Positions 1 to 64,000 of a stretch of 64,000 nucleotides of DNA are shown one piece after another (within the stretch, counting starts at the first letter, position 1; every line of letters starts with the position of its first letter). Both the position numbers and the translations under genes were made by a program. The DNA is taken from positions 33,265 to 97,264 of IMG/VR virus record IMGVR_UViG_3300028392_000045; one strand, given 5' to 3'. The notes below the pieces were generated by a model. The model ran no database searches and was not told where the DNA came from. It worked only from the letters and a program-made list of their open reading frames with translations. This stretch comes from a virus.

Positions 1-404
1 AAAGCATAACGGTTTCCGTTTACTGGAGTAGAAAGTCCTGTGTAGCTAATAGAGCTGTGCAAATCAATTACAGGAAGCTTAGTAGATACTTGCTGAATCT
101 GATCGTAAAAGATGTCAGGAGTAGCCATGAAAGCTTGAGTTTCAATACCATTCCAGCCAAGGTTACGGCTAAAATCAGAAGATTTAGGAGTTCCTTGTAC
201 TACACGAATACGGTTAACTGCTGAAGTAGTTTCACCACCTGACAAGTAAGCACCTGAAAGTGGGTTAATTACTCCTAGTTGTCCGTTAGTCAAGTTTACA
301 GAAGAACCAGTTGTCTGGATGTTACCAGAGTTGCGAAGCCCTTGATTACCAGAAGCTACAATGAAGTATTCCTGATAGGGCTTGTTAGTTTTTTTATTAG
401 CCAT
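1..404 (-). CDS. Structural protein, 3' end beyond window (partial)
   Basis: The gene starts at 404 and runs leftwards out of the window, leaving about 134 codons. The N terminus MANKKTNKPYQEYF is followed by Gly/Ser/Asn/Thr-rich sequence with repeated short beta-prone stretches (NLTNGQLGVI, AYLSGGETTSAVNRI), the composition of a phage virion surface or fibre protein. It is the last visible gene of the structural block, 20 bp beyond the previous gene's stop. No catalytic motif is seen. The codon choice is as rich in C-ending codons as the major capsid gene, which fits high expression. The exact virion role is not known from sequence. Confidence 0.7.
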   Translation of the reverse strand, partial: MANKKTNKPYQEYFIVASGNQGLRNSGNIQTTGSSVNLTNGQLGVINPLSGAYLSGGETTSAVNRIRVVQGTPKSSDFSRNLGWNGIETQAFMATPDIFYDQIQQVSTKLPVIDLHSSISYTGLSTPVNGNRYA

Positions 405-423
405 TGTTGTAAATTTTTAGAAG

Positions 424-1155
424 CTACAGTAGCTCTTTTATTTTTTGTTGTGATACACTCAATTCGTTAAAATTACTATACCGTCTATTTAATTCCTGTA
501 CAGCAATTGCAACCACTACATTGATATAATCATCAGGTAGATCTGTATCTGACTTAGGTTTGTTTGGTGCATTTACATTATCTTTATTTTCAAAAGCAAC
601 ATAAGTACCTAAACACACTTGATCAGGAATTTTGATGTAAGTTAAGAAACAATCTTCAGGAATAAACTCATTATCTGTATAGATATATAGTTTATCGTTC
701 CTCTGTGCAATAATAGCTCTTTGCCATTTCTTAGAACTTTTTCTATGAAAGTTAATTTGTCCAGAAAAAAGTTCTTGATGTTGTTCCCAGTCTCCTATAA
801 TTTGTAAGTCACAATCTCTTATAGTAAACTTACAAGCTACAGCAGATTTACAAGGAACAGCAGTTTTAGTTAGGTCAATTTGATAAATATCATTTGATAG
901 CTTTTCCGCCTTCATAAATGGTTGTTCAGGAAAAGATCTAACTAAAGTCTGCAACATATCTATTCGTTGCTGAGTAACTTCAAATCCAAGATCATAGAGA
1001 TTTTTATTCTCTCCATGTAAGAACATCTCCACATACTCAAATATAGCCTTATTAAGAATCTCATCCTTTTCTGGATCAGTCAGATACTTTCTATGATTAT
1101 TAGACTGTCTATTCCACTCTAAGTCTAATTTGAGATGAAGATCTTCTACTCGCAT
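424..1155 (-). CDS. Structural protein, possible head-tail connector or ring protein
   Basis: 243 residues. The N-terminal half is helical and charged (DLHLKLDLEWNRQSN, then PEKDEILNKAIFEYVEMFLHG), typical of phage neck or adaptor proteins. The C-terminal half is mixed. The start overlaps the stop of the upstream gene by 10 bp (1146-1155), so translation is probably coupled. The stop is TAG. In crAss-like phages the genes following the capsid gene encode capsid-associated and neck-ring proteins; assignment to the ring class is inference from position and helix pattern only. Confidence 0.6.
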   Translation of the reverse strand: MRVEDLHLKLDLEWNRQSNNHRKYLTDPEKDEILNKAIFEYVEMFLHGENKNLYDLGFEVTQQRIDMLQTLVRSFPEQPFMKAEKLSNDIYQIDLTKTAVPCKSAVACKFTIRDCDLQIIGDWEQHQELFSGQINFHRKSSKKWQRAIIAQRNDKLYIYTDNEFIPEDCFLTYIKIPDQVCLGTYVAFENKDNVNAPNKPKSDTDLPDDYINVVVAIAVQELNRRYSNFNELSVSQQKIKELL

Positions 1156-2240
1156 TTAACATCTTTTTGTTTCAATTCACTTATCAACTTGTAATATAGG
1201 TTTTCAGAATCAGCTTTCTTAGGATTAAATGCTTCAAACTCTTGCATAAAAGTTCCTTCAATTTTCTGAGTTGACTTACCTAGATTATACAAATTGTCAA
1301 CATCTTTTTGGCTTCTCCAAATAATAGCACCACCTGAGTTAATAAAGACATTAGTATTCAAAGCCTGTGCAATAAGATATTTAATCTTAAGTCTATTTGG
1401 TTCTTTAGTTAGAATATCCATTACCTCATTAAACTTAGTAATACGTTCTGCTTGTGTACCGTTATCGTTTTTCTTCTCATCCATGACATAATCCTGGATG
1501 GTAGATTCTACAAAGCTACTAGACACATCTCCTTTAATAAGGCGAAGGTAAACAGCAACTTGATACTGAACGAACGTAGGATATTCTCTCATCAACTTAC
1601 CTAGATTGTAAGTACCAGTAAGAATGAAGTTTCTCTTAGTTACTTTATCCTTAATAGCTTCTTCTTCTTCTGCAATGTAAAATTCATGCAAATCAGGATT
1701 TACATCATCAGCAGAATTAGCAATCATACTATGTGTTTTACATAATTGAATTGCTAATCTACCTCGTGAAGTATCAGAAGAAAAAACATTAGTACCTTCT
1801 TGTAGGTAAATTTTAAAGCCTTCCAAATAAGTCTTATTAGACAAATTCTTCATCAAGTTAATATCCGAATAAGCTTGAGCCATTGTCGGAGTAGTAACAT
1901 GTACAGTATAAGTACCTCTTGATACTTTATCCAGAATTTCAAGATAGGTTTGCTTTGTAATGTTTTTAGCTCCTCGAATAGTAGTATCCCAAGTTGAAGC
2001 CCAAGTATCATCTAGTCCTAGTTCTTCTTTGTCTTTATCAAAGAAATCATTAGGAACCATTTCCTCAAGTCCAGTAATCAACTTAGTACCTTCTCTTTGG
2101 AAAGTAAAACAAGGAGTAGCCCCTCTTGCTTTTGTTCTGTTAGTAGGTATTGAAGTACCATTGTCAGCAACAAACTCATAATTGTGTCTACCTTGAGCAG
2201 ACTGTCTAAATACAGACACTACATAAATTTTCTCAGCCAT
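1146..2240 (-). CDS. Virion structural protein of unknown role
   Basis: 364 residues, soluble, no signal peptide or membrane segment. It starts MAEKIYVVSVFRQSAQG and ends in a lysine/glutamate-rich tail. It is the first gene after the homing endonuclease insertion downstream of the major capsid gene, and overlaps the next gene by 10 bp. The collinear position is that of conserved crAss-like structural genes. I recognise no enzyme motif. A capsid auxiliary or tail role is inferred from context. Confidence 0.6.
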   Translation of the reverse strand: MAEKIYVVSVFRQSAQGRHNYEFVADNGTSIPTNRTKARGATPCFTFQREGTKLITGLEEMVPNDFFDKDKEELGLDDTWASTWDTTIRGAKNITKQTYLEILDKVSRGTYTVHVTTPTMAQAYSDINLMKNLSNKTYLEGFKIYLQEGTNVFSSDTSRGRLAIQLCKTHSMIANSADDVNPDLHEFYIAEEEEAIKDKVTKRNFILTGTYNLGKLMREYPTFVQYQVAVYLRLIKGDVSSSFVESTIQDYVMDEKKNDNGTQAERITKFNEVMDILTKEPNRLKIKYLIAQALNTNVFINSGGAIIWRSQKDVDNLYNLGKSTQKIEGTFMQEFEAFNPKKADSENLYYKLISELKQKDVKCE

Positions 2241-2272
2241 GATCTTAGCTCGTTTCGATTTTTGAAAAAATG

Positions 2273-3445
2273 TTATTCTAAAAATACTTCTTCAGGAATT
2301 GTAGAATCTTCAGTATCAAAATTCATATCGTCAGATTCTATAAGTTCCTTAAAGTTATCTCTCTTTCTTTCTGAGAAGTAATTACAGTCAGAATAAAGAA
2401 ACTCAAGAATTTTTTTAACACTACCATTTGAGTATCTTAAATCTCCTATTTCATTATCTCTGTCTTTATGACGGATGTAAATAGAAGTTTCAGTTAAACC
2501 TAAATGGTGTATCAAAACTTGTTGTACTTCAAGTAAAAAAGGTTTGTTACCAGTAAAACTTATATTGGGTCTACCTCCTGTATACCAGACAGAACCATCA
2601 CCATCATAATATCCTCTGATAAAGTGTCTAATCAAATTAGGATCAATATCAGGAATATGTTCTAGGATATGTGTTTTGTTTTGTACACAACCCCACTTAG
2701 CTAATGCATCACACAAAATAGGACTGCATATAGTCATAGTATAGAAATCCTGATGATTCTCATTCTCTCTAGTTCTAATGCCTATAGTATGTGTAGCACC
2801 AATAGCTTCTTTAAATTTATAAAGAAGTGGGCTATCTCCTTCAGCAAATCCTAACTTTATGTAAGTTTTTTGCTGGCAGTTATAACCATCTGCATAGAAG
2901 AGTCCAAGAAAATAAGCCTTGTCTTGGGTATCAATATTATCAAAATAATGATAATCGCAAGTGTAAGTATTATAATCTGCCTGTTCTCTTTTCATATCTT
3001 CAGGTAGATATTTCAATACAGTAGGTTTACCAATATCAAGTTGTTTAGCTACTTTAGCTGCTGATAACCCTTGCTCATAGAGATCGTAGATTTGAAATCT
3101 AATTTGAGTAGTAATTTCAGTTTTTACTCGAACCCATACCTTATGTTTACGCTGCATTTTCTCTACATAAGAATTACTTACTTTAAGTCTTTTAGCAATG
3201 TCAACTATACTAAGTCCTTCCTTTGTAAGTTCCACTACTTGTAATGCAACTTCTTCAGGAATTACTCTAGGTTTAGGTCTAGTGAACTCAACTCCTTTTT
3301 CTTTTAACCAAGTTTTAATAACTGGTCTTGAGATACCTACAATCTCACTAATCGTTCTTAATGAGGTTTTTTCTTGATGAAGACAAAGAATCTGATCAAT
3401 CAGACTCAATTTGACTTTTTCGGAAATAGCATTGTAATGTGCCAT
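2273..3445 (-). CDS. Free-standing LAGLIDADG homing endonuclease with three N-terminal HTH units
   Basis: 390 residues. Three consecutive helix-turn-helix units lie at about residues 10-45, 65-100 and 110-150; each has the pattern of a charged helix, Gly, Ile/Ala and a recognition helix (for example SLRTISEIVGISRPVIK, LSAAKVAKQLDIGKPTV). Two LAGLIDADG-like motifs follow, YFLGLFYADG and FIRGYYDGDG, each ending in the catalytic acidic residue, so it should act as a monomeric endonuclease. It sits alone between the capsid gene and the next structural gene, as homing endonucleases of T-even phages do. Its start codon lies inside an 8-bp stem (see 3441-3478), suggesting translational silencing on late read-through transcripts. 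Confidence 0.85.
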   Translation of the reverse strand: MAHYNAISEKVKLSLIDQILCLHQEKTSLRTISEIVGISRPVIKTWLKEKGVEFTRPKPRVIPEEVALQVVELTKEGLSIVDIAKRLKVSNSYVEKMQRKHKVWVRVKTEITTQIRFQIYDLYEQGLSAAKVAKQLDIGKPTVLKYLPEDMKREQADYNTYTCDYHYFDNIDTQDKAYFLGLFYADGYNCQQKTYIKLGFAEGDSPLLYKFKEAIGATHTIGIRTRENENHQDFYTMTICSPILCDALAKWGCVQNKTHILEHIPDIDPNLIRHFIRGYYDGDGSVWYTGGRPNISFTGNKPFLLEVQQVLIHHLGLTETSIYIRHKDRDNEIGDLRYSNGSVKKILEFLYSDCNYFSERKRDNFKELIESDDMNFDTEDSTIPEEVFLE

Positions 3446-3478
3446 AGTCTATAATTTTTTACAAAGATAAACTATGGC
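3441..3478 (-). promoter_or_regulatory. Hairpin sequestering the start codon of the homing endonuclease
   Basis: On the minus strand the segments GCCATAGT (3478 to 3471) and ACTATGGC (3448 to 3441) form a perfect 8-bp stem with a 22-nt loop. The ATG of the endonuclease (3445-3443) is inside the 3' arm. Start-codon hairpins are known for phage homing endonuclease genes, where they block expression from long transcripts. There is no clear T-run after the stem, so a terminator is less likely. Confidence 0.6.
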
Positions 3479-3518
3479 TTTCTTATTTCCAAATGTTTCT
3501 TACATTAATCCCACAGAA

Positions 3519-5117
3519 TTATTCCCAGACTATTTTTCCACATGAAGAAATGTCCCATGCCCCCAAACTACCCGACAATTCACGCTTAATTGACAAAGTT
3601 TTGCCATCACGGTACACGTTAGAACCATCACGTACAACACCATTTTTGAAGTCAATTGCGTTAGCTACAGAGTAATAGTAATCTGCCATGTCTTCTACAG
3701 CCATGAAGATGTTTTCACCTGATGCATTTTCGTCAGCGTTTTCAGACTTACCAAATTCCATAATGTCAATGTTGAATGACTCTTTTGGAAGGTAAGAACC
3801 TGGAGCTTTTTCTTTGTACAATTGATCATCATCCTTAGAAGGATCATACATGATTTGTACATCAATGCCGTTAGGGAACTTAATACGAGTGAATTGGAAA
3901 CCAAATTCTTTTTCGTATTGGTGTACTCCAGTTGGTTCTGGATTAGAACGAAGTGCAAAACCTGGCTCCAATGTTTGGAATACTGATGCGTTCTGTGCAA
4001 TCAAGTTGGACAAATAAGTAATAGCACCTGTACCACCACAAAGAATAGGCTTACGATTCATGAAACCACGACGACGGAATACAATCTGATGCAAGAAATC
4101 ATAAAGGTCAGCAAGAGTAAAGTTACCATTGTGTACCATCAATTGACCATCACGAACTAGCTGTCTCCAACCTGGAGCAGTTTTGATTGCACGCTTAGAA
4201 TCCATGTCGTTGTTAATCTGCAAACGACCAAATTCACAAGCCATTTCACGGTCTCTCTCAGTACGCTCCAACAAACGTTGTTCAGCTTTAGTGATAAAGA
4301 AGCCTTTCTCAATCTTTTCGTTAGTACCAGATTTAGTCAAAGAAGTCTGATATACATAACCACGACCAAATGCATCATGATACTGCTTACCTCCATTACC
4401 ATCTTGGTAAGTAGATTTGTTAGCACCACCTGTACGAGCAGCAGCCAATTCTTGCTTAACGAATTTGTCTGTAAAAGTTACTTCATTACCATACTGACCT
4501 ACAATAGAGCGCAATTTAGACATTGAGCTGTACTGATCAGTACCGTATTTGTCGTTTTCTTCGTTAGCTACACGAGTAGACACCCGAACAAAAATACGAC
4601 CTACTTCCAACAAGCTAGAAGGAATCCAAGTATTAGGATTGCTGTCTTGTAGTTCACAAGTATACTTCCAAGAGTGACCAGCACCAAGAGGTTGAGCTAC
4701 ATCAAGGATGTTAATCAGTGGAGCATCATCAGATTCAGTCTTGATCACACATGGTGTTTTCAACCAGTTGCGGTCAAGTGCAATTTCAAATGTTGCATTG
4801 TTTTTACCAACTTGAGATCCACCAGTTACCAACAATTCGGTAGAACGGAAATCAATATCAGCATCACCTACTACTGACCATTGGTAATCATTAGTACCAG
4901 CAGGTAGTTTGTGAAAGTTACCTTGAGCCATAGTCAAATAAGTCCAACGCTTATTTGTAAGACCAAGAGAACTTGTAGAGGAGAAAAGACGTGAAGTCAT
5001 TACTCCAAAATCAAAAGGTTTGTCGTCACGAAACAAAGCAGCATGTGAGGCACTGTCAAAAAAGTTACCACCGAAGCCTTTGTATTCACTGACGCGAAGT
5101 TGCGCTCTGCGTTCCAT
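3519..5117 (-). CDS. Major capsid protein
   Basis: 532 residues. The position after a scaffold-like gene and portal, the HK97-fold length, and a start of the crAss type (MERRAQLRVSEYKGFGGNFF) identify the major capsid protein. Base composition differs from the accessory genes: codons are richer in C and G at third positions, as expected for the most abundant virion protein. The gene is 18 bp after the scaffold stop. No frameshift or truncation. The following gap holds the homing endonuclease leader. Confidence 0.85.
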   Translation of the reverse strand: MERRAQLRVSEYKGFGGNFFDSASHAALFRDDKPFDFGVMTSRLFSSTSSLGLTNKRWTYLTMAQGNFHKLPAGTNDYQWSVVGDADIDFRSTELLVTGGSQVGKNNATFEIALDRNWLKTPCVIKTESDDAPLINILDVAQPLGAGHSWKYTCELQDSNPNTWIPSSLLEVGRIFVRVSTRVANEENDKYGTDQYSSMSKLRSIVGQYGNEVTFTDKFVKQELAAARTGGANKSTYQDGNGGKQYHDAFGRGYVYQTSLTKSGTNEKIEKGFFITKAEQRLLERTERDREMACEFGRLQINNDMDSKRAIKTAPGWRQLVRDGQLMVHNGNFTLADLYDFLHQIVFRRRGFMNRKPILCGGTGAITYLSNLIAQNASVFQTLEPGFALRSNPEPTGVHQYEKEFGFQFTRIKFPNGIDVQIMYDPSKDDDQLYKEKAPGSYLPKESFNIDIMEFGKSENADENASGENIFMAVEDMADYYYSVANAIDFKNGVVRDGSNVYRDGKTLSIKRELSGSLGAWDISSCGKIVWE

Positions 5118-5134
5118 TTATAAGAATTTTAATG

Positions 5135-6073
5135 TTAAAGTTCTAATTCGTAATCTTCTAAATTCAATCCTCCAGTCTGATAATTTTCTTGCTTACTTGT
5201 AGCAGAAGAACCAGACCAGTAATTTTTTATTTTATCTGCTACTTTTTTTGTAGTAGTAGAAAAAGCTTGCCTAGAATATCTTTCTAAATCTAGTTTGCCA
5301 TCAGCATAATGTCTTACAAAATCTACTAAATAAGGAAGTGTTTTAGGATCTTTGATCATAGCTGTAATCTTGTTACTAAAGTTACCTGATTGTAATTCAG
5401 TAGCTACTTTAGTTTTTACATCTTTTGACCAGTTCAATTCCTTGACAGTTTCTACAAAACCTTCAATTACTCTAGCTTGTTCTTCTTCAGATTCTTTCTT
5501 TTCATCTTTAGCTTGAGCTACACGATCTTTAACTGTATTAGAGACCAAATTCTGATTCTTAGCAAAAGCTCGTTTAGCTGCTTTTTCTAGTTTATCTCTG
5601 TACTTCAAATCTTCAATCTCCTCTTCAATTTCATCTTCATCTACTCCATCTTCCTTCAATACCTTACGCATAAATGCTTCTTGATCTTCTGGGTTGTCTA
5701 TATCAAACACAGAAGAATCAACAAGATTCAATACTTCTTTAAGTTCTGTAATGGTAAAGTCTTTGCCTTTAGTAAGTACTAGGTCAATAAGAGGTTGGGC
5801 AAAGTCAGGAGCTTTGGAAATGATGTCTGATTCAAATTGCTCAATAGCTTGAGTATATTGGAGATCTAAAAGATTTTGTAGACCTTCAGCAGTACCATCA
5901 AATTCTTGATCTACTGTAAGAAAGCCTTTGTCTTTGTAGTACTCATAAGCTGCTGTCGCATTAGGATCAAGTACTTGCTCTTGTCCTTCTGGTAACTCTT
6001 CCTCATGAGTCGCTTCGGTGGATTCAATCTGATCATCTGTGATCTCAAAATCCGGTAGGAATTCATTCTGCAT
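5135..6073 (-). CDS. Probable capsid scaffolding protein
   Basis: 312 residues, strongly acidic at both ends (MQNEFLPDFEITDDQIEST; C-terminal LNLEDYELEL), with long charged helical and coiled-coil-prone stretches in the middle (DEDEIEEEIEDLKYRDKLEKA). There are no cysteines and no catalytic motif. An acidic helical protein between portal and major capsid genes is the standard position of the scaffold. Whether it carries a protease is not apparent. The call rests on composition and synteny. Confidence 0.7.
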   Translation of the reverse strand: MQNEFLPDFEITDDQIESTEATHEEELPEGQEQVLDPNATAAYEYYKDKGFLTVDQEFDGTAEGLQNLLDLQYTQAIEQFESDIISKAPDFAQPLIDLVLTKGKDFTITELKEVLNLVDSSVFDIDNPEDQEAFMRKVLKEDGVDEDEIEEEIEDLKYRDKLEKAAKRAFAKNQNLVSNTVKDRVAQAKDEKKESEEEQARVIEGFVETVKELNWSKDVKTKVATELQSGNFSNKITAMIKDPKTLPYLVDFVRHYADGKLDLERYSRQAFSTTTKKVADKIKNYWSGSSATSKQENYQTGGLNLEDYELEL

Positions 6074-6147
6074 ACAAATCTATATTAAATAATGAAACAA
6101 TGTTTTACTTTTTAGATGTTTTATTAACAGTTCTATTAGTCTGATAG

Positions 6148-8628
6148 CTAAGACTTCTTTGTCTTAGCAGTCTTCTGCCTATTTGCTTTAGCTTGCTGTG
6201 CTATCTTTTGTTCCTCTAATTGAATCTTTTTTACAGCAAGCATAGTCTCAACTCCATCATTAATGCCGTTTTTATCAACATCTTTGTCAGGTGAGAAGTC
6301 AGAAGTTTTTAAAGCTGCTATTTCGGCATCTCTATCTTTAATCAAATTAATTTCTTCAAGCTTGTTAGCATGTTGTTTATCCAGAGCATCTTGTTTAGTT
6401 TTTTCAAGATTAGTAGCCTGCTCATAAGCTTGTTTCTGCATAGCTTCTGCTTGCTCTCTTTGCTTCTTAGCAGAGATAACTAGCATCTTATGTACTTTCT
6501 CTGGACTCTCACCTCTAGTAATAGCCATCACCAACTCAGATATAATTTCTACACCTTCTCCTCTATTCTGAGCTAAAGGCTGTAATCCAAGTTGTAATAT
6601 AGTTCTTCTATAATCCTCATTGTAAGTAGTGTCAGAAAGGTAAATACCTAGTCCTTCATTATCTAAATACTCTGGTTTGATTGTCAATAACTTTTTAGAG
6701 CCATCAGGTAGATTGTAGTTTAGGTAACATTGCTCTACATCAGGATTATCTTCAAAGTAGTTCTTGTAGTAAGTAGTAAACTGAGATAAATATTCATTGA
6801 GTACACTCTTCATCAAATCATTATGTACATGATAATACTCTTCAGTCATCGTATAAGAAGAAGTAACTGCTGCTTGATTATCAGTTACATTAGATGAAGC
6901 TGAATACATACCAGTAGCTTGAATAGGAACAAGCATCTCTAAACCCATTTGTCTATCTAATAGATCTAATAAGTTTTGCATATTTACTATTTCAGCAATA
7001 GATCCAGCTACTTCAGCTCTTACAGGAGATGTTTTTTGATAATCAGGTAGACCATTAGCATTTTCATTAGAGTCATAGTAGCTATCACCTAGTGCTCTTC
7101 TAAAGTGTCTCCATATTGAAAGTTTATCTGCACCTTCATACAGTGGTTGACCATTTTCATCTAGTGCTAAGTAGTCAGGTATTTTAGAAGCATCAATAGA
7201 CTTAATAAACCCTTCATACTTAGAAAGTTCTCTAAGCTGTAAATCCTTTACAAAGATATACTGCATCAAGGTAGATACAGCTCTTTGTACTAATGAGATA
7301 GGTTCAGCATTTAAAGAGGTAAATATTCTACCTTTTAGTGATAGTTCAAAATCATAAGGATTGTCTATATTAATAGGTTGATTAGGAACCTCTCTACGGT
7401 CTACAATAATATCAGAATATCTAGTACACTCATATCTTCTTGGTATCCATAGAATCTCTGCATAAATAGCATTACCTCTATCATCAATCCATTCATATTT
7501 CTTAGACTGTCTTCCCCATTTGTTGGTAAAAATAGTAGTAACAGCCTGTTTAGGTATTTCAAAATCAGCAGAAACAATTTCAGTTAATACTTCTCCATAC
7601 TCATCAATAGACGTTAGGAAAATAACTTCTCTAAAAGCCTTAAACTGAAATTTAGTTTTCCATAAAAGCCTACTAGATTGTAGTCTGTTAGAGTTATTAG
7701 ATCCAGTATTCTGCCCAATATATCTTTCATCAAACTGTCTACGCTCATATGCTTCTTCTACAGACAAGTAGTTCATCTGCATCTTAGACTGATTCGAAGT
7801 AACATCCCATGCTTTATTAGGTGAGATTTGAGTAGCAGAAGTATAAGTTCCTAATCTATCTAATTCTTCTTGTGATACTTTATCCATCAAGTCATCATAT
7901 GCTTCAGATAAAGTAACAGCAGTTCTTACCCACCAGAAATCTCCTTTTTCTACTTTACTCTCATCAGGTGATTTGTGAAAACCTACATTTAAAGTATTGT
8001 ATACTACAGGTTCAGGAATACCATTGTTTTCTGCTATGTCTATAAAACACATATCAGCAGCTAGTACATGCTTAAACGAAAGGCTTTTAATTCTTTTAAT
8101 GTCAAACTTAGCTTTAAAATACTCCAAGACATCAGAGTAAAAAATTTCCATAGAAGATTTAAAGCTAGTAACATCTTGTTCTTGTGGCTTTACTCTTTGT
8201 TCTTCTGGTACTTCTTGTACAGCTTGAGCTAGATACTCCTCTACTTTCTCTGATAATAAGTCAGTAAGTTCCTGATCTTTTCTTTTGTTATCTCTATCTC
8301 CAAGGAGTAGCACATCAAAATTAGTTCCTCTTTTTAGCATTTCACCAAGTAGGAACATATAATACTTAAATAAAGGATTGAATACTACAATTTCTCTATC
8401 TTCTTCAAAAGGTAATTTGAATACACTATTTTCAGGTGAGCAGAATTTCTGAATATTTTTTTGGATGTAGGTAATATCATTATTGATAATAGCATAAATC
8501 ATCCTTCTATTCTGATAGGAATCTAATTGAGTATTATGTTGAGGGACAATAGAATCCATAACTGCTTTGTACCAGTCTTGGTTCTTATCCTTATCTTTTA
8601 CTTTTAAGCTATATCTAATGTCGGGCAT
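6148..8628 (-). CDS. Portal protein
   Basis: 826 residues, in the portal position between TerL and scaffold. The central part is the portal body, and the C terminus has a long coiled coil rich in Lys, Gln and Glu (from about residue 715, for example KQREQAEAMQKQAYEQATN) ending KTAKTKKS, with a TAG stop. The length agrees with crAss-like portals, which carry long C-terminal extensions. The start overlaps the end of TerL by 14 bp. An 8-bp perfect stem with a 6-nt loop (6147-6168) covers the last codons and stop. Confidence 0.85.
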   Translation of the reverse strand: MPDIRYSLKVKDKDKNQDWYKAVMDSIVPQHNTQLDSYQNRRMIYAIINNDITYIQKNIQKFCSPENSVFKLPFEEDREIVVFNPLFKYYMFLLGEMLKRGTNFDVLLLGDRDNKRKDQELTDLLSEKVEEYLAQAVQEVPEEQRVKPQEQDVTSFKSSMEIFYSDVLEYFKAKFDIKRIKSLSFKHVLAADMCFIDIAENNGIPEPVVYNTLNVGFHKSPDESKVEKGDFWWVRTAVTLSEAYDDLMDKVSQEELDRLGTYTSATQISPNKAWDVTSNQSKMQMNYLSVEEAYERRQFDERYIGQNTGSNNSNRLQSSRLLWKTKFQFKAFREVIFLTSIDEYGEVLTEIVSADFEIPKQAVTTIFTNKWGRQSKKYEWIDDRGNAIYAEILWIPRRYECTRYSDIIVDRREVPNQPINIDNPYDFELSLKGRIFTSLNAEPISLVQRAVSTLMQYIFVKDLQLRELSKYEGFIKSIDASKIPDYLALDENGQPLYEGADKLSIWRHFRRALGDSYYDSNENANGLPDYQKTSPVRAEVAGSIAEIVNMQNLLDLLDRQMGLEMLVPIQATGMYSASSNVTDNQAAVTSSYTMTEEYYHVHNDLMKSVLNEYLSQFTTYYKNYFEDNPDVEQCYLNYNLPDGSKKLLTIKPEYLDNEGLGIYLSDTTYNEDYRRTILQLGLQPLAQNRGEGVEIISELVMAITRGESPEKVHKMLVISAKKQREQAEAMQKQAYEQATNLEKTKQDALDKQHANKLEEINLIKDRDAEIAALKTSDFSPDKDVDKNGINDGVETMLAVKKIQLEEQKIAQQAKANRQKTAKTKKS

Positions 8629-11600
8629 ATCTTAGTTGTTTAGTAAGTCCATGCAATACTTTAGTTCCTGATCTGTTAACAGCGTAATGTTCTTGTTCGT
8701 TTATAGCAAGAGGTAAGCCAAGTAATGCAGAAACTCCATCAAAGTTACCTTCTAATGTATACTGACGTATTTGTTTTACAGTAAATAAACATGGTATAGT
8801 CTCTATAACTCTTTTGCCGTCTGGTAATTCTTTCAGTAGGATTTCACTTAGACCATCTAATAGAGTAATCTTAGCTAATCTATCTCCTACGTTAAATCCA
8901 GTTTGAGTAGCATTCTTTTTAAAAAGGTATTGTCCTTGTTCAAATTGAGGTCTTAAACATAAGAGATGTGCTTTATTCTTTCTAATAGCATATCCTCTAA
9001 TCTTATCTCCTCGGTTGGCTTCATACCATAGATTTCTACTTTGTAATCCGTAAAAATGTAAACCTTTAAATACTATATCATTGTAGCCATCTACACTAAT
9101 TTCATGTTTACCTATATAAGTAGCTGCTATCTGATAACCAGGAAGTCCAAAGCTTAGGTACTTAGGATTGACTATAAAATAAGTAACACCAAGTGAACCT
9201 CCTTTAACTGGATCATCAGATACATAAGGGTCATGCGTTACAATAACTGCATCTGGTGGAAGCTGTCCGTTTATCTTTAATTTCTCAGGAGATATGTACA
9301 TCATAAATTCTCCTTTAGTACTCTCAGTAGGTTGTAGCGGCCAGTTAAAGATAGCGTTAGACTTTGATTTAGGTATTACAGAATAGTTAATTCCTGTAGG
9401 TGTATTAGAATCATAAAATAAATCTATTGCTGTGCCTAACTTTTCAAATAAATTATCTTTTATGAGTTCCTTTTCTCTTGCTTCTGCCTCTTTTACAGGT
9501 AAGTATCCAGTAGAACCAGATAACCACATATCATCTACCTGTAGTGGATAGTTCATCCTTTCAGCTAAGAGTACTCTAGGATCAGATGATTTAGCTGCAT
9601 CTTCTCTACGTTTTATATAGAACTCGTAAGCAGCTTGTATATCTGTATTACCATCTGCATCTTTGAATCTCTTATCAGTTAGAGGTGCAGGTAAGAAAAA
9701 GCATTGATCATCAAATTCTATACAATTATAATCTTTAGGGTGAGTAAAAATCTTCTGAGCTGGTCTTACCATTTCTAAATCACCAGAAGTACCAATACCT
9801 ACTTGAATACCAAACTGTTCACCATCTGTAGTTACTACCGCAGTGTTAGATGTCCAGGCTTCTATAAGCAATTGCATCAAACCTACCTCTTCGTATAGAA
9901 TAACGTTTCTACGTCCACCTGCACCTTCTTGAGCACCACCTTTCTTATTAGTAGAATATATTTTATGATTTACTTCAGAACCAGATCCTAGCTTCTTCCA
10001 TACTCCATTTTTAGATGCAGCAATTTCATGTACCCAAGAAGTATTAGCAGAGCCATCTCCTTTCATATTTCTATAGTAAGGACAAGGCTCAAATATATCT
10101 TTATCATCACCTTCTTTACCATATACACCAAATTTAGGATCTACTTTCAGCTCATGCATAGAGTCAATAAGTTTCTTCATTAATTCAGTAGACTTAGATC
10201 CTATACCTGCTGCAATGTCTATAGTAGCTTGACTTTTTCCTTGATCTGCATACTTCTTGGAATCAAATACTAGCTCATATAATGCTAGTGCAAGTCCAAA
10301 GAAATAAGAATTATGTGTAACTACATAATTAGTGGTTAAAAAATTATGATCTTTAGCATCTACACTAATGCATATAGTAGGTGCTTGATAATCCATTTTT
10401 TTAATACTTACAATCGAAGTATATTCATTAATATTTTTTTTAGTTATACGTTCTAATTTTCTTGATATAAAAAAAATAGGTAAGTTAGTAGTAATAAAAA
10501 GCCTCCAACAATCATTTCTAGTTGTAATACATCCTTTTATATCATGTACTTTGCCAGTTCTTTTGTCTATACCTTTTTGACTTTTTATACCTAAACTTCT
10601 TAATACCTCTTGTAAATCATTTAGTAAAGTTTCATTTGTGCTACTGAATGAAGCATATCCTTTTGATATAGAACCATCAGAATCCATTAAACCTCTTACT
10701 AACTCCATACGTTGATCTATAGAAGCATATTTATAAATGTCTGGTATAAATTTACTTTTACAACCGACATTTAATCCTAAAGCTTTTAAATCCCTGTGTA
10801 ATAAATTTTGATGTTGTAATAAAGGGGTTCCGTTTACCTTAGTGCCTATATTAATTTTTTCTCCTCTATGTACTATAGTGTAGTTGTTATTTGTACTTTT
10901 ATCATATACTATATCGTAGTCAGGAAAAGAATTTTTAAAACGTTCTAAAACTTCCATTTCACTAGTGGCTACTTTAGGAGTAGAACTTGTTAAAGCACCA
11001 TTTCCTAATAAGTATCCCAAAATATAAGGGTCTATTGGCAATTCTTGTTTTGGATAATTTACTGGTTTATTTTGTTTTACTTTATATCTATAAGTAAATC
11101 CCGATCTTTTATGAGCATATTTATATCCTTTTTCAAGCATATCTATTGTAGATATAACTTTATTATTTTTATTTACTGTCCATAAATGCTCAGGATTTGT
11201 ATAACATTTCCTACCATCTTTAAATTCTACCTCATAAACATCAGTAATACCTTGTGGGTATACTCCAGTTATTGTAGTCAAATTGCCATCAGATCCATAT
11301 ATTTTATCTCCTACTTGTGCATTCTTAATTAGCTCATAACCAGTCTCTTTATAGATATATTCAGTTTCTAACATTGCTTTCCCGCCGCCCCTAGAACCGA
11401 CCACGAGAAAATTCTTAGTATTATTATTGTATAAAGGTCTACCTAATGGCTTGTCATGTAATTCAAAAAGAATATCTCTTGGTTTTTTGTATTCTTTTAG
11501 CTTTCCTTTGGAGTTAGAAATATCAGCTAAATCAGATATAGATAAAGTAGAAGTATCTTTCAGAAGTCTCTCATCACCTGAATATCTATCATCATCTTCA

Positions 11601-11944
11601 AAACCAGAAAAACCAAAGCATTCAGTAATATAATAAGCAAAATGCCATTCTAAATCTCTTATAGATGGTATTACTTGTTTCCTAGCTTTAGTCTTTTTAA
11701 TAGTATCAAAGATAGAACAGAATTTAGCATAAAATCCTATACGTCCTGGACAGTATCTATACTTACCAAACTGTTCTACCCAAATACCTTCTATCAGTTT
11801 CTTTCTATTAGCTTTCCAAGCTTCTCTATATCTTGGATCTTCAGGATGATATTTAGGAGGTTCAAACTGATCTAAGATATAGTTAAGATTTTCTATCTTA
11901 ATCCAATCTACATTCGTAGAATAAATGCCCAGATTATACTCCAT
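8615..11944 (-). CDS. terL: Terminase large subunit interrupted by an intein
   Basis: 1109 residues, of which 190-545 are an intein (10310-11377). The spliced product is 753 residues. The Walker A motif VVGSRGGGK ends just before the intein and its Ser is the first residue after it. Walker B is ILYEEVG. The RNase H-like nuclease shows acidic motifs near residue 903 (VTHDPY), 972 (YEANRG) and 1067 (FDGVSALLG). It packages DNA into proheads through the portal. Packaging needs protein splicing, because the intein splits the ATP-binding loop between Lys and Ser. The gene overlaps portal by 14 bp and the amidase gene by 37 bp. Confidence 0.92.
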   Translation of the reverse strand: MEYNLGIYSTNVDWIKIENLNYILDQFEPPKYHPEDPRYREAWKANRKKLIEGIWVEQFGKYRYCPGRIGFYAKFCSIFDTIKKTKARKQVIPSIRDLEWHFAYYITECFGFSGFEDDDRYSGDERLLKDTSTLSISDLADISNSKGKLKEYKKPRDILFELHDKPLGRPLYNNNTKNFLVVGSRGGGKAMLETEYIYKETGYELIKNAQVGDKIYGSDGNLTTITGVYPQGITDVYEVEFKDGRKCYTNPEHLWTVNKNNKVISTIDMLEKGYKYAHKRSGFTYRYKVKQNKPVNYPKQELPIDPYILGYLLGNGALTSSTPKVATSEMEVLERFKNSFPDYDIVYDKSTNNNYTIVHRGEKINIGTKVNGTPLLQHQNLLHRDLKALGLNVGCKSKFIPDIYKYASIDQRMELVRGLMDSDGSISKGYASFSSTNETLLNDLQEVLRSLGIKSQKGIDKRTGKVHDIKGCITTRNDCWRLFITTNLPIFFISRKLERITKKNINEYTSIVSIKKMDYQAPTICISVDAKDHNFLTTNYVVTHNSYFFGLALALYELVFDSKKYADQGKSQATIDIAAGIGSKSTELMKKLIDSMHELKVDPKFGVYGKEGDDKDIFEPCPYYRNMKGDGSANTSWVHEIAASKNGVWKKLGSGSEVNHKIYSTNKKGGAQEGAGGRRNVILYEEVGLMQLLIEAWTSNTAVVTTDGEQFGIQVGIGTSGDLEMVRPAQKIFTHPKDYNCIEFDDQCFFLPAPLTDKRFKDADGNTDIQAAYEFYIKRREDAAKSSDPRVLLAERMNYPLQVDDMWLSGSTGYLPVKEAEAREKELIKDNLFEKLGTAIDLFYDSNTPTGINYSVIPKSKSNAIFNWPLQPTESTKGEFMMYISPEKLKINGQLPPDAVIVTHDPYVSDDPVKGGSLGVTYFIVNPKYLSFGLPGYQIAATYIGKHEISVDGYNDIVFKGLHFYGLQSRNLWYEANRGDKIRGYAIRKNKAHLLCLRPQFEQGQYLFKKNATQTGFNVGDRLAKITLLDGLSEILLKELPDGKRVIETIPCLFTVKQIRQYTLEGNFDGVSALLGLPLAINEQEHYAVNRSGTKVLHGLTKQLRYARH
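10310..11377 (-). mobile_element. Intein with LAGLIDADG endonuclease in TerL, Ala at position 1
   Basis: 356 codons within terL. The N-terminal splicing block begins AMLETEYIYKETGYELIKNA, so residue 1 is Ala, not Cys or Ser. The B block has the TxxH motif (TNPEHLW). The DOD endonuclease has ILGYLLGNG and LVRGLMDSDG. The C-terminal block ends NYVVTHN, followed by Ser+1. Ala1 inteins of the KlbA type splice by direct attack of the +1 nucleophile on the N-terminal junction; here that would be Ser. The insertion point, between the Lys and Ser of the P-loop, is a classic protected target. Third positions are richer in A/T than in the exteins, supporting lateral acquisition. Confidence 0.9.
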
Positions 11945-12603
11945 AAAGATTTCTTTGTTTTTACTGGAACCTGAATTGGTTGCATAATTTTAGGTTCAGA
12001 TATAGTTTGTTTAGCTATTACTTCTTTAGTCTCTGTACTATAAGTAGCAGTAGGTGTAATAAAAGTAGCTTGATCTTTTAGTTTTTCCTTGAATGCTAAC
12101 CAAGCATGTTCTAGCTGTACTCCAGAAACTATAGTAGGTAAAAACATTTTAGGACAATCCTTTCCTGTCATGTCATAATGTCTGTATACCTGATCAGTAG
12201 TTAACTTATGTTTACTTAATAGATTTTTTACTAGTTCTATAGTATTCTCTAATACTTTTTGTTGATTAGCTTCTTTGTATACACACATCTCTATACCAAT
12301 AAAAAAGTCATTAGGGTTTTGACCTTTAGGTACTAATGCATTTCTATAAGGTAGATTGTCAAATCTTTGCTTATCACCAATATGCCAAGCTACTTCATCA
12401 TCAGGTATAAGCTGAACTACTTCATGATCATCTACAAAATAATGAGCAGAAGCATTTACTTTATTCTTAGAGAAATATCTATAATGCGCTTGAGCATCTG
12501 CTTTAGATCCTACATTAGCAGTCCAGTGTATAATAATACCTTTAAGCTGTACTAGCTTTCTAAAAGGTCTATTGATAGTAATAAACTGTTGTGAAATATT
12601 CAT
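11908..12603 (-). CDS. N-acetylmuramoyl-L-alanine amidase (Amidase_2 type endolysin)
   Basis: 231 residues. The zinc-binding triad of the T7 lysozyme/PGRP family is visible as His26 (IIIHWTA), His142 (RHYDMTG) and Cys150 (KDCPK), with the conserved AHYFVDD segment between. It should cleave the bond between muramic acid and the peptide stem during lysis. The last 15 residues (KSLWSIIWAFILRM) are hydrophobic and could anchor the protein or act as a membrane-active tail. There is no N-terminal signal, so access would need the holin or this tail. It overlaps terL by 37 bp. Confidence 0.9.
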   Translation of the reverse strand: MNISQQFITINRPFRKLVQLKGIIIHWTANVGSKADAQAHYRYFSKNKVNASAHYFVDDHEVVQLIPDDEVAWHIGDKQRFDNLPYRNALVPKGQNPNDFFIGIEMCVYKEANQQKVLENTIELVKNLLSKHKLTTDQVYRHYDMTGKDCPKMFLPTIVSGVQLEHAWLAFKEKLKDQATFITPTATYSTETKEVIAKQTISEPKIMQPIQVPVKTKKSLWSIIWAFILRM

Positions 12604-12646
12604 ATCTTATAATTAAAAACTTTCAGGTATTAATCATACCTAAAAG

Positions 12647-13237
12647 CTAATCATCAAAAAAGTTTTCATCTTCTTCTACTCTAGTAAGTTTAATACCTGC
12701 TTTACCTCTTGCTACAGTCTTCTCTTCTAGGAATTTATTTCTAATCTTTTCATAAGATTCATAAATCTTAAGAGAATCTTTCTGTAGTAAATTTATTTGA
12801 GTAGCTGTACCTTTTTCTGTATACATTTTACCATTAGCATCCATTAAAGATCTGTCTAAAGTAAGCTCTGTATTCTTAATCAAGTCAGCTCTTTTAACTA
12901 GCTGCTCAATTTCTTCTTTTAAAGTCTTTTGTACAGTAGTCAAACAAAGATTAGTAAATTGACTCAATAAGGTATCTATATCATCACTCACTTTAGGTGC
13001 TAATGTCTCCATCAACATAGTTCGTCTAACCTCTTCTTTTACTCTATAGAAGATATTTAGATCTTCATCTGGATAAGTCATAAAGAAAATAAACCACATT
13101 ACCTTAGAAGACTCTACTTTATCCTTACTCTTATCTTCTTTGTATAGCGCATCAAAAGGCTTATACAACATAAAAGTAGGATTGAGTTCCCAGAAATTAG
13201 CAAGATGATTTATATTATCTGTATTTAGCTTTACCAT
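12647..13237 (-). CDS. Conserved phage protein of unknown function
   Basis: 196 residues, soluble and highly charged, with long helices (EEIEQLVKRADLIKNTELTLD) and an acidic end (VEEDENFFDD). It lies in the packaging operon before the amidase and overlaps the upstream gene by 7 bp. No nuclease, binding or membrane motif is seen. The position next to terL and amidase genes is compatible with a packaging or assembly role, which is inference. Confidence 0.6.
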   Translation of the reverse strand: MVKLNTDNINHLANFWELNPTFMLYKPFDALYKEDKSKDKVESSKVMWFIFFMTYPDEDLNIFYRVKEEVRRTMLMETLAPKVSDDIDTLLSQFTNLCLTTVQKTLKEEIEQLVKRADLIKNTELTLDRSLMDANGKMYTEKGTATQINLLQKDSLKIYESYEKIRNKFLEEKTVARGKAGIKLTRVEEDENFFDD

Positions 13238-13455
13238 GTAGGTATATATTTCTTTGTGATTACTTGACCTGACCTAGTAGTTGCAGAAATAACAACAACC
13301 TCTTTTACTTTCAGGTGAACTTCGTATGTAAAGTTATCTATCTTTTTGGCAGATATATAGTTGCCTTCTATCTTGCTAATCATACTTTCAAAACTAACTT
13401 CAATAGGTATTACTGAATTAAGTTTTGCGTAAGGAAGTTTAATTACTTCTTCCAT
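13231..13455 (-). CDS. Small protein of unknown function, beta-rich
   Basis: 74 residues, MEEVIKLPYAKLNSVIPIEV at the start, alternating hydrophobic strands and no cysteines. It overlaps the genes on both sides (13 bp and 7 bp), so it is probably translated with them as one unit. No function recognised. Confidence 0.55.
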   Translation of the reverse strand: MEEVIKLPYAKLNSVIPIEVSFESMISKIEGNYISAKKIDNFTYEVHLKVKEVVVISATTRSGQVITKKYIPTW

Positions 13456-13667
13456 CGTTCACAGTCTTTTCTTGATGTAAGAATACCTTCAAAATTACAA
13501 CCACAGAAAGTACATTTACCTGCTTCAAAACAATCTTTACAGGTCTTAACTCTATCTAGTACTTCTTTGGTATTAGTAATAGAAGCATCTCCAATAACTT
13601 TAAGATACATCCATTTTATATAGGCAAGAACAGACTCTTTAGTTAGATTACTTAATATCTTATACAT
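13443..13667 (-). CDS. Small Cys-rich, probably zinc-binding protein
   Basis: 74 residues. An N-terminal helix (about 1-30) is followed by a Cys cluster: C43, C46, C52, C55, C57 and C69 (TCKDCF, KCTFCGC, KDCERW). The spacing suggests one treble-clef or ribbon-like zinc site or more. It is the first gene after a minus-strand terminator-like hairpin. Its partner is unknown. Confidence 0.6.
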   Translation of the reverse strand: MYKILSNLTKESVLAYIKWMYLKVIGDASITNTKEVLDRVKTCKDCFEAGKCTFCGCNFEGILTSRKDCERWKK

Positions 13668-13677
13668 AGCTTTAAGT

Positions 13678-13715
13678 TAAAAAGCTGTTACCTCCTTTTT
13701 ATCAGAAGTAACAGC
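13678..13715 (-). terminator. Rho-independent terminator
   Basis: On the minus strand GCTGTTAC and GTAACAGC form a perfect 8-bp stem around a 16-nt loop, followed by TTTTT. It lies between two minus-strand genes, so it should attenuate transcription entering the packaging genes. Confidence 0.75.
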
Positions 13716-13744
13716 GAATTAATTAAAAATTTTTTAAAGAAAAA

Positions 13745-14029
13745 TTATACGAATTCGTACTTAAATTCGATACCCAATACTTTTACAAGTTCTACAATAG
13801 TCTTGTACAAGAAAGTGTTAGGCAGACGAACAATAAAATCTTTTCCTTCACATTCTTTCAAAGTTTCGGTGATTTTAGCTACCAAAAGATTGAGTAGTTC
13901 AGTAATGTGAACAGGAGTAATAACAACTTTGTCATCTTCAATGATAGTAGAAGTAGACAATTCTTGCATTAGTTCACCAATGTTGATGGTGTAGCAAGAT
14001 GCTTTAGTCAAATCTTCAGAGATACCCAT
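13745..14029 (-). CDS. Small protein of unknown function
   Basis: 94 residues, acidic, with a helical middle (VHITELLNLLVAKITETLKEC). Codon use is richer in C/G at third positions than its neighbours, resembling the capsid gene, which hints at high expression or a virion component. It ends just before the terminator at 13678-13715. No recognised motif. Confidence 0.55.
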   Translation of the reverse strand: MGISEDLTKASCYTINIGELMQELSTSTIIEDDKVVITPVHITELLNLLVAKITETLKECEGKDFIVRLPNTFLYKTIVELVKVLGIEFKYEFV

Positions 14030-14062
14030 AGCTATAGAGTTTATAAAGAGTTAAGAAATTAC

Positions 14063-14707
14063 TTATTCTTTATCTTTCACAGTCAAAGGCTTCGCGTTTG
14101 ACAGGACTGCAACAATCTGTCTAGTAGGATTCAATTGCAAATATCCAAAATGTGGATTGTCAGGTGAAGTAGGTGGCTCAAAATCTAACCAATCTGTATT
14201 GGTATATCCATACTCTAAGTGAGGTGGATGATCTACAGAAGGTTTAATAGCCATAATAGAATCTTGAGTAACTTGAACTACATCTCCTACTTGGAAACCA
14301 CAATCATAAGTTGGTTTAGCTACTACAACTCCTTTTCTGGTAAAAGGCCAAGGAGATTCCATAGTTTGTCTTACACCAATACCATTCTGAGTAACTTCTT
14401 TCATAGAAATTTTAGGTTCTATGATTAAACCAGCTTTAGTCTTTTCAGGTACAATGTGGTACATTCTTACAATAACAGAAGACAAAGGTAGGATAGAACT
14501 ATACTGTTCATCTAGTGTAGTTAGATTATTATTATAGTCTTCAATCTTCGTCTCGTTCAGTTCCCAGTAACTCTTTCGGTTTAGATCTATTAAAGGTACT
14601 GGAGTCGCCGACCGGTGCTGTTCGGTTATGTAAAAGCTTCTTTGCTGATTTGGATCGGGAAAGTGATTCTCTGCGTAATCCCGAATTGATTCTGAACTTC
14701 CTTTCAT
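14063..14707 (-). CDS. Possible GroES-like co-chaperonin
   Basis: 214 residues from the start MKGSSESIRDY; an upstream in-frame Met at 14812 adds an unlikely hydrophobic leader overlapping the previous gene. The part from about residue 75 to 175 has the order of a GroES fold: SVIVRMYHIVPEKTKAGLII, then GVVVAKPTYDCGFQVGDVVQV. Phage GroES homologues (T4 gp31) help capsid folding, and this gene is in the virion arm. The match is by eye, so treat it as a hypothesis. The last codons contain a hairpin of the dispersed repeat family (14080-14110). The first 167 bp overlap the preceding gene in another frame. Confidence 0.45.
   Translation of the reverse strand: MKGSSESIRDYAENHFPDPNQQRSFYITEQHRSATPVPLIDLNRKSYWELNETKIEDYNNNLTTLDEQYSSILPLSSVIVRMYHIVPEKTKAGLIIEPKISMKEVTQNGIGVRQTMESPWPFTRKGVVVAKPTYDCGFQVGDVVQVTQDSIMAIKPSVDHPPHLEYGYTNTDWLDFEPPTSPDNPHFGYLQLNPTRQIVAVLSNAKPLTVKDKE
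14080..14110. repeat. Hairpin of the CTG/CAG-flanked repeat family
   Basis: GTCAAA and TTTGAC pair around a 9-nt loop GGCTTCGCG, with CAG and CTG outside. Near-identical stems and loops occur on the other strand at 21598 and, diverged, at 29398. This copy is inside the last codons of the GroES-like gene. Confidence 0.6.
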
Positions 14708-14939
14708 AAGCTTCTTGTAATTTTTCTTTTTGTTCTCCTGAACAAAGGAATGAAAATAAATAAAATGTCTTCTTTGTTGGCTTAAAGGTAAGTAAATTAG
14801 GTAACATAACATAAGAATATAATTCAGGATGTTTTAAGCCTTGTTCTAAGCTATCTTCTATACCTAAAATTATATTCTCTAGTTCCTTAATTGGAAACTG
14901 CTCCTGCTCTGCTATCTGCTGTACTAGCTTTTTTACCAT
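14541..14939 (-). CDS. Small protein of unknown function with basic Ser/Arg-rich tail
   Basis: 132 residues. The N-terminal 80 residues are helical (KKLVQQIAEQEQFPIKELEN), and the last 50 are basic and low in complexity (RRESLSRSKSAKKLL) before an acidic end. The start overlaps the previous gene by 53 bp and the end overlaps the GroES-like gene by 167 bp. The C-terminal tail may simply be what the other frame permits. No function recognised. Confidence 0.45.
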   Translation of the reverse strand: MVKKLVQQIAEQEQFPIKELENIILGIEDSLEQGLKHPELYSYVMLPNLLTFKPTKKTFYLFSFLCSGEQKEKLQEAYERKFRINSGLRRESLSRSKSAKKLLHNRTAPVGDSSTFNRSKPKELLGTERDED

Positions 14940-15354
14940 CTTTCTTAACTTTGAGTTCCATAGTAAAAGTAAAAGAAACAGCTTGATTCTGTATCAATTT
15001 CTTTATCTGTAACAGTGTCTTATGTGGTCTAGTTTTATTTCCAGGTACAGGGTTTTCTACATTCACAATAAGACCTATATCAGTCAAAAAAGGTTTAAAA
15101 TAACTAATCTCAGTTCTATGTATCTTAAAACCTTCAATAACCTCCGCTACATTAGGTGAAGAAAACCAACATTTATCTGGATCTTCTCTTGACATTATCC
15201 AAGCCATAAAAGCAACATGTTTTGGTCGCATAGAGTAGTTACCTTTAGCTATCAATAAATTAAAAAACTGAATCCAAAAACCTTGCTCATCAATTTCTAA
15301 TGGCTCTTTAGCTTCTGATCCAGTTTTTCCAGTAAGTAGATTTAATTCGAACAT
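14887..15354 (-). CDS. Putative winged-helix DNA-binding protein
   Basis: 155 residues. The segment from about 30 to 90 (AFMAWIMSRED, SSPNVAEVIEGFKIHRTEISYFKPFLTDIGLI) has the helix-helix-recognition helix-wing order of a replication-initiator-like winged helix domain. The C terminus is basic (ELKVKKDGKKAS). It could be a transcription regulator of the virion arm. The family is not identified. Confidence 0.45.
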   Translation of the reverse strand: MFELNLLTGKTGSEAKEPLEIDEQGFWIQFFNLLIAKGNYSMRPKHVAFMAWIMSREDPDKCWFSSPNVAEVIEGFKIHRTEISYFKPFLTDIGLIVNVENPVPGNKTRPHKTLLQIKKLIQNQAVSFTFTMELKVKKDGKKASTADSRAGAVSN

Positions 15355-15388
15355 GCTTTTGAAAATTTATTTTTGAAAGACCGTCTTA

Positions 15389-15568
15389 TTAAGAAGATTG
15401 CTTTTCTTCGTGTCTTATAGATACTATAGCAAGGATAAAGAAAAGTAATACAATAATTTTACCTAAAGTTTTATAATCTTTTCCTGTTACTATATAGATA
15501 GCTAATCTAACCATACTAGCAAGTACAAAGTTGATAGCTATCATCATTATTTTACCAAACCAATTCAT
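15389..15568 (-). CDS. Small membrane protein, holin candidate
   Basis: 59 residues with two hydrophobic segments (IMMIAINFVLASMVRLAIYI at about 7-26, and IIVLLFFILAIVSI at about 38-51) joined by a short charged loop, and a charged C terminus (RHEEKQSS). It starts inside the last codons of the spanin-like gene (overlap 4 bp). A two-segment small membrane protein in the same arm as an amidase is the usual profile of a class II holin. This is inference. Confidence 0.5.
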   Translation of the reverse strand: MNWFGKIMMIAINFVLASMVRLAIYIVTGKDYKTLGKIIVLLFFILAIVSIRHEEKQSS

Positions 15569-16146
15569 TTCTTAATCTTAAATAAAGGTAAGTAAAGTCT
15601 TGCTTCCATAACTTTAGTACCAAACTGATAGCCAGCAGATACTCCAATGTTATGCCTATTCTGTAGCTGAATACCAACAGAAGGATTATATACAGAGTTA
15701 ATACCACCATAAATACTAAACACATCTTTACCTTTAGCAGGTACTTCAACTGTCTTAGTAATAGTAGAATCTCTATATACAAAAGGAACTCTTACCCAAT
15801 CAATCTTTCTTTTCATAGATTCAATCTTACCAGATAGTGTAATAGTATCAGAAATTCTAACTACAGTATCTTGATAAGGAACTACCATAGTATACACAGG
15901 CTCTTTCTTTAAGAAAGTATCTGTCTTACCTTGTATAGAGTCAACAATAAAAACATAATTCGTATCAATAGTCTTATACTTCAGTTTCACATACTTAGTA
16001 ATAACTGTATCCTTAAGTACATAAACCAAAGAGTCTTTAGTTACTGTTACTGTATCTACTTTACCAATAACTTGTGTACGATTACACTTAGCCATAATAA
16101 GCAAACCAATAACTAAACCTAAAAGTGCACCAGATAAAATTTTCAT
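15565..16146 (-). CDS. Membrane-anchored periplasmic protein, possible spanin
   Basis: 193 residues. The N-terminal hydrophobic segment LSGALLGLVIGLLIMAKC (4-21) would anchor it in the inner membrane or act as a signal; the Cys after LIMAK is not in a clean lipobox. A long Val/Thr/Asp/Lys-rich beta region follows (VDTVTVTKDSLVYVLKDTVI). The C terminus has alternating strands (IGVSAGYQFG, ARLYLPLF) like an outer-membrane hairpin. This architecture, next to a holin-like gene, suits a unimolecular spanin, but the homology is not established. Confidence 0.5.
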   Translation of the reverse strand: MKILSGALLGLVIGLLIMAKCNRTQVIGKVDTVTVTKDSLVYVLKDTVITKYVKLKYKTIDTNYVFIVDSIQGKTDTFLKKEPVYTMVVPYQDTVVRISDTITLSGKIESMKRKIDWVRVPFVYRDSTITKTVEVPAKGKDVFSIYGGINSVYNPSVGIQLQNRHNIGVSAGYQFGTKVMEARLYLPLFKIKK

Positions 16147-16171
16147 TCTTGTTATTTTTAATTGTTAAATA

Positions 16172-16384
16172 CTATTCAGTAACTACCTGTACTCGCTTCT
16201 TACATATCAACGTAAGCTTATCAATCATATCCTTATTCTCAGTTAATATAGAAACAACATGAATAAGATGATCATAATTAGTACGAGCAGGCATGTGATA
16301 ATTATTTGCTACTTTATCTAACCTATCTAAATGCAGTTCTAATAACCCTCTTCCAATCTTATTTACTGCTGTGAGTTTCCACAT
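16172..16384 (-). CDS. Small protein of unknown function
   Basis: 70 residues, MWKLTAVNKIGRGLLELHLD at the start, with a helical middle. It lies between the spanin-like gene and a short acidic protein gene in the first operon of the virion arm. No motif recognised. Confidence 0.5.
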   Translation of the reverse strand: MWKLTAVNKIGRGLLELHLDRLDKVANNYHMPARTNYDHLIHVVSILTENKDMIDKLTLICKKRVQVVTE

Positions 16385-16395
16385 TTTGGATCTGT

Positions 16396-16620
16396 TTAAG
16401 ATTCGAAATCTTGATTTTCAACATTTAAGAGTTCTATAATTTGCTTCTCTTCTTCCATTATAATATTCAATTTATTCAGGAGTATATTAGTAACCTCCTC
16501 ATCATCCTCAAATACAGGTAGAGTTTGATAGATCTGCTCTTTAGTAAACTCAAGAGATTCAACAAACTCAGGAGAGCTTATAATATCAAAGTAAACTCGA
16601 ATAATTTTAGTCTTCTTCAT
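16396..16620 (-). CDS. Small acidic protein of unknown function
   Basis: 74 residues from MKKTKIIRVYFDIISS. A longer start at 16656 exists, but the chosen start overlaps the upstream stop by 14 bp, as is common in this genome. The body is acidic with a helical C-terminal half (LNKLNIIMEEEKQIIELL). No function recognised. Confidence 0.5.
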   Translation of the reverse strand: MKKTKIIRVYFDIISSPEFVESLEFTKEQIYQTLPVFEDDEEVTNILLNKLNIIMEEEKQIIELLNVENQDFES

Positions 16621-16708
16621 CTTTTGCAATTTTTTCAAATTCTTCAGTAGGATCATCTTCTTCTATCGGACATTGTGTGTCATCAATTCTTTCTTGTAAT
16701 TTAGTCAT
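16607..16708 (-). CDS. Very short acidic protein, first gene of the virion arm
   Basis: 33 residues, MTKLQERIDDTQCPIEEDDP at the start and AKDEED at the end. It is below usual annotation limits but is positioned as the promoter-proximal reading frame of the leftward arm, overlapping the next gene by 14 bp. It may act as a leader or small regulator. Function unknown. Confidence 0.4.
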   Translation of the reverse strand: MTKLQERIDDTQCPIEEDDPTEEFEKIAKDEED

Positions 16709-17133
16709 ACTGTAATTTTTACAAGACGCAAGGTATAACTTATATTTTAGTTTCTCAAAAAAATTTTTAGAAAAAAATGTTTGATCAATTTATATAGCAA
16801 TAAAAGTATTTTTAATATACCCCCTATGGTATGAAAATTATAGATATGTATATGGGTATAGTATACAACCGGCTTCGCCGTCGACATTTTCTAGCTATCG
16901 AGGTTCCCCTACCCAATTTTGATTTACACTTGTATTTCGATAAAGCGTATGGGAATCTGGTTATGGTTTGTAAAGTTTGGTTATTATTATGAGCGAGCCT
17001 TGGCATTGTGCCGATAATGAAGGTATGGAATACAGTAAATCCTTAGCTTGCTCTTTTTTCTACTCTTATTCTTATACCTATATATAAGGTATAGCATTCA
17101 ATTTGATTATTAACATTCTTAACATACATTACT
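16709..17133. promoter_or_regulatory. Divergent control region between the two gene arms
   Basis: 425 bp without a convincing gene. The leftward virion arm and the rightward early arm both start from it, so it must hold divergent promoters. Visible elements are an A-tract (16757-16777), a small perfect hairpin CGGC-TTC-GCCG near 16870, the structured RNA candidate at 16991-17059, and a 7-bp inverted repeat TATACCT/AGGTATA around ATATATA at 17073-17093. A TTTG at 16780 followed by TATTTTTA at 16807 resembles a Bacteroidota promoter, but the spacing is 23 nt, longer than usual. Confidence 0.6.
16991..17059 (+). ncRNA. Structured RNA candidate ending in a T-run
   Basis: GAGCGAG (16991-16997) pairs with CTTGCTC (17047-17053) in a 7-bp closing stem with one G-U. 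Inside are two perfect hairpins, GGCA-TTG-TGCC (17002-17012) and GTAT-GGA-ATAC (17023-17033), the latter within an AAG/CTT pairing. Six T follow the closing stem. The result is a branched junction with a terminator-like end, upstream of the first early gene. It could be a small RNA, an attenuator or a degenerate tRNA without a T arm. Confidence 0.45.
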
Positions 17134-17529
17134 ATGGAATTTATTTCAATTGTGACATGTCGTCAGCTTAATGCGAAATCCAAGAAGAAAGATGGTTCGT
17201 CTTACGAGATGAACAAGAACAAAGTTTATCCAGTACAGCTATCCGTTGTAAAGGGTGAACTTCCTGGAAACTGTTTGGTTGTAGACGGAACTGTTGCAGC
17301 ACGTATTAACCTATCTACGGAAGGCTATACACTATTGACTGCTGTACAATCTGGAGTAGATCCAGTTTACGGTACTCAATATCAGTTGTCTGCATTGCCA
17401 GTTGTAGGAGTATCAGATTATCTTGCAACACTAAAGCAATTGCCTAGTGCAAAGATCATCGACACTCGATCTTCAAATCCTAAAGAAGCTTTGGAAAACG
17501 CAAACGCTGGGGATAATCCATTTTCCTAA
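17134..17529 (+). CDS. First early-arm protein, possible ssDNA-binding protein
   Basis: 131 residues. Beta-strand-rich throughout (FISIVTCRQLN, VYPVQLSVVKGELPGNCLVV), with an acidic Asn-Pro-Phe end (NAGDNPFS) similar to the C-terminal tips that single-stranded DNA-binding proteins use to recruit partners. It is the first gene of the rightward arm and is followed by a terminator and a tRNA-like element. Codon use is balanced, like that of strongly expressed genes. The ssDNA-binding call is inference. Confidence 0.4.
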   Translation: MEFISIVTCRQLNAKSKKKDGSSYEMNKNKVYPVQLSVVKGELPGNCLVVDGTVAARINLSTEGYTLLTAVQSGVDPVYGTQYQLSALPVVGVSDYLATLKQLPSAKIIDTRSSNPKEALENANAGDNPFS

Positions 17530-17536
17530 CTAAAGT

Positions 17537-17570
17537 AGACCACTCAGACTGATGGGTGGTTTACTCTTTT
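17537..17570 (+). terminator. Rho-independent terminator after the first early gene
   Basis: AGACCAC and GTGGTTT form a 7-bp stem (one G-U) with a 12-nt loop, followed by a T-rich stretch ending in TTTTTA at the start of the tRNA-like element. Confidence 0.65.
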
Positions 17571-17571
17571 T

Positions 17572-17647
17572 ATCCAGTCCTAGGGGTAATCTACGTTGAA
17601 ACATAGAAACGACGTATGAGTAAGTTCGATTCTTACACTGGATACCA
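17572..17647 (+). tRNA. tRNA or tRNA-like element with an abnormal anticodon arm
   Basis: ATCCAGT (17572-17578) and ACTGGAT (17637-17643) form a perfect acceptor stem, followed by A and an encoded CCA (17645-17647). GTAAG-TTCGATT-CTTAC (17620-17636) is a textbook T arm. Total length is 73 nt plus CCA. The D arm is short (TAG, GGGTAAT, CTA). The anticodon stem is CGTTG/CGACG, but its loop has 11 nt (AAACATAGAAA), not 7, so no anticodon can be assigned. It may be a degraded tRNA or a tRNA mimic placed after a terminator. Confidence 0.55.
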
Positions 17648-17671
17648 TTATTAACCACTAAAACATATAAC

Positions 17672-18076
17672 ATGAATTTCGAGATTAAATTCACTTCAAA
17701 GGATGGTTATCCTATTTACAAAACTACTGAAAACATCGGAGTTGCTCATGTAGATTTTATTCGCGCTGAAACAGGTGTAGCAAATCTATCTTTGGATAGA
17801 ATGCAAGGACATATTTCAAGTGTAATCGGAGGCCATAATATTCCAATTTCTGAGCATCTTGCTAGAAAATCAGGACATTTTGAGTTCGATTACTTGGTAA
17901 AAATCAAAGGAGACTCAGCTTTTCTAAATAAATATCTTCAAAAAGAAGTACAATTTAGAAAAAATGATACTACTGGAGAAGTTGAGTATGCCTGGATCAA
18001 ATGGTCATTCAATACTCACTATTTTTTAAATGTATGGGAAGAGGCAGGATTTCCATTGGATATGACAGTAGAATAA
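17672..18076 (+). CDS. Early protein of unknown function
   Basis: 134 residues, soluble, mixed alpha/beta (MNFEIKFTSKDGYPIYKTTE). There are His residues but no metal-binding pattern. It is a single-gene unit between the tRNA-like element and a strong bidirectional terminator. No family recognised. Confidence 0.55.
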   Translation: MNFEIKFTSKDGYPIYKTTENIGVAHVDFIRAETGVANLSLDRMQGHISSVIGGHNIPISEHLARKSGHFEFDYLVKIKGDSAFLNKYLQKEVQFRKNDTTGEVEYAWIKWSFNTHYFLNVWEEAGFPLDMTVE

Positions 18077-18080
18077 TATA

Positions 18081-18125
18081 ATATATAAGGTGTATTCTCA
18101 TTAATTGAAAGTACACCTTATATAT
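18081..18125. terminator. Bidirectional terminator between convergent genes
   Basis: A 14-bp stem (ATATATAAGGTGTA with its complement) encloses a 17-nt loop. It separates the rightward gene ending at 18076 from the leftward replicon-like island ending at 18165. A/T-rich flanks on both sides allow termination in either direction. Confidence 0.75.
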
Positions 18126-18164
18126 ATGTAAAAGGTTCAAATAATTATATAATTCCAATATTAT

Positions 18165-18560
18165 TTACTTTTCTTTAAACAAAATTTCAAATACAGCTTT
18201 ATGTGAGTTATTACTAGATATTTTTCCTTTATCATCATTCAATCTATAAGTATTAGGAGCTAGTTTTATAATAACTTTTTTAGCTTGTAGATTCTTTATA
18301 GAGTCAGTAAATGCTCCTATATTTTTCTTTGATACTTTAGCTATCTCTTCTTTTAAAGCTTTACTATTACTGAATACTACACCTTGAGCATAGTTTCCAT
18401 ATACATAAGCATAGTAATGTAAATCAGAGCTATTTAATTCCAACTTATGTATTACATTCAATATGCTGCAATAAGTAAAGAAATAACCATGTTCTGTAGT
18501 ATCTATAATAATAAATTCATGATAATACAAATCAACATTTTCTGGGTGTGTAATCTCCAT
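18165..18560 (-). CDS. Putative winged-helix protein of the inverted island
   Basis: 131 residues. The region from about 30 to 110 (YCSILNVIHKLELNSSDLH, ALKEEIAKVSKKNIGAFTDSIKNL, then a short wing) reads as a winged helix domain of the replication-initiator kind. It is the last gene of a three-gene leftward operon, one base after the ATPase stop. It may assist the RepL-like protein at 19245-19709 or regulate copy number. The family is not identified. Confidence 0.4.
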   Translation of the reverse strand: MEITHPENVDLYYHEFIIIDTTEHGYFFTYCSILNVIHKLELNSSDLHYYAYVYGNYAQGVVFSNSKALKEEIAKVSKKNIGAFTDSIKNLQAKKVIIKLAPNTYRLNDDKGKISSNNSHKAVFEILFKEK

Positions 18561-18561
18561 C

Positions 18562-19227
18562 TTACTTATTTTTTACTCTTAAACCATCAGGTGTCCAAAT
18601 AAAGTCTATAGTAGTTTTTGATAAATCACTACTTAAAGTAAATTCATCTTTATTTCTCTCTACAGTTAATGTAGAAAAAGACTTTTGATCTACAAAATCA
18701 TTTAGAACAAAGTCTGAATTAGTATAAGTACTTACTATAGTAGCACAGTTATTTTCTATTGTTAAAGAGAATAACCAGTCAACTAATTTTTTATCTACAT
18801 TAGGATTATTTGATATTGTCAATATGTCAGCTAGTCCATCTATTATTAAAAGATATGTAGGATATGCAGTTAAAATTTCTTCAATTGCATTTCTAGCAAC
18901 AGCTCCTCTAGTAAGTATTAAATCATAAAAATGTAGATTTTCAGGATGATAGCCTATTTGATCTACTGTTTGCTTACATAATTCCCAAGATTCATACTCA
19001 GACATATGAGTATTGATATAGATTACATGCTTATCATCTGGACATTGAGTAATGTCAAATCCTAATTTGTCTGTATTGTCAGTAAAACAACTAGCAATAA
19101 CAGACATCAATACACGTGATTTACAAGTTTTAGTCAAACCAGTAAACTTTAAAATACTACTAGTTCTTAATAGTGTAGTATTATCCAATGCTATTACATT
19201 AGTAGGTCTAGCCAAAGATGAGTTCAT
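18562..19227 (-). CDS. RecA-fold ATPase, RepA/AAA_25-like
   Basis: 221 residues. The P-loop is GLTKTCKS (30-37), with Cys where the family normally has Gly before Lys-Ser. The Walker B strand is YLLIIDGLADIL. The layout (HVIYINTHMSEYES after the P-loop, then a hydrophobic strand ending in Asp) matches hexameric RepA/KaiC-type ATPases found on plasmids and integrative elements of Bacteroidota. It lies between two winged-helix genes. The likely role is helicase or loader for an alternative replicon. The altered P-loop may weaken ATP turnover. Confidence 0.55.
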   Translation of the reverse strand: MNSSLARPTNVIALDNTTLLRTSSILKFTGLTKTCKSRVLMSVIASCFTDNTDKLGFDITQCPDDKHVIYINTHMSEYESWELCKQTVDQIGYHPENLHFYDLILTRGAVARNAIEEILTAYPTYLLIIDGLADILTISNNPNVDKKLVDWLFSLTIENNCATIVSTYTNSDFVLNDFVDQKSFSTLTVERNKDEFTLSSDLSKTTIDFIWTPDGLRVKNK

Positions 19228-19244
19228 AGTTATGTAGTTTATAG

Positions 19245-19709
19245 TTAAATAAATTTAGACATATCCATGTCTTGAATAGGTTTAATACTCTCTCTAAGTA
19301 TTTCAACATTGCCTTTAGACATAATAGAAGCTTTACATTTCATTATAGCTTCTCCATCTTCATTCTGATAAGCTTCAAAGAGATACTGAATCTTATCAAA
19401 GTCTTTGTTTTTAATACCTAAATCAGGACATACAATGTAAGAATAGTATCTAGTATGTAGTATTAAAGTAGGACTGCGTTTAAGTAGCTTCTTAAAAGTT
19501 ACATCAATACTTCGTCTACTAGAATTAATACGTTTAGCTAGTTCTTCCATTTCTACTTTACCAAATATAACTTCATTAGCAATATCCATATTATCCATCA
19601 AATACATAAGAATAGTATGTTCCAATGAACTTAAGTCATGCATGTCAACCCATAAAGAAAAAAATGCTTTAACAAATAATTTTTGCTTAGGCTTCGTTAC
19701 AAGATCCAT
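19245..19709 (-). CDS. RepL-like winged-helix replication initiator candidate
   Basis: 154 residues. The segment 25-110 follows the RepL pattern: EHTILMYLMDNMDIANEVIF, MEELAKRINSSRRSIDVTFKK, a wing, then YIVCPDLG, as in the plasmid RepL ending of Val-Asn-Pro. RepL proteins initiate replication of plasmids at a nearby origin. The gene is the first of a leftward operon, next to iteron-like repeats (19791-19880). The alternative is a regulatory winged helix protein. Its orientation, against the surrounding early arm, suggests an independent module. Confidence 0.5.
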   Translation of the reverse strand: MDLVTKPKQKLFVKAFFSLWVDMHDLSSLEHTILMYLMDNMDIANEVIFGKVEMEELAKRINSSRRSIDVTFKKLLKRSPTLILHTRYYSYIVCPDLGIKNKDFDKIQYLFEAYQNEDGEAIMKCKASIMSKGNVEILRESIKPIQDMDMSKFI

Positions 19710-20189
19710 AATTGTAAATTTTTATTGTGATTTAACAATGTAAATATACTATTTATAATTACAACATCCAAATTTAATTACAAAAAAGATGTAAAGATCC
19801 TTGTATACATGTAATAAACGTTATTTTAAAGTAAAGATCCTTGTTTTGGAGACAATAACTCTTACGGTGGTGACAAGGATTTGTGTAAAAAACAGGCCGT
19901 CAAGCCCTTATTTTGCTGGATTTTGCCTTACAGATAAAAGATAAAAGATAATAAGAGAGAATTTATTTTCTTAAATTCTTTTGCTGCAAGAAATCTAGGT
20001 AGTAAGTCAGAAAAAGTAGAGTAGGAGAGGGTATTAAGATATACTATATCAGCTCTTGACTATTTCCCCTTTTTAACTTCTACCCAAATTATCATATTCC
20101 TGACTTTTTAGTAGGAAAACAAAAATAATTTATACCACCTGACATATTGTCATTAATATATCTGACATTATGTCATCAATTTATAAAAC
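19710..20189. promoter_or_regulatory. Intergenic region with iteron-like repeats, possible plasmid-type origin
   Basis: 480 bp without a gene, between the divergent RepL-like operon and the next rightward genes. It holds a 14-bp direct repeat GTAAAGATCCTTGT at 19791 and 19831 (exactly 40 bp apart), a partial inverted copy ACAAGGAT at 19873, a GATAAAA/GATAAAA/GATAATA tract near 19935, and the paired palindromes at 20140-20175. Repeats next to an initiator gene are the usual structure of an iteron origin; this is inference. Confidence 0.5.
20140..20175. promoter_or_regulatory. Two palindromic operator-like sites
   Basis: TGACATATTGTCA (20140-20152) and TGACATTATGTCA (20163-20175) are palindromes with 5-6-bp arms, 23 bp apart centre to centre. 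They end 14 bp before the start codon at 20190. Two dyads about two helical turns apart suggest a dimeric repressor, plausibly from the adjacent island. Confidence 0.55.
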
Positions 20190-20324
20190 ATGAAAACTGA
20201 AAAGAAAGTATATGTACGTAATCCACAAATGAATTATTTCGTATACCCAAAAACATTTCTAAAAGAACCAGAAAAGTTTCACGCATTGAAAGCTGACGAT
20301 ACTTATATTTCTGATGCAAATTAA
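20190..20324 (+). CDS. Small early protein under operator control
   Basis: 44 residues (MKTEKKVYVRNPQMNYFVYP at the start), basic and soluble. Its start lies immediately downstream of the paired palindromes, making it the first gene of the rightward operon from this region. No family recognised. Confidence 0.5.
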   Translation: MKTEKKVYVRNPQMNYFVYPKTFLKEPEKFHALKADDTYISDAN

Positions 20325-20330
20325 TTTACT

Positions 20331-20540
20331 ATGATACCTAGATTTCAAAAAGAATGGGAAACTTGGTTTGATTCTTTAAGTGAAACAGAGAAAAGAGCTA
20401 TGTTTGATAAGCATATTGCTCCTACTTTTGTAATTGAACCATCTAAAGAATCATTAGATAACATTTTTAATACTCAAATCTACAGATTAGTGCAAACTAT
20501 GTGGATATATGAACAAGAAGACAATGATACCAAAATTTAA
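20331..20540 (+). CDS. Small protein, paralogue of the next gene
   Basis: 69 residues, MIPRFQKEWETWFDSLSETE at the start; acidic and helical. The N terminus resembles the next gene (MIPKFKTKYEIANEWWMALT): same MIP-(R/K)-F opening, Trp-rich helix and acidic turn. The two are a tandem duplication. Function unknown. Confidence 0.55.
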   Translation: MIPRFQKEWETWFDSLSETEKRAMFDKHIAPTFVIEPSKESLDNIFNTQIYRLVQTMWIYEQEDNDTKI

Positions 20541-20772
20541 AACTAAGTACGAAATTGCCAATGAATGGTGGATGGCTCTAACAGATGAACAATGCGTAGA
20601 GGAATTTGAAAAAACACCTTTTGCAACTGATCCTCCAATGACTACTCCACCAAAAGAAAAAATCAAAAATATGGTAATGAAATTTCATCGACAGATGATT
20701 TATGCAAGACATATGGCTGATCTACAAGGAATAACATTCGAGGAAGCTATGAAAACTGCTTTTGGATCATAA
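20524..20772 (+). CDS. Small protein, paralogue of the preceding gene
   Basis: 82 residues from MIPKFKTKYE. A start 15 bp upstream is possible, but the chosen one aligns with the paralogue and overlaps its stop by 17 bp. It has a Pro/Thr-rich linker (TDPPMTTPPKEK) and a C-terminal helix with Met and His (FHRQMIYARHMADLQG). Function unknown. Confidence 0.55.
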   Translation: MIPKFKTKYEIANEWWMALTDEQCVEEFEKTPFATDPPMTTPPKEKIKNMVMKFHRQMIYARHMADLQGITFEEAMKTAFGS

Positions 20773-20845
20773 AATCTAAAGCAATTATATTAGCTAAAAA
20801 AGAAGTATTCTTCTGGTGATATTTTCAACTTTAAAACTCAAGAAG

Positions 20846-20977
20846 ATGGCGGAATGGACTGATTTTGATTTATTATTGCAAACCGAGGAACCAGAAATTA
20901 ACTTAACTGAATCTGAAGAAGAACAGTTGAATGAATATGAATGGCAACTCGATAACTTTTTGGATTATGAGTACTAG
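20846..20977 (+). CDS. Short very acidic protein
   Basis: 43 residues, rich in Glu and Asp (MAEWTDFDLLLQTEEPE, ESEEEQLNEYEWQ), with a TAG stop. It overlaps the next gene by 11 bp. Small acidic phage proteins sometimes mimic DNA or bind basic host factors, but there is no direct evidence here. Confidence 0.45.
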   Translation: MAEWTDFDLLLQTEEPEINLTESEEEQLNEYEWQLDNFLDYEY

Positions 20978-21311
20978 AACATGCCAAATTGTGTATATTC
21001 ATGGAACTAAGTCTATTACAGGTGAAGAAGTAATTAATGAGAAAATCATTATTGCAAAACTTTCAGCCGTACAGACATTAGGTAAAAAATACACAGAAAA
21101 ATCTCCTTTCAATCCTAACATGCAAGACCATTACATTCTACCAATGAATTGTACTGTGGAAGTAAAAGATGTAGCAAATCAAAAAGTAATCTGTAAAGAT
21201 ACTTTGAAAGGTGCTCAAGCATATGGGTATTGTTATCCAGATGATAAAAAGCTTTTACTTCAAAACATTAAGGAATGTTTAAAGGGGCAACAAAATTTGT
21301 TTTCTTATTAA
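20967..21311 (+). CDS. Early protein of unknown function
   Basis: 114 residues from MSTRTCQIVYIHG; the upstream in-frame start at 20931 lies inside the acidic gene and is less likely. Mixed alpha/beta with several Cys (CTVEVKD, KVICKDT, GYCYPDD). The C terminus is helical. It is followed directly by hairpins and a terminator (21316-21410). Confidence 0.5.
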   Translation: MSTRTCQIVYIHGTKSITGEEVINEKIIIAKLSAVQTLGKKYTEKSPFNPNMQDHYILPMNCTVEVKDVANQKVICKDTLKGAQAYGYCYPDDKKLLLQNIKECLKGQQNLFSY

Positions 21312-21315
21312 GGCA

Positions 21316-21410
21316 GTCGTAGGCCGAATTACGACAGTAAATACAATCCCAGTTAGTAATTTTATTAATTAGTGTTGTGCCAGTCTGCTTGAGGGTAGGC
21401 TGGCTTTTTA
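21316..21410 (+). terminator. Hairpin plus rho-independent terminator
   Basis: A perfect 6-bp hairpin GTCGTA/TACGAC (21316-21335), flanked by CAG like the dispersed repeat family, is followed by the stem GCCAG/CTGGC (21379-21404) and TTTTTAA. The second element is a conventional terminator for the preceding gene. Confidence 0.6.
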
Positions 21411-21467
21411 ATTATGCAAGTAATTAGAATGCTTGCTTTTTTATTTTTATTATATAAATCAGAAATT

Positions 21468-21599
21468 ATGAGAATATATCACAATTCAAATTATTTTAGT
21501 TTTGCAAACCATAAAAATATTGGATTTGGATTAGGAGCTTCTAATTTTTATGTAAGGCATACATTTGATAAAAAATCAATTAATATCATACTACTCTGA
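21468..21599 (+). CDS. Micro-gene family member
   Basis: 43 residues from MRIYHNSNYF; a longer start at 21414 adds a hydrophobic leader. It has the family profile: Met-Arg-Ile start, aromatic middle, and end KSINIILL. Its stop lies at the first hairpin of the repeat cluster. Function unknown. Confidence 0.5.
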   Translation: MRIYHNSNYFSFANHKNIGFGLGASNFYVRHTFDKKSINIILL

Positions 21600-21740
21600 C
21601 AAACGCGAAGCATTTGTCTGACAGTAATTTTATCAAAAATTACAGGAGTTTGGTGATTACACAAGGAAAGCCGAATTCTGAACCTATTTGTACTATCAGA
21701 TCTTTAGATCAGATTGCCAGTCAGGATTTCCAATCCTTAC
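21598..21740. repeat. Cluster of perfect hairpins
   Basis: Successive hairpins: GACAAA/TTTGTC around CGCGAAGCA (21598-21618), GTAATTTT/AAAATTAC with a 3-4-nt loop (21624-21643), GATC/GATC near 21698-21710, and AGGATT/AATCCT around TCC (21723-21737). They are separated by CTGACAG or CAG-type spacers. No convincing gene covers the cluster. It shares stems with 14080 and 29398. Confidence 0.65.
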
Positions 21741-21768
21741 AGACAGATTTACCTGAATATTTTCATGT

Positions 21769-21999
21769 ATGAAAACAGAATACACAATACTTGTAACAGG
21801 ATCAGATCTTACAAAATTTAAAAAAGAATATGCTATATACACTAAAGCAAGCACTCAACAGTTTGCTTTGTATGATGTAGCTAATAAAGATTCTTTTATT
21901 GCTTTTTGTAAAATATTTTCAAAAGCTAATAAAGTAGAGCTTACTTTGATGATAGTAGATAGTAAAAACACTAATTCAGAATTAAAAATAAAACCATGA
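21769..21999 (+). CDS. Small protein of unknown function
   Basis: 76 residues, MKTEYTILVTGSDLTKFKKE at the start; a beta-alpha-beta pattern ending in a Lys-rich tail (LKIKP). The N terminus is similar in style to the micro-genes but the protein is longer and lacks the Ile-rich end. It overlaps the following membrane protein gene by 4 bp (ATGA). Confidence 0.5.
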   Translation: MKTEYTILVTGSDLTKFKKEYAIYTKASTQQFALYDVANKDSFIAFCKIFSKANKVELTLMIVDSKNTNSELKIKP

Positions 22000-22226
22000 G
22001 TCCAGCACTTGCAGTACTTGCAATGATTATCATATGGGTTATGTATAATAGCCTTAACGTAACCTACAACGACAAACATAAGAATGAACTCAATTACCTT
22101 GCTTTTGATGCAGGGTTTGATCCAGAGCAGACTAAACATGAATTTCATGGTTTTAGCGCAGGGTGGATAATCATTCTATTTTGTCTATTTATAGCATTAG
22201 GCTATTGGTTTAAAACAACACTATGA
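21996..22226 (+). CDS. Small membrane protein with two segments
   Basis: 76 residues. Hydrophobic segments at about 2-20 (PALAVLAMIIIWVMYN) and 54-71 (GWIIILFCLFIALGYW) are separated by a polar, charged loop. It is in a chain of ATGA-overlapping genes. It could be a superinfection or membrane-modifying early protein. Function unknown. Confidence 0.55.
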   Translation: MSPALAVLAMIIIWVMYNSLNVTYNDKHKNELNYLAFDAGFDPEQTKHEFHGFSAGWIIILFCLFIALGYWFKTTL

Positions 22227-22348
22227 AAATCGTACATATTGTGTATACTAGCTCTTTTTCTATTTCTAAAAACTTTATTGATTTCATGGAATTAAAGCAT
22301 TTAGAGGAACCAACTACTAGATGCACTCAAAAAATTATATTTACATGA
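22223..22348 (+). CDS. Micro-gene family member
   Basis: 41 residues: MKIVHIVYTS start, end RCTQKIIFT. Both ends overlap neighbours by 4 bp (ATGA). It has the Met-Lys-Ile start and Ile-Ile end of the family. Function unknown. Confidence 0.5.
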   Translation: MKIVHIVYTSSFSISKNFIDFMELKHLEEPTTRCTQKIIFT

Positions 22349-22500
22349 CAAATACAGAATTTAAGAAGTTGTTACATATTCAAGAAGACTCACTAGAAAG
22401 CAGAGTACTTGAGTATATGACATTTTTCTTTTTAGCACAGATCAAAATTAATCACTTAGCCGAGCTGATGGCACAGGCAAAATTCATAAATCTATTATAA
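22345..22500 (+). CDS. Short helical protein
   Basis: 51 residues, MTNTEFKKLLHIQEDSLESR at the start, predicted mostly helical with a hydrophobic middle (YMTFFFLAQI). It is coupled by ATGA to the previous gene and by TAATG to the next. Its sequence differs from the micro-gene family. Confidence 0.45.
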   Translation: MTNTEFKKLLHIQEDSLESRVLEYMTFFFLAQIKINHLAELMAQAKFINLL

Positions 22501-23219
22501 TGGCACAAGGTATTTATTTGGACAATTTTCATTTTGACTTTGAAACGTCATGTAAAATCGTAAAAGCTGTCTACAAGGAAGACTTCAAAGATTTCAAAAC
22601 CGATTATCCAATGTTCTATTCGAACAATAAGGAACATTTTGATGCAAATTGGAGTTCTATTAATCCATTTACTATGGGAGATTTTGAAAACATCAAAGAC
22701 GTAAACAAGCGTCGAGTCGTTTTTAATTCTTTACCTTTGTCCTTGTTGTTTTCAGATGCAGAAGTAATGCAGGCTAAGTCTGTTATTACAAAGCAGCGTG
22801 CAGAGCCAGCTAGAATGGTTCAAGATGTAGATGGAAATACTATTGCCCTTGAGGCAGGTACTATGCTAAACAACTATTATCTAGTACGTAAACCAATCAA
22901 GTCTATTTTCCCAGATGCTAATGTAGCATTTGATTTTATTTACGCTGTACGTTGTTTTTGTACATCTCAGATTGAAGATGGTAAGCCAAAAGTTTATCAC
23001 CTGATGGTGAATTCCGAAGCTGATTACTGCAAGCCTGGGCGATTTAATGTTTTGGAAGCAATTGCTACTAGAGCAAGAACCTATGTGAATAAATTCGATT
23101 CAATCTATCGTCATGGTGAAGTAATGATTTTTAAATTGCTACCTGACTCTCAGCTTTTGGATGAGAAACGACCTCTTACAGTTGAAGAGTATTTCAACTT
23201 CATGCAAGAACAGAGATGA
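22500..23219 (+). CDS. Early protein of unknown function
   Basis: 239 residues, soluble (MAQGIYLDNFHFDFETSCKI). Balanced codon use like the capsid gene suggests high expression. The C terminus is acidic and helical (TVEEYFNFMQEQR). It starts by TAATG overlap with the preceding short gene and is followed by two other genes of similar codon style. No family recognised. Confidence 0.6.
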   Translation: MAQGIYLDNFHFDFETSCKIVKAVYKEDFKDFKTDYPMFYSNNKEHFDANWSSINPFTMGDFENIKDVNKRRVVFNSLPLSLLFSDAEVMQAKSVITKQRAEPARMVQDVDGNTIALEAGTMLNNYYLVRKPIKSIFPDANVAFDFIYAVRCFCTSQIEDGKPKVYHLMVNSEADYCKPGRFNVLEAIATRARTYVNKFDSIYRHGEVMIFKLLPDSQLLDEKRPLTVEEYFNFMQEQR

Positions 23220-23253
23220 TCATTTTTTTATAATTTAGCTAAATATTGTTATT

Positions 23254-23529
23254 ATGACTACTGAAGCAATCGGGTATCTAACCCAAAATGAAGTTGGACA
23301 ATTGGTTCTAACTCCTGGTTCACCAACTAAACACATGTTGGATCAACCAGTAATGGAAGGCATTGTTAGAAAAGACATCGTTGGTGATGTTATCTTCTTT
23401 CGTGTTCTTCAAGACGGAACCAATGTAATTCACCCACAACATGGTGATTTGCGTTTGGATGCTGGTAGCTACTGCGCTACTATTCAAGTTGAGCAACTTC
23501 TAAATAAAGAAGTTCTAGCATTCGACTAA
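23254..23529 (+). CDS. Early protein of unknown function
   Basis: 91 residues, mostly beta strands (EAIGYLTQNEVGQLVLTPGS), ending LNKEVLAFD. It is followed by a strong terminator. The codon style matches its neighbours on both sides, suggesting a co-expressed, abundant trio (22500-24491). Function unknown. Confidence 0.55.
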   Translation: MTTEAIGYLTQNEVGQLVLTPGSPTKHMLDQPVMEGIVRKDIVGDVIFFRVLQDGTNVIHPQHGDLRLDAGSYCATIQVEQLLNKEVLAFD

Positions 23530-23562
23530 TTTTTTTGCATTTTTTGTTAATTTCCTATTCAG

Positions 23563-23597
23563 GGGGTTGGTTACATTTGTAGTCAGCCCCTTTTTAT
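23563..23597 (+). terminator. Rho-independent terminator
   Basis: GGGGTTG and CAGCCCC form a 7-bp stem (one G-U) around a 14-nt loop, followed by TTTTTATT. It lies between two early genes. Confidence 0.7.
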
Positions 23598-23618
23598 TAC
23601 AAAAATTCAATCAATCAT

Positions 23619-24491
23619 ATGGTAAATACTAAATGGATGGATAAACGACTAACATTCATTCAAAAACAAGCTCGTGGTGCAAAAGAATTTCAGATTCCTG
23701 TAAAACCAGACCTTGGCTTTTATAAAGGAGGTATCTGGACACCATCTGAATTTTTACCTATTCCTGGCGTTAAGAGTGTCCTGGACACAGATGTTAAGCT
23801 GATGAACCACATGGTTCCGTTTAACTTCATCTGGCCTTTCTTGATTTTAACAGGACGTGATCTTCCAGATGATTCTTCATGGGGATATGGCTCATTTGCA
23901 CCTGGACAGGAAGAATCAGACGAAGAGAAAAAGACTATGCCTGTGTCTAGCTTTTCTATGTTGTCTCACTTGTTTTTTGTGAATTACCTCAATATTGTGA
24001 ATGGTAAGAACCCTCCATACTTGATTAAGAAAATGAAGGATGACAGCTATTGGGGCTGGTTAAACCCTTCTATTAGAGACAATCAAGGAACTTTCATGGT
24101 TCCTACTGTACCCGATTGGAAAGCTGCAACTGCAAACTTTCCTCTGAATATGGATAAAGAGGAGTTTGCAAAGTATGTTTGGTTTTCAGAAAATAGTGGT
24201 GGATGCCCTCATCCGGTAGCAGAATTACTACCTTGGAACATGAACGAGGGACTTGCTGGCCAGGATGGTAAAACAGGAATATTCGATCTAGTTGGTAATC
24301 TATGTGCTACAGTTGTTGAGACTGATATGCCATTTATCACTAACGCTCTTTTGAAAGAACATTTCCCAGAAATTAAGCAAGCTGCTAATAACCTAACTTG
24401 GCAGGATGTTTTTGATGCTCAACTGTTAGGTAAAGCTCGTCCTGTAGGGACTGTAAATTGGCTTGGTTTAGGTGCTGATTTCATATTCTAA
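23619..24491 (+). CDS. Early protein of unknown function
   Basis: 290 residues, aromatic-rich (MVNTKWMDKRLTFIQKQARG; GWLNPSIRDNQGTF). No signal peptide. A Gly/Cys/His segment (SGGCPHPVAELLPWNM) might bind metal. Third positions are balanced, unlike most of the A/T-ending accessory genes. It stands alone between two hairpins. No family recognised. Confidence 0.55.
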   Translation: MVNTKWMDKRLTFIQKQARGAKEFQIPVKPDLGFYKGGIWTPSEFLPIPGVKSVLDTDVKLMNHMVPFNFIWPFLILTGRDLPDDSSWGYGSFAPGQEESDEEKKTMPVSSFSMLSHLFFVNYLNIVNGKNPPYLIKKMKDDSYWGWLNPSIRDNQGTFMVPTVPDWKAATANFPLNMDKEEFAKYVWFSENSGGCPHPVAELLPWNMNEGLAGQDGKTGIFDLVGNLCATVVETDMPFITNALLKEHFPEIKQAANNLTWQDVFDAQLLGKARPVGTVNWLGLGADFIF

Positions 24492-24520
24492 CTGACTTAG
24501 TTATATTCAATTAAATATAA

Positions 24521-24545
24521 ACCTCTATATTTGAGGTCATTTATT
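24521..24545 (+). terminator. Weak terminator-like hairpin
   Basis: ACCTC and GAGGT form a short stem around 7 nt, followed by CATTTATT. It is short, so termination is uncertain. Confidence 0.35.
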
Positions 24546-24561
24546 CACCAAATTTTAACTT

Positions 24562-25038
24562 ATGATTATTTTATGGATCATGTTATCTTCTTTTTTGGTG
24601 GAAGAAAAGCCTCAAACATATGTGGCAGATCTTCCTGAGTTTCTTGTTAGTGCTAAATACCCAACTAATGGTAAAGTGGCATTATTAGCCCGTTTGATTA
24701 ATGCAGAAGCAGGAGGTGAACCTATTCAAGGTCAATATGCCGTAGCTTCTGTAGTACTAAACAGAATGGAATATAAAAAAGCTTCTATAGCTAGTATTGT
24801 ATTTCAGTCAGGGCAATTCGACGGTGTTAGATCAAAAAGGTTTCGGCACTATGACCGTTACCAATACATAATTGCTTACAAAGTTCTTATATGTAAGCAA
24901 AGAACAATTCCTAGTTCTGTACTATATTTCCATAACAAGAAAACTAGTACAGATACAGGATGGGTTGCAGCTCTTAGTAAGTATGAATGGATGACAATTG
25001 GTAGACATACTTTTTGTCATTCAAAATATCTTATTTAG
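24562..25038 (+). CDS. SleB-type cell wall hydrolase
   Basis: 158 residues. The N-terminal hydrophobic segment IILWIMLSSFLV (2-13) suggests export. The domain from about 38 carries the Hydrolase_2/SleB pattern: LLARLINAEAGGEPIQGQYA with the catalytic Glu49, then AVASVVLNRM and a Gln-Phe segment (FQSGQFDGV). This family cleaves glycan strands. It is on the early arm, far from the amidase on the virion arm, so it may serve another step such as wall access or lysis timing. The stop is TAG. A strong terminator follows. Confidence 0.85.
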   Translation: MIILWIMLSSFLVEEKPQTYVADLPEFLVSAKYPTNGKVALLARLINAEAGGEPIQGQYAVASVVLNRMEYKKASIASIVFQSGQFDGVRSKRFRHYDRYQYIIAYKVLICKQRTIPSSVLYFHNKKTSTDTGWVAALSKYEWMTIGRHTFCHSKYLI

Positions 25039-25071
25039 ATTTCTGTTTTGATTAATTTAGTGGATTTTTTT

Positions 25072-25104
25072 GAGAAGGAGATGTAAAAAGTCTCCTTTTC
25101 TTTT
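25072..25104 (+). terminator. Rho-independent terminator
   Basis: GAGAAGGAGA and TCTCCTTTTC form a 10-bp stem (one G-U) around a 9-nt loop, followed by TTTT. It ends the cell wall hydrolase unit. Confidence 0.75.
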
Positions 25105-25125
25105 ACTAATCAAAAATTATATAAC

Positions 25126-25278
25126 ATGAAGTGCAAATTCTGTAATCAAAAAATGACAAAATCTTGTCAGAATAGACAAGCAGCTAATTCTTGTGGGTTT
25201 AAGGCTAAAAAGGAGGGTAACAACAAAAAGTCTCTAAAAGAAATTAATAGAGATGCAAAAAATAAAACAAGGCCATGA
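25126..25278 (+). CDS. Small zinc-ribbon-like basic protein
   Basis: 50 residues. MKCKFCNQKMTKSCQNRQ gives C3, C6 and C14, with a fourth Cys at 23 (NSCGFK). The rest is Lys-rich. It probably binds zinc and nucleic acid. It leads a chain of ATGA-overlapping genes up to the DNA polymerase. Confidence 0.55.
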   Translation: MKCKFCNQKMTKSCQNRQAANSCGFKAKKEGNNKKSLKEINRDAKNKTRP

Positions 25279-25460
25279 AAATAATTGACTTTTTTGTTAC
25301 AGATGCATTTTTAGTAGATTATGGAGTACTTTGTCCCGACTTATCTAAATATGCTCATCTAAATATTAAAATAAAATCCATTTTTGATGTGTTTGAAATC
25401 TCATCAGATGGGATTATAGAAATTTCAGATGTAACGAGCAAAACAATTATACTAATATGA
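25275..25460 (+). CDS. Micro-gene family member
   Basis: 61 residues: MKIIDFFVTD start, end TSKTIILI. Both ends overlap by ATGA. Longer than most members because of an acidic insert (ISSDGIIEISD). Function unknown. Confidence 0.55.
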   Translation: MKIIDFFVTDAFLVDYGVLCPDLSKYAHLNIKIKSIFDVFEISSDGIIEISDVTSKTIILI

Positions 25461-25585
25461 AATTATGTTATTTCTTTCAAGCTGCAAGATTTATGAAACC
25501 TTATAATGAGTCTTCTCTTTCTAGGATATACAACATAGTAGATGATGTTGATCCTGTAGATACAAAAAATATAATATGCATTTAA
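25457..25585 (+). CDS. Micro-gene family member
   Basis: 42 residues: MKLCYFFQAA start, end TKNIICI. It shares the C-terminal Asp-Thr-Lys-Asn-Ile-Ile with the next member, so the two look like recent duplicates. Overlaps of 4 and 10 bp. Confidence 0.5.
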   Translation: MKLCYFFQAARFMKPYNESSLSRIYNIVDDVDPVDTKNIICI

Positions 25586-25698
25586 ATATGAAGTATCAAT
25601 TTGCTAGATTTAGAAGTTATAAAGATTTTCTAAATTTAGAAATTAGTCTAGTGAAAAACGTTGATAATTTAGACACAAAAAATATAATCTTAATATGA
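25576..25698 (+). CDS. Micro-gene family member
   Basis: 40 residues from MHLNMKYQFA, or 36 from the second Met; the end is LDTKNIILI. It is closely related to the preceding member at the C terminus. ATGA overlap with the next gene. Confidence 0.5.
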   Translation: MHLNMKYQFARFRSYKDFLNLEISLVKNVDNLDTKNIILI

Positions 25699-25955
25699 TT
25701 CAATTAAACTCAAACACATTTTTTGCTCCATGTGATTTAGTAGACATGGATACCAATAAAAAAATAGGGGAAGATTATGTAGAATTTACACTTCCTACTA
25801 TATTTGAAGACAGTTTATGTCATGAAATTTTTTATCCTGAATTCAGACTAATTAAACGTATATGGAAATTCTCTTCATTGGGAATCAGTTATTCAATGAA
25901 TGCAAGACAAGCACAATTGAAGAAGCTGTCAGCTATTTCTCAAACCAGTCTATAA
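25695..25955 (+). CDS. Micro-gene family member with run-on C terminus
   Basis: 86 residues. The first 55 (MIQLNSNTFFAPCDL to FRLIKRI) match the family layout. No stop occurs at the usual junction, so the frame continues for 94 bp inside the start of the DNA polymerase gene, in another frame. The extra C terminus is probably neutral read-through. Confidence 0.45.
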   Translation: MIQLNSNTFFAPCDLVDMDTNKKIGEDYVEFTLPTIFEDSLCHEIFYPEFRLIKRIWKFSSLGISYSMNARQAQLKKLSAISQTSL

Positions 25956-28009
25956 TAGGTCTGGATATAGAAACCAGTAGAAAATACAAAAAAGGTACAT
26001 TTCCTGAAGAAGTATATAGACCAGGATTAGATCCATATACTTCAGTTGCCTGTCTGATGCAGCTAGGGACTTTAGAAAAGGTTTTTGTAATAGATACTCG
26101 TGTTATTGACATAAGTGCTTTAAAACCGATCCTAGAGTCTCCTAGCATAGTTAAAGTAGGTCATAATCTACAATTCGAATACAAACACATTCTACATAAT
26201 TTTTGTATTAAACTAGATAACATCTGGGATACCATGATATGTGAAAAAGTATTGTATAATGGTTTAGGTTTATCTAATAGTCTTGAAGCATTAGCTAATA
26301 GATATTTAGGTGTAGAATCTATAGAGACTATTAATCTATTTAATGAAGAAAAAGAAGATAAACACTCTGTCGAACCTTTAGATTCGACTGACAGTCTGGA
26401 TCTCCCATCCAGACAGTATATAGATAAATCAACTAGATTAGGTTTTATCAATATAGGAGATAGCCCATTCACCATAAAACAAATTATGTATGGTGCTGAT
26501 GATATTGTATATCCTCTTAAAATTAAGAAAATTCAAGAAAAAGGAAGAGAAGTTGGAGGAGTAATTTGGAATCCAAAAAATGCTTTCAAATTAGAAAATG
26601 CTACTGTATTAGTTTTAGCAGATATGTCACTTAGGGGTATTGGTTTTTCCAGAACTGTATGGTTAGATATTCTTAGTAAACAGTTACCTTTATTTGAGAA
26701 AAGAAAACAAATTCTTAATAAATGGGTAGAAGATAATGTACCTAAATTTTGTAGATCAGGTGATTTATTCTCTTCAATTCCTACTTGTGCTGTAGATTGG
26801 CAATCACCTACCCAAGTTGTAAAGCTTTTTAAGTATTTAGGAATATGTCCTAGAGAGGTATCTAAATCTACTAAAAAGTTAGAATACACAGTAGGTGCTA
26901 AAGAACTTCTAAAGACCATGAGAGCTGAATTACAAGAAAGCTATAGTTATAATAAGGATAAACCTATAGATAGCTTAGAAGAGCTTAAATTGGCTTATTT
27001 GCTATTTAAAAAATCACAAATGTCTTGTACTACTTTTGGTGCAAGCTGGTTAGATTATGTACATCCTATTACAGGAAGAGTACATTCTAACTTTAATCAG
27101 TATATGAACTCCTCTCGATTATCATCAAATAATCCAAATATACAAAATTTACCTCAAGGAGAATACAGAGATGCATTTATTCCTTCACCTTTAACTGACT
27201 TTATATCAGTAGATTATGCAAGTCAAGAGGTAAGAATTTTAGCTGATGTTTCTGCTAATCCAGTAATGGAAGATTTCTTTGTAAATGGTTCAAAAATATT
27301 TGGGGACGATATGCATTCATTTTCTGCTACTCAAATGATGAGAGCAAAGACAGGTGATGATACTATTGTAGTTTCTAAGAAATCACATCCCAAAGAAAGA
27401 AATATATCTAAGTCGTTAACCTTCTCATTAAGCTATGGAGGTTCAGCGCATTCAATCAAATTTAAGTTAGGATTAGAGTTAGAAGAAACTGAAACATTTA
27501 TTCAGTCTTTTTTTGATGGCTTTCCTGGACTTGAAGAAGATTTTACAAATAGAAAGAAATTCGCCATAGATAATGGCTATATAATATTAGACAAAGCAAC
27601 AGATAGACGCTACTTTTTTCCTCAGTATGAAAAAATGAAAAAAGCAGAAGAGTTAGCTAAATCTTACTACACAAGAGATATGTCTGCTGAAGAAAGAGCA
27701 GAAGTTAAATTAATACCAGAAGTAAAAGAAGCTTGGAAAACTTTTTTTACTCTAAAAGGAAAGCTAGAAAGAAGAGCATTAAATTATGGAATTCAAGGTC
27801 TTGCTGCCGGAATGACAAAATTAGCTTTAGTACTACTATATAAAGCAGGAATAGCACTTGTTTCTTGTGTACATGATGAAATATGTGCAGAAGGAAATGA
27901 AAAAGATGCAAAAACTATAGAAAGACTGATGATAGAGGCAGGAAAATACTTTTGTAAACGAGTTCCAATGGGCGCAGAAGCATCTGTAGGAGATAAATGG
28001 ATACATTGA
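25862..28009 (+). CDS. Family A DNA polymerase with 3'-5' exonuclease
   Basis: 715 residues. Exonuclease motifs: Asp35 and Glu37 in GLDIETS, VGHNLQFEYKH, and YGADDIVYP. Polymerase motif A is SVDYASQEVRILA (Asp451), motif B RNISKSLTFSLSYGG (Arg513), and motif C CVHDEICAE (His671-Asp672-Glu673). It replicates the phage genome. Between exonuclease motifs II and III (about residues 168-186) the gene contains a 52-bp double hairpin (26366-26417) read as VEPLDSTDSLDLPSR, probably an inserted element kept in frame. Its start follows a micro-gene junction, and its stop overlaps a TTG-started micro-gene. Confidence 0.93.
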   Translation: MEILFIGNQLFNECKTSTIEEAVSYFSNQSIIGLDIETSRKYKKGTFPEEVYRPGLDPYTSVACLMQLGTLEKVFVIDTRVIDISALKPILESPSIVKVGHNLQFEYKHILHNFCIKLDNIWDTMICEKVLYNGLGLSNSLEALANRYLGVESIETINLFNEEKEDKHSVEPLDSTDSLDLPSRQYIDKSTRLGFINIGDSPFTIKQIMYGADDIVYPLKIKKIQEKGREVGGVIWNPKNAFKLENATVLVLADMSLRGIGFSRTVWLDILSKQLPLFEKRKQILNKWVEDNVPKFCRSGDLFSSIPTCAVDWQSPTQVVKLFKYLGICPREVSKSTKKLEYTVGAKELLKTMRAELQESYSYNKDKPIDSLEELKLAYLLFKKSQMSCTTFGASWLDYVHPITGRVHSNFNQYMNSSRLSSNNPNIQNLPQGEYRDAFIPSPLTDFISVDYASQEVRILADVSANPVMEDFFVNGSKIFGDDMHSFSATQMMRAKTGDDTIVVSKKSHPKERNISKSLTFSLSYGGSAHSIKFKLGLELEETETFIQSFFDGFPGLEEDFTNRKKFAIDNGYIILDKATDRRYFFPQYEKMKKAEELAKSYYTRDMSAEERAEVKLIPEVKEAWKTFFTLKGKLERRALNYGIQGLAAGMTKLALVLLYKAGIALVSCVHDEICAEGNEKDAKTIERLMIEAGKYFCKRVPMGAEASVGDKWIH
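26366..26417. repeat. Double hairpin inside the DNA polymerase gene
   Basis: GTCGAA/TTCGAC with loop CCTTTAGA (26369-26388) is followed after TGACA by GTCTGGAT/ATCCAGAC with loop CTCCC (26394-26414). The first stem-loop recurs at 29373-29392 with the same 8-nt loop and a compensatory change (GTTGAA/TTCAAC). Length 52 bp, reading frame maintained. Confidence 0.75.
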
Positions 28010-28140
28010 AAATTATACTTTACTATCATGGGACGGATAACAAGACTTCAATGCAATTTGCGATGTTGGATGTTAGAGAAAGTGTAGCAAGATTGGAAGC
28101 AAAAGTGAGAAATAAAAAACAAAACTTAATAATAGTATGA
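28006..28140 (+). CDS. Micro-gene family member with TTG start
   Basis: 44 residues. The start codon is TTG, overlapping the polymerase stop in TTGA, in place of the usual ATGA. The product would be MKIILYYHGTDNK with end QNLIIV. The alternative ATG at 28054 would remove the conserved N terminus. Confidence 0.5.
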   Translation: MKIILYYHGTDNKTSMQFAMLDVRESVARLEAKVRNKKQNLIIV

Positions 28141-28274
28141 AATTGGTAGGACAACTTGGTGATGTCAGTTACAATAGTAGCAAATACATGAATAGACCAG
28201 ATAATTTAAGATATTTGTCTAATTTAGGGATTACTGTAGATTATGTTTTATCTCAATTTATGTTATTTATATGA
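28137..28274 (+). CDS. Micro-gene family member
   Basis: 45 residues: MKLVGQLGDV start, end SQFMLFI. ATGA overlaps at both ends. Function unknown. Confidence 0.5.
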   Translation: MKLVGQLGDVSYNSSKYMNRPDNLRYLSNLGITVDYVLSQFMLFI

Positions 28275-28411
28275 GCTTAATAGTAAATTATTGTGGAGGA
28301 AGATTTACTACTAAAATGGAATCAGAATTTCAATTACATAGTTGTTGGTGGGATGAAAATCCTATTTTTGTATATGATTATACAGGCCAATTTATAAACT
28401 TAATTTATTAA
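28271..28411 (+). CDS. Micro-gene family member
   Basis: 46 residues: MSLIVNYCGG start, Trp-rich middle, end FINLIY. TAA stop, followed by a 17-bp gap, so it closes a sub-chain. Confidence 0.45.
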   Translation: MSLIVNYCGGRFTTKMESEFQLHSCWWDENPIFVYDYTGQFINLIY

Positions 28412-28428
28412 CTTTTAAACTAAAGGTT

Positions 28429-28566
28429 ATGTACTTTTTCCTAATTGAGTATACTATTGGACAAGAATGGAAACATAAAACTGTTAGAGCAGATAATGCT
28501 TTTATGGCTAAAATGAAAGCTCCATTTGGTGCTAGGAATATTAAAGCTTATAAGGTAGCGTCATGA
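28429..28566 (+). CDS. Small basic protein
   Basis: 45 residues, MYFFLIEYTIGQEWKHKTVR at the start, ending AYKVAS. It lacks the Ile-rich end of the micro-gene family but is joined to the next member by ATGA. Function unknown. Confidence 0.45.
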   Translation: MYFFLIEYTIGQEWKHKTVRADNAFMAKMKAPFGARNIKAYKVAS

Positions 28567-28736
28567 ATTTATTAAACCACAATCTTGGGTCTGCTTATCA
28601 TAACTGCTATGATCAAGTAAAATACATATTTTATAAAAGTTCTAATTTGCCACCTTATTATCCTAGCAATAGTACTCAAATCTTAATTTTATCAAAGTAC
28701 AATATTTTTACTTTCGTGATTGCTACTATAATATGA
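28563..28736 (+). CDS. Micro-gene family member, extended
   Basis: 57 residues: MNLLNHNLGS start. The typical end (STQILIL) is followed by 14 more residues ending in a second Ile-rich tail (IATII). It probably lost the junction stop and acquired the next one. ATGA overlaps. Confidence 0.45.
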   Translation: MNLLNHNLGSAYHNCYDQVKYIFYKSSNLPPYYPSNSTQILILSKYNIFTFVIATII

Positions 28737-28825
28737 TAGAAGGTATGAAATATCCTTGTCCCATTGATTATTACATCCACAAAAACAAATACTATATTTC
28801 AAATCAAATAATCTTAATAACATGA
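28733..28825 (+). CDS. Micro-gene family member, short
   Basis: 30 residues: MIEGMKYPCP start, end NQIILIT. The Ile-rich end overlaps the start of the secreted protein gene by ATGA. Possibly a truncated member. Confidence 0.4.
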   Translation: MIEGMKYPCPIDYYIHKNKYYISNQIILIT

Positions 28826-29304
28826 AAAAATTTTTCTTTTTTATTCTAATGTTGCTTACTGTAACTACAAAAGCACAGTTTGGAGATGTATCTGTTATCC
28901 TTAAACAGAATTTCAAGGATTCAACTGTTACTATGGAGTGGCCTTTCAAGATTGATACTCAGAAATATGCGGTAACGTATACTTACATCCAAGATGAGAT
29001 CAAGAATGATACTGTCGCTTCTAAACGTATTTTAAAGTGGAATACTACACTTCCTTATCGTAAATTTAAATTATCTACTTATCGTTCAGTTATTCTTATG
29101 TATGTAGATATTTATCTTAAAGGAGCAAATTCTGAAGATCCAAATACCTACACATATGAAAAAACATTGTACAGTAAAACATATGATGTATATGCTGCTC
29201 GTAATGGGTATTTTGAAAAAGAAGTGGGTAAAGATGGTAGTAAATTGCTCTATTTTTATCCTGAATTTAATAGAGTTCCCTCTAAATTAAGAGGAGAAAA
29301 ATGA
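28822..29304 (+). CDS. Secreted or periplasmic beta-rich protein
   Basis: 160 residues with a clear signal peptide, MKKFFFFILMLLTVTTKAQ, cleaved after Ala-Gln in the Bacteroidota manner. The mature part is beta-rich (VSVILKQNFKDSTVTMEWPF, KYAVTYTYIQ) with a Lys-rich end. No cysteine or lipobox. It sits within a micro-gene chain, with ATGA overlap at its start. Export suggests action on the cell envelope, such as superinfection exclusion, but no homology is recognised. Confidence 0.6.
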   Translation: MKKFFFFILMLLTVTTKAQFGDVSVILKQNFKDSTVTMEWPFKIDTQKYAVTYTYIQDEIKNDTVASKRILKWNTTLPYRKFKLSTYRSVILMYVDIYLKGANSEDPNTYTYEKTLYSKTYDVYAARNGYFEKEVGKDGSKLLYFYPEFNRVPSKLRGEK

Positions 29305-29417
29305 TTTTGGTGTTTATTCTGTCGAACGTGAACTGTAGAAATTTTACATTTCTACTGTCTATCAAATCTACTGTTGAACCTTTAGATTCAACTGTCAGTC
29401 AAAAGCTACGCATTTGA
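29301..29417 (+). CDS. Short reading frame across the hairpin cluster
   Basis: 38 residues, MILVFILSNVNCR at the start. It begins by ATGA overlap with the secreted protein gene and reads through two hairpins, giving VEPLDSTVS, the same frame as in the DNA polymerase insert. It may be an invaded micro-gene. Low support for translation. Confidence 0.3.
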   Translation: MILVFILSNVNCRNFTFLLSIKSTVEPLDSTVSQKLRI

Positions 29418-29470
29418 CAGAAAAATTTAATAGAACCTTCGACTGGCAGTAAGTTTACTTAAACTTACAG
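29319..29470. repeat. Nested hairpin cluster
   Basis: Perfect stems: GTAGAAAT/ATTTCTAC (29335-29355), GTTGAA/TTCAAC with loop CCTTTAGA (29373-29392), GTCAAA/TTTGAC (29398-29418), GTAAGTTT/AAACTTAC (29449-29468), and an outer GTCGAA/TTCGAC pairing 29321 with 29443. CTGTC, ACTGTCAG and CAG motifs separate them. GAACGTGA occurs on both sides (29324 and 29471). The 29305-29533 gap holds little else. Confidence 0.7.
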
Positions 29471-29533
29471 AACGTGACTAGGTGAGGAGGTCTACAGTGA
29501 CGTGTGGGCTTCCTTTACTTTTAATTTCAGCAT

Positions 29534-29686
29534 ATGAATATTAGAATGACTTACATATTAGCAGATTTTAATAAATTTGTTTTTAAGGCTAATAACTATA
29601 GAACTGTATGCTTAAAGCCTCAAAAATGGTGTGCTAATATAGAATTAGGAACTGAATCAGAAGCTTGTTTAATAATAAAGCTATGA
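29534..29686 (+). CDS. Micro-gene family member
   Basis: 50 residues: MNIRMTYILA start, end EACLIIKL. It is the first gene after the hairpin cluster. ATGA overlap with the next. Confidence 0.5.
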   Translation: MNIRMTYILADFNKFVFKANNYRTVCLKPQKWCANIELGTESEACLIIKL

Positions 29687-29850
29687 AGTTACGTATTTAT
29701 TACACTGGTCATTGTTATTACCCATATGAAGAAATGCTTAAAAGATTTTCTAAAAGGCCAGTAAGTACTGATATAAATCTTTGGAGTGATTACTACGAAC
29801 AATTTAGTAAAACACATCCTTCTAAAACTGATATAATAGTAACAATATGA
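29683..29850 (+). CDS. Micro-gene family member
   Basis: 55 residues: MKLRIYYTGH start, Tyr-rich, end KTDIIVTI. ATGA overlaps both sides. Confidence 0.55.
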   Translation: MKLRIYYTGHCYYPYEEMLKRFSKRPVSTDINLWSDYYEQFSKTHPSKTDIIVTI

Positions 29851-29984
29851 AGATAGTAATTTTCTATACTAAAACAAGTTATCAAGATGCTTATTACTTA
29901 AATTTTTTAAAATTAAGCAAAGATCTTGCTATTTCTTTTAACGATATTTTTGATTCAGAAGGATGTAGATTAATAATAAAATGA
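29847..29984 (+). CDS. Micro-gene family member
   Basis: 45 residues: MKIVIFYTKT start, end CRLIIK. ATGA overlaps both sides. The N terminus resembles the preceding member (MKLRIYYTGH). Confidence 0.55.
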   Translation: MKIVIFYTKTSYQDAYYLNFLKLSKDLAISFNDIFDSEGCRLIIK

Positions 29985-30121
29985 AATTAGAAAATCGCTT
30001 TTTTACTACTTCTTATCGTGAATATTATGGAGCATATAAAAGTCATTTTATAAAAGAACCAAGATATTATTTTCTAATTAGAGCAACAGAAAATCTTAAT
30101 AATATGCTGATATGGATTTAA
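29981..30121 (+). CDS. Micro-gene family member
   Basis: 46 residues: MKLENRFFTT start, Tyr-rich, end NNMLIWI. TAA stop; the next start lies 10 bp inside it. Confidence 0.5.
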   Translation: MKLENRFFTTSYREYYGAYKSHFIKEPRYYFLIRATENLNNMLIWI

Positions 30122-30246
30122 AATTATGTTTATACCTAAAAAATTATTTATCAGACTATTATAAAGTGTTTAATTTTGAATACAGTAATAGTGGAACTAT
30201 TGAACCAGGATTTTTTACTGAAACTCAAATAATAGTAAAATTATGA
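30112..30246 (+). CDS. Micro-gene family member
   Basis: 44 residues: MDLKLCLYLK start, end TQIIVKL. Overlaps of 10 bp upstream and ATGA downstream. Confidence 0.5.
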   Translation: MDLKLCLYLKNYLSDYYKVFNFEYSNSGTIEPGFFTETQIIVKL

Positions 30247-30377
30247 TAATACTTATTTATTCTAAGAGGGATAGATACAATACATCAAATTTTGAAATAG
30301 CCTTAGACACACTTACAAGTCCTTTACTTGTTAGTTTTCATCTTAAACATAATACTCGTTTAATTACATTCATATGA
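30243..30377 (+). CDS. Micro-gene family member preceding the helicase
   Basis: 44 residues: MIILIYSKRD start, end TRLITFI. Its stop overlaps the helicase start by ATGA, so this chain feeds translation of a core replication gene. Confidence 0.5.
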   Translation: MIILIYSKRDRYNTSNFEIALDTLTSPLLVSFHLKHNTRLITFI

Positions 30378-31588
30378 TACAAGATGATATTCAAAATGAG
30401 GCTATAGAAACCTGGAAAGCTTCAGGTTACAATGGTACTCTTGAATTAGGTGTAGGAGCAGGTAAGACATTCTGTATGTTTAAAGCCGCTTATAAGCTAT
30501 TAGAGGATGATAAAATTAGCAAAGGGGATAAGATAGTAATAAAGGCAGAAAGAAGTAAGAGATTTGAACATACAATAATTCCAGAAGCAGCTAAATTTTT
30601 GAAATTTACTGGTAAAGACTTTCTAAAAGATTTTACTGTAGAATTTTATACTTATCAGTCTAATACTGTAGTTGAAAATGCTGTATTAGAAGTAATGGAT
30701 GAAGTGACTGACGTAGTAACCGGATTAAAATATGTTCAAATCTCTGAAACTTCAACTCCTTATATATTAGGTCTTACGGGGACACCAAATAGACACACCT
30801 ATTTATTTCCAGAAGAAGCAGTACCTAAGTTGTACATGACTCAGTTTGAGAAGGACAATAAGGAAGTTAACTATCAAACTACTAAAGGAGATATATTTGA
30901 TATGTTCCTCCCAATAGTGTATAGTAAGACAGAAGGAGAGTTAATTGAGTTAGGTGTTCTTAGCCCATTTGAGACACACATTATATACCATGAATTAGAT
31001 GATACTGCAAAAAGACTACCAATGTGGAAATCAAAACCAGATTGGCTAGTAACAGAAAAGCAGTATTATGAAAACAAAAAGGAATTCGCCCTAAGTAAAC
31101 TAGGAGTTGTAGGTATTAACATATTGAAATATGATTTACCTCGATTCCTATACAAATTAGAATCTAAAGTTAATGTTGTTAAAGAATTGCTTGATAGTAT
31201 TGAAGGCAAAACTTTACTATTTGGAGTAGAAAAAGATCTACTTTATAAAATTACACCAAATGTTGTAGAGCCAAAGAATAGTAGTTCACTTATTCAACAG
31301 TTTGATGCTGGAGATATAGATGTACTTGCTACTTCTAAAGCTGTACAGCAGGGAACTACACTACAAGGTATACAGAATATTATCTTTGTCACATTTCAAG
31401 CTGCATCAGGTCAAGCTATCCAATCTATTGGTAGAGTGCTTAGATTTGTCCCTGGCAAGATTGGCAAAGTATATTTTATTGTTACCACTGGAACTATGGA
31501 AGAAAAATGGCTTGTCGAGTTACAGAAAGTAAAAGACTCGAAAGGCAAACTTACACGAACCTTAAATCTTAATATTGTCAATGATTAA
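30374..31588 (+). CDS. Superfamily 2 DNA helicase
   Basis: 404 residues. Motif I is GVGAGKT (26-32), motif II VMDEVTDV, motif III GLTGTPNR, and motif VI QSIGRVLR. A motif resembling IV/V (DVLATSKAVQQGTTLQ) precedes motif VI. The order is that of UvsW/RecG-like phage helicases, in a compact form without extra domains. It should unwind or remodel branched DNA during replication and recombination. It overlaps the next gene by 8 bp. Confidence 0.88.
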   Translation: MIQDDIQNEAIETWKASGYNGTLELGVGAGKTFCMFKAAYKLLEDDKISKGDKIVIKAERSKRFEHTIIPEAAKFLKFTGKDFLKDFTVEFYTYQSNTVVENAVLEVMDEVTDVVTGLKYVQISETSTPYILGLTGTPNRHTYLFPEEAVPKLYMTQFEKDNKEVNYQTTKGDIFDMFLPIVYSKTEGELIELGVLSPFETHIIYHELDDTAKRLPMWKSKPDWLVTEKQYYENKKEFALSKLGVVGINILKYDLPRFLYKLESKVNVVKELLDSIEGKTLLFGVEKDLLYKITPNVVEPKNSSSLIQQFDAGDIDVLATSKAVQQGTTLQGIQNIIFVTFQAASGQAIQSIGRVLRFVPGKIGKVYFIVTTGTMEEKWLVELQKVKDSKGKLTRTLNLNIVND

Positions 31589-32141
31589 TCCGCTGTATTT
31601 TGAAGGGATAGAAAATCCCAAAATCTTAGAACTAGTACTATTTTGTATTGATAGAGAAATCAATTTACATGAATCTCTACAACAAAGTGAAGGTACTATT
31701 GTGCTTGCCGATCAGTACGAGCAAACTATAAATGATATTGTAAGAAAGTTGTATGCAGATAGAAAATTAGTAGCGGATTATAGTAGAGACAATCAACGGC
31801 TCAAATTGGCTCATCCTTTTTGGATTACTAATCATGTGCAAGATGATTATGAAAATATTAGACAATATTTTAAATTTACTTACTCTGGACAAAAAGCATT
31901 AGCTGGAGATATTAATGTAGTAAAAAATAAAATAGATCAAATTATTACAGAAAAAGGTTATACAGTTGAGCAAATAGAAAAAGCAGCAAAAGCTTATATA
32001 GATAATTGTATACAAAATAATAGATGGATGAAAACTTTACCTAATTTCTTAGGTGATGCTACTGGATCTACTTTAAGTATTTTTATTGAAGATGTTGAAA
32101 GTCAAAATATTATGAACAATGACTTTTCACGATTTATATAA
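31581..32141 (+). CDS. Replication-associated protein of unknown function
   Basis: 186 residues from MINPLYFEGI; a TTG two codons upstream is less likely. It is helical and charged, with a conserved-looking middle (LAHPFWITNHVQDDYENIRQ). It lies between the SF2 helicase and the DnaB-like ATPase and overlaps both (8 and 23 bp). The N-terminal layout (FEGIENPKILELVLFCIDRE) recalls the DnaB N-terminal domain, so it could be a split N-terminal part or a loader. This is inference. Confidence 0.5.
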   Translation: MINPLYFEGIENPKILELVLFCIDREINLHESLQQSEGTIVLADQYEQTINDIVRKLYADRKLVADYSRDNQRLKLAHPFWITNHVQDDYENIRQYFKFTYSGQKALAGDINVVKNKIDQIITEKGYTVEQIEKAAKAYIDNCIQNNRWMKTLPNFLGDATGSTLSIFIEDVESQNIMNNDFSRFI

Positions 32142-33147
32142 TGAGATTGAAAAAAATCAAGAGGATATAACCTCTAATAATATAAATTTCTTACCCTTAT
32201 ATCATGTCTTACCAGCATTGCGCGAAACATTACCTGGGATAATTAGATCTGAGCAGCTACTTATCTCCGCAAATTCTGGAGTAGGGAAAACAAAATTCTG
32301 TCATTTCCTTATTAGTACATTTTTAGCATTAAAAGAAAAGAAATCTAATCTTAAGATTAATGTTATTTATAATTCTTTAGAAGAAAGCGAATCAAAATTC
32401 AAAGCAATATATATTATAGCTTATCTTAGACAGCATGGCGAATTTATAAACTACTATAAACTTATGGGTTATAGCGAAACTAAAATGACTGCTAGGCAAA
32501 TGCAGTTAGTTAAGGAAGCTAAAGAAATGTTAGCTAATACTATAGATCCTTATATTGATGTAGTTGCCATGCCTTCTACTGTAAAATTTCATAAATATTG
32601 TCAAGATAAAATTTTAGCTAAAGGTAGAATAGATGAGCATGGTGACTATGTAAAAAATGATCCTAATGAATGGTTTATTATAGTATCAGATCATATTGGC
32701 TGCTACATTAACGAGCCTGGGAAAGACTTACAAAACACTTTAAGACATTTTTGCATTACTTTATCCAGAGTTGACCTTGGACTCAAGTATGGAGCTGTAA
32801 ATATACTTATACAACAGCAGGTTCAAAGTAAAGAAGCTATGGAAGTAAATGTGAAAGCAAAAAGTCTAATAGAAAAAGTAAAACCTTCCATAGATGGATT
32901 AGCCTTATATAAAAATTCAGCAAATGATGCTACTGTAATAATAGGTATTTTTGATCCGCATAAGTGGAAAGAACATCTACCTAACAGTACATATGCTAAG
33001 ATTAACCTGAATGAACTAGAACAATCAGGAAGAAGAATGAGGTCTCTTTGTTTTCTTAAAACCAGAGAAGGTGTACTAGAAGATAGAGAACTTCCTTTGA
33101 TTTTTGATGGTTCTACTAATACTTTTTCTGAATTTCCTAAAAATTAA
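32119..33147 (+). CDS. DnaB-like replicative helicase ATPase
   Basis: 342 residues. P-loop SANSGVGKT (50-58), Walker B-like WFIIVSDHIG, and downstream ILIQQQVQSKEAME in the position of the DnaB sensor motif. It lacks the usual N-terminal primase-interacting domain, which may be supplied by the preceding gene. It should be the hexameric fork helicase. It is in the replication cluster with helicase, ligase, annealing protein and primase. Confidence 0.8.
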   Translation: MTFHDLYNEIEKNQEDITSNNINFLPLYHVLPALRETLPGIIRSEQLLISANSGVGKTKFCHFLISTFLALKEKKSNLKINVIYNSLEESESKFKAIYIIAYLRQHGEFINYYKLMGYSETKMTARQMQLVKEAKEMLANTIDPYIDVVAMPSTVKFHKYCQDKILAKGRIDEHGDYVKNDPNEWFIIVSDHIGCYINEPGKDLQNTLRHFCITLSRVDLGLKYGAVNILIQQQVQSKEAMEVNVKAKSLIEKVKPSIDGLALYKNSANDATVIIGIFDPHKWKEHLPNSTYAKINLNELEQSGRRMRSLCFLKTREGVLEDRELPLIFDGSTNTFSEFPKN

Positions 33148-33149
33148 GT

Positions 33150-34313
33150 ATGATTCACATTGTAACTATAAAAGAGAAGATACCTCTTTTTAAAGGTGAA
33201 GAAAAAGCTAATGCTATTGAAGTTGTATTACTGAATGAGTTTGGATTTGAGCTAGTAACTCAAATGAATAGATTTCAAGTAGGTGATAAAGCTTTACTAG
33301 TAGAGCCTGACTACAACTTGCCTAATATTCCTTTTTGGGCAGATTGGATTAGCCCTAATGGTGATCCTAAAAAATCTAAACTAGGAAGTAATAATCGTAT
33401 TAGAGCTATTAAGTTTAATCTTCATAAAGGAGATGGCATGCCTGTTTATTCTAATGGTATTTTATTGACTCAAGAAGATCTTACTACAGCTCCTATTCCT
33501 GATAAATTAAAGTTTACACTGAACAGTAAATGTACAGAAGAATTTCTTACTAATCTAGGTAAAGAGTATCTAGGAATCTATAAATATGATCCTGAAACCT
33601 CTAATAAAGGTAAAGTAGGAAAAGCTAGAACAACTAAAAAATTACCTGATGGTATGTACAGAACTGATGAAGAGAACTTTAATAAAATTACTCTTACTTA
33701 TCCTATACATCTGATTGGCTCCCTTAAAATTGACGGCAGTTCTTGCTCCATATGGAAAAAAAGTAAACAATCAGGTATCTGTTCTCGAAATCTACAAATT
33801 CCTTTAATGCTTACTAATGTAATAGGTAAGAAAAAAGATATTTGGAGCAAGATTAAATCTTTGTTTGGAGTAGATATTAGTATCTATAAAGAGGAAAAAA
33901 ATACTTCTGAATTTATTACTATAGGAGAGAAGTATTTACAAAGCCTTATAGAATCTGATTACGATAATATTACTTTAAGAGGTGAAATTTATGGTAAAAA
34001 TGGTTCTAAAGGTTCTGGAAATCCTAGAAATCCACATGGTAATAAACCAGGAGATATTTTATTTTATGGTGTAGATGAGTATACTAGTTCTACAAAAAAA
34101 GAACCATATAACAAATTTGTAGAAGTTACTGACAATCTAAGTCTTACTAGATGTCCAGAAATCTTTAATAAAGAATTTTCTACAAGAGAAGAATTAATAC
34201 AAGAGTGTAATCAATATTTTGCAGATAATTTAGTGGAAGGTATCGTAATCCGTACTCCCGATTCTTCTATTTCTGCAAAAATTATGAACTTGGAGTATGA
34301 TTCAAAAAAGTAA
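33150..34313 (+). CDS. RNA ligase-like nucleotidyltransferase (OB-fold N-terminal type)
   Basis: 387 residues. The nucleotidyl lysine is Lys193 in SLKIDGSS. Motif III-like LRGEIYG, motif IV VEGIVIRTP and motif V AKIMN are present. The N-terminal domain (RFQVGDKALLVEPD, NRIRAIKFNLHKG) matches the OB domain of the DraRnl/Rnl5 family more than that of DNA ligases. It may repair nicked RNA, for example tRNAs cut by host defences, or seal DNA. It lies in the replication cluster, so a DNA substrate is not excluded. Confidence 0.75.
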   Translation: MIHIVTIKEKIPLFKGEEKANAIEVVLLNEFGFELVTQMNRFQVGDKALLVEPDYNLPNIPFWADWISPNGDPKKSKLGSNNRIRAIKFNLHKGDGMPVYSNGILLTQEDLTTAPIPDKLKFTLNSKCTEEFLTNLGKEYLGIYKYDPETSNKGKVGKARTTKKLPDGMYRTDEENFNKITLTYPIHLIGSLKIDGSSCSIWKKSKQSGICSRNLQIPLMLTNVIGKKKDIWSKIKSLFGVDISIYKEEKNTSEFITIGEKYLQSLIESDYDNITLRGEIYGKNGSKGSGNPRNPHGNKPGDILFYGVDEYTSSTKKEPYNKFVEVTDNLSLTRCPEIFNKEFSTREELIQECNQYFADNLVEGIVIRTPDSSISAKIMNLEYDSKK

Positions 34314-34315
34314 TT

Positions 34316-34924
34316 ATGGTACAATTTTCTGAAAGTCGTAAAGCATTAATGACTAAGTTAGCGGCTATCCAAGCTTTAGAGTTGGCAGCAGTTAAAAATG
34401 CTACAAATCCTGCATACAAAACTGGTAAGAATCCTTCGGGTTCAAAGTATGCTGATTTAAACTCAATTCTTGAGACTTTAATTCCTGAATTGAATAAGGT
34501 AGGTCTTGTATTATGTGGTTTTCCTACTGTAGAAGGTTTAATGATATTACTTACTGATGTAGAATCAGAAGAGTATTTATCATTTGTCTATCCTCTTGCA
34601 ATTCAAGGACAAACGCCACAAGCTATTGGCAGTCAAATTACTTACAGTTGTAGGTATGCTTTCCGTACATTATTTAATTTACAAGCAGAGGATGACGATG
34701 GAAATGCTGCATCTGGTATTCCTGTAGTAACTACAGTAAATCCTACTACAACTGGAGCAGCATCTTCTGAGCCTTCTAATTGGATTAATGCTGGAAATTT
34801 CCCTGAATTACAGGAAAAAATCACATCAGGTCAATACAAATCCATGAAAGACATTCGTGCAGATTATAAAATCTCAAAAGCAATGTCTGATCAAATTCTA
34901 GCAAAATGGCCGGAACTGTCATAA
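34316..34924 (+). CDS. ERF-family single-strand annealing protein
   Basis: 202 residues. The ERF signature is visible: KNATNPAYKT, SKYADLNSILETLIPELNK, GSQITYSCRYAFRTLFNLQA, then an acidic EDDDGNAASG turn. The C-terminal 50 residues form a separate small domain. It should promote annealing of single strands in phage recombination, probably with the RecE-like nuclease at 40825-41673. The stop lies within the next gene's start (19-bp overlap). Confidence 0.88.
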   Translation: MVQFSESRKALMTKLAAIQALELAAVKNATNPAYKTGKNPSGSKYADLNSILETLIPELNKVGLVLCGFPTVEGLMILLTDVESEEYLSFVYPLAIQGQTPQAIGSQITYSCRYAFRTLFNLQAEDDDGNAASGIPVVTTVNPTTTGAASSEPSNWINAGNFPELQEKITSGQYKSMKDIRADYKISKAMSDQILAKWPELS

Positions 34925-35319
34925 TAAAAGAAAAAGGAAAACACCAAATAAAAATCACTAAAGATCTATATACCAGTTTAGAAAATCAGTACGAGAAAAT
35001 TTTTATAAGTCAGAAGGAAGGAATATGCTATATTTATAGCCCAAGTCCTTTTATTCAAAATGGTGTTATTGCTTTAGGTATGAAGCTAGGTAAAAGAAGT
35101 ATTGAAGTAATTAACTATACTCCTATAGCATATCTACCTAAAACTTTTGATGTTGAGCTAGTAGAGGAACAAATATACCAATTCATAAAGAACGGGGTAG
35201 TAACAGATTACCCTATAAAAACATTCAGAGTAAATGAACTTACTAACGAATCCGAAGCAGTCGGAACCACAGAAGAGAAATCAATTATTCACGGGATTAG
35301 CGAGACTGACTCCGAGTAA
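34906..35319 (+). CDS. Replication-cluster protein of unknown function
   Basis: 137 residues, beta-rich (GTVIIKEKGKHQIKITKDLY), with a C-terminal Glu/Ser-rich tail. It overlaps the annealing protein gene by 19 bp and the next gene by 86 bp in a different frame. No family recognised. Confidence 0.5.
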   Translation: MAGTVIIKEKGKHQIKITKDLYTSLENQYEKIFISQKEGICYIYSPSPFIQNGVIALGMKLGKRSIEVINYTPIAYLPKTFDVELVEEQIYQFIKNGVVTDYPIKTFRVNELTNESEAVGTTEEKSIIHGISETDSE

Positions 35320-36046
35320 AATTGAAAGACAAGAAGAAGCGGATGGAAGCATTTCGCTTTCTATGTTACTGAAAAACCATGACGTATCATTTTTCCAGAA
35401 ACTAAAAGTATCAAATATTCCACAAACATTTACTAGTGGTAACAGCTTGTACTTTGCAACAAAAGGAAGTAAGTTTGATACTAAAATCGGTAACGAGCAT
35501 AATTTGTATCAACTGCACGAGTATAATGGCAAATTCTTTGGTATGACTACTGAGCAAGAGCCAAAGATTGCTAGAGAAGGTGAAGCAAATTATTTGAAAT
35601 TAGTACATACTTTGATGTCAAGCCCATCTACTGTTTACCCAAATGGTACTTGGATTAAAATTGAAGAATTGCTACAAGATTTAGAAGATCACAATATCAG
35701 TTTTGACAATCTTCTAAATGGAGATTATAATGCTGATCACTTATCAGAAACTATTGCTGCTTACAATTTAGGAGTAGTACTTCCTTTGTCTATCCGTTTT
35801 ACTAAAGATGGAGCTGCTAAACAGTCTTGCCTTGGTTTCTACTGGAATTCACTAGACTATATTTATCGTAATACTGAAGCAGAACCAGCTTTTGAGAATA
35901 AGATTATTAAAGCTAGTTTAACTGGTTATCCCATTGGCGGGAAAGAATATGTGACTTCTGCTTATCTACCTTATGAGGTAGTTGAAGTAGCACAAACTGA
36001 AGAAGTAGAACAAACTGAAGAAAGTTCAGAAGAACTTCCATTTTAA
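35234..36046 (+). CDS. Candidate single-stranded DNA-binding protein
   Basis: 270 residues. The C terminus is acidic and ends Glu-Glu-Leu-Pro-Phe (QTEESSEELPF), the form used by bacterial SSB and phage gp2.5 proteins to bind partners. The body is beta-rich with aromatic residues (SLYFATKGSKFDTK, GFYWNSLDYIY). It stands between the annealing protein and primase genes. The OB fold is inferred. It overlaps the preceding gene by 86 bp. Codon use is like that of well-expressed genes. Confidence 0.5.
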   Translation: MNLLTNPKQSEPQKRNQLFTGLARLTPSKIERQEEADGSISLSMLLKNHDVSFFQKLKVSNIPQTFTSGNSLYFATKGSKFDTKIGNEHNLYQLHEYNGKFFGMTTEQEPKIAREGEANYLKLVHTLMSSPSTVYPNGTWIKIEELLQDLEDHNISFDNLLNGDYNADHLSETIAAYNLGVVLPLSIRFTKDGAAKQSCLGFYWNSLDYIYRNTEAEPAFENKIIKASLTGYPIGGKEYVTSAYLPYEVVEVAQTEEVEQTEESSEELPF

Positions 36047-36068
36047 TTAAACAATAAATGATAGTCTA

Positions 36069-36941
36069 ATGAATGTCTTAAAAACAACTGCACAGAAACT
36101 AGAATCTATAGATCAATTAGAAGTATGGCGTAATATTTTAAATATGCCATTTCTTCAAATAGGGGAAAAATTCAGAAACCCATTTAGAATAGATAATAGT
36201 CCAGGTTGTGTATTAAGAGTTCGTGGTGGGAATATATTAATGTATGATATGGCTAGTATACAGTTTAGATGTATGAATTGTATGCAAGCTTTACAGTATG
36301 TTAATAGACCAATCAACTTAGACTATACTAATCATAAAAAATATGAGGAAAAACCTTTTAAGTTCCTCATAAATTATATTAAAAAGGATTACACTAAGAA
36401 TGATCAAGCTTATTGGGGTCAATACGGCATTAGCCTGGAACAGTTAGAGCAGGAATCCGTAGATTCAGTATACCAATACTCTTTTAATTCTAAGAAACAT
36501 CCTGATAAAATAGAAACACTATATCCCTTAGGGTATACTTATTGTATAAATGTAGTTGAACGTAAAAAGATATATCGGCCATATAGCAAGCATTCAAGAT
36601 TTTTATCTGATTTTTCTCCTCTTACTATCGGAGGTAATACTCCAATTACAAGCCCACTAATCTATACCAAGTCTTTTAAAGACTATGCGGTACTAACCAA
36701 CTTTGGCTATAGTTCAAGATTTATACACTGTGAGAATGTACTCAATCCACCTAAAGATGGGATTTATCTAGTGGATAATGATGCTCCTGGATTGAAGTAT
36801 AGAGATTATCTTAACTCAAATGGGTATATAGCTTTTACATTGCCAGTTGGTTATCCTAAAGATCCTAGTGATTGTTATAGATTTTTAGGCGAGGGGAAAA
36901 CTAAATCATTATTACATGACTGTATTTCAGCTAATCTCTGA
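36069..36941 (+). CDS. DNA primase (TOPRIM type)
   Basis: 290 residues. The N-terminal part resembles a DnaG-like zinc and catalytic start (FRNPFRIDNSPGCVLRV, FRCMNCMQAL). The TOPRIM Asp pair is in YLVDNDAPGLKY, with PKDPSDCYRF later, as in phage primases. It makes primers for the family A polymerase. The short length suggests no fused helicase, consistent with the separate DnaB-like gene. It overlaps the following small gene by 26 bp. Confidence 0.75.
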   Translation: MNVLKTTAQKLESIDQLEVWRNILNMPFLQIGEKFRNPFRIDNSPGCVLRVRGGNILMYDMASIQFRCMNCMQALQYVNRPINLDYTNHKKYEEKPFKFLINYIKKDYTKNDQAYWGQYGISLEQLEQESVDSVYQYSFNSKKHPDKIETLYPLGYTYCINVVERKKIYRPYSKHSRFLSDFSPLTIGGNTPITSPLIYTKSFKDYAVLTNFGYSSRFIHCENVLNPPKDGIYLVDNDAPGLKYRDYLNSNGYIAFTLPVGYPKDPSDCYRFLGEGKTKSLLHDCISANL

Positions 36942-37116
36942 AATAGGTTGCTCAGACTTACTCAGAGTTCAACGTACTAGAGCTTCGGTATATGCAGTTA
37001 AAATAGGTGATACTTATTACCATAAACTGAAAACATACCAAGATTTAGAAACGAGCTATTTCGAGATACCGGACGGTATGATCCGTATCGACAATCACAA
37101 AATCTCTTCAATTTAA
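36916..37116 (+). CDS. Small protein of unknown function
   Basis: 66 residues, MTVFQLISEIGCSDLLRVQR at the start, basic then mixed. It overlaps the primase end by 26 bp and precedes the Ubl gene by 13 bp. No motif. It could belong to the replication operon or to the Ubl cassette. Confidence 0.45.
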   Translation: MTVFQLISEIGCSDLLRVQRTRASVYAVKIGDTYYHKLKTYQDLETSYFEIPDGMIRIDNHKISSI

Positions 37117-37129
37117 AAATTAACAACTT

Positions 37130-37765
37130 ATGGCTAAGTTAATGATATTCAGCACTCGCGGTAATGCGAAGGTTGAAGGTGTTACTATTAATACAGTGCA
37201 AGACATCCTAGATGCTGCTCACAAAGAGAGCATGGTTCCTGATAACTATAGTATGGCTATCGTCTTCAAAACTGATTCTGGTCGTTCTAACATTATGGAT
37301 GCGCATCCTGAATCTACTATTCCAGCGGCAGACAGCTACATTGTTACTTTCAGTTTGAAAGATGTAAAAGCTGCTTCTGAAGGTAGTTTGCAAAATCAAG
37401 TACAATCTTTTCTTGATACTGATACAAGAAGTGCATTGTATCTAGCTATTAAAACGATTCAGAATTCTGATAGTCCAGAAGAATTGCTTGGCTTGTTTAC
37501 AGCAGAAATTGGTAACTATACCAATCAGAAAACTGCATATCTACGGGAGAAGATTCAGTGGTTTCTGGAAGAACTTAACAAAGAAGAAGCTAGTTCTTCT
37601 GATGCTTGGTTTTCTGATGAATATATTCAAGCTATTTATAATAAACTTAATACTATTGAAGAGACTGTATTATCTCTAAAAAATGCTGTAATTGATCTTG
37701 GTATTAATGCTGGTTATCTTGCAAAAGGATACGAAGAAGAAATTGCAAAAGAGTTATTGAAGTAA
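37130..37765 (+). CDS. Candidate ubiquitin-like (beta-grasp) protein with C-terminal helical domain
   Basis: 211 residues. Residues 2-80 have beta-grasp order: strand AKLMIFSTRG, strand KVEGVTI, helix TVQDILDAAHKES, strand MAIVFKTDSG, and final strand DSYIVTFSLKD, similar to MoaD/ThiS and PRTRC-type Ubls. Residues 85-211 are helical and acidic. The protein does not end in Gly-Gly, so conjugation would need processing, or it may act as a scaffold. Codons are balanced. It precedes E2-like, JAMM and E1 genes, which is the main support for the call. Confidence 0.45.
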   Translation: MAKLMIFSTRGNAKVEGVTINTVQDILDAAHKESMVPDNYSMAIVFKTDSGRSNIMDAHPESTIPAADSYIVTFSLKDVKAASEGSLQNQVQSFLDTDTRSALYLAIKTIQNSDSPEELLGLFTAEIGNYTNQKTAYLREKIQWFLEELNKEEASSSDAWFSDEYIQAIYNKLNTIEETVLSLKNAVIDLGINAGYLAKGYEEEIAKELLK

Positions 37766-37801
37766 TATTCATGTTTTGTTTTTGGATTTAATTGGTTATT
37801 C

Positions 37802-37832
37802 GAGGTAGGACTTAAAACCCCTACCTCTTTTT
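37802..37832 (+). terminator. Rho-independent terminator between Ubl and E2-like genes
   Basis: GAGGTAGG and CCTACCTC form a perfect 8-bp stem with a 10-nt loop, followed by TTTTT, 9 bp before the next start. It may reduce expression of the enzymes relative to the Ubl. Confidence 0.75.
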
Positions 37833-37840
37833 CTTATTCT

Positions 37841-38581
37841 ATGGAAGAAAGAGAAGCTATTGAAGAATTGCTTGAAACGTTATATCCTGATAACTGGGAA
37901 ATAACTTTTGAGGGAAATTATATCTGGAAAAGAGAAAATATAGAAATTATAGATCTTAATAAAAATGAGCTATACGATACGATAGATATTATTTTTACAA
38001 GAATGAGTTTAGATTCTGATAATCGTTCTAAGTTTTCATTTTGTAGACTAGATAGAAAAGCTACAGATCCTCGTTATCAGCACCCACACTTTAAAGGTGC
38101 TATAAAAATGGCAGACGTATTCTGTACTGGAAAGTATGTAACAGGATTGCCAATTTCAGACATTATCTACTTTGATAGTTATATGAAATGTTACAATTCT
38201 GGTAGTGGTTATACTATACAAAGTGATTTAACTAAATCTAATGTCTCTACAGCAATTAATGAATACTTATATCCTGAATTCTTTTTCAACTATGAGACAG
38301 ACTGGATAGATGTAAGAACTAAGTGTGATTTGACATTAGAAGAGTTTCAGAAGTTTGTCATACTAGACACGAATTATGAGTCTTTTACAGTATACTTTAA
38401 AGGTGTAAAGTATGACTCTTATTTAACTATTCCAGAAGCTAATCTATACGAAAAACTATTTCATAAGTTTTTACTAAACAAAAAACTAAATTTAAATGAC
38501 AACCTTAAACATTACGCCGAGCTTTTGGCAGCAAGCCATGTACCTGAACAAGAAGTTTCCGAACTTGGAATGGTCGGGTGA
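37841..38581 (+). CDS. E2-like candidate of the Ubl cassette
   Basis: 246 residues. After an N-terminal helix and strands comes RYQHPHFKGAIKMADVFCTG (79-98): the His-Pro-His and the Cys95 that follows resemble the HPN and catalytic Cys of E2 enzymes and of the PRTRC-B/Bil-type prokaryotic E2-like proteins. The rest is alpha/beta with a helical C terminus. The call rests on this motif and on the neighbouring JAMM and E1 genes. It overlaps the JAMM gene by 86 bp. Confidence 0.45.
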   Translation: MEEREAIEELLETLYPDNWEITFEGNYIWKRENIEIIDLNKNELYDTIDIIFTRMSLDSDNRSKFSFCRLDRKATDPRYQHPHFKGAIKMADVFCTGKYVTGLPISDIIYFDSYMKCYNSGSGYTIQSDLTKSNVSTAINEYLYPEFFFNYETDWIDVRTKCDLTLEEFQKFVILDTNYESFTVYFKGVKYDSYLTIPEANLYEKLFHKFLLNKKLNLNDNLKHYAELLAASHVPEQEVSELGMVG

Positions 38582-39503
38582 GCTATTATATAAAGTAGAG
38601 GGAGAAGCTACAAAAGAGACCTTTACTCCTATGCATATTATTCCACTTGATCTAGGAGATAAAGCCTACACTACTTTTAAAGATTCAGGTGTACTTGCAG
38701 AACTTATTGCAGATAATGAAGAATACTTTGATTACAAACGTGGTATGATTCATTCTCATAATACTATGCAAACTAATTTTAGTAATACTGATATTACTCA
38801 ATTGGACGATGGAGCAAAAGAATCAGATTTCTTTCTATCTGTTATTGTCAATAACGCTAATAATGTTACTGCAAAAGTAGCTAGAAAAACCATTACAGGA
38901 TTTTATACTAAAGTAGTAGAATCTTGGAACAATGGAAGAAAAGTAACTACTATGATTGACGTACCAGAAAAAGAAGAAATATTTGTACAAGACATTGAAG
39001 TAAGGTTTCACTATACTGAACTACCTGAATGGTTTACTCAAAAAGCTAATGCTCTAAAGCAAAAACCAAAACCAATAGTAAAACCTTTTACTGCTTTTGA
39101 TTATGGTAATAGAGGATTTAGCAATGGTCATACTAAAGGTTACAATGGTTATCAACCTAAAGAGGTTATCAAACATAATTCATTATCAAGTATCTATTTA
39201 GATGTAGATGAAGAACATATTTTAGATTTCTTTAAGCTGACTAATACAAAACAATTAAAAGATAAACTTACAGAGGCTACTGCTCAAACAGTATTAGAGT
39301 TTGTTGACTTTTATGAAAAAAGATTAGAATCAGACAAGAAAGACAATATTGCTGACCAAGATCAAACTCTGATAGAAGGACTAGAAGATGTTTTAGGCTA
39401 TTTAATGCTTGATTACACTAATACTCCTTTTTATAAAGAGCTACAGAAATTTATTTTTGAATTGGAACAATTAGAGAAAAATGACATCAACGTTGAGATT
39501 TAG
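38496..39503 (+). CDS. JAMM/JAB metalloprotease (deubiquitinase-like)
   Basis: 335 residues. The JAMM motif is exact: Glu25 in EWSGE, then His86-Ser-His88, seven residues, Ser96, two residues, Asp99 (GMIHSHNTMQTNFSNTD). Such zinc proteases remove or process ubiquitin-like proteins. The C-terminal 200 residues form a separate region with an acidic helical end. The TAG stop is 23 bp into the E1 gene. The long 86-bp overlap with the E2-like gene keeps the N-terminal helix that precedes the JAMM domain. Confidence 0.85.
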   Translation: MTTLNITPSFWQQAMYLNKKFPNLEWSGELLYKVEGEATKETFTPMHIIPLDLGDKAYTTFKDSGVLAELIADNEEYFDYKRGMIHSHNTMQTNFSNTDITQLDDGAKESDFFLSVIVNNANNVTAKVARKTITGFYTKVVESWNNGRKVTTMIDVPEKEEIFVQDIEVRFHYTELPEWFTQKANALKQKPKPIVKPFTAFDYGNRGFSNGHTKGYNGYQPKEVIKHNSLSSIYLDVDEEHILDFFKLTNTKQLKDKLTEATAQTVLEFVDFYEKRLESDKKDNIADQDQTLIEGLEDVLGYLMLDYTNTPFYKELQKFIFELEQLEKNDINVEI

Positions 39504-40101
39504 CACCGCGCCTTGGTATGGTACATTTAAGGATATTACTATAATTGGATTGGGAGGTGTTGGCAATGGCCTAGCTCGTATTTTAGCATTAAATGGACAT
39601 AGACTATCTATTTACGACTACGATGACGTAGAAGAGCATAACTGTATCCCACAGGGTTATCCTAGAAAGTATATTGGAGTATCAAAATACGCTGCTTGTA
39701 AATCTATCATTGCTAGTTTTGTAGAGAATTTCTCAGTCGATTGTCATGGCAAATGGGATGATAGTGAATATTTGAGACCTATTGTAATAGCTTGTCCTGA
39801 TAACTTTGACACTAGGATCTCTGCTTTTCAGAAATGGAAAAGAGATAGTGATAGAGAATTGTTTATTTCTGTAGGTTTAACTGGGGATGATTACAAAATT
39901 ATTGTCATTAAAAGAGGAGATGAAGATTTGTTTGATATGCCTTCTGATTCTGTTTCTGATGAGCCTGTAGTATGTACTAATAGGCAAAGTTTGTATATGG
40001 CTCAAGCTGTACAAGCTAAAGTAGCAGAAATTATTAATAAATTTATCATTGATCCTGATCTAGTAGAAAACACTTATGTTCACAACGGAATCACTGGATA
40101 G
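39481..40101 (+). CDS. ThiF/E1-like adenylyltransferase
   Basis: 206 residues. The nucleotide-binding GLGGVG is at 23-28. IYDYDDVEEHN (44-54) with Gln58 is the E1/ThiF acidic strand motif. Lys69 is in the conserved Ser-Lys, and ACPDNFDTR (104-112) matches the Asp-x-x-x-x-Arg region. Cys165 (VVCTN) is a candidate thioester residue. It should adenylate a Ubl C terminus. It is compact, without a zinc-ribbon or extra Cys domain. The stop is TAG, 26 bp into the next gene. Confidence 0.85.
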   Translation: MTSTLRFSTAPWYGTFKDITIIGLGGVGNGLARILALNGHRLSIYDYDDVEEHNCIPQGYPRKYIGVSKYAACKSIIASFVENFSVDCHGKWDDSEYLRPIVIACPDNFDTRISAFQKWKRDSDRELFISVGLTGDDYKIIVIKRGDEDLFDMPSDSVSDEPVVCTNRQSLYMAQAVQAKVAEIINKFIIDPDLVENTYVHNGITG

Positions 40102-40495
40102 CGTAGTTTATGACTATGATACTGCTTCACGAGTAGAGTTAATAAATTCTAATAGTGTACTACGTGCAGAAATAAATGGAGAGAATTTCTATATTGGCAG
40201 GAATGTTATTAGAAACAATGATAAAGTTGTATTAGTATATTTTAATGATAATAAACTGTATGTCAATTCTTTAGTAGGAAAAGATTTATGGTTTTTAATA
40301 GAAGATCAAGTCTTTTTATTAAAAGAGATTGATAATATTGAGGTTGAAGTTGTTAAGAATTCTGATATTTACAAAATTATGAACTTACCATCAATATCAG
40401 AATTAAATGAGCACGCGCAACAAGAGAGCAGGCTCAGCTTGGAATTATTCCGTCGTCAATCACTTGGCGAAGATTTTTCAGTTGATCCCTTTTAA
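40076..40495 (+). CDS. Protein of unknown function at the end of the Ubl cassette
   Basis: 139 residues, beta-rich, acidic (MFTTESLDSVVYDYDTASRV; NDKVVLVYFNDNKLYV), ending DFSVDPF. It overlaps the E1 gene by 26 bp and the next nuclease gene by 89 bp. It may be a substrate or partner of the Ubl system, which is speculation. Confidence 0.45.
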   Translation: MFTTESLDSVVYDYDTASRVELINSNSVLRAEINGENFYIGRNVIRNNDKVVLVYFNDNKLYVNSLVGKDLWFLIEDQVFLLKEIDNIEVEVVKNSDIYKIMNLPSISELNEHAQQESRLSLELFRRQSLGEDFSVDPF

Positions 40496-40892
40496 CAACA
40501 AAAACCATCAAGAGTTTAATATATCTACTTCCCAGGCTATGAGTAAACCACTTGATGGCTTGGGAGTAGATGTATACTTCGGTGAGCAGTTACCTCCGTA
40601 TATTCGAAAGATATACATACAGTGCAAGAAAACTCTAACTAAAGGAAAAGGCTCTATGGCTGTAGATATACTCCCTTTATTAGAGATGAAAATTAAAGGA
40701 ATTAACCTCCTTTATACTAGAGTTACCAAGAAACTAACCACAAAGAAAGGTTTAGTCTCTATGAAAGAAAGTGTAGTAGCAGAACTTGTTACTATGGAAT
40801 TAGAAACTTTTGAAATCTTTTTAGATGCTTATAAACGAGTACAGAGCACACCCAGCCCTGAACCAGAGTCAACTACAATTAATCAAGAATGA
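40407..40892 (+). CDS. PD-(D/E)XK nuclease, possible Holliday junction resolvase
   Basis: 161 residues. An N-terminal helix (SAWNYSVVNHLAK) is followed by LDGLGVDVYFGE and KIYIQCKKTL, the Asp and Gln-x-Lys of a PD-(D/E)XK core as in archaeal-type resolvases. It is basic, with a Ser/Pro/Glu-rich tail. It fits resolution of recombination intermediates before packaging. It overlaps the next gene by 68 bp. Confidence 0.6.
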   Translation: MSTRNKRAGSAWNYSVVNHLAKIFQLIPFNNKNHQEFNISTSQAMSKPLDGLGVDVYFGEQLPPYIRKIYIQCKKTLTKGKGSMAVDILPLLEMKIKGINLLYTRVTKKLTTKKGLVSMKESVVAELVTMELETFEIFLDAYKRVQSTPSPEPESTTINQE

Positions 40893-41673
40893 CTTTATTC
40901 CTTTTGAGAGTAAAGAAGCTTTTTTGATCGGGAATGTAGTTGAATGCTTACTTTGCTTTCCTGAACAGTTTGACCAATACTTCTATGAAGTAGGCAAAAC
41001 ACCAGAAGGCAAAGGTGCAGATGTTATAAAATACTTACACGAAAATAATCTGGATCTATATAATCTACCTGAAGACATAATTGAAGATCTTAAAGTACAG
41101 CATGACTATTATGCTAAAATGAGATCGGATAAATGGAAAGAGAAAATCCTAGAATTATCTGACTATTATGATAGCCTTAAATCTGCTGAAGGTAAAACAG
41201 CAGTACCAAAGGACTTGCTTGATAAATGTGATAAAAAAGTAAGAAGCCTAGATCCTAAATTATTAGATGAGATCTTTTTAGAGGCTGAGTTTCAGGTTCC
41301 TATTATATTTCAATATCAAGGAATTGAATGCAAAGCCTTATTGGATGTTGTGGGTAGAAAATGGTATGATATTAAAACAACGAGTAAACCATTTAGAGAA
41401 TTTCCTAAAAGCTTACTAAGAAATGGTTATCATATTCAAGGTTATTTCTACGATCAAGCTATTAAGTCATTAGGCTATGATATTGAGTTTGGTGGCTACT
41501 ATGTAATTCCTATGGGTATTGAGCCTGCTGTATTAGTAGAGTGGGACTTAAATTACGGTAAAGCCGAAACTGATCGACTTATTGAAAGATGGAAATGGCA
41601 TAATGAAAATCAAATTTTTGTAAATAAAGATCTACATCTTTCTAATTACAAAATGTATTTGAAATTCGATTGA
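40825..41673 (+). CDS. RecE/lambda-exonuclease-like PD-(D/E)XK protein
   Basis: 282 residues. The start region (LNQSQLQLIKNDFIPFESKE, AFLIGNVVECLL) and the core (YQGIECKALLDVVGRKWYDIKTTSKP) have the order of RecE-type exonucleases: Gly-Asn, a Lys-Ala-x-x-Asp strand, then Asp-Ile-Lys. The Gln-Gly-Tyr helix (GYHIQGYFYDQA) is also typical. It would generate single strands for the ERF protein. Its stop overlaps the next start (TGATG). Confidence 0.8.
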   Translation: MLINEYRAHPALNQSQLQLIKNDFIPFESKEAFLIGNVVECLLCFPEQFDQYFYEVGKTPEGKGADVIKYLHENNLDLYNLPEDIIEDLKVQHDYYAKMRSDKWKEKILELSDYYDSLKSAEGKTAVPKDLLDKCDKKVRSLDPKLLDEIFLEAEFQVPIIFQYQGIECKALLDVVGRKWYDIKTTSKPFREFPKSLLRNGYHIQGYFYDQAIKSLGYDIEFGGYYVIPMGIEPAVLVEWDLNYGKAETDRLIERWKWHNENQIFVNKDLHLSNYKMYLKFD

Positions 41674-42212
41674 TGGAACCACTACCATTTAGGAATAAGA
41701 CTTTTCTGTATCTAGCCAGGGCACTTACTTTATCTGGTAACTGTAGACCACTACTTGCAGAAAATATAGTTAATTATGGTGCTAAACATAAAGAAAAAGA
41801 AGGGTTATTCATCTTGTATAATTTTAAACAGATCAATAACTTTGAACAGATATATGAAGTAGCAAAAACCTTTAACAATTTTATGGAGGAATATTTGGTT
41901 GATGACCCCATTTATGGGCAGTTACATATGTTCCACTTTAGAATTAAAAAGTCAATTTATAATGCTTTTCTAGCTTCTGCTTATAGCAAGATGTATAACA
42001 AACAAGAATTAGCTATTGTGTGTCCTAATGCAATTCCATCATTGTTAGTATTACAATGTGATGAAAAAATTAAGGAGACACTAGCTAAGAAGTTGAATGT
42101 AAACTCTGATATTATAGAAGAGTTAGATGAAGCAATCATCCCAAGTCAAGAATTTTTTGAAAACGATCTATCTGAGGATCAAGAAACATATTATAAGAAA
42201 TGGAGAGTTTGA
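41673..42212 (+). CDS. Protein of unknown function
   Basis: 179 residues from MEPLPFRNKTF; a TTG one codon upstream is possible. Helical, with a Tyr/Asn-rich middle, acidic C terminus (EFFENDLSEDQETYYKK). TGATG coupling with the nuclease gene and a 13-bp overlap with mazG. No motif recognised. Confidence 0.5.
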   Translation: MEPLPFRNKTFLYLARALTLSGNCRPLLAENIVNYGAKHKEKEGLFILYNFKQINNFEQIYEVAKTFNNFMEEYLVDDPIYGQLHMFHFRIKKSIYNAFLASAYSKMYNKQELAIVCPNAIPSLLVLQCDEKIKETLAKKLNVNSDIIEELDEAIIPSQEFFENDLSEDQETYYKKWRV

Positions 42213-42598
42213 TCGCAGTTTGGAGGGAGGCATTTGGTCTTCCTCCTTTTGGTACTGAGAATCCAGAACTAAGCTGGAAACTCGTACAAGAAGAATATAA
42301 AGAGTTGTCGCAAGCTTTAGAGTCTGAACCAGATAACGTAGATAAAGAGCTTGCAGATCTTACATGGGTTGCAATTATGATGATGTATGATAGAGGATTA
42401 GACCCGTACACATTAATGTCAAAACTCTCTGCTTCCAACATGTCAAAGATATGCAAAACGGAGCAAGAAGCAAAAGACTATATTGCTAAACAAGATTTTG
42501 AATGCTATATTCAACAGTCTTCTCATGGCTATATAGTTAAGAGAGCATCTGATAACAAAATAATGAAAGCCAATTATGTCCAATTTAGTGACCTTTAG
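42200..42598 (+). CDS. MazG-like nucleotide pyrophosphohydrolase
   Basis: 132 residues. The MazG core is visible: LSWKLVQEEYKELSQALESE, followed by NVDKELADLTWVAIMMMYDRG, giving the Glu-x-x-Glu and Glu-x-x-Asp metal-binding pairs. It should hydrolyse NTPs or dNTPs, and phage versions may lower (p)ppGpp or adjust nucleotide pools. The C terminus adds 45 residues beyond the core. It overlaps neighbours by 13 and 23 bp. Confidence 0.85.
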   Translation: MESLIAVWREAFGLPPFGTENPELSWKLVQEEYKELSQALESEPDNVDKELADLTWVAIMMMYDRGLDPYTLMSKLSASNMSKICKTEQEAKDYIAKQDFECYIQQSSHGYIVKRASDNKIMKANYVQFSDL

Positions 42599-42929
42599 TA
42601 CTTTAGATAGAGTACAAGAGGAATTGAAGCACACAGACATACTTTTACATCGAGATGAGGAGGAAGACATATATTTAGTAGGTGTTGAGCCAGGAGATTT
42701 GACATACTTTCCTACTTTAGATCTAGTAGTTGCTAAATGTAAATTTATAGTATCTAAATTATATGATAATACTATAGAAATAGAAAGGTTTACATTTCAA
42801 CATGCATTGGACTTTTCTACAGATTTTGAAGGCATAGAAGAATATGAACTCAAGGATTTAGTAAAGAATAGTTCTGAATGGGATTTATTCAAAGATCTTA
42901 TGGCTCGTAATTTCGATTATGATGATTGA
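42576..42929 (+). CDS. Acidic protein of unknown function
   Basis: 117 residues, strongly acidic (HRDEEEDIYLVGVEPGDLTY; end ARNFDYDD). Overlaps mazG by 23 bp and the next gene by 11 bp. No family recognised. Confidence 0.5.
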   Translation: MSNLVTFSTLDRVQEELKHTDILLHRDEEEDIYLVGVEPGDLTYFPTLDLVVAKCKFIVSKLYDNTIEIERFTFQHALDFSTDFEGIEEYELKDLVKNSSEWDLFKDLMARNFDYDD

Positions 42930-43185
42930 GCAAACATATGCTTATTCGCATGTCCATTTTAGAGTATTATCAAATAAAGCAGATATTATATTCTGGACTA
43001 TGAACTACAAAATAAAGTCTAAAAAATATAAACAAGCTTTTGAAGTAGACGATAAAATAATTCCTTATTTAGTATTTACTCAAAGTGAATTATATACTGA
43101 AGGACAAATTCTTGTATTTATTAAGAAAGCGTATGAAATTTATTCAGCAGATCTTTTTTATAAAGATTTAAACTGTCATTTATGA
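42919..43185 (+). CDS. Small protein of unknown function
   Basis: 88 residues, MMIEQTYAYSHVHFRVLSNK at the start; alternating strands and Lys-rich turns. Joined by ATGA to the macro-domain gene. No motif. Confidence 0.5.
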   Translation: MMIEQTYAYSHVHFRVLSNKADIIFWTMNYKIKSKKYKQAFEVDDKIIPYLVFTQSELYTEGQILVFIKKAYEIYSADLFYKDLNCHL

Positions 43186-43619
43186 TTGAGTACAAAAAAG
43201 GAGACATTTTTAATTCTGGATGTTATGCTTTTGTAAATCCAGTAAATACAGCAGGAGTTATGGGGAAAGGTCTTGCATTACATTTCAAGAAAAATTTTCC
43301 TATTAATTACCAGACTTACAAATTGGCATGTGATAATCAATCCTTTCAAATAGGACAGTTATTGTATGTTACAGAAAACAAGCATTTGATTATTAACTTT
43401 CCTACTAAAAAAGACTGGAGGCTGAAATCCAACTATGAATACATAGAACTAGGATTAAAAGCTCTTAGACAGTTCCTCTTTGATGCGCAAATTGATTCTA
43501 TAGCTATTCCTGCTATAGGCTGTGGAGAAGGTGGATTACTTTGGAGTAAGGTGAAACTAATGATAGAAAAATATTTAGGAATTTTAGAATGTAAAATTGT
43601 AGTATATGAACCTAATTAA
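43182..43619 (+). CDS. DarG-like macro domain protein
   Basis: 145 residues, a complete macro domain. NPVNTAGVMGKGLALHFK (19-36), IINFPTKKDWR (70-80) and IPAIGCGEGGL (109-119) are the signatures of the DarG subgroup, which removes ADP-ribose from thymidine in DNA and counters the DarT toxin. The protein lacks the C-terminal DarT-binding domain, so it is an enzyme only. In a phage it would protect DNA from DarT-based defence. It follows a run of small genes with ATGA coupling. Confidence 0.88.
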   Translation: MIEYKKGDIFNSGCYAFVNPVNTAGVMGKGLALHFKKNFPINYQTYKLACDNQSFQIGQLLYVTENKHLIINFPTKKDWRLKSNYEYIELGLKALRQFLFDAQIDSIAIPAIGCGEGGLLWSKVKLMIEKYLGILECKIVVYEPN

Positions 43620-43938
43620 CGTACAAGTTCCTTTTTGGGACTATTTGATGGGAAAAGGAGCTAAGAATTTAGTAATTATTGGTATTATTGTATTACTGCT
43701 TTGGTTTTGTAATAGACAATGCGGTAAACATACTCATGTTACTACTATTGACAGTACACAACTTGCATTAGTAATACCTAAAGATAGCTTTAGTACTGAT
43801 ACATTAATTATGCAAACTCAGTTAAGACGAGCTATGCCTGAATTGACTGAAGAATTTGCTAAACATAATTCTACTTTCTTTGCTGCATATCTAAAGAAGA
43901 ACTACAAATATATTGATAACACGTTAAAAAGAAACTAA
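43606..43938 (+). CDS. Single-pass membrane protein
   Basis: 110 residues. One hydrophobic segment (NLVIIGIIVLLLWFCN, about 21-36) with a short basic N-terminal side, then a polar C-terminal domain with helices. Overlaps the macro gene by 14 bp, and the next gene begins in its stop (TAATG). Function unknown; it may act with the adjacent multi-pass protein. Confidence 0.6.
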   Translation: MNLINVQVPFWDYLMGKGAKNLVIIGIIVLLLWFCNRQCGKHTHVTTIDSTQLALVIPKDSFSTDTLIMQTQLRRAMPELTEEFAKHNSTFFAAYLKKNYKYIDNTLKRN

Positions 43939-44660
43939 TGAATATAGAAAGCTTGTTAACTAGTCTAGCTCCATTTTCTCTTATTATTGTATTTTTTATT
44001 CTTATAGTATATGCTCTAAGATCTAAAAATGATGGGAAAAACTTAATCAAAACCTTTATTGAAAAGAAAACATTAATGCTAGAGATAGTATTATTGTTTA
44101 TTGCAGTGGTAGAAGCTACTGTAGCTGCTCAATTAGGTCAGAAAGAAGGTATGGCTTATGCTTCTCGATTAGGTATGCATATGTCTTTAGCTTTAGCGTC
44201 TGCCACTGTAGGATTTGGCATCTTCAAACAGATGACAGAGTTCTTTGATGCTATCAGACAAAAAGCTCCTGCTTACATTATTGCTAAAGAAGGTGTAGAA
44301 TGGTTATTTTCTATTATGATTACTCTGATAGCACCAGTAGTAAATACCTATTATATTGTACTTTCTTTACATGCACAACAACAAGTATTTGCTGCTTTTA
44401 ATGGAGATTTCTTGTCTCTATCTAATCCTACTGCATTTGTAAGCACAGCAGTATGCTTTGTGCATATTTGTGGAGTGTTCTATCTAGGTCTATTGACTTA
44501 CGAAATTAAGCTTGTTGTTACTCCTATTGTTACTACTGTTCCTAATACTAAAGCAGTTATCCCTATTCATCATGGGTCAGAAGACGATGAAGATGCTGAA
44601 TTAGATTCTGTAGGTAGACATGATCCATTCTCAAAAAACGGGAGGCAGACAAAATCGTAA
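43938..44660 (+). CDS. Multi-pass membrane protein with possible -1 frameshift extension
   Basis: 240 residues. Four or five hydrophobic segments at about 10-28, 50-68, 77-96, 122-140 and 165-187 (for example SLIIVFFILIVYAL, WLFSIMITLIAPVV). The C-terminal tail is acidic. Near the end the codons read TCA AAA AAC, placing a phased A AAA AAC heptamer at 44633-44639. A -1 shift would join the 44723-45076 frame without a stop, giving about 379 residues. In phage context a transport or superinfection role is possible, but no family is recognised. Confidence 0.6.
   Translation: MNIESLLTSLAPFSLIIVFFILIVYALRSKNDGKNLIKTFIEKKTLMLEIVLLFIAVVEATVAAQLGQKEGMAYASRLGMHMSLALASATVGFGIFKQMTEFFDAIRQKAPAYIIAKEGVEWLFSIMITLIAPVVNTYYIVLSLHAQQQVFAAFNGDFLSLSNPTAFVSTAVCFVHICGVFYLGLLTYEIKLVVTPIVTTVPNTKAVIPIHHGSEDDEDAELDSVGRHDPFSKNGRQTKS
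44633..44639 (+). other. Candidate -1 ribosomal frameshift slippery site
   Basis: A AAA AAC in the X XXY YYZ phase of the membrane protein gene. The -1 frame is open from here to 45076, through the region 44639-44722 that has no other gene and through the 117-residue frame. No strong downstream stem was found by eye; GGC/GCC around 44645-44663 is weak. Confidence 0.4.
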
Positions 44661-44722
44661 GCCCAACCGTTAAGCCGTTTAGCAATGTTATAAATTTCAT
44701 AGCAAAACACGTATTAACTAAT

Positions 44723-45076
44723 ATGCCAGATGCACATGAAAAGTTAGCTGCTGCTATACAAATAGATCCTGAGATAGGTGCAGAATGTCAACGGCTAGTA
44801 GATATAGCTGTATTACATCAAAAAACTATTAAAGGATTTGAGGATGAAATGTTTGAGTTAGAGAAACTAAACACAACAGACAGAACTACTTTAAAAAGTA
44901 GAGGTGGTGCTTATAATACTGTACAAACTCAAGATAAAGTAGCGAATGTTCTTAATGGCAGAATTAGAGCAAGAATTGTATCTTTGGAAGAGATTGGTAA
45001 TTCTATTACCAAACGATACGAGCTGTACAAAACTCAATTGGATAATATTAAAGATTACCTAACAGACGTAATGTAG
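44723..45076 (+). CDS. Coiled-coil protein, or C-terminal part of a frameshift fusion
   Basis: 117 residues from the ATG (MPDAHEKLAAAIQIDPEIG), helical and charged with heptad-like spacing (GFEDEMFELEKLN, RARIVSLEEIG). The same frame is open for 28 more codons upstream (IVSPTVKPFSNVINFIAKHV), which look protein-like although there is no ATG, and this supports production by frameshift from the membrane protein gene. TAG stop. Confidence 0.55.
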   Translation: MPDAHEKLAAAIQIDPEIGAECQRLVDIAVLHQKTIKGFEDEMFELEKLNTTDRTTLKSRGGAYNTVQTQDKVANVLNGRIRARIVSLEEIGNSITKRYELYKTQLDNIKDYLTDVM

Positions 45077-45077
45077 A

Positions 45078-45269
45078 ATGGGAATTAGAAAAGGAGTCAG
45101 GTGTGAATTCTGTAATCGTACATCAACTGCTCCATGTACTTCTGCTAAACAAAGTGAGAAGTGTGTAAAGCAGTTAAAAAGACCATTAACATTTTATGCA
45201 GAGATTTACCATTATTATTTACAAATCAGAAACAGAGCTTATAGAGCGAATTATCCAAGTTCGTGCTAA
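45078..45269 (+). CDS. Small zinc-finger-like protein
   Basis: 63 residues. RCEFCNRTSTAPCTSAKQSEKC gives four Cys (9, 12, 20 and 29) like a short zinc-binding segment. The C terminus is aromatic. Overlaps the next frame by 74 bp, so the last 24 residues may not be constrained. Confidence 0.45.
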   Translation: MGIRKGVRCEFCNRTSTAPCTSAKQSEKCVKQLKRPLTFYAEIYHYYLQIRNRAYRANYPSSC

Positions 45270-45351
45270 AAATCAAGCTGCTGTAGAAAAGATTGCTAAA
45301 AGGTCTATTACTGAAGATCAGTATTATGACATTAAAGATTACTGGGCGTGA
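45196..45351 (+). CDS. Small protein of unknown function
   Basis: 51 residues, MQRFTIIIYKSETELIERII at the start, helical middle, end YDIKDYWA. It is joined to the next gene by GTGA. The alternation of a strand and helix resembles small regulatory proteins. No family. Confidence 0.45.
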   Translation: MQRFTIIIYKSETELIERIIQVRAKNQAAVEKIAKRSITEDQYYDIKDYWA

Positions 45352-45521
45352 AAGCAAACTACAAGGTTGTTAATTTACAGACTGAATTAGTGGTAAGTGA
45401 ACATGTTTCTAAATCAATTGCTAACAGACATATTAGAGACATGGGGTGGAATACTGCTATTTATAAGATAGTCTTTGCCCCTAAACTCGAAGTTGGTCAA
45501 TGGTACAATCCTAGAACATGA
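45348..45521 (+). CDS. Small protein with GTG start
   Basis: 57 residues; GTG overlaps the previous stop in GTGA. MKANYKVVNLQTELVVSEHV at the start, then HIRDMGWNTAIYKIVFAPK. The coupled neighbours on both sides support the start. Function unknown. Confidence 0.5.
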   Translation: MKANYKVVNLQTELVVSEHVSKSIANRHIRDMGWNTAIYKIVFAPKLEVGQWYNPRT

Positions 45522-45754
45522 ATGAATATTTAATAAGTCCAAAAAGCAAAACCATTACACTATATGGTAATTGGACAATTCAAGAATTCCTAGATCTACA
45601 AATGAAATTATCTATGTGTAATTTAATTGATGGGTCATGGGTTATAAAATCTAAAAAAGAAGATGACACCACAACAGCAGGAACAGTACTTCGATCAGAT
45701 AGTCGAAGCGATGTCAAAAATAATGAAGAGCAAGAGGACAGATTATTCGTCTAA
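45518..45754 (+). CDS. Small protein of unknown function
   Basis: 78 residues, ATGA-coupled. The first 48 (MNEYLISPKSKTITLYGNWT) look folded. The last 30 overlap the next gene by 92 bp and are low in complexity (Thr/Asp/Glu/Ser), so may be neutral. Confidence 0.45.
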   Translation: MNEYLISPKSKTITLYGNWTIQEFLDLQMKLSMCNLIDGSWVIKSKKEDDTTTAGTVLRSDSRSDVKNNEEQEDRLFV

Positions 45755-46001
45755 GGAAGATGCTTTATCTAATTTTAAGCAAGTAGCAGCTATTGTTGGC
45801 ATTACACCAGAGCAAGTATGTCTTGTATTAATTGCAGTGAAAGCTTCCAGATTAGGTAATCTATTTATTCAAAATTTAGATCCTCAAAACGAGAGTATTG
45901 AAGACAGTGCAAAAGATTTAACTATCTATACTATGCTTTTGCAAATGATTCTTCAGGATCATCTACAAAATATAATTAAAACTGCACAATCTGATCTATA
46001 A
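45663..46001 (+). CDS. DUF1599-like protein (nucleotide-modification-associated type)
   Basis: 112 residues. The segment MKSKRTDYSSKEDALSNFKQ, then AIVGITPEQVCLVLIAVKASRLGNLF, matches the small helical DUF1599 pattern (Lys-x-x-Asp-Tyr, Ala-x-x-Asn-Phe, Lys-x-x-Arg). Some members accompany phage nucleotide modification enzymes; related all-alpha pyrophosphatases are another possibility. The C terminus is helical. Last gene before the terminator and micro-gene array. Confidence 0.6.
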   Translation: MTPQQQEQYFDQIVEAMSKIMKSKRTDYSSKEDALSNFKQVAAIVGITPEQVCLVLIAVKASRLGNLFIQNLDPQNESIEDSAKDLTIYTMLLQMILQDHLQNIIKTAQSDL

Positions 46002-46027
46002 TTTTTTGCTTTTAATCTCAATGCTTG

Positions 46028-46068
46028 GGGGTAGATACTGTGTAAAAAGCAGGAGGCTACCCCTTTTT
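46028..46068 (+). terminator. Rho-independent terminator before the main array
   Basis: GGGGTAG and CTACCCC form a 7-bp stem with a 22-nt loop, followed by TTTTTAA, 13 bp before the first array start. Confidence 0.7.
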
Positions 46069-46080
46069 AATTTGTAAATT

Positions 46081-46221
46081 ATGGAATTAAAAAAAGAAGA
46101 AGGACATTTATGCTATCATATGAGTGCTTATCACATGATACATTACTCATATAGATTTCATATTTATCAGACTTTTATTATTTTAGGCACAGACGATACT
46201 GTATTAATAGGAATGATATGA
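46081..46221 (+). CDS. Micro-gene array member 1
   Basis: 46 residues: MELKKEEGHL start, His/Tyr-rich middle (YHMSAYHMIHYSYRFH), end LIGMI. ATGA overlap with the next unit. First unit after the terminator. Confidence 0.5.
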   Translation: MELKKEEGHLCYHMSAYHMIHYSYRFHIYQTFIILGTDDTVLIGMI

Positions 46222-46361
46222 TAATTAAATCAGGTGGTTTATACATTAGCTATTTTGCTTATCATTGTAGCTTTCTTACAAAAGAAATTAGTTTTACATA
46301 CCCCATCAGGAAAGTAAGTATTTCTGATGAATCAACTTCTTTAATGCTAATAAAAATATGA
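46218..46361 (+). CDS. Micro-gene array member 2
   Basis: 47 residues: MIIKSGGLYI start, end SLMLIKI. ATGA overlaps at both ends. Confidence 0.5.
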   Translation: MIIKSGGLYISYFAYHCSFLTKEISFTYPIRKVSISDESTSLMLIKI

Positions 46362-46495
46362 ATTTACAGGCTTATGAAAGTTTTCTATTACATGATAGCT
46401 ATTATCAAGAACTAGAAAACCTATTCGAATTTTTTCCTTATAGTGATATATATTTTGTGGATAATACTTTTTCACATTCAATTATTTTAACATGA
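46358..46495 (+). CDS. Micro-gene array member 3
   Basis: 45 residues: MNLQAYESFL start, acidic and aromatic middle, end HSIILT. ATGA overlaps. Confidence 0.5.
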   Translation: MNLQAYESFLLHDSYYQELENLFEFFPYSDIYFVDNTFSHSIILT

Positions 46496-46617
46496 AAATA
46501 CTTGTACGTAATGACTAGATGGGAGATCACTCTTCTGCTCATTATGTAAAACTCACTTTATGTTGGTCAGATATAAGAATAGATAACTTAACAAAAAAAT
46601 TGATAGTATGTGTGTAA
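46492..46617 (+). pseudogene. Micro-gene array member 4, interrupted by TAG
   Basis: The expected start gives MKILVRND, then an in-frame TAG (46516-46518), then ATG and 32 more codons ending KKLIVCV. The two parts together have normal length and ends. Either the unit is inactivated, or translation restarts at 46519. TAG is a genuine stop elsewhere in this phage. Confidence 0.45.
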
Positions 46618-46751
46618 TCTTGAATAATAGTTATGTACACTATGATAAATATATTTATCGAAAGTCTATAATATTAAATATAGTACCAGCACATCCATTC
46701 AATGTGTTTACAAAAAGAAGTACAGCATCAAAATTAATAGTAATATGCTGA
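46608..46751 (+). CDS. Micro-gene array member 5
   Basis: 47 residues: MCVILNNSYV start, end SKLIVIC. The start lies 10 bp inside the previous unit, and the stop 7 bp inside the next. Confidence 0.5.
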   Translation: MCVILNNSYVHYDKYIYRKSIILNIVPAHPFNVFTKRSTASKLIVIC

Positions 46752-46891
46752 TAAAAGGCCATGCAAGTGTTCTCTGTTTTTATATGGATAAAGACAGAAT
46801 AAAAAATTACATCGTTACAGGAGTAAAAACTTTTGGTAGTGTTAAGTCAAGTAGATACTATGAAATAACTCATACAATTATTATATTATGA
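46745..46891 (+). CDS. Micro-gene array member 6
   Basis: 48 residues: MLIKGHASVL start, Lys/Arg-rich, end HTIIIL. ATGA overlap downstream. Confidence 0.5.
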   Translation: MLIKGHASVLCFYMDKDRIKNYIVTGVKTFGSVKSSRYYEITHTIIIL

Positions 46892-47037
46892 GAATAATAT
46901 GTGTATCTGATAGTGGTAAATATTTTTACGAGCAGAAAAATTTTGATAAAATAGAATGGTGCTCTTATGGTTCAATGTTAGGTGATCGTAATTACACTAA
47001 TGCAATTATATTATGCGAATCAAAACTATACTTATAG
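46888..47037 (+). CDS. Micro-gene array member 7, run-on end
   Basis: 49 residues: MRIICVSDSG start. The usual end (TNAIIL) is followed by nine extra residues to a TAG, overlapping the next unit by 25 bp. Confidence 0.45.
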   Translation: MRIICVSDSGKYFYEQKNFDKIEWCSYGSMLGDRNYTNAIILCESKLYL

Positions 47038-47156
47038 GAATCAATTTTCTTCATGTAGACATTTCTAGTATTAATTTAATATTTCAAGATATTAAAATGC
47101 TAGATCATTTTACAGCAGTCTATCCTGGCTGTTCACAAATTATAAATTTAAACTGA
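47013..47156 (+). CDS. Micro-gene array member 8
   Basis: 47 residues: MRIKTILIGI start, end SQIINLN. The next gene starts within its stop (TGATG). Confidence 0.5.
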   Translation: MRIKTILIGINFLHVDISSINLIFQDIKMLDHFTAVYPGCSQIINLN

Positions 47157-47461
47157 TGAGAGAGATAAACATTCCCGAAAGCTTGAAAGAGCAAATTATT
47201 GAAATGCGTAACATGGCAGGTATTTCGATAGAGCCAGCTAAAACGACTCACGATCGTCTACATTCATTTCTTTCTGGTGAGCCTAACGATCAACTGCAAA
47301 AAGTAATGAATGTTTGTATGAAAGCTTATAAGCCTTATATGACAGTATCTCCATTAATGTTACAGTCCTATGGTGTGGCTATGTACTGCTTACCAGAATG
47401 TAATGATACAGAGCTACTAAAAATTGCTAAAGAGATTTATGAGACGTTAAGTCACATGTAA
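47156..47461 (+). CDS. Helical protein inserted in the array
   Basis: 101 residues, MREINIPESLKEQIIEMRNM at the start, all helical, Met-rich. Codon use is less A/T-rich than the flanking micro-genes, indicating a different origin or selection. TGATG-coupled to the preceding unit. No family recognised. Confidence 0.55.
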   Translation: MREINIPESLKEQIIEMRNMAGISIEPAKTTHDRLHSFLSGEPNDQLQKVMNVCMKAYKPYMTVSPLMLQSYGVAMYCLPECNDTELLKIAKEIYETLSHM

Positions 47462-47493
47462 TTTTAAATTTCAAAATCTTTAATTTTAAAAAC

Positions 47494-47643
47494 ATGAAAA
47501 AGAAAACCAGAAACATCAATATAGAAGAATTGGCTATTGTCAATATTCTAATTTTTACAATCGGATTATGCATGAGTTCTTTAATGGGACTTGTATTTTG
47601 TGGGTTGTATACTTTCTTTTCGTTAGTAGAATTTGACAAATGA
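47494..47643 (+). CDS. Small membrane protein in the array
   Basis: 49 residues. Basic N terminus (MKKKTRN) and one long or two short hydrophobic segments (IVNILIFTIGLCMSSLMGLV, then LYTFFSLV). ATGA overlap with the next unit. Confidence 0.5.
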   Translation: MKKKTRNINIEELAIVNILIFTIGLCMSSLMGLVFCGLYTFFSLVEFDK

Positions 47644-47771
47644 AATTGACAAAACATTATTATAAACCTATTTTATTTGATAAAAGAATTACGGATATAT
47701 TAAGAGTAGATATATTTGATAATATTTTAGGACAAGGAAAATTTTTTACTCCTATAATGGTATTGATATGA
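47640..47771 (+). CDS. Micro-gene array member 9
   Basis: 43 residues: MKLTKHYYKP start, end PIMVLI. ATGA overlaps. Confidence 0.5.
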   Translation: MKLTKHYYKPILFDKRITDILRVDIFDNILGQGKFFTPIMVLI

Positions 47772-47911
47772 TGCTGAAAACAAACTATGTGAATTTTACT
47801 TACCATCATGGTTATTTTTACTTTGCATCTAAAAGTGCGCAACCTATACAAGGTAGATATACTAGTAATCATGAATCTTATGATGAAGCAAATTTAATAG
47901 TAATAATATGA
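47768..47911 (+). CDS. Micro-gene array member 10
   Basis: 47 residues: MMLKTNYVNF start (double ATG), end ANLIVII, close to the junction consensus. ATGA overlaps. Confidence 0.5.
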   Translation: MMLKTNYVNFTYHHGYFYFASKSAQPIQGRYTSNHESYDEANLIVII

Positions 47912-48039
47912 AAATACAATTTAGAATATCAGGCATAGCTTATTTCCTAGACAAACAAAAATCAGGATTAAGTAATCCTAGTGAAGATTTAAAATATTTT
48001 GCAAAATGGAATACTAAAGAATTGATACTATGGAACTGA
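47908..48039 (+). CDS. Micro-gene array member 11
   Basis: 43 residues: MKIQFRISGI start, end KELILWN. The next start lies 10 bp inside. Confidence 0.5.
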   Translation: MKIQFRISGIAYFLDKQKSGLSNPSEDLKYFAKWNTKELILWN

Positions 48040-48209
48040 ATCTACATTATGTACCATTCTTCTATGGATCAATAATTACAAGAACTGATTTTATAAGATT
48101 TCAATTGGATGGTGAGTATCGCATTGAACACTTTATCAAAACGTCAACTTACCTGGATGCAGCTATATTTGAGGAGGTAGACGATAGTGCTTTTTTGATT
48201 TTAGTATAA
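48030..48209 (+). CDS. Micro-gene array member 12
   Basis: 59 residues, longer than most: MELNLHYVPF start, acidic insert (FEEVDDSA), end FLILV. TAA stop. Confidence 0.5.
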   Translation: MELNLHYVPFFYGSIITRTDFIRFQLDGEYRIEHFIKTSTYLDAAIFEEVDDSAFLILV

Positions 48210-48219
48210 CTGAAAAATT

Positions 48220-48366
48220 ATGCAAGTAATCTTAATCAGACCAAGTTATCATCCTTGTAATTATTTAATGCCTTATTATGTTAGAAATGCGTCATCAATT
48301 GACTTAACTTTACTATGTTACTTACGCATTCCTAGTCATGGTAATATCATCACACAAATACATTAA
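48220..48366 (+). CDS. Micro-gene array member 13
   Basis: 48 residues: MQVILIRPSY start, end NIITQIH. Separated from neighbours by 10 bp and 1 bp, so not overlapping. Confidence 0.45.
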   Translation: MQVILIRPSYHPCNYLMPYYVRNASSIDLTLLCYLRIPSHGNIITQIH

Positions 48367-48367
48367 T

Positions 48368-48511
48368 ATGCATTTAGAATACTTTTACAATAGTATAGGC
48401 TATTATGATAATGAGGTAAACATAAATTTAGAACTTCTTCCTAACTGTAGTCCAATAGAAAAAGCTCTTACATCAATTTTATGGGATGCAAAATTAATTA
48501 TAGCTATATGA
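48368..48511 (+). CDS. Micro-gene array member 14
   Basis: 47 residues: MHLEYFYNSI start, end AKLIIAI. ATGA overlap downstream. Confidence 0.5.
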   Translation: MHLEYFYNSIGYYDNEVNINLELLPNCSPIEKALTSILWDAKLIIAI

Positions 48512-48639
48512 ACATAAAAACATACTTAACTAATCGTACAAAGCATTATAAAATGAGTTTTGACTCTGATATTGCTAGAGGTATATATAATGCAAAAAGA
48601 AGTAATAGGTTTCACTCAACTTTTCTAATATGTTTATAG
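48508..48639 (+). CDS. Micro-gene array member 15
   Basis: 43 residues: MNIKTYLTNR start, basic, end STFLICL. TAG stop, 10 bp inside the next unit. Confidence 0.5.
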   Translation: MNIKTYLTNRTKHYKMSFDSDIARGIYNAKRSNRFHSTFLICL

Positions 48640-48740
48640 TAAATAAATATGGATGCGGAGAGTTTTGGTATAAACAGACACTATTTCTGTATTATGACCA
48701 TTTAGATGAAATATATTACGGATTAAAACTAATAGAATGA
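48630..48740 (+). CDS. Micro-gene array member 16, short
   Basis: 36 residues: MFIVNKYGCG start, end GLKLIE. ATGA overlap downstream. Confidence 0.45.
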   Translation: MFIVNKYGCGEFWYKQTLFLYYDHLDEIYYGLKLIE

Positions 48741-48874
48741 AACTATATACTTACAATCCAAGTATTACACACTGCCATCATAATAGACACAGCTTCTTTA
48801 ATCAGTCAAATACATTTTTTATTAGAGTATTTGGTATTAGTGAAGACTTTACTAACACAATAATTATAATATGA
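48737..48874 (+). CDS. Micro-gene array member 17
   Basis: 45 residues: MKLYTYNPSI start, His-rich middle, end TNTIIII. Shares MKLY with the next unit. Confidence 0.55.
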   Translation: MKLYTYNPSITHCHHNRHSFFNQSNTFFIRVFGISEDFTNTIIII

Positions 48875-49005
48875 AACTATACTCTTATTATAGGTTTTCT
48901 TTTTATAACAGTTACCAGCGCCAATGTAAAAATATAGTAAAAGATGATTATATTCTTATTGATTCTATTGATCCAGATGCTAGTACACTATTAATACTAA
49001 TCTAA
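48871..49005 (+). CDS. Micro-gene array member 18
   Basis: 44 residues: MKLYSYYRFS start, end STLLILI. TAATG coupling to the next unit. Confidence 0.55.
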   Translation: MKLYSYYRFSFYNSYQRQCKNIVKDDYILIDSIDPDASTLLILI

Positions 49006-49142
49006 TGAAGTTAAAATTATTACAATCAGGTGTAGGATACCATCAAAAGAATATCCATATAATAAATTCTACTGCCTTCTTAGGGATTTTTCATATCTCA
49101 AATAATGTATATTTAAATAACTCAATGTTAGCATGGATCTAA
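49005..49142 (+). CDS. Micro-gene array member 19
   Basis: 45 residues: MKLKLLQSGV start, end NSMLAWI. The next start lies 10 bp inside. Confidence 0.5.
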   Translation: MKLKLLQSGVGYHQKNIHIINSTAFLGIFHISNNVYLNNSMLAWI

Positions 49143-49276
49143 AAGCTATTACAGTAGGAAATGGATATACCGATTATCTAGTCCATTACCAATTTAATTC
49201 AGTGATGAGATATCCTACCAAATTCACTATCAAATTCACAAATAAAATACTTAATAATCTAATTTGTATCCAATGA
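49133..49276 (+). CDS. Micro-gene array member 20
   Basis: 47 residues: MDLKAITVGN start, similar to the previous unit in Gly-Tyr position, end NNLICIQ. ATGA overlap. Confidence 0.5.
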   Translation: MDLKAITVGNGYTDYLVHYQFNSVMRYPTKFTIKFTNKILNNLICIQ

Positions 49277-49431
49277 TGATAATAGCTAAATATACTCTGC
49301 ACCATTTTGATTTAAGTCAACATCACAGCAATCTTAATGATAATAGATTTTGTCCTATTCATCCATTAGATATTGATGGAAGTATTAGTGTAATGACAAA
49401 AAGATTAAGCAACAAAATAATTCTAGCATGA
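49273..49431 (+). CDS. Micro-gene array member 21
   Basis: 52 residues: MMIIAKYTLH start, His-rich, end NKIILA. ATGA overlaps. Confidence 0.5.
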   Translation: MMIIAKYTLHHFDLSQHHSNLNDNRFCPIHPLDIDGSISVMTKRLSNKIILA

Positions 49432-49562
49432 GTATAGATATATTTAGAGCTAGACATTGTTTTGGCAGTTTAATGCTAAGTACAATAACTCACAATTATA
49501 TTTATCCATCTGTTAATTATGGAAGTTATTCTTACAGAGCAAATCTAATAATAAATATATGA
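49428..49562 (+). CDS. Micro-gene array member 22
   Basis: 44 residues: MSIDIFRARH start, end ANLIINI. ATGA overlaps. Confidence 0.5.
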   Translation: MSIDIFRARHCFGSLMLSTITHNYIYPSVNYGSYSYRANLIINI

Positions 49563-49681
49563 AAATAAATCTAGTGTTATTAGCACGACCAAAGCTTTAT
49601 AGACCTGTAGCTTTTCAAAATTATAAAGCTTATTTACCTTTAGAAAATAAAGAATTTAATTTGCAAATTTGTATACAATGA
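49559..49681 (+). CDS. Micro-gene array member 23
   Basis: 40 residues: MKINLVLLAR start, end LQICIQ, like member 20. ATGA overlaps. Confidence 0.5.
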   Translation: MKINLVLLARPKLYRPVAFQNYKAYLPLENKEFNLQICIQ

Positions 49682-49803
49682 GAATACATCCATCAAAATT
49701 CAATAATCATTATTTCTCTAGGAGAAATTATAAATCAGAACCTAATAAATGTTTGTTGTATATAGGCTATTTACTTTATGGAACTGTAATAATAGAAATA
49801 TGA
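49678..49803 (+). CDS. Micro-gene array member 24
   Basis: 41 residues: MRIHPSKFNN start, end TVIIEI. ATGA overlaps. Confidence 0.5.
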   Translation: MRIHPSKFNNHYFSRRNYKSEPNKCLLYIGYLLYGTVIIEI

Positions 49804-49937
49804 TTTTATTTAGAAATGATTTTCATACTTATTATTCTTTACACATATCTCATATTTGGATTGAATATCCTAATTGTAGTTGGCTTCTTGTAGATAGTCC
49901 AGCAAAAACTAAAACATCTAATTTAATATTGTTATGA
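49800..49937 (+). CDS. Micro-gene array member 25
   Basis: 45 residues: MILFRNDFHT start, end SNLILL. A longer start at 49749 lies within the previous unit and is unlikely. ATGA overlaps. Confidence 0.5.
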   Translation: MILFRNDFHTYYSLHISHIWIEYPNCSWLLVDSPAKTKTSNLILL

Positions 49938-50065
49938 TGCTAAGAGTTAAAAAGATGCCTACTAATTTTATAAATAGACAACACTTTTATAAAGAGTCAT
50001 GGTGGACATTAGGGCAAATAAATCATCTGAATAGCCATTCCAATACAAAAATAATTTTGATATGA
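49934..50065 (+). CDS. Micro-gene array member 26
   Basis: 43 residues: MMLRVKKMPT start (double ATG), end TKIILI. ATGA overlaps. Confidence 0.5.
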   Translation: MMLRVKKMPTNFINRQHFYKESWWTLGQINHLNSHSNTKIILI

Positions 50066-50193
50066 AAATTAAAAGAGGAAGGTTTCTAAGTGCTTATTTT
50101 ATGCATGTATCAAATTTTTCAAATATTCCTAATTTAGATATTAATTTAAAAGTAAGCTATTTTTCACATACTTGTAAACTTAAATTAATATAA
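50062..50193 (+). CDS. Micro-gene array member 27
   Basis: 43 residues: MKIKRGRFLS start, end CKLKLI. TAATG coupling. Confidence 0.5.
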   Translation: MKIKRGRFLSAYFMHVSNFSNIPNLDINLKVSYFSHTCKLKLI

Positions 50194-50324
50194 TGGAATT
50201 AGATTGCAGATATTTTGGGGCTTCTCATTATAAAATTGATCCTGCTGCTCATAAAACTAATACTGGAATTTATTATATATCTGGTAAACCTAATGGACTT
50301 ACAAAAAATTTAATATGGATATGA
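50193..50324 (+). CDS. Micro-gene array member 28
   Basis: 43 residues: MELDCRYFGA start, end KNLIWI. Its stop overlaps the HNH gene start (ATGA). Confidence 0.5.
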   Translation: MELDCRYFGASHYKIDPAAHKTNTGIYYISGKPNGLTKNLIWI

Positions 50325-50572
50325 ATGATCGGTACAGAGCTAGGAAGCATAAAGTAAGATATGAGAAAATAGATAAAAATCTTGTGTACGACAGGGATGG
50401 ATGGAAATGCTATATCTGTGGTATTTTCATCTCTCCTAGTCCTGGCTATGACTTACCTTACAATGCTACCTTAGATCATGTAATACCTATGTCTAAAGGA
50501 GGAGACCATACTTATGATAATGTTAGAGCTTGCTGCTATTCCTGTAATCAGAAAAAAGATGACTCATTGTGA
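50321..50572 (+). CDS. HNH endonuclease inserted in the array
   Basis: 83 residues from MNDRYRARKH; a start two codons upstream is possible, but this one keeps the ATGA overlap. Zinc-binding Cys pairs (KCYIC and CYSCN) flank the HNH core ATLDHVIPMSKGGDHTYDN. A compact nuclease of this kind is often a homing or mobile gene. It has replaced or joined an array unit with both overlaps intact. Confidence 0.85.
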   Translation: MNDRYRARKHKVRYEKIDKNLVYDRDGWKCYICGIFISPSPGYDLPYNATLDHVIPMSKGGDHTYDNVRACCYSCNQKKDDSL

Positions 50573-50712
50573 ATCTAAAAGACTTTACTCAAAGCTACCT
50601 ATGTTATTACTATGATCAAGAATATGTTTGGAGTAATAATGGTTTTAGCTGTTATAAAACAGAAATTTTAAATATCTCAAGGGCAGATGGCTACTTAATA
50701 ATAGAAATATGA
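50569..50712 (+). CDS. Micro-gene array member 29 with GTG start
   Basis: 47 residues. GTG overlaps the HNH stop (GTGA): MNLKDFTQSY start, end GYLIIEI. The rare start suggests that a preserved overlap matters more than the codon. Confidence 0.5.
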   Translation: MNLKDFTQSYLCYYYDQEYVWSNNGFSCYKTEILNISRADGYLIIEI

Positions 50713-50831
50713 ATTTAAGAACACAATATAAATATGCAAATTTCCTTTCCTTATGTGATGTAACTGAATTTTGGAGAGCTGGAATGTATTTTGGATATAG
50801 GAATAAAACTAATTTAATAATACTATTATGA
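50709..50831 (+). CDS. Micro-gene array member 30
   Basis: 40 residues: MNLRTQYKYA start, end TNLIILL. ATGA overlaps. Confidence 0.5.
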   Translation: MNLRTQYKYANFLSLCDVTEFWRAGMYFGYRNKTNLIILL

Positions 50832-50962
50832 AAATAACTTATCATGTATTTGATTCTAGCTTTGAAGATACATACAGATATATTCGTGCTAATATAAATA
50901 ATAGCTTAGAACAATCTCCTTTAGTTTACCTAACTGATACTAGTCATTTAATTTTAATCTAA
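50828..50962 (+). CDS. Micro-gene array member 31
   Basis: 44 residues: MKITYHVFDS start, end SHLILI. TAATG coupling. Confidence 0.5.
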   Translation: MKITYHVFDSSFEDTYRYIRANINNSLEQSPLVYLTDTSHLILI

Positions 50963-51153
50963 TGCACTTAACTGTATATTACACAACACCTTGGTTTTCT
51001 ATAAAAATACAACGGCCTTTAATTAAATCCATATTTACTAGTATGAACATAAATATGTATAATCATCTGATTACTCATAATAGCATAAAAGACAATACTA
51101 AATTATTAAAACTTGAATTATGCCATTACTATGAAATTAAATATATACAATAA
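50962..51153 (+). CDS. Micro-gene array member 32, run-on end
   Basis: 63 residues: MHLTVYYTTP start. The family-like end (TKLLKLEL) is followed by 10 residues overlapping the next unit by 23 bp. Confidence 0.45.
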   Translation: MHLTVYYTTPWFSIKIQRPLIKSIFTSMNINMYNHLITHNSIKDNTKLLKLELCHYYEIKYIQ

Positions 51154-51262
51154 TTTTACTGGATACTTTAGTTCTGAAGTATTAAGAAATAATGCAGTTT
51201 ATTACACGTATTATGTATCTGAAAAAGCAACATCACTTAATAAAAATTTAATACTAATATGA
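51131..51262 (+). CDS. Micro-gene array member 33
   Basis: 43 residues: MKLNIYNNFT start, Tyr-rich, end KNLILI. ATGA overlap. Confidence 0.55.
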   Translation: MKLNIYNNFTGYFSSEVLRNNAVYYTYYVSEKATSLNKNLILI

Positions 51263-51384
51263 AACTAGTAAACTATCATGATTATCAAGCATACATTTTT
51301 AGACATATCCCATCAAATAGCTTAAGTAAATGTGATATTGTAAAACATTGTAAAGTACATAAAAATTTACTTTTCTTTATCTAA
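51259..51384 (+). CDS. Micro-gene array member 34, last of the early arm
   Basis: 41 residues: MKLVNYHDYQ start, end NLLFFI. Its last 18 bp overlap, on the other strand, the vestigial tail at 51367-51435, marking the convergent boundary of the two arms. Confidence 0.5.
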   Translation: MKLVNYHDYQAYIFRHIPSNSLSKCDIVKHCKVHKNLLFFI

Positions 51385-51435
51385 ATACAAATCTTGAAGT
51401 GTATATAAGGGGCGTAACTGCTTGACTTGACTCAT
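51367..51435 (-). pseudogene. Second copy of the C-terminal tail of the giant virion protein
   Basis: 22 codons starting at an ATG that overlaps the GIY-YIG stop (ATGA): MSQVKQLRPLYTLQDLYLD followed by Lys-Glu-Lys and TAA. The tail of the 2295-residue protein ends QLSPLYNLEDLYVD, Lys-Asn-Lys; 13 of the last 20 residues are identical. It is probably the original 3' end of that gene, separated by the homing endonuclease insertion. Confidence 0.7.
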
Positions 51436-52349
51436 GTTCGTATATATTTGAGAGTCAATCCAATTCCAGCACTTCCTTTATTTAAACCTTCAGGATATTT
51501 AGTACCTAATAAATTAATCCAATAGTCTTCTTTATTTTTTAATTCATGGGCTTTACCTTTTTCTAATTCTTTTATAGATAACAAATTCATGTCTTTGCCT
51601 GTTAAGAATTCAGTTAATTTAGTATTATTTCTCTTTTTAAGCACAGTTTCTTTATGTGCTCCAAGTCTTGTAGATAATCGTCTTGTAGTTAATCCTACAT
51701 AAGGTATTACTTCATTATCATATACTAATTGATAGATAAACCCTTCTGATTCAGGATGTACACTTTTATTACTACATGCAGAACAACCTCTATTTTTTGA
51801 AAGAATATTACAAGGTTTAGTTTCAAAGCTAGTTTTACATTCTTTACATGTGACTTCTACTTTGCCTAATCTTCTAAAAGGATATTCTATTTCTCTAAAA
51901 TCATAAATGTCACCATTTCGCTCAATACTTTTTTCTACAAAAGAGTCAAATGATTTTCTTGTTATGTGGCCTGATATTAAACTTCCACATTTAGAACATC
52001 CTCTTCCTTCTAAATGATCTTTAGCTGTTTGCTCAAAGTCCCCATGATCTTTACAAGTTATTATCAATTTTTTCTTCCCTCCTACATACACAGATTTAGT
52101 ATAGTTATATCTACCTTTGTGTTTTTCTATTGCTCTATTTATCCAGTAAGATGTTTTATCTATTGCACATTCTATTGTAGGTTTAGATCTAGTTAAACTT
52201 TGAGCTTGAACTTCGAGTAATCCATAATGATCTTGTACTAAAATCTTATTTCTTTGCCTTTTAAATTCACCAATAATTGTTAATTGTGGATTTGCTTGTG
52301 CAACTCTTTTTGTAAAATTTTCTAGTATTAATTCAGTAATACGTGTCAT
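51432..52349 (-). CDS. GIY-YIG homing endonuclease with zinc-finger DNA-binding region
   Basis: 305 residues. Two repeated Cys modules lie at about residues 108-125 and 170-195 (ITCKDHGDFEQ with GCSKCG; VTCKECKTSFE with GCSACS), resembling the DNA-binding zinc repeats of phage endonucleases. The GIY-YIG core is near residue 206: FIYQLVYDNEVIPYVGLTTR with the later Arg and His, followed by NKEDYWINLLGT. It starts 17 bp after the stop of the giant virion gene and is followed by a copy of that gene's tail, so it inserted close to the 3' end. Confidence 0.85.
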   Translation of the reverse strand: MTRITELILENFTKRVAQANPQLTIIGEFKRQRNKILVQDHYGLLEVQAQSLTRSKPTIECAIDKTSYWINRAIEKHKGRYNYTKSVYVGGKKKLIITCKDHGDFEQTAKDHLEGRGCSKCGSLISGHITRKSFDSFVEKSIERNGDIYDFREIEYPFRRLGKVEVTCKECKTSFETKPCNILSKNRGCSACSNKSVHPESEGFIYQLVYDNEVIPYVGLTTRRLSTRLGAHKETVLKKRNNTKLTEFLTGKDMNLLSIKELEKGKAHELKNKEDYWINLLGTKYPEGLNKGSAGIGLTLKYIRT

Positions 52350-52365
52350 ATTAAATTAATTTTGT

Positions 52366-55300
52366 TTACTTATTTTTGTCTACATATAAATCTTCAAGAT
52401 TATATAAAGGGGAAAGTTGTTTGTGTTTCAGGAAGTTATTAGCTCCTTTAGGATCTTGGAATAGAGTATATCCTTTAATACCAGGAATAAGCTGTAATAG
52501 AAATTTCTCTCTTTTACTCAGCCCTTCATACTTACCTGACTCTATTAGCTCTCCTGAAAACAACTCCGTAAAGTTGGTAATTAACTCAAGATCTCTAGCA
52601 GGTACAATAGGATCTTTGATAGCATTAATTAATTCAGTAGGGTTATAGAAAGAAGATACTTCAAGTAAAGCTCTGTTACTTTGATAAGCTAGTAAATCCA
52701 TAAACAAATCATCCTCGTCATCATCTCCACTATTAAGAGCTAGAGCTATAACAGTAAATGCAGAAATCATCAATAATTCTAGCACTACTCTTTTTAGATT
52801 TTCTTTCTGATAATCCTCTAACTCATTCCAATTAGCTAATAGAGATTTTATTTGACTTATTTTTTCTTTAGGCATAAAGTATTTACCTACAAGACTTATA
52901 GCTGACTGATAGGCAAATGTACCAGCAGTTCTATACATGCCTTCAGTCATATCTTGTAAAGTAAAATCATAACCTTTAGTTTTTAATCTTCTTGACATAC
53001 CTTCAAAAAGCCAACCTCTATGTAAACCTACCATAGCAAATACAGAGTGCTGATAGATAGCTGCTTTGTCTTCTGGTGATAATGCTCCATCTACTTGTGA
53101 TGTAATAGTTTTAATCCTTGATGTAAGGTTATCTATTACAGACTGTGACATACTGTGAATAGCTGTACCATCAGCAGTATTAATCATAGAGTAAGCGGAT
53201 ACCATTTTATCGAAGTCTAATCCTGCTCTTTGTGCTTCTTTAGCAGTATAGAATTTACCTTCATGCATTCTAAAGTTATCAAGTACTGAAATCATTACAA
53301 TAGCTTTAGAGAAATAATCTCCAGCTTGATAACCATACATTAAAGTCTTATCTGGTTGATTACGCATCAATACATGCTTGTCTAGGTCATTAAATAGATT
53401 ACGCATATCTTCACCTAAACCAAAAAAACGCATTAGAGTGCTAATCCTATCTGTGGATCTATACTTCTCGTGTGAGTTAAGTATACTAGGTAGCATACTA
53501 AAGAATTCTTTATTAGCAAATGCAGAAGATTTTACTGTAGTATATTTTCCTATTAAAGATTCTATAGTAGCAAAGACCTTAGTACTAATTAAGTTAGAGG
53601 TCATAGTAATAAAGTTCAAACCTAAGTTTTTACTTCTTACCCAGCCACTTAATCTATCTACTAACTTAGATACGTTTACATCATTACCTAGAATTTCTAC
53701 AGTATAGTCGTCTCTTTCTTTACCTGAAATATGTACATCTAGGAAATTCTTTAATGCAGTATAAGACCAAGTAGACTCACCTGACTTCTGTTCTTTACCT
53801 ACTAGTCGTCTAGTTTTAGATAACTGTAGAATATTTTCAAAAGTAGATAGCTTCTTTGACTTCTCTATATAGTTAGTAGCCATCTGCTTGTAAGCTACCA
53901 TAGAAGAAAGTATATCAGAGCTAATTCTTGATGGATCTTTTAGCTTACTGATAAAACGTAAAGGAGCTTGTTCTAGTAGAGTACCATCATTTAACTTAAT
54001 CTCATTATTAAACTCTGTATCATCTTCCTTTCTAGTAATAGCTCCACCTACATTAGCTTTAAGTCTTTTATACAAATCAGGATCTTTATTAAACATAGCA
54101 TCTAACATACTTTCGTAGGTTTGAGGAGCTAGTCTAATATTAGCTTCAGGTAAAGTAAAGTCAATTTTTCTCTTTTCTTTTTTCAAGTATTCTAATACTT
54201 CTTGCTGTCTAGCAGTTAGTTTGGCATAATCCTTATTAGTATAGTCTATTGTAGTAAATTTTTCTTTACCTCGTTTTACTTCACTACCATCTGATGGAGA
54301 TACAAGCTCACCTTTAAAATATTTTATAGAACCATCTTCATTAGTTGCAGTATTTAAAGACCACCATAGACTAAATTGATTAGGACTAAGATGTATTTTT
54401 CTAAGGTTAATAATTTCTTGTGCATTATCAACTACTTTAGTATTATACTTATTCCAGTTATCAATTGCCCTATTATAACTTTTTAGTCTTTCTAATTCTT
54501 TTGCATAGAAAGTTCTAGTAGCAGCATCTAATCCAGGATCAGTCATAAGTAGTTTATAACTCTGAATTAATTTTTGTTCTTTAGCTCTTTCAGTAAAATC
54601 TTGAGAAAATCTATATTGAGTATTTAAATTTTGATAAAACTCTTTTTTATTTTGTTCCCATTGAGTATAGTGTAATCTATGTAACCAGTATCCAGTTTTC
54701 TTTCTTACAGTTCTTACTTTACCAGTTTTTTTGTCTTGTTCTACATAATTATGATATTCGTATACCCAGCTCATATCTTTACCAATAAAATCTTCTACAC
54801 CTGTCATAAAGCTATCAGCCCAAGCCATTGTAGTTCTTCTAATGGCATTATTCAAATCGAATACAAGCTTATGTACTATACGATTTAAAGTATCTGTATT
54901 ATTTCTAATAGGAGCAAACCAAGTCTCTAAGAAATTAGAATCTTTATAAAAGAACTTTAATCCTTTTTTCCAATCCCATCCTATTTTAGCTTGAATCTCT
55001 TCATCAGTTAAGTCAGGAAATTCTTTTCTAAGTCCATCACCAACTTCTCCTACTCCATCTTCATATACCAATTGAGCATAGGCTTGCTGTATTACATCAA
55101 ATCTATTCTTATGGTTAGTAATAAGTTTATCTAATACCATCTTTCTAGCTGAACCTATAATACTATCTTGACCTATAATAGATTTTAACTCTTCTAAGAA
55201 TGGTCTATAATAACCAATAAAAGCTGCTAATTGAGTGACTAAATCATTATTAGTTATTGCAGTACTATTTCTATCTCCTAAATACATACCATGACTAGAT

Positions 55301-58300
55301 TTCTTTACATCAAAGTAATTCTCTAGCCATTTAAAAGCACTATTTAAATCGTTATTAAGAAAGCCTAAAAACTTATAAATACCAAGACCATTGACGTTAC
55401 CTTCTAGTTCTTCAGCAAGAGACTTAATTTGTTTGTCTACAGACTTAATTGCATCTTCAGGTATGTTATTTCTTTTACGTAATGCTTTTTGTCTTTCTTT
55501 CAAAGAGCTAATCTGACCTTTTAGATAATTCTCTTCATCCTGTAGACTATAGTAGATTTCATCTCTTACTACATTCAAAGTAGGTTCTTGTAAAAAAGTA
55601 TCAGTAATATTTTCTAAGTAGTCTGTAAGTTCTTTAGTCTTAAATAAATTTAGGAATTTTCTCCATAAACGCATTAGCCAAGTATCTACACGAATAGGAG
55701 CTAACTTATTTTTTAATACTTGATTTAGCTGCTTACCTAGAATTTCTATCCTGGCCTTACGGTCTGCCACTTTATCATCTAAATTAAAATCTTTCTTATA
55801 TCTTTCTTTGTAGGTTTCATACTCAGAAAAGAAAGGACTTTGCTCAACTAGATCATAAGCTTTTTGAAATTCAGTAGTTCCTTCACTATTCATTACAGCA
55901 ATGTGAGCTACTTCTTCTCCTAACTGCTCTACAGTATAGCCATTACCTAGAGCTACTACTTTCTTAGTAAAGTCAACTAAAGCATTTACATCTCTTAAAT
56001 TAAGATTTGACTCTTTTGCATAATCATCTAGTGTAGATAACTTTAATCCTGCTTTAGTCAATAAATTCAGTAATTTAGTCTCTACTTCTGATAAATTTTT
56101 AGTAGGTGTAGTATCTATATTACCTAGTGGATCTGAAGATAAATTAGGTATTTTTTGAAATGGAAGTTCATCAGGCTCAAAAGGAAGTGCAGTATTAGGT
56201 CTTGTACTAGATAGTTTAACTTCACTTCTAATTAAACTTCTAGGATATTTTTTAGCTACTTCTTTTAAAGCTGCTATTTTAGTATTAATTAAAGCTTGAT
56301 TAGTGTATTCTTTTTCTTTTACTTGCAGATTTTCTAGCTCCTCAGAATTAGTTTTTAAATAACTTTCCCAAACTTCATCAATTCCTAGTCCTACATCTGT
56401 CATATTAGTAATGTCATAATCTTCTACTTTAGTATTAAAAGGAGCATCATAAGGTACATTTTTCATAAACCAATTTCCATTTTGTTTATAAAACCATGTA
56501 TCATTTGCATAGCCTGTATACTGACTTTTTAATACAAATTTATCAGGTATAACTGTAGCTCTGGTATCTAATTTAGTTTTAACGCTGATAATGCTTTCTT
56601 TTATATTGTCTTTAGTTTGAGTAGGTTGAATACCTGAACTAACCCTATTGTTTTTAGTAATTTTAGGTGTAACTAACTTACCATACCTATGATCTAATAT
56701 TCTATTAATTCCATCAATAATTTTTTTAGTTTGATAAGGAATATCTTCATCATATTCTAATCTAAAATTATTGCCTGTAAGAGCTATACCCAACTCATTA
56801 TGATGATGTGCAAGATTGTCTATAATAGATGCTAGATTAGGTTGTACTACATCTATATTTTTTAAAGCTGGATATTTAGTATAGCTTACTCCGAGTAATT
56901 CAGATTTTTTATCTTTATTTACTTTTTCAGAAGCATCCCATACACTACCAGAATATACATCAGTATTAGCAGCCCATAAAATATCTTTAGATTGTGGGTA
57001 TATTTTAAATTTGATTTTACCACCTCCACCTTCTAAATGCCCTATTGTTTTATCTATAGGTTTAGTATAAGCAGAAATAGCAAATTGTCCTCCTGCTTTT
57101 TCATTATCTTCTATATGCTGTAATAAATTTTGCATCATAAGATCTACATCAAATGATGAGTAAGCACCTACTACAGAACTAAACTCTTGTCCTCTTGAAT
57201 ATACTTCTTCAGGGTTATATTGAATATTATTTATTTTTTTCCACTCGTCTATAATTTCTTTAGACTGTTCATATTCTTTGTTTTTTTCTATGAAATGATA
57301 TAATAAAGTGTTTTTTAAAGGAACTATTTGGAGATAAAAATCTAATATTTCTTGTGAATTTCCATATAATTCATCTTGGTATATATCATGTTTAGACCCA
57401 TCCTCAAACTCTAAATGGAATTTATCAGGACTTGGAGGTTCCCATTGATTTTCATCTGCCAAAAAGGTTGCTGGATCTCCTTCTATAAATTTAGCAGATT
57501 TCACCTTTTTACCTGTTATAGGATCTATTTTACCAATAATAGATTTTTTTTCTATTTTAACCTTATTTAAATCAACATCTTTAACATCTCTAGCTAATTT
57601 TCCAATATGATTACTTGCTTCTTGATAGGTTTTAAACTTCATATTATCAGGAGTAGTGTATTCTACTTCATATCCTGGAAGTATAAGCTTACTATTAGAA
57701 TAAGCTAATAAATCAGCTAAATCTTTTAATACTAGATTATCAGGAAGTTTATCTATTTCTACTTCTCTTTTAAATAATAGCTCTTTGATTAAAGATTTTA
57801 TCTCTTTTAATAGTCTTTTAAGTAGTGATATAAGCTTACCATCTTTTACTTTATCTAACCTATCAGCAGTCATCATACCAAGAAGTTCTACAATAGCTTC
57901 TTCTTGTTGTTCTTCTAATGTGTACTTTGTTTTTAAATCATTTTCAGTAATAATAAATTCATCTTTTGTAAAAAGATTCTCATTTAAAAAAGTTGATAAC
58001 CTTGTATTTGTATCATTAATTTGAATAAAATATCTTTTTGAACCAAATAAATTATCTGATGTGACTTTTGCACCAATTAAATCTGTTATTTTATTAATCC
58101 CCCAATCTTCAAAATCATGACGAAGATTATTATATTTATAAACATAATCTCTCTTAATCCTATCTAATACTTCTTTACCTCTACCATATTCAAGTTCTTT
58201 AAGTAAGTTTTGATATAGACTAGAAAAATTTTTCAAATACTCACTATTTAATTTATTCCATTCTTTACCATGTTCTTTAAAAGCTTCATTATACTCATCT

Positions 58301-59253
58301 TCTGACATAACACCTTTCATAAATGCAAAGTCAGGTTTATATCTATCTTTATTTTTTTGTACCCAATCTATAAAGTTATCTTTATTAAACTCTATATCAT
58401 TTTTATTTTTAATAGCTCTAATAATAGGGTGTCCTAATATCTCATGTATAGGCGAGTCTAATGTAGCATAAGCTAAGTTTATATAGGCTACTCCATCTTC
58501 AATCTTCCCTTTGTATTCTTTAGACCTATCTGATTCTATCTTATAAGGCATACCTATCCTATCTGCTAGTCTAGCAGCTAAGTCTCTAATAGTTTTTTCA
58601 GAAGCTATTATACCTTCATCATTACTATTTTGATAGTTAATATTAGATTGATTTTGTGCGTCTTGTTTTTTGCCCCAATCATATTTATTAATTAAATAAT
58701 CTAAGGCTGTAGCATGAGAAGGTTCTCCAAGTTCTTTATAATAAACAACAGGTTTATTTTTTAATTTACCAGATTGTAACCATTCTCTAATAAATTTATG
58801 TTGTTCAGGTTTAATAGTAGTTGTTGGAGAAAGTATCCATTCTATATATTTCTCAACACTTTCTTTTGTAGATTTAGTTCTTATTAATCCTTTTTGTATT
58901 TCACTTTCAACAGAACTAAAAGGATTACCAAATTGATTATTAGTACCATTAACTCTTAAAGAAAATATGCCACCAATAGATTTAGCATATTGTACTCCTG
59001 CTGTTTGATAAACAGATTGGATTATAACATTACCTTCTTTAGTTTTATTTCCCAGCTTAGAATAAATATTAGATACTGAAACAGTATCTTTTTTTACTAA
59101 AGTATTAGCCAATTGACTAGAATCAGGGAACTCTTGGCTATTATTTGAGTCCTGCCATACTTGAATTTTAGCAGCTACTACAATAGCAGGTAGATTCAAT
59201 TCTCTACTTAAAGCAATTACATCAGGATGATTGATATTAATACAAGAAGCCAT
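52366..59253 (-). CDS. Giant virion-associated multidomain protein
   Basis: 2295 residues, downstream of the virion RNA polymerase in the same operon. The N-terminal region (63-115) has IYSKLGNKTKEGNVII and RVNGTNNQFGNPF, the signature of a DUF4326-like domain seen in large phage proteins. A zincin-like motif IHEILGHP is at 270-276 (one residue longer than a canonical HExxH). Near 1115, GEEVAHIAV may be a second, degenerate metalloprotease-like segment. The rest is long and helical, with a hydrophobic segment near 2140 (VLELLMISAFTVIALAL). In crAss-like phages such giant proteins are capsid cargo injected with the polymerase; the role here is inferred. Confidence 0.75.
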   Translation of the reverse strand: MASCININHPDVIALSRELNLPAIVVAAKIQVWQDSNNSQEFPDSSQLANTLVKKDTVSVSNIYSKLGNKTKEGNVIIQSVYQTAGVQYAKSIGGIFSLRVNGTNNQFGNPFSSVESEIQKGLIRTKSTKESVEKYIEWILSPTTTIKPEQHKFIREWLQSGKLKNKPVVYYKELGEPSHATALDYLINKYDWGKKQDAQNQSNINYQNSNDEGIIASEKTIRDLAARLADRIGMPYKIESDRSKEYKGKIEDGVAYINLAYATLDSPIHEILGHPIIRAIKNKNDIEFNKDNFIDWVQKNKDRYKPDFAFMKGVMSEDEYNEAFKEHGKEWNKLNSEYLKNFSSLYQNLLKELEYGRGKEVLDRIKRDYVYKYNNLRHDFEDWGINKITDLIGAKVTSDNLFGSKRYFIQINDTNTRLSTFLNENLFTKDEFIITENDLKTKYTLEEQQEEAIVELLGMMTADRLDKVKDGKLISLLKRLLKEIKSLIKELLFKREVEIDKLPDNLVLKDLADLLAYSNSKLILPGYEVEYTTPDNMKFKTYQEASNHIGKLARDVKDVDLNKVKIEKKSIIGKIDPITGKKVKSAKFIEGDPATFLADENQWEPPSPDKFHLEFEDGSKHDIYQDELYGNSQEILDFYLQIVPLKNTLLYHFIEKNKEYEQSKEIIDEWKKINNIQYNPEEVYSRGQEFSSVVGAYSSFDVDLMMQNLLQHIEDNEKAGGQFAISAYTKPIDKTIGHLEGGGGKIKFKIYPQSKDILWAANTDVYSGSVWDASEKVNKDKKSELLGVSYTKYPALKNIDVVQPNLASIIDNLAHHHNELGIALTGNNFRLEYDEDIPYQTKKIIDGINRILDHRYGKLVTPKITKNNRVSSGIQPTQTKDNIKESIISVKTKLDTRATVIPDKFVLKSQYTGYANDTWFYKQNGNWFMKNVPYDAPFNTKVEDYDITNMTDVGLGIDEVWESYLKTNSEELENLQVKEKEYTNQALINTKIAALKEVAKKYPRSLIRSEVKLSSTRPNTALPFEPDELPFQKIPNLSSDPLGNIDTTPTKNLSEVETKLLNLLTKAGLKLSTLDDYAKESNLNLRDVNALVDFTKKVVALGNGYTVEQLGEEVAHIAVMNSEGTTEFQKAYDLVEQSPFFSEYETYKERYKKDFNLDDKVADRKARIEILGKQLNQVLKNKLAPIRVDTWLMRLWRKFLNLFKTKELTDYLENITDTFLQEPTLNVVRDEIYYSLQDEENYLKGQISSLKERQKALRKRNNIPEDAIKSVDKQIKSLAEELEGNVNGLGIYKFLGFLNNDLNSAFKWLENYFDVKKSSHGMYLGDRNSTAITNNDLVTQLAAFIGYYRPFLEELKSIIGQDSIIGSARKMVLDKLITNHKNRFDVIQQAYAQLVYEDGVGEVGDGLRKEFPDLTDEEIQAKIGWDWKKGLKFFYKDSNFLETWFAPIRNNTDTLNRIVHKLVFDLNNAIRRTTMAWADSFMTGVEDFIGKDMSWVYEYHNYVEQDKKTGKVRTVRKKTGYWLHRLHYTQWEQNKKEFYQNLNTQYRFSQDFTERAKEQKLIQSYKLLMTDPGLDAATRTFYAKELERLKSYNRAIDNWNKYNTKVVDNAQEIINLRKIHLSPNQFSLWWSLNTATNEDGSIKYFKGELVSPSDGSEVKRGKEKFTTIDYTNKDYAKLTARQQEVLEYLKKEKRKIDFTLPEANIRLAPQTYESMLDAMFNKDPDLYKRLKANVGGAITRKEDDTEFNNEIKLNDGTLLEQAPLRFISKLKDPSRISSDILSSMVAYKQMATNYIEKSKKLSTFENILQLSKTRRLVGKEQKSGESTWSYTALKNFLDVHISGKERDDYTVEILGNDVNVSKLVDRLSGWVRSKNLGLNFITMTSNLISTKVFATIESLIGKYTTVKSSAFANKEFFSMLPSILNSHEKYRSTDRISTLMRFFGLGEDMRNLFNDLDKHVLMRNQPDKTLMYGYQAGDYFSKAIVMISVLDNFRMHEGKFYTAKEAQRAGLDFDKMVSAYSMINTADGTAIHSMSQSVIDNLTSRIKTITSQVDGALSPEDKAAIYQHSVFAMVGLHRGWLFEGMSRRLKTKGYDFTLQDMTEGMYRTAGTFAYQSAISLVGKYFMPKEKISQIKSLLANWNELEDYQKENLKRVVLELLMISAFTVIALALNSGDDDEDDLFMDLLAYQSNRALLEVSSFYNPTELINAIKDPIVPARDLELITNFTELFSGELIESGKYEGLSKREKFLLQLIPGIKGYTLFQDPKGANNFLKHKQLSPLYNLEDLYVDKNK

Positions 59254-59264
59254 TTGGTATTATT

Positions 59265-59618
59265 TTAAGATAAGAAACGTAATTTGTATACAACACCTAC
59301 AATTAGATCAAGAACATCAGAAACAACTTGCTGTAAATATATTTCTTTTACAGTAGCTACATAAGCTTCATATGCAGTTATTTTACTTTTTAAATAAGTA
59401 ACTGGATCTTGACCTTCATTAAAAGATACAGTAGTAAATCCTTTTACAATACCATATCTACCTTGTACTTGTTCTACATAACTATCTCTTAGTTCTACAA
59501 TCTCTTTATATAACTCATCTAAAGCCATATGAGCAGCAAAACTAGAAGTCTGTAAATGCATCAAATGAGCTGTAATCTCTAGCTCAAATAAATCCTGGAT
59601 AAAATCTTTATGTGTCAT
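59265..59618 (-). CDS. DUF5856-like ferritin-fold protein
   Basis: 117 residues, all helical. LFELEITAHLMHLQTSSFAAHMALDELYKEI and SYVEQVQGRYGIV follow the phage DUF5856 pattern (His-x-x-Thr-x-x-x-x-x-His, then Glu-x-x-Gln-Gly-x-Tyr-Gly), a four-helix bundle related to Dps/ferritin. It sits between the two giant virion genes, 40 bp after the polymerase stop. The role is unknown; it may be co-packaged. Confidence 0.6.
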   Translation of the reverse strand: MTHKDFIQDLFELEITAHLMHLQTSSFAAHMALDELYKEIVELRDSYVEQVQGRYGIVKGFTTVSFNEGQDPVTYLKSKITAYEAYVATVKEIYLQQVVSDVLDLIVGVVYKLRFLS

Positions 59619-59658
59619 ACTATTGAATTTTTAAATTTGATAGTTGAAAATGTGATAG

Positions 59659-62600
59659 TTACAAACATTTAATAATTTCTGATTTCTCAGTATTAGATAA
59701 AGTGTTCCAAATCTCTTCAGTCATTGTTATACCTTTTTTATCTCTAGCATTCTTTTCTAGTATAGCATCTTTGTAGTTATCCCAGCTATAGTCGTTAGTA
59801 TCAATTTTAGATATTCTATTACCTACTATAGAGTCTTTATCAATTACATCAAGAATAGAATTATAATATTTATCTCTTAGCCTTTTCTGTTCTTTATTAA
59901 ATTTATCAAAATTTTCTTTAGATATATCTTCCTCTTCATCTAAGTTTAATGCTTCCCTAACTATATCTTCTCCCTCTACCATATTATAAGGTTTAAGAAA
60001 TAGCAATTCCTTTTCAGTAACTCCTCTTGACTTTAACTCCTTTAATATAGCTTGATAATATTCTTCCTCATTTGTTGCATATCCTTGTGCAGCCTCTCCA
60101 TACCTATTAAACTCAGCAATATCTGTTTCAAAAAATTGTTTTGCCCACTCGTCAACTAAATGTAAAGTAGAAGCTTTGTCAAAATTATAATCTAAAGATT
60201 TTTTATGAATGATATAACTACCTTTTGGTATTACAATTTTATCTTTAGTTATAATTCTTTCTTCATTTTCGTCTCCTACAACTCTTTTTCCATAATCATT
60301 AGATTTTCCTTTTAAATCTAAAGGAAATATTTTATCAGCATAATCTTTATCTATTTCAATTATGTAAGGGTTTTTAGAGTATCTACTTCCGTATGATTCA
60401 GCTAGACCCATGTTATTAGCAAAAGATACACCTTCAGATCTAAATAGAGTATCATAAGAAGGAGTAAGTATTAAATTACCCTCTAAGTCAATAGTTGGAC
60501 TATGCTCCTGCCCTCTGAATAAAGAGTTGTTAAAGTTATCTTTTGTTTTTAGAGTTTTACCAAACTTATTTACAGCATTCTGCTTTTGACTTTCAGGTAA
60601 AGCATTTATTTCTTCTAAAGTATATTGCTTATCAAAACCAGCATTTTTTACATTACTGTTGATAATATTCAACATATCTTGAGTTATAATAGTATTAGTA
60701 GTTGGTTCAGTTTTTTCTAATACAGGTATAGTCTCTACAGCTTTTACTTCATGTCTTTTTTCTGTAGGAGAATAAATCTGAAAATTCCTTATTTTTTGAT
60801 TGTATACAGCTTTAGGTTTTAAGTATTCGTATACACCAAAGTCAGCCATTACATACACATGTTCAAAATCTTTCCCTGCTTTTACATATCTAGGAGATAC
60901 AGTATCAGAATCATATGAAACATTTTTCATAGTAAATACAGTTCCATCTGCATTATACTCTATTTCACTAGTTACTTTAGGTAAATTAACATCTCTATGG
61001 TTATTTCGGATATATTGCTCAATAAAGTTTAAAGCTGTCTCTGAGTTATTCTGCTGGAATGCTTTTAAACCTTTTTCCATATGTTCTGTAAATTCCTTAT
61101 TCTTAATAAAGAAATCTACTGGAATTAGTTGTCCAAAAGTATTAAATCCAAACTCAAATCCTTTTTTATAGAAAGCATATTTGATTAGCTTTTCTGCATA
61201 TGCTATAGTATCTTTTGCTTGTTTAGTATCTATAGAAATTCCTGTAACTGGATTTGTATGCTCTACCTCATTTAGTAAATCATTCCAAGAATCAATTATA
61301 GTTTGAATTTCTACTTCATCATTAGTATTACCTCCAATAAAATTAACTACTCCATTCTTTAATTCTAGTCTACCTAAGAATTTATTATCAGGGTATAGCT
61401 CTTTGTATTTTTGTAATTGAGTCTGTACATTATTAACTACAGTATTGTCATATTTAAAGAAATCAAATCCAGATGCTATGTAAGTATATACAGAATTATA
61501 CATAGACTTCATCTGTTCATCACTTACATAAGTAAAGACATTATCTATAGCTTCATTAAAGATTTGATAGAATACACCTCTTTCCATATTAGGCATACCT
61601 AACTCATTTACTAGGTGCTTATTCCAGTTTACTAATCCTTTATTAATTAAAGCTTCTGTTACAGTAGCATCAGGTGTAAGTGTATCTGAAAAAGATTGTT
61701 CTAGTATAGAATTACCTAATGCTTTACGTACAGTCTTGATTTTCAATAAGTTATCTATTAAAGAAGGGCCAGCACCAGCATTTGCTACTTTTACACCTTT
61801 AATCAAATCTCCTAGTTTTTTAGTAGCTACACCAAGACCTTTATACATAGCTGTATATACTGTTGTATTACCTCCTTTTATAAGACCTGATCTTACACCT
61901 TCAGAAGTAATATCAAGTGCTTGTGGCTGTAAATCAAGACTAGTATCTACTTGAGTCATAAACATTTGTGCTACATCAAGAGGTACACCTAAATAAAGTA
62001 ATGTAAGAGCTGAGTTAATAGTTTCTAAAGTAAAGTTAGAATATTCAGCTTGTGGATCTTTACCATTATCTACTACAGCAGCTAATATCTGTGCTATGTT
62101 AGATGAAATTAAAGTACCATCTGTAGCATGTGTTTTAGATACTTCACTTAACTGCTCTCCATTAAATGTAATAGGCTTAACGTATACTTTACTGTATTGT
62201 ATTAAAGCTTGTACAGCGTTAAAGTTGGCAGCAGATCCTACTAGAGCTTTACCTGTATTCATTCTTTTAGCAATAATAGATAGAGTAGAAGGAGAATAAT
62301 AAGGATAAGTATCTTCTAGTATAGCTTCTTGTTCTTTCTCAGATAAAGCTAAGAATTTTTCTATGTCTAAGCCTTTCTTAGCTGCTCTAATCAATCTGTT
62401 AGTTTCTTTAAGTCTATCAAACCCACCAGGAGTTAGCTGCTCTTGTAGTGAACTAGGATGCTTTAAAATACTAGACATAATATCTAATATCTTATCTTCT
62501 CTTTCAGATCCACCAAAAAAGAATCCTCTTACTTTGTCAATATCAAAATCAAGACCAGCTATCTTAGTTACCATGTCTGGCATATAAATAACACCATTAT

Positions 62601-64000
62601 CTACAGGTAAGTAACCAATTACTTTAATATTGAACATAGAATACTTTCCTTCTGTAGGAATTCTATAAACTAAACCTTCTGTTAACTTAGCATCTGGTGA
62701 ATTAGCTAGCTTAACCATATCTACTAGACCAGTTTCAGAATCTATGTAGTTATATAATCTCTTATCATTAATAGGAGCGTATACTTCAAAATGACTAATT
62801 CCTTTTTTAGGATCTCCTCCATTCCATACTATCTTAGGCTGTCGAGCAAAGCCAATAGAAGAAGCATTAGCAAAAGTATAGCCATGCTCCATTTTGATTT
62901 TAGTAATCTTATTTTTAGATAATGAGTTAAGAATTTGTTCTACTCTAGTAACATGTATAGGATGTGATAAAGGTAAATTAGATACAGAGTCAATATAATC
63001 TTCTCGCATACCTCTATTTACCATATCTTCAATAAGTAGTCTCTTTACATTTTCTACAGTAACCTCACTAAGTAGTTTATCACTAGCTTCTACTACACCT
63101 TCAGTAAGTAGTTGATTATATAATTTGAAAGTACCAACAGCATCTAAGCCTTGATAGTATATTTCATTCTTATCTAAGTTAGCTGTAATCAACTTCATAA
63201 TCTGTGTACCAAAAATAACATCTGAGTCAAGGTGGTGAGCTGGTGTTTCTTGCTGCTTACCCCATTGAGCTAAATCAAATGTCATATTAGGTCTCTTACC
63301 TACTTTGACAGTAGTATCATAAGTAACAAAGTCATATTTTCTGTTATCCAGATTATAAGACATTGTAGTAAAGTCATAACCCATTTGCTCTAGCCATTCC
63401 TTGTATTGAGGATTGTACATAGGGTTAGGCTTACCATTTATAGTCTCTCTACCATAGAAAGGTACTATAAGAGATTCTGAGTCTTTCTTTTGAGTAGGAG
63501 CAATAAATCCATCTTCTACTGTATTCCAATTAAAGTAGAAAGGTTTAATTACAGTAAGTGTAGCTGCTTTATTATTTCCTAGAATTTGATTACCTACATA
63601 AGAATAAGGTGTTTCTCCTTTTTCTAATACCTCAAAAGTAGCCTGCATATCATCAGTCCACTCATTAAGTGTAATCATCCTATCTCTATAAGCATATAAA
63701 TCTATAAAGGTTTGAGCATCTGTTTTACTTACTTTACCATAATCAAAGCCGATAGACTTTAATTCTTCGTCCTGTTCAGACAGTTCTTCTACATCATCAA
63801 TTACTAATCCTTTTTGTATAGGAGAATGTACAGTAATGCCTTTAAAGTTATTTTTGACATTACCTCGAATAACAGGAGACCAAATTTGTTTAGCTCTTTT
63901 GTAATAGTCAATTAATCCTTTATAAAAGGCAGGATCTCCTACAGTAATCCAAGAAAGCTGTGTATGAACATACATATGCTCTAAGGTATACTGAGCTAAT
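59659..64000 (-). CDS. crAss-type virion RNA polymerase, 5' part beyond window (partial)
   Basis: 1447 codons are visible; the frame is open to the window edge, so the Met at 63975 is internal. The catalytic motif LDFDIDKVRG (DFDID at 62536-62550) belongs to the double-psi beta-barrel polymerases of crAss-like phages, which are packaged and injected to transcribe early genes. The C-terminal 400 residues include LFRGQEHSP, GVSFANNMGLAESYG and ENEERII, in the order of the Arg, Ser and Glu motifs of ADP-ribosyltransferases, so an ART-like domain may be fused. The gene leads the leftward virion block. Confidence 0.85.
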   Translation of the reverse strand, partial: LAQYTLEHMYVHTQLSWITVGDPAFYKGLIDYYKRAKQIWSPVIRGNVKNNFKGITVHSPIQKGLVIDDVEELSEQDEELKSIGFDYGKVSKTDAQTFIDLYAYRDRMITLNEWTDDMQATFEVLEKGETPYSYVGNQILGNNKAATLTVIKPFYFNWNTVEDGFIAPTQKKDSESLIVPFYGRETINGKPNPMYNPQYKEWLEQMGYDFTTMSYNLDNRKYDFVTYDTTVKVGKRPNMTFDLAQWGKQQETPAHHLDSDVIFGTQIMKLITANLDKNEIYYQGLDAVGTFKLYNQLLTEGVVEASDKLLSEVTVENVKRLLIEDMVNRGMREDYIDSVSNLPLSHPIHVTRVEQILNSLSKNKITKIKMEHGYTFANASSIGFARQPKIVWNGGDPKKGISHFEVYAPINDKRLYNYIDSETGLVDMVKLANSPDAKLTEGLVYRIPTEGKYSMFNIKVIGYLPVDNGVIYMPDMVTKIAGLDFDIDKVRGFFFGGSEREDKILDIMSSILKHPSSLQEQLTPGGFDRLKETNRLIRAAKKGLDIEKFLALSEKEQEAILEDTYPYYSPSTLSIIAKRMNTGKALVGSAANFNAVQALIQYSKVYVKPITFNGEQLSEVSKTHATDGTLISSNIAQILAAVVDNGKDPQAEYSNFTLETINSALTLLYLGVPLDVAQMFMTQVDTSLDLQPQALDITSEGVRSGLIKGGNTTVYTAMYKGLGVATKKLGDLIKGVKVANAGAGPSLIDNLLKIKTVRKALGNSILEQSFSDTLTPDATVTEALINKGLVNWNKHLVNELGMPNMERGVFYQIFNEAIDNVFTYVSDEQMKSMYNSVYTYIASGFDFFKYDNTVVNNVQTQLQKYKELYPDNKFLGRLELKNGVVNFIGGNTNDEVEIQTIIDSWNDLLNEVEHTNPVTGISIDTKQAKDTIAYAEKLIKYAFYKKGFEFGFNTFGQLIPVDFFIKNKEFTEHMEKGLKAFQQNNSETALNFIEQYIRNNHRDVNLPKVTSEIEYNADGTVFTMKNVSYDSDTVSPRYVKAGKDFEHVYVMADFGVYEYLKPKAVYNQKIRNFQIYSPTEKRHEVKAVETIPVLEKTEPTTNTIITQDMLNIINSNVKNAGFDKQYTLEEINALPESQKQNAVNKFGKTLKTKDNFNNSLFRGQEHSPTIDLEGNLILTPSYDTLFRSEGVSFANNMGLAESYGSRYSKNPYIIEIDKDYADKIFPLDLKGKSNDYGKRVVGDENEERIITKDKIVIPKGSYIIHKKSLDYNFDKASTLHLVDEWAKQFFETDIAEFNRYGEAAQGYATNEEEYYQAILKELKSRGVTEKELLFLKPYNMVEGEDIVREALNLDEEEDISKENFDKFNKEQKRLRDKYYNSILDVIDKDSIVGNRISKIDTNDYSWDNYKDAILEKNARDKKGITMTEEIWNTLSNTEKSEIIKCL

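Follow-up and report, generated by a model that had tools for sequence, protein, structure and literature searches.

Genome and locus

The virus record IMGVR_UViG_3300028392_000045 (G000) comprised 97,264 bp, and the window analyzed here, a single stretch of 64,000 nucleotides, corresponded to bases 33265-97264 of that record; positions refer to the window unless G000 is named. The window harbored a gene encoding a family A DNA polymerase with a 3'-5' exonuclease domain (25862..28009, plus strand, 715 aa), which was similar to the polymerases of crAss-like phages. Its closest relatives were the polymerases of IMGVR_UViG_3300017774_003070 (G001; best tblastn segment 67% identical), a 103,829-bp record that is syntenic with G000, and of a third record, G002 (44%). 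No integrase was found in the two records that were checked. ORFs at the two ends of the G000 record matched separate parts of one 3166-aa protein of G001, and G000 therefore appears to be a circularly permuted and almost complete genome.

The polymerase gene contained an in-frame hairpin dimer of 50 bp (26367..26416, plus strand; CTG-N18-CTG, A, CAG-N19-CAG) spanning residues S169-Q185. Unit 1 (26367..26390, minus strand, 24 nt) carried the loop TCTAAAGG when read as CAG...CAG and formed a 6-bp stem with an 8-nt loop, and unit 2 (26392..26416, plus strand, 25 nt) formed an 8-bp stem (GTCTGGAT/ATCCAGAC) with a 5-nt loop. The initial annotation had described two perfect stems of 6 and 8 bp at 26366-26417; both are present, and the true limits, from CTG to CAG, lie one base inward at each end. 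When the segment was folded as DNA, its stability was 4.5 sd above that of dinucleotide shuffles, and none of 200 shuffles equaled it. Two of the three sense frames contained stops, so the in-frame copy had little choice of frame, and the frame that it shares with another copy (see below) was partly forced.

Alignments placed the segment after GHNLxFE and before YGADD, where the initial annotation had put it; these blocks would be exonuclease motifs II and III. In 23 aligned polymerases, including that of the window, the conserved blocks on either side were separated by a linker of 0 to 43 residues, and the hairpin segment was present only in the window polymerase. The segment was variable or absent in the relatives, as the initial annotation had proposed, and formed no conserved loop in distant polymerases. 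The G001 polymerase lacked 13 residues at the hairpin segment. An AlphaFold2 model (15 sequences) had a mean pLDDT of 86.6, whereas residues 155-184 were below 50. The variable linker and the low pLDDT place the copy in a disordered, length-variable loop. The earlier view that a small palindromic element is tolerated in this protein is thus well supported.

The net difference between the G000 and G001 polymerases was 39 nt instead of the 50 bp of the dimer, and a clean insertion could therefore not be reconstructed at the distance of G001. AGATAAA direct repeats flanking the copy were considered as a target duplication and rejected, because the implied loss of 22 codons would delete YIDKS residues that are common to the relatives. 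In Leptolyngbya phage Lbo-JY46 (PP438436.1 36997-39930), a LAGLIDADG endonuclease was annotated under a two-piece polymerase match.

Structure of the hairpin unit

The hairpins of G000 with stems of at least 5 bp and loops of 2-10 nt were classed by their flanking bases. The CAG...CAG class ranked first of 279 flank classes (15 hairpins vs. 0.84 expected), and it likewise ranked first in G001 (7 vs. 1.1 expected). With stems of at least 6 bp, it was clearly the strongest outlier over 27 sequences (11 vs. 0.38 expected). CAG-N18/19-CAG intervals were then examined with no selection on stems, using spacings of 16/17 and 20/21 as controls. All five inner pairs were formed in 11/101 such intervals of G000 vs. 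0/119 at the control spacings, in 3/130 vs. 0/235 in G001, and in 0/24 vs. 0/14 in G002. Since this test did not select for stems, it indicates that the feet and the length of the unit are fixed and that the stem sequence is free. The unit is thus a hairpin of 24 or 25 nt in which the feet are constant (CAG-N18/19-CAG) and the stem varies freely with compensation.

In G000 (97 kb), 14 units had four or five of five inner pairs, that at 34213 being a doubtful member. Twenty aligned units began with CAG in every case and ended with CAG in 18, and loop length varied from 2 to 9 nt. An A.A mismatch in the foot gives the unit its polarity. Alignments of one set of 12 units and one of 8 showed 95.8% of stem cells paired, and their covariation scores of 0.82 and 0.71, which none of 500 shuffles reached, are inflated because the units were partly picked for having stems; the unselected interval test is the fair one. 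With the same bias, no one-sided G-U change occurred in 120 stem cells. The dimer alignment placed the gap between 24- and 25-nt units within the stem.

TCTAAAG and YTTCR loops were found in both phages, on different stems. The loop CCTTTAGA alone matched seven times in the window vs. 3.6 expected, a count reached by 5 of 100 shuffles, and it was rejected as a family signature. The search that the initial annotation had suggested, for the stem with this loop, was thus at chance level when made with the loop alone, but the foot-tagged hairpin and the 1-nt dimer were far above chance.

Dimer architecture and mosaic copies

Most units were joined in foot-to-foot pairs separated by exactly 1 nt, giving a dimer of 49-51 bp with the architecture CTG-hairpin-CTG-N-CAG-hairpin-CAG. 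By foot pattern alone, G000 contained four such dimers vs. 0.005 expected and G001 contained one vs. 0.025. In all five, the order was tail-to-tail and the spacer exactly 1 nt long; this is probably the mobile form. The four other dimers match the polymerase copy in feet, size, and spacing. An ordinary variable linker with hairpins formed by chance would fit the relatives, whose linkers vary in length over the same range with no hairpins, and yet the probability of such an origin is practically negligible, being refuted by these family statistics and by the failure of any shuffle to fold equally well.

The cluster at 29.3 kb held two dimers in succession, 1 nt apart. The first (29371..29420, plus strand) was a hybrid whose unit 1 had the loop of the polymerase copy and whose unit 2 was of the GCTACGC loop type; in the second (29422..29470, plus strand), the first unit was decayed, as judged by eye, and the second was intact at 29447-29470, the 26-nt spacing corresponding to 1 + 24 + 1. 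A further unit with an 8-bp stem lay at 29333..29357 (minus strand). The repetition of the first polymerase hairpin in this cluster, already noticed in the initial annotation, was located at 29371-29394, where the CCTTTAGA loop recurs, and the reported compensatory stem change was one pair, C-G in the polymerase and T-A in the 29371 copy. The claim of a common reading frame held in a limited sense: the peptide TVEPLDSTVSQ corresponds to SVEPLDSTDSL of the polymerase, but it belongs only to a possible 38-codon ORF (29301..29417, plus strand) that runs through the 29371 dimer. Besides the CAG units, the cluster (29305-29530) also contained a long stem and a repeated GAACGTGA in its 3' part.

The polymerase and 29371 dimers had the TCTAAAGG loop of unit 1 in common and differed in unit 2, and are thus mosaic with respect to each other. 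In a decayed dimer at G000 4263-4312, the TCTAAAGG loop was in the opposite arm. Template switching during replication could, without any mobile element, create hairpins at their present sites and perfect them there, and such templated correction would leave near-perfect stems and paired changes, as were seen here. However, local formation of quasi-palindromes leaves unexplained why the CAG feet, the size of 24/25 nt, and the 1-nt dimer spacing are constant and why loops recur between unrelated sites and between the two phages, and it is considered very unlikely. The observation at the polymerase is real, and what the initial annotation had seen in part, as two copies, extends to a family.

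Sites of the copies

The majority of copies were intergenic or at gene ends. A single unit (21314..21337, plus strand) began 2 nt past the stop of ORF 20931-21311, and two dimers followed on the plus strand, one intergenic with a GCTTCGCG-type unit and an AT-rich unit (21596..21645) and one partly decayed and matching the polymerase copy in type (21693..21742, unit 2 at 21718-21742). The G000 dimer 13471-13521 lay in a 100-bp gap, and the syntenic junction in G001 was 3 bp. Three copies were located within coding sequence, namely in the polymerase, in ORF 14063-14812, and in a 2172-aa ORF at the contig start. In the minus-strand ORF 14063-14812, a single unit (14080..14104, plus strand) formed part of the coding C-terminus, and about ten residues of this C-terminal extension were missing in the G001 orthologue. 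The copy in the 2172-aa ORF encoded the peptide VAPLDATASQDLQSLPR, which resembles SVEPLDSTDSLDLPSRQ of the polymerase; the BLAST alignment of this ORF with G001, at low similarity, had no clear gap at the copy.

Other copies were tightly associated with gene junctions. One G001 dimer filled the whole space from a TAG stop to an ATG start (0/0 nt), a second G001 dimer copy was 6 and 1 nt from its flanking ORFs, and several G000 copies followed closely behind stop codons. Double hairpins acting as RNA to process, stabilize, or separate transcripts, with a few strays inside genes, would also explain copies exactly at gene junctions, and the whole 29.3-kb cluster folded as RNA with a z of -2.3. 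On the other hand, copies occur in frame within the polymerase and at the end of another protein, the syntenic junction in G001 is empty, and the stems carry none of the one-sided G-U changes, in units picked for their stems. Rfam yielded nothing over the gathering threshold from 20.5 to 30.5 kb, where two weak matches were far beneath it. A role at the RNA level is therefore regarded as unlikely, and it overlaps with a REP-like reading because transcription of REPs is common.

A giant RNA polymerase is present in crAss-like phages, and hairpin promoters of the N4 type for a giant virion RNA polymerase were also considered. The N4 virion RNA polymerase recognizes extruded DNA hairpins and tolerates any change of the non-conserved stem bases that leaves the hairpin intact (PMC4496689). 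However, the N4 hairpin described there has a 3-nt loop with conserved bases, whereas the loops here were 2-9 nt long and variable. The units also form opposed pairs, some of them inside genes or ending them, and the CAG class was not enriched in the scanned parts of 24 more distant polymerase relatives. Promoters of this type appear extremely unlikely.

Comparison with known repetitive elements

REPs are hairpins of 20-40 bp with a GTAG or CGTC tag, their dimers can be head-head or tail-tail, have spacers of 1-2 bp in certain families, and include heterodimers, and they interrupt genes, among them that of DNA polymerase I (PMC3733652). TnpA_REP binds the folded single strand and needs the GTAG tag, and a stem mismatch is also required on E. 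coli REPs (PMC8266576). The phage element resembles REP/REPIN in its conserved foot tag, its variable stem and loop, its opposed and hybrid dimers, and its mostly intergenic and partly intragenic location; dispersed short hairpins and five inverted dimers were found. In contrast, its tag is CAG on both feet, neither GTAG nor CGTC, its units are strictly 24/25 nt with 1-nt tail-to-tail spacing, it is phage-borne, and no associated Y1 transposase (RAYT) exceeded the cut-off in G000, G001, or G002. The 14 units are also few beside bacterial genomes, which carry hundreds of REP hairpins. Although the element works like REP/REPIN, its tag and the missing transposase set it outside the REP superfamilies described so far. 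In the open-licence literature, surveyed short of full texts, no description of REP/REPIN in a phage genome was found.

The Rickettsia palindromic elements, compared by description only, resemble the phage element in their tolerated in-frame insertion in protein genes, which was found here in the polymerase and in ORF 14063-14812, and differ from it in tag, size, and genome type, the carrier here being a crAss-like phage. Two of them in Rickettsia conorii, RPE-4 and RPE-6, belong to the CGTC REPs (PMC3733652). The initial annotation had compared the segment with double-hairpin elements of organelle genomes. This comparison stands as an analogy: by description, these elements also consist of two adjacent hairpins and are dispersed, sometimes within genes, but they belong to organelle DNA and not to a phage record. 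Such organelle elements are known, for example, from Allomyces and Volvox. The REP/REPIN and Rickettsia elements fit better, because the phage units are foot-tagged and arranged tail-to-tail with 1-nt spacing. Non-autonomous elements derived from IS200/IS605 have a similar single-strand hairpin logic, and G000 contained a TnpB of that family; no CAG-footed unit was seen by eye in the sequence surrounding tnpB, and no TnpA exceeded the cut-off.

Possible routes of mobilization

Mobility, which the initial annotation had suggested, is well supported by the dispersal of the copies, the mosaicism of the dimers, and a syntenic junction that is empty in G001; neither a mobilizing enzyme in the records nor a clean target duplication at the hairpin copies was identified. 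On balance, the polymerase copy appears to be one of a family of non-autonomous, REP/REPIN-like mobile hairpin dimers that are tolerated in disordered linkers. By analogy with REPs, single-strand mobilization by a Y1 enzyme in trans is probably involved. The dimer would move in folded, single-stranded form, at replication forks for instance, and its feet could be cut and joined by a Y1-type HUH enzyme supplied by the host or by another element. Insertions would survive at intergenic junctions, or where an open frame meets a dispensable protein linker, as in the polymerase. The stems are probably kept perfect by templated correction at the hairpin, by selection for foldability, or by both.

No Y1 transposase (PF01797) exceeded the cut-off in any of the three records. 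A 101-aa ORF (47156-47461) had a sub-threshold Y1_Tnp match (14-16 bits vs. a cut-off of 23); no HxH motif was seen by eye, and its low-confidence model was all-helix (pLDDT 69). Outside the window, G000 encoded a 393-aa TnpB (guided_TnpB, OrfB_IS605) at G000 19818-20999 on the minus strand (L230:1408-2589), with an intact-looking frame and a guided_TnpB score of 157 bits vs. a cut-off of 100. Its presence indicates that IS200/IS605 material has reached the G000 genome. TnpB relatives were present in 39 phage records, no match was obtained in G001, and Rfam gave no match for an omega-RNA.

Tentatively, the copies may instead form a family of miniature hairpin dimers that is confined to viruses and passes within and among related phages with no part played by bacterial REP/RAYT systems, a possible reading that we doubt. 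Movement would then result from phage replication, with template switching at extruded hairpins, or from an unrecognized phage nuclease that reads the CAG feet; recognition would rest on the feet, length, and spacing, with no constraint on the stem sequence.

Bacteria and organelles are known to carry miniature hairpin parasites, for which phage genomes are usually considered too compact. A family in a phage, with constant feet and unconstrained stems and able to occupy a replicative polymerase, offers a small system for studying how hairpin elements move, and raises the question of whether phages shuttle REP-like elements among hosts.

Distribution beyond the two phages

The hairpin family was found only in G000 and G001, by scans that need exact feet, would miss diverged families, and may not include close records. 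In G001, the family occupied sites different from those in G000. These two carriers alone, with polymerases 67% identical, do not resolve the history of individual copies. Across the scanned contig parts of 25 polymerase relatives, the CAG class was enriched in G001 alone. Blastn against phages gave weak partial matches only, in 16 records. Exact loop searches of viral contigs had no matches; loop matches in five GC-rich viral contigs had no paired stems and were dismissed by eye as chance. A further scan of viral contigs returned at least 119 stretches, and among the 80 loci listed none had all four stem pairs and three had three pairs. The dimer pattern occurred in 24 stretches of viral contigs, where the stems of the element were present solely in that of G001, and in 21 stretches of genome contigs, none with these stems. 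In a set of 395 Bacteroidota genomes centered on G006, which was picked for having a pattern match, there were two matches (G006 and G091), neither with stems. Repeated palindromes with a ACTGNCAGT core were present in Prevotella/Prevotellaceae MAGs (L059, L061, L064, L072, L073, L076, and L077); these have CAG...CTG feet and represent a repeat of a different kind from the phage element.

Follow-up and report, generated by a model that had tools for sequence, protein, structure and literature searches.

What do four small genes packed beside the primase gene of a crAss-like phage accomplish together, given that they resemble, piece by piece, the components of a ubiquitin-like conjugation pathway? 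Crass-like phages are a group that includes abundant human gut phages. The window, which is the whole stretch of 64,000 nucleotides that was analysed, belongs to a viral record of 97,264 bases, assigned to these phages by its major head protein (PHROG 11589, 8e-25) and its portal (PHROG 6547, 2e-40), the nearest relatives of both being crAss-like phage proteins at about 22% identity. Between positions 37130 and 40101 of the plus strand, next to a DNA primase gene (36069-36941, plus strand; PHROG 12622, E=8e-23) that directly precedes the block in most relatives too, the open reading frames show the tight packing of a translationally coupled, operon-like unit: X1 (37130-37765), X2 (37841-38581), a JAMM/MPN+ metalloprotease (38496-39503) and an E1/ThiF-like adenylating enzyme (39481-40101), with overlaps of 86 bases at the X2/JAMM junction and 23 bases at the JAMM/E1 junction. 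A sequence-only reading had described these genes as a phage-borne ubiquitin-like (Ubl) conjugation cassette; the four frames lie as it had described them, every residue that it named is in place (His-Pro-His 81-83 and Cys95 in the second protein; Glu25, His86, His88, Ser96 and Asp99 in the third; GLGGVG and Cys165 in the fourth), and the analysis below supports the presence of a Ubl-JAMM-E1 set whose E2 position is occupied by a Cys/His protein.

The two enzymes provide the firmest ground. At the level of sequence the identity of the JAMM protein is certain, by family match and invariant motif. The motif His86-Ser-His88...Ser96-x-x-Asp99 is encoded at 38751-38792 (plus strand), with Glu25 at 38568-38570, and the aligned residues per column are conserved as E in 165/165, H in 166/167, H in 167/167, S in 169/169 and D in 169/169. 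The protein has a long variable C-terminal part; tblastn links it to 74 phage records, and, while the window copy taken alone falls under the Pfam cut-off (Prok-JAB, 0.017), hhalign joins it to crAss-like JAMMs at 5e-29. The E1/ThiF assignment of the 206-residue product of the last gene is equally certain on family evidence, with PF00899 matched above its cut-off (2e-10). Its nucleotide-binding loop GLGGVG (39547-39564, plus strand) forms the GxGGxG element at residues 23-28 of the superfamily signature, which is completed by adenylation residues and a catalytic Cys (residues 46, 48, 54, 58, 69, 107, 112 and 165). The candidate catalytic cysteine, Cys165 (39973-39975, plus strand), is a cysteine in 160 of the 160 relatives with a residue there, and aligns with the PSCS of the PRTRC ThiF discussed below. 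Overall, about 165 relatives show essentially no variation in the catalytic residues of E1 and JAMM. The E1 family profile matches UBA5 (6e-15), MccB, MoeB, ThiF, Cap2 and BubCD, and no ubiquitin-fold (E2-recruiting) domain is recognisable in the protein. Midpoint rooting of an E1 tree separates the phage E1s, as one clade, from PRTRC ThiF; the window E1 falls within this clade at the end of a very long branch (2.67), and the near-invariant residues IDGR read ISVG in this copy.

X1 and X2 of the window are the most divergent members of their families. Tblastn and single-sequence pattern scans found no relatives of either, single-sequence hhalign of X1, X2 and X5 (the gene that follows E1) against 10-11 crAss proteins gave no match, iterated hmmsearch never reached window X1 or X2, and searches of PDB sequences with both returned chance matches only. 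Their divergence is too great for single-sequence searches, and it took deep family profiles to link them. In hhalign, window X1 matches a 177-sequence X1 family with P=2.6e-5, ranking first among 235 phage proteins (next best 0.003), and window X2 matches a 187-row X2 family with P=2.7e-6, again first among 235 (next best 0.007). Structure models were read at one remove: those of X1 and X2 were made on crAss001 relatives, to which the window proteins are linked by homology.

The modelling predicts a ubiquitin/SUMO beta-grasp fold for the X1 family. In the AlphaFold2 model of crAss001 X1, a confident beta-grasp domain spans residues 1-81 (pLDDT >90 for residues 1-80) and is followed by a flexible stretch with Gly90 and then by a helical part, and Foldseek retrieves SUMO and ubiquitin with a probability of ~1.0 and E-values only near 2e-3. 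The claim that the first protein has a Ubl fold is thus borne out by structure prediction on its family; in the window protein the N-terminal domain covers about residues 1-85 and carries a C-terminal helical extension. Gly90 is the sole invariant column of the family (162/162 sequences); internal, and ahead of the C-terminal extension, it sits just past the last strand, at the point that corresponds to the cleavage site of a ubiquitin tail. Its counterpart in the window is Gly85, at the end of the tail DVKAASEG (37361-37384, plus strand) that corresponds to the (K)SG of the family, and in the register VKAASEG this Gly is set three residues further on than in any relative. Beyond the Ubl domain, the family also conserves the C-terminal helical part and an acidic C-terminal peptide.

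X2 can be called a probable, diverged E2 from its sequence, graded so on position and motif rather than on fold because its model has no fold match in the PDB. The window alignment keeps the family elements Y.H.H, C.G, SGxGY and FKG, the last two having been added by an independent MAFFT alignment. His81-Pro82-His83 (38081-38089, plus strand) aligns with the family Y.HSH, and Cys95 (38123-38125, plus strand), a candidate thioester cysteine, with a Cys present in 170/170 members; conservation in the family reaches 99% for the His (H182), 100% for the Cys (C198) and 100% for a Gly. A His upstream of the Cys is the order that would be right for an E2, whose catalytic Cys has a nearby upstream His motif. 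The crAss001 X2 model (pLDDT 86, pTM 0.79) runs helix-strand-(insert)-three strands-HxH-Cys-two helices, an order compatible with E2s. Foldseek of this model against the PDB returned neither an E2 nor any other match, and among viral models its matches were confined to other crAss-like proteins and to unnamed phage proteins. Of the earlier proposal that the second protein is an E2, therefore, the His...Cys signature and the order of strands and helices stand, and a PDB fold match is missing. X2 carries in addition its own conserved C-terminal FKG domain. A different candidate identity, a degenerate JAMM suggested by the shared 'HSH', was rejected, the profile comparison giving P=0.056 and the zinc Asp and the Ser being missing.

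The slot after E1, occupied in the window by X5 (40076-40495, plus strand), is also filled in crAss-like relatives, where the family HMM matches more than 100 ORFs. Membership of the window X5 in this family is only doubtful (P=0.0034 by profile comparison), and a family match sought for gp75, which holds the slot in crAss001, was not found. X5 could be a substrate or a partner of the cassette.

The order primase - X1 - X2 - JAMM - E1 recurs without a single deviation in 160 loci of related phages, and since the four-gene order is identical in these 160 other loci, the cassette is not a chance arrangement. The overlap of the X2 and JAMM genes is found in 89% of loci. The sequence-only reading had raised the prospect of JAMM and E1 genes standing alone in relatives; they do not, for both are present in 167 of 172 loci (which are not all independent, some coming from identical or near-identical genomes), almost always separated by no more than some tens of bases and in three cases 362-1,276 bases apart, and the five loci with only one of the two lie at contig ends or on short contigs. 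Members of the X1 and X2 families occur in nearly every other locus with room for them. The IMG/VR scans contributed 132 relatives of E1 and 436 of JAMM; 80 of each were kept. In public data, tblastn finds E1 and JAMM in 74 phage records, from Steigviridae crAss-like phages, Flavobacterium Fipvunavirus and a few others, and the crAss001 X2 query also returns 74 records with an identical tally of organisms. In crAss001 the cassette is gp76-gp79, with E1 as gp76 (labelled 'ThiF'), JAMM as gp77 ('metalloprotease'), X2 as gp78 and X1 as gp79. What had been presented as this phage's own version is indeed present, as one copy of a widespread family and not as something peculiar to one phage. Only 2 of 84,980 prokaryote genomes gave a match; both matches lie in metagenome-assembled genomes and are therefore possibly phage sequence. 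Furthermore, the E1, JAMM and X2 profiles all find their targets in crAss001 and FpV4, and none matches in phi14:2, cr113_1, cr130_1 or cr1_1. The block is thus present or absent as a whole in a survey that remote versions can escape, the X2 profile missing the window's own X2; that it is gained or lost as a unit points to a single pathway.

Among known systems, the closest counterpart is PRTRC, defined by NCBIfam families TIGR03734-03738 and corresponding, by our own identification, to the row 6d operons of Iyer 2006 (PMC1779556). On plasmids its order is ParB-E-C(Ubl)-F-B(E2)-A(JAMM)-ThiF(E1), some loci being without A (comparison set of ten plasmid loci plus the first match). The order Ubl-E2-JAMM-E1 is thus common to both, with F placed between C and B in PRTRC. 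Profile-profile comparison relates the phage E1 to PRTRC ThiF at 1.4e-15 and the phage JAMM to PRTRC_A at P=8e-5, with the shared signature HSH..FFS.TD (HSHg..aFFS.TD). Against TIGR03736 the window E1 scores 24.9 bits (E=1.1e-5), below the cut-off of 144.75 bits, which marks it as related and not as a member; TIGR03735 (PRTRC_A), the sole NCBIfam family matched, weakly hits 6 of 10 phage JAMMs (best 9.4e-4) and does not match the window JAMM at E<=1. TIGR03737 (PRTRC B) has no match in the phage's own genome at E<=10 and none is listed for 75 X2 members; X2 against PRTRC_B by profile-profile comparison gives P 0.03-0.085, a chance-level value that the best of 100 shuffles matched, with the alignment anchored on the Cys. 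X1, Ubl in its predicted fold, has no sequence relation to the PRTRC C profile (P=0.33). X1 also differs by its long C-terminal extension and X2 by being much longer than B, no E or F counterparts were seen in the phage block, and ParB (TIGR03734) is absent from the phage's own record, which may be incomplete. The settings are alike, PRTRC lying near DNA-maintenance genes (ParB, SSB) and the phage block near primase and helicase. The proposed link to PRTRC consequently holds for JAMM, E1 and gene order, where the kinship is real, and stops short of membership: the block, which reaches no PRTRC family cut-off, is not PRTRC by definition, but it may work like PRTRC and share its origin.

The likeness to Bil (BilABCD) and Bub consists in a set of Ubl, E2, JAMM deubiquitinase and E1. 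The phage E1 matches BilD weakly (2.5e-5) and BubCD as well, but in Bil the E1 combines a pair of adenylation domains with a Cys domain and BilA contains two Ubl domains (PMC11354881), whereas the phage E1 consists of one short domain and X1 has only one Ubl domain, which places the block outside the definition of Bil. In addition, Bil and Bub are carried by hosts against phages, and this block by phages. CBASS type II offers a homologous E1 domain in Cap2 (hhalign 8e-10) and a JAMM partner, but there Cap2 is a fused E2-E1, the Ubl gene is absent and the CD-NTase itself is conjugated; the Cap3 tested shows no similarity to the phage JAMM (P 0.24). An Acinetobacter plasmid used for comparison was seen to carry a complete CBASS type II operon (phospholipase, CD-NTase, Cap2, Cap3). 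Phages of the lambda/T1 type encode tail assembly proteins I (a Ubl with a C-terminal extension) and K (JAB), for which a cut after a conserved Gly has been proposed (PMC1779556); those belong to tail modules without E1 or E2, whereas the present block lies in the replication module with E1 and X2.

We regard it as fairly probable that the block is a self-contained, phage-specific Ubl-conjugation system, PRTRC-like in gene order, JAMM and E1, that acts on replication or DNA metabolism. Established are the identity of E1 and JAMM with intact catalytic residues, the invariant Gly, the fixed co-inheritance and, as a prediction, the Ubl fold of X1 family members. On this basis X1 would be made as a precursor of Ubl domain and C-terminal helical extension, and JAMM would probably cut it after the conserved Gly, exposing it; BilC likewise cuts BilA and exposes a Gly (PMC11354881). 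E1 would then adenylate the Gly of X1 and hold X1 on Cys165 in a presumed thioester relay, X2 would probably take X1 over on its invariant Cys, the E2 step, and pass it to a target, and JAMM could also undo the tag. Genes for a helicase, an RNA ligase, ERF and the primase precede the cassette and nuclease genes follow it, with a uracil-DNA glycosylase also among the surrounding replication-module genes and the structural module elsewhere. Since the replication module encloses the genes and they are coupled to it, the tag most likely goes to a protein of DNA replication or DNA metabolism, phage or host, and not to the virion; tagging of the virion, which had been put forward earlier, is not favoured for the same reason, the cassette lying among helicase, ERF, primase, uracil-DNA glycosylase and nucleases and not in the structural module. 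For the window copy, conjugation is less sure than for its relatives because its four genes are unusually diverged and its tail Gly is shifted; altered specificity or decay may be at work, and the main catalytic residues remain.

A conserved Ubl with E1 and JAMM could also serve sulfur transfer. E1 would make an X1 thiocarboxylate, as with ThiS, MoaD and CysO, X2 would use the sulfur, and JAMM would free the carrier as in CysO/Mec+, the end product being a modified nucleotide or a cofactor that the phage requires. The short, ThiF-like E1 devoid of a recognisable ubiquitin-fold domain, the presence of ThiF, MoeB, MccB and UBA5 among its solved relatives, the absence of an E2 fold match for X2 and the fact that Ubl, E1 and JAMM without E2 make a typical sulfur-carrier set (Iyer 2006, PMC1779556) all speak for it; yet a Cys that is strictly conserved in E1 and another that is invariant in X2 fit a relay, none of the annotations seen in the blocks names a rhodanese, an IscS-like protein or a sulfurtransferase, and PRTRC, the system with the closest JAMM and the same order of genes, includes an E2-like protein, so that we consider this unlikely.

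Slightly less likely still is a role against host defence, in which the cassette, mainly through JAMM, would strip the Ubl tags of CBASS type II, Bil or Bub, or E1 and Ubl would act as decoys. Host systems of these types are antiphage (PMC10097602, PMC11354881), and the E1 profile matches Cap2, BubCD and the PADLOC E1-E2 and BilD models. JAMM alone would suffice for that purpose, however, and yet the four genes are kept together without exception, in a deeply conserved block embedded in replication genes that has none of the character of a variable accessory island; nor does the JAMM resemble the Cap3 tested, as mentioned above. That X1 and X2 are instead non-covalent replisome scaffolds or regulators, the JAMM and E1 chemistry serving only their maturation or AMP-dependent control, would suit the conserved helical part and acidic peptide of X1, the FKG domain of X2 and the location among replication genes, but is improbable as it leaves the invariant Gly of the X1 tail and the invariant Cys of E1 and X2 unexplained.

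Beyond the conjugation system that we favour, it is conceivable, with doubt outweighing confidence, that many crAss-like phages and their relatives depend on a complete Ubl pathway of their own, inherited as a unit and regulating viral DNA replication, in which X2 would represent a new family of transferases related to E2s distantly or not at all. What is known of Ubl conjugation in bacteria concerns chiefly the defence of hosts against phages; in this case its chemistry would be an ancient, fixed part of phages, including the cultured crAss001 and Flavobacterium phages. A cultured system is hence at hand for direct tests of phage-driven protein tagging, of its target and of the evolution of E1/E2/JAMM circuits, and the finding would bear on the role of the plasmid PRTRC system, whose similar set adjoins DNA-maintenance genes. 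Public labels for the cassette genes are 'thiamine biosynthesis protein', 'metalloprotease' and 'hypothetical', and one deposited genome labels E1 'E1 enzyme family protein'. A search of the open-licence literature, preprints excluded, for crAss-like phages together with ThiF or ubiquitin returned no description, a prior mention elsewhere being possible, and the genome and structure papers on crAss001 do not mention the cassette genes under the terms searched.

Several neighbouring or internal features deserve mention. An RNA ligase family protein (33150-34313, plus strand; PF09414, 2.5e-9) is encoded upstream of the ERF and primase genes. Shortly downstream of the cassette, a macro-domain protein (43182-43619, plus strand; PF01661, 1e-13) is likely to bind or hydrolyse ADP-ribose and is possibly a gene of counter-defence or NAD metabolism. 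Within Fipvunavirus, the JAMM gene is split in many genomes by an insert with a reverse-strand gene (Fpv1 locus 5653-7945; Fpv2, FpV21 and others), annotated as an endonuclease in one record, and is intact in FpV4 and Fpv3; the insert is possibly a homing element within the cassette.

Follow-up and report, generated by a model that had tools for sequence, protein, structure and literature searches.

Phages are thought to counter the varied defences of their hosts with a few unrelated small inhibitors. Larger sets of small phage genes have also been described, such as the SPO1 host-takeover module of 26 mostly small early genes (PMC6873191), and diversity-generating retroelement (DGR) cassettes have been described in Zeta crAss-like phages (PMC12386605). 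Here, we analysed a stretch of 64,000 nucleotides (the window), i.e., bases 33265-97264 of the 97,264-base IMG/VR record IMGVR_UViG_3300028392_000045. The original prediction for this DNA was a large array of overlapping micro-genes with constant ends and variable middles, matching no described phage system; a literature search likewise found none with such a layout. We find that the small genes belong to one family, which also occurs in a distant second phage. We hold family, layout and second phage to be nearly certain, family and layout being solid.

Results

A Crassvirales-type phage carries a dense array of small overlapping genes

The window phage (G000) is of the Crassvirales type, as its major capsid, portal and terminase proteins match the profiles of PHROGs 11589, 6547 and 6681, and the C-terminal part of a giant 2295-aa protein encoded in the window matches the RNA-polymerase-subunit genes of crAss-like phages. 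A + strand replication block ends with the array, which converges on the giant gene encoded by the - strand. Small units cluster on the replication-gene strand, where all window units are encoded, surrounded by DNA polymerase, helicase and primase genes; the 49 unit variants account for ~7% of the phage genome. An array of tRNAs or structured RNAs was rejected, since the window contains no tRNA gene and the array region matches no Rfam family.

In agreement with the predicted run of about 34 consecutive frames, positions 46081-51384 hold 34 family units of 36-63 codons (about 45) together with three non-unit genes, and 15 further units are dispersed among the replication genes, giving 49 in the window (Table 1), close to the roughly 51 peptides originally counted. 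For three units, the start was set at the junction and not at the longest ORF, such that 48368, 48508 and 49800 replace 48338, 48481 and 49749. The longest automatic chain, defined as overlapping ORFs of 28-70 codons, comprises 21 members, whereas 200 dinucleotide-shuffled versions of the region gave longest chains of no more than 3 (mean 1.4), and the opposite strand has no unit-like ORF. The predicted types of joint were also recovered: the 49 units show 26 ATGA joints (-4), six 10-bp overlaps and three TAATG joints (-1), and the dispersed unit 30243-30377 is itself joined by ATGA to the helicase gene that starts at 30374. All units but one are open (48/49), the exception, 46492-46617, carrying an in-frame TAG; two others (46888-47037 and 50962-51153) run through into the following unit.

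Table 1. Family units and interspersed non-unit genes in the window.
Feature	Coordinates	Length (aa)	Strand	Remark
Array unit 1	46081-46221	46	+	
Array unit 2	46218-46361	47	+	
Array unit 3	46358-46495	45	+	
Array unit 4	46492-46617		+	TAG after residue 8
Array unit 5	46608-46751	47	+	
Array unit 6	46745-46891	48	+	
Array unit 7	46888-47037	49	+	overlaps next unit by 25 bp
Array unit 8	47013-47156	47	+	
Non-family gene inside array	47156-47461	101	+	no PHROGs or Pfam match
Hydrophobic gene inside array	47494-47643	49	+	judged non-unit
Array unit 9	47640-47771	43	+	
Array unit 10	47768-47911	47	+	
Array unit 11	47908-48039	43	+	
Array unit 12	48030-48209	59	+	
Array unit 13	48220-48366	48	+	
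Array unit 14	48368-48511	47	+	
Array unit 15	48508-48639	43	+	
Array unit 16	48630-48740	36	+	
Array unit 17	48737-48874	45	+	
Array unit 18	48871-49005	44	+	
Array unit 19	49005-49142	45	+	
Array unit 20	49133-49276	47	+	
Array unit 21	49273-49431	52	+	
Array unit 22	49428-49562	44	+	
Array unit 23	49559-49681	40	+	
Array unit 24	49678-49803	41	+	
Array unit 25	49800-49937	45	+	
Array unit 26	49934-50065	43	+	
Array unit 27	50062-50193	43	+	
Array unit 28	50193-50324	43	+	
HNH endonuclease gene inside array	50315-50572	85	+	non-unit
Array unit 29	50569-50712	47	+	GTG start
Array unit 30	50709-50831	40	+	
Array unit 31	50828-50962	44	+	
Array unit 32	50962-51153	63	+	runs into next unit
Array unit 33	51131-51262	43	+	
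Array unit 34	51259-51384	41	+	
Dispersed unit	21468-21599	43	+	
Dispersed unit	22223-22348	41	+	
Dispersed unit	25275-25460	61	+	upstream of DNA polymerase gene
Dispersed unit	25457-25585	42	+	upstream of DNA polymerase gene
Dispersed unit	25576-25698	40	+	upstream of DNA polymerase gene
Dispersed unit	27997-28140	47	+	directly after DNA polymerase gene
Dispersed unit	28137-28274	45	+	directly after DNA polymerase gene
Dispersed unit	28271-28411	46	+	directly after DNA polymerase gene
Dispersed unit	28563-28736	57	+	
Dispersed unit	29534-29686	50	+	1 of six
Dispersed unit	29683-29850	55	+	2 of six
Dispersed unit	29847-29984	45	+	3 of six
Dispersed unit	29981-30121	46	+	4 of six
Dispersed unit	30112-30246	44	+	5 of six
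Dispersed unit	30243-30377	44	+	6 of six

The constant ends overlay a start signal and a protein frame

The predicted constant ends are real but not purely a protein feature. Ordinary genes of the window phage carry A at -12, -11 and -10 before ATG; in the units, the A at -12 and -11 is retained, and T occupies -10, -7, -4 and -1, which are the middle letters of hydrophobic codons in the preceding unit. T is also found at +7 in 38 of 38 units compared, and both this T and the period-3 T are specific to units, being absent from ordinary start regions. In both phages, an L/I codon at position 3 is more likely to end in A than an internal L/I codon. The constant ends are thus two overlaid layers: the A-rich start signal usual in this phage, and a protein frame not shared by its ordinary genes. 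As A-12/A-11 are kept together with the hydrophobic-codon T pattern, the last strand of one unit doubles as the start region of the next, and the layout suggests that a cassette could precede any ATG gene, e.g., the helicase gene.

These patterns also bear on whether the array is an artefact, in which the standard code splits long genes of a recoded genome or AT-rich start signals imply spurious ORFs. CrAss-like phages with recoded stops do exist (PMC7886860), and L008 required TAG to be read as sense. However, freeing any one stop codon does not fuse the units, for which recoding was rejected: the longest open stretch is then 121-142 codons, with neighbouring units in different frames. Ordinary genes of the window phage stop with TAA, TGA and TAG, and neither the unit-specific T pattern nor the lack of tRNA genes in the window fits an artefact, which we regard as exceedingly improbable.

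The units share a frame around a variable middle

In all-against-all comparison, whole-unit similarity among window units hardly exceeds that of shuffles, and the middles are not alignable, as had been seen by eye; the family is therefore visible only by position-specific analysis. A leave-one-out profile united the 49 units, with a median of 4.4 for window units against a mean of -21.8 (sd 8.7, maximum 6.9, n=1960) for shuffled ones. The window units have L, I or V at residue 3 in 48/49 cases (LIVM class, p ~1e-25) and Y or F at residue 12 in 39/49 (p ~4e-24), with G, S, A and T favoured at residues 9-11. Towards the C-terminus, position -15 is aliphatic (LIVM) in 32/49, position -7 is D, N, S, T or K in 37/49, mostly T, S or N, and positions -5 to -1 are hydrophobic, forming the C-terminal strand. 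By our own definition, the membership frame shown by the window units is M-x-[LIV], an aromatic residue 12, an aliphatic -15, S/T/N at -7 and a hydrophobic C-terminal strand.

The codon periodicity of the middles is ~20 times that of shuffles, indicating that they are coding. Compared with random ORFs of equal base composition, they have a deficit of I, L and V and an excess of D, W, P and H. The predicted richness in Tyr, Phe and His is otherwise largely that of any AT-rich ORF, Tyr and Phe mostly reflecting AT-richness plus the fixed aromatics. Two of the 49 units are membrane-protein-like. The proposed beta-type character is suggested by the hydrophobic pattern and residue propensities.

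A distant phage holds a second array that grows by duplication

A two-junction DNA pattern run on IMG/VR returned 12 stretches, one being IMGVR_UViG_3300016474_000281 (G024; 102,932 bases). Found by DNA pattern alone, G024 contains 66 units in all, with a longest chain of 37. It is crAss-like but distant from the window phage, with capsid, portal and terminase proteins 37%, 31% and 34-41% identical, respectively, and a different DNA polymerase. The window profile scores G024 units at a mean of +0.6 versus -22.7 for shuffles, and, with terminal residues left out, at -3.4 versus -11.0 (sd 6.5). The G024 frame, M-x-[LI]-x5-G-[GSA]-x-[YFH] ... S-x-[hydrophobic strand], shares the window frame in part (G at 9-10, S/G at 11 and S at -7), and its units too sit before other genes of the replication block.

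Neighbouring G024 units resemble each other, with a lag-1 similarity of 21.3 versus 9.2 for random pairs (0/2000 permutations as high) and higher likeness at lags 1-4 (p <=0.0025). One block of four units occurs twice (12484-12936 versus 12959-13426), including the matching pairs 12484/12959, 12692/13176 and 12799/13283. Judging from these sequences, G024 cassettes multiply by tandem and block duplication. The window units show no neighbour-similarity signal except in single pairs, e.g., 25457/25576 (25457-25585 and 25576-25698), whose members are the most alike in the window, so the window array may be older or shuffled. For close pairs, dN/dS by a counting method is 0.3-1.0, from which only weak or diversifying constraint can be read, given ~40 codons and near-saturated sites; the high values could reflect relaxed constraint rather than an arms race. 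Reverse transcriptase (PF00078) is absent from the window phage, its relative G001 and G024 in searches that included positive controls, for which a diversity-generating retroelement was rejected. The common frame, the second phage, the duplications in G024 and the fairly high dN/dS of close copies bear out the predicted diversifying small-protein family.

A close relative lacks the units

Scans with terminase, capsid and polymerase yielded relatives, the best being G001, whose capsid protein and polymerase are 71% and 67-71% identical to those of the window phage. G001 has no units; the corresponding stretches of its genome are taken up by small genes of unrelated sequence, and an HNH gene resembling that of the window array lies at the equivalent position. 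Since this close phage lacks units and the distant G024 has 66, the family has probably been gained and lost, or is mobile between phages. Among the related crAss-like genomes, for which gain, loss and shuffling had been proposed as a check, exchange between phages was not seen; the predicted exchangeability stands in so far as units occupy several sites and their ends carry the next start signal.

Other searches gave no further array. No match came from megablast or blastn searches of 50,697 phage records, nor from tblastn of one G024 unit against phages; single-protein scans with the giant protein and an exonuclease gave no close relatives; and a profile search of 23 related records, with a weak profile, found no units. 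A second DNA pattern (MEL joints) revealed no further array among the at least 120 matches listed, and neither did 18 genome-contig matches. The single match in 395 Bacteroidota genomes was rejected, being full of stops and without other units. The searched collections held no close strains of the window phage or G024. Array-bearing phages found thus number two, with patterns tuned to these arrays that miss shorter or more diverged ones.

Discussion

The arrays look like a real but undescribed means by which a phage maintains many variants of one micro-protein. In our best, albeit tentative, reading, this multicopy family of ~45 residues may provide, on one scaffold, a repertoire of binders that serve in host takeover or anti-defence. 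The replication strand, unit size, rapid change and fixed frame with a variable middle fit this function best, by analogy with SPO1 and anti-CRISPR (Acr) clusters; that relative G001 dispenses with the array counts against it. The units match nothing in Pfam or PHROGs, known anti-defence families included, nothing in a PDB profile search, and nothing credible in PADLOC, whose models cover defence, not anti-defence.

Each unit is a self-contained cassette that begins with M-x-[L/I]; a G/A/S-rich stretch follows, closing with an aromatic (residues 9-12), then the hypervariable middle and, at the C-terminus, a hydrophobic strand. The NTA-rich codons of this strand also hold the A-12/A-11 start signal of the next gene, and stop and start codons of adjoining cassettes overlap. 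If the units are such binders, they would be transcribed early together with the replication genes and translated successively, each termination being followed by re-initiation. A common core would be formed by the two constant terminal strands and a variable surface by the middle, and the set would act as a binder repertoire directed at host defence systems or at the machinery of the host. The idea that one phage would meet many host factors at once with several dozen such micro-proteins, translated together, expanded by tandem duplication and differing in the hypervariable surface on their fixed frame, as a binder library made without reverse transcriptase, seems to us rather doubtful.

The main rival is that the family grew almost neutrally and was merely kept translatable: units would proliferate by recombination at similar junctions and stay open mainly to spare operon translation, with no repertoire function. 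Whole-unit amino acid composition is indeed nearer to that of random AT-rich ORFs (0.043 bits) than is that of ordinary genes (0.099 bits), and the high dN/dS, the TAG-bearing unit, the two run-through units and the absence of units from G001 are all consistent with neutrality. However, residues 3, 7, 11, 12, -15 and -7 and the C-terminal strand are kept across the 49 window units, and partly in the 66 of the distant phage; nearly all window units are open, and their middles deviate from the neutral expectation in composition and codon periodicity. The conservation of residues deep in the frame argues against a purely neutral explanation, which we consider unlikely, and is still compatible with weak function.

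Alternatively, sticky terminal strands might let co-translated neighbours self-assemble into a mixed polymer or ring within the infected cell. Each end is a constant hydrophobic strand, and overlapping cistrons would yield neighbours close together and in similar amounts; yet units are also dispersed singly and in threes, hypervariable middles are unusual in assembly partners, and the units sit with replication genes, not virion genes, making a structural set improbable. The units might also form an immunity or superinfection repertoire in which each of them neutralises a separate toxin or competing phage. This would draw on the same single scaffold, variable surface and growth by duplication as the binder reading, but no toxin gene or partner was recognised nearby and PADLOC returned no credible match; its probability is likewise low.

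A role as host-takeover or anti-defence binders would place the array beside the SPO1 module, with which it shares many small adjoining phage genes; its replication-strand location suggests that it, too, may be expressed early. The SPO1 genes, unlike the window array, are organised in several operons with promoters and ribosome sites and have different effects (PMC6873191), whereas the window cluster is filled by one family whose genes overlap stop to start. The short-ORF regions of Zeta crAss-like phages similarly contain short ORFs without recognisable products, yet these differ in polarity, whereas the window units share one strand and a common profile (PMC7886860). Short anti-CRISPR gene arrays resemble the window array in consisting of consecutive short phage genes that evolve fast and have no relatives in databases (PMC7886860). 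Diversity-generating retroelements also combine a constant frame with a variable part, but the window variants are separate paralogous genes made by duplication, without a reverse transcriptase. We know of no Acr array with 34 single-scaffold members in a row. Were the units to turn out as anti-defence proteins of an ordinary sort, this would be a less novel system, a variation on a known theme. The units would also add a new family of very small folds and a testable case of small-protein diversification on a fixed frame. Compared with a few unrelated inhibitors, 49 mostly overlapping variants, with 66 in a distant phage, would represent a different strategy, in which diversity is held as copies.

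Interrupted and run-through units, and base composition of the array

One micro-gene unit of the array (46492-46617, + strand) carries an in-frame TAG, and in two others, beginning at 46888 and 50962, reading continues past the usual end into the following unit; together, these features are signs of an occasional decay of units. Across 46001-52000, the GC skew drops inside the array, starting near +0.1 and reaching roughly -0.04, and codons starting with G are scarce in the units.

Endonuclease genes and the genetic code

The small HNH endonuclease genes of the window phage and its crAss-like relative G001 occupy corresponding positions. Approximately residues 192-545 of the window phage's terminase large subunit are an intein that includes a LAGLIDADG domain. 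This intein is absent from the comparison sequences L002, L003, L013 and L014; the G001 terminase alignment spans the region. A LAGLIDADG domain also occurs beside the capsid gene, combined with resolvase-type helix-turn-helix domains in one gene.

Coordinates and setting of the endonuclease-related genes
Gene	Position	Strand	Setting
Small HNH endonuclease, window phage	50315-50572	+	array around gene
Small HNH endonuclease, G001	L019 (G001 stretch) 3633-3881	-	no array around gene
Terminase large subunit, 1109 aa	8615-11944	-	intein-bearing
390-aa gene	2273-3445	-	adjoins capsid gene

Unlike the window phage, whose giant gene shows no such recoding, the crAss-like phage cr109_1 (NC_055892.1) has 11 in-frame stops in its giant gene under the standard code, and code 15 leaves this gene open throughout.
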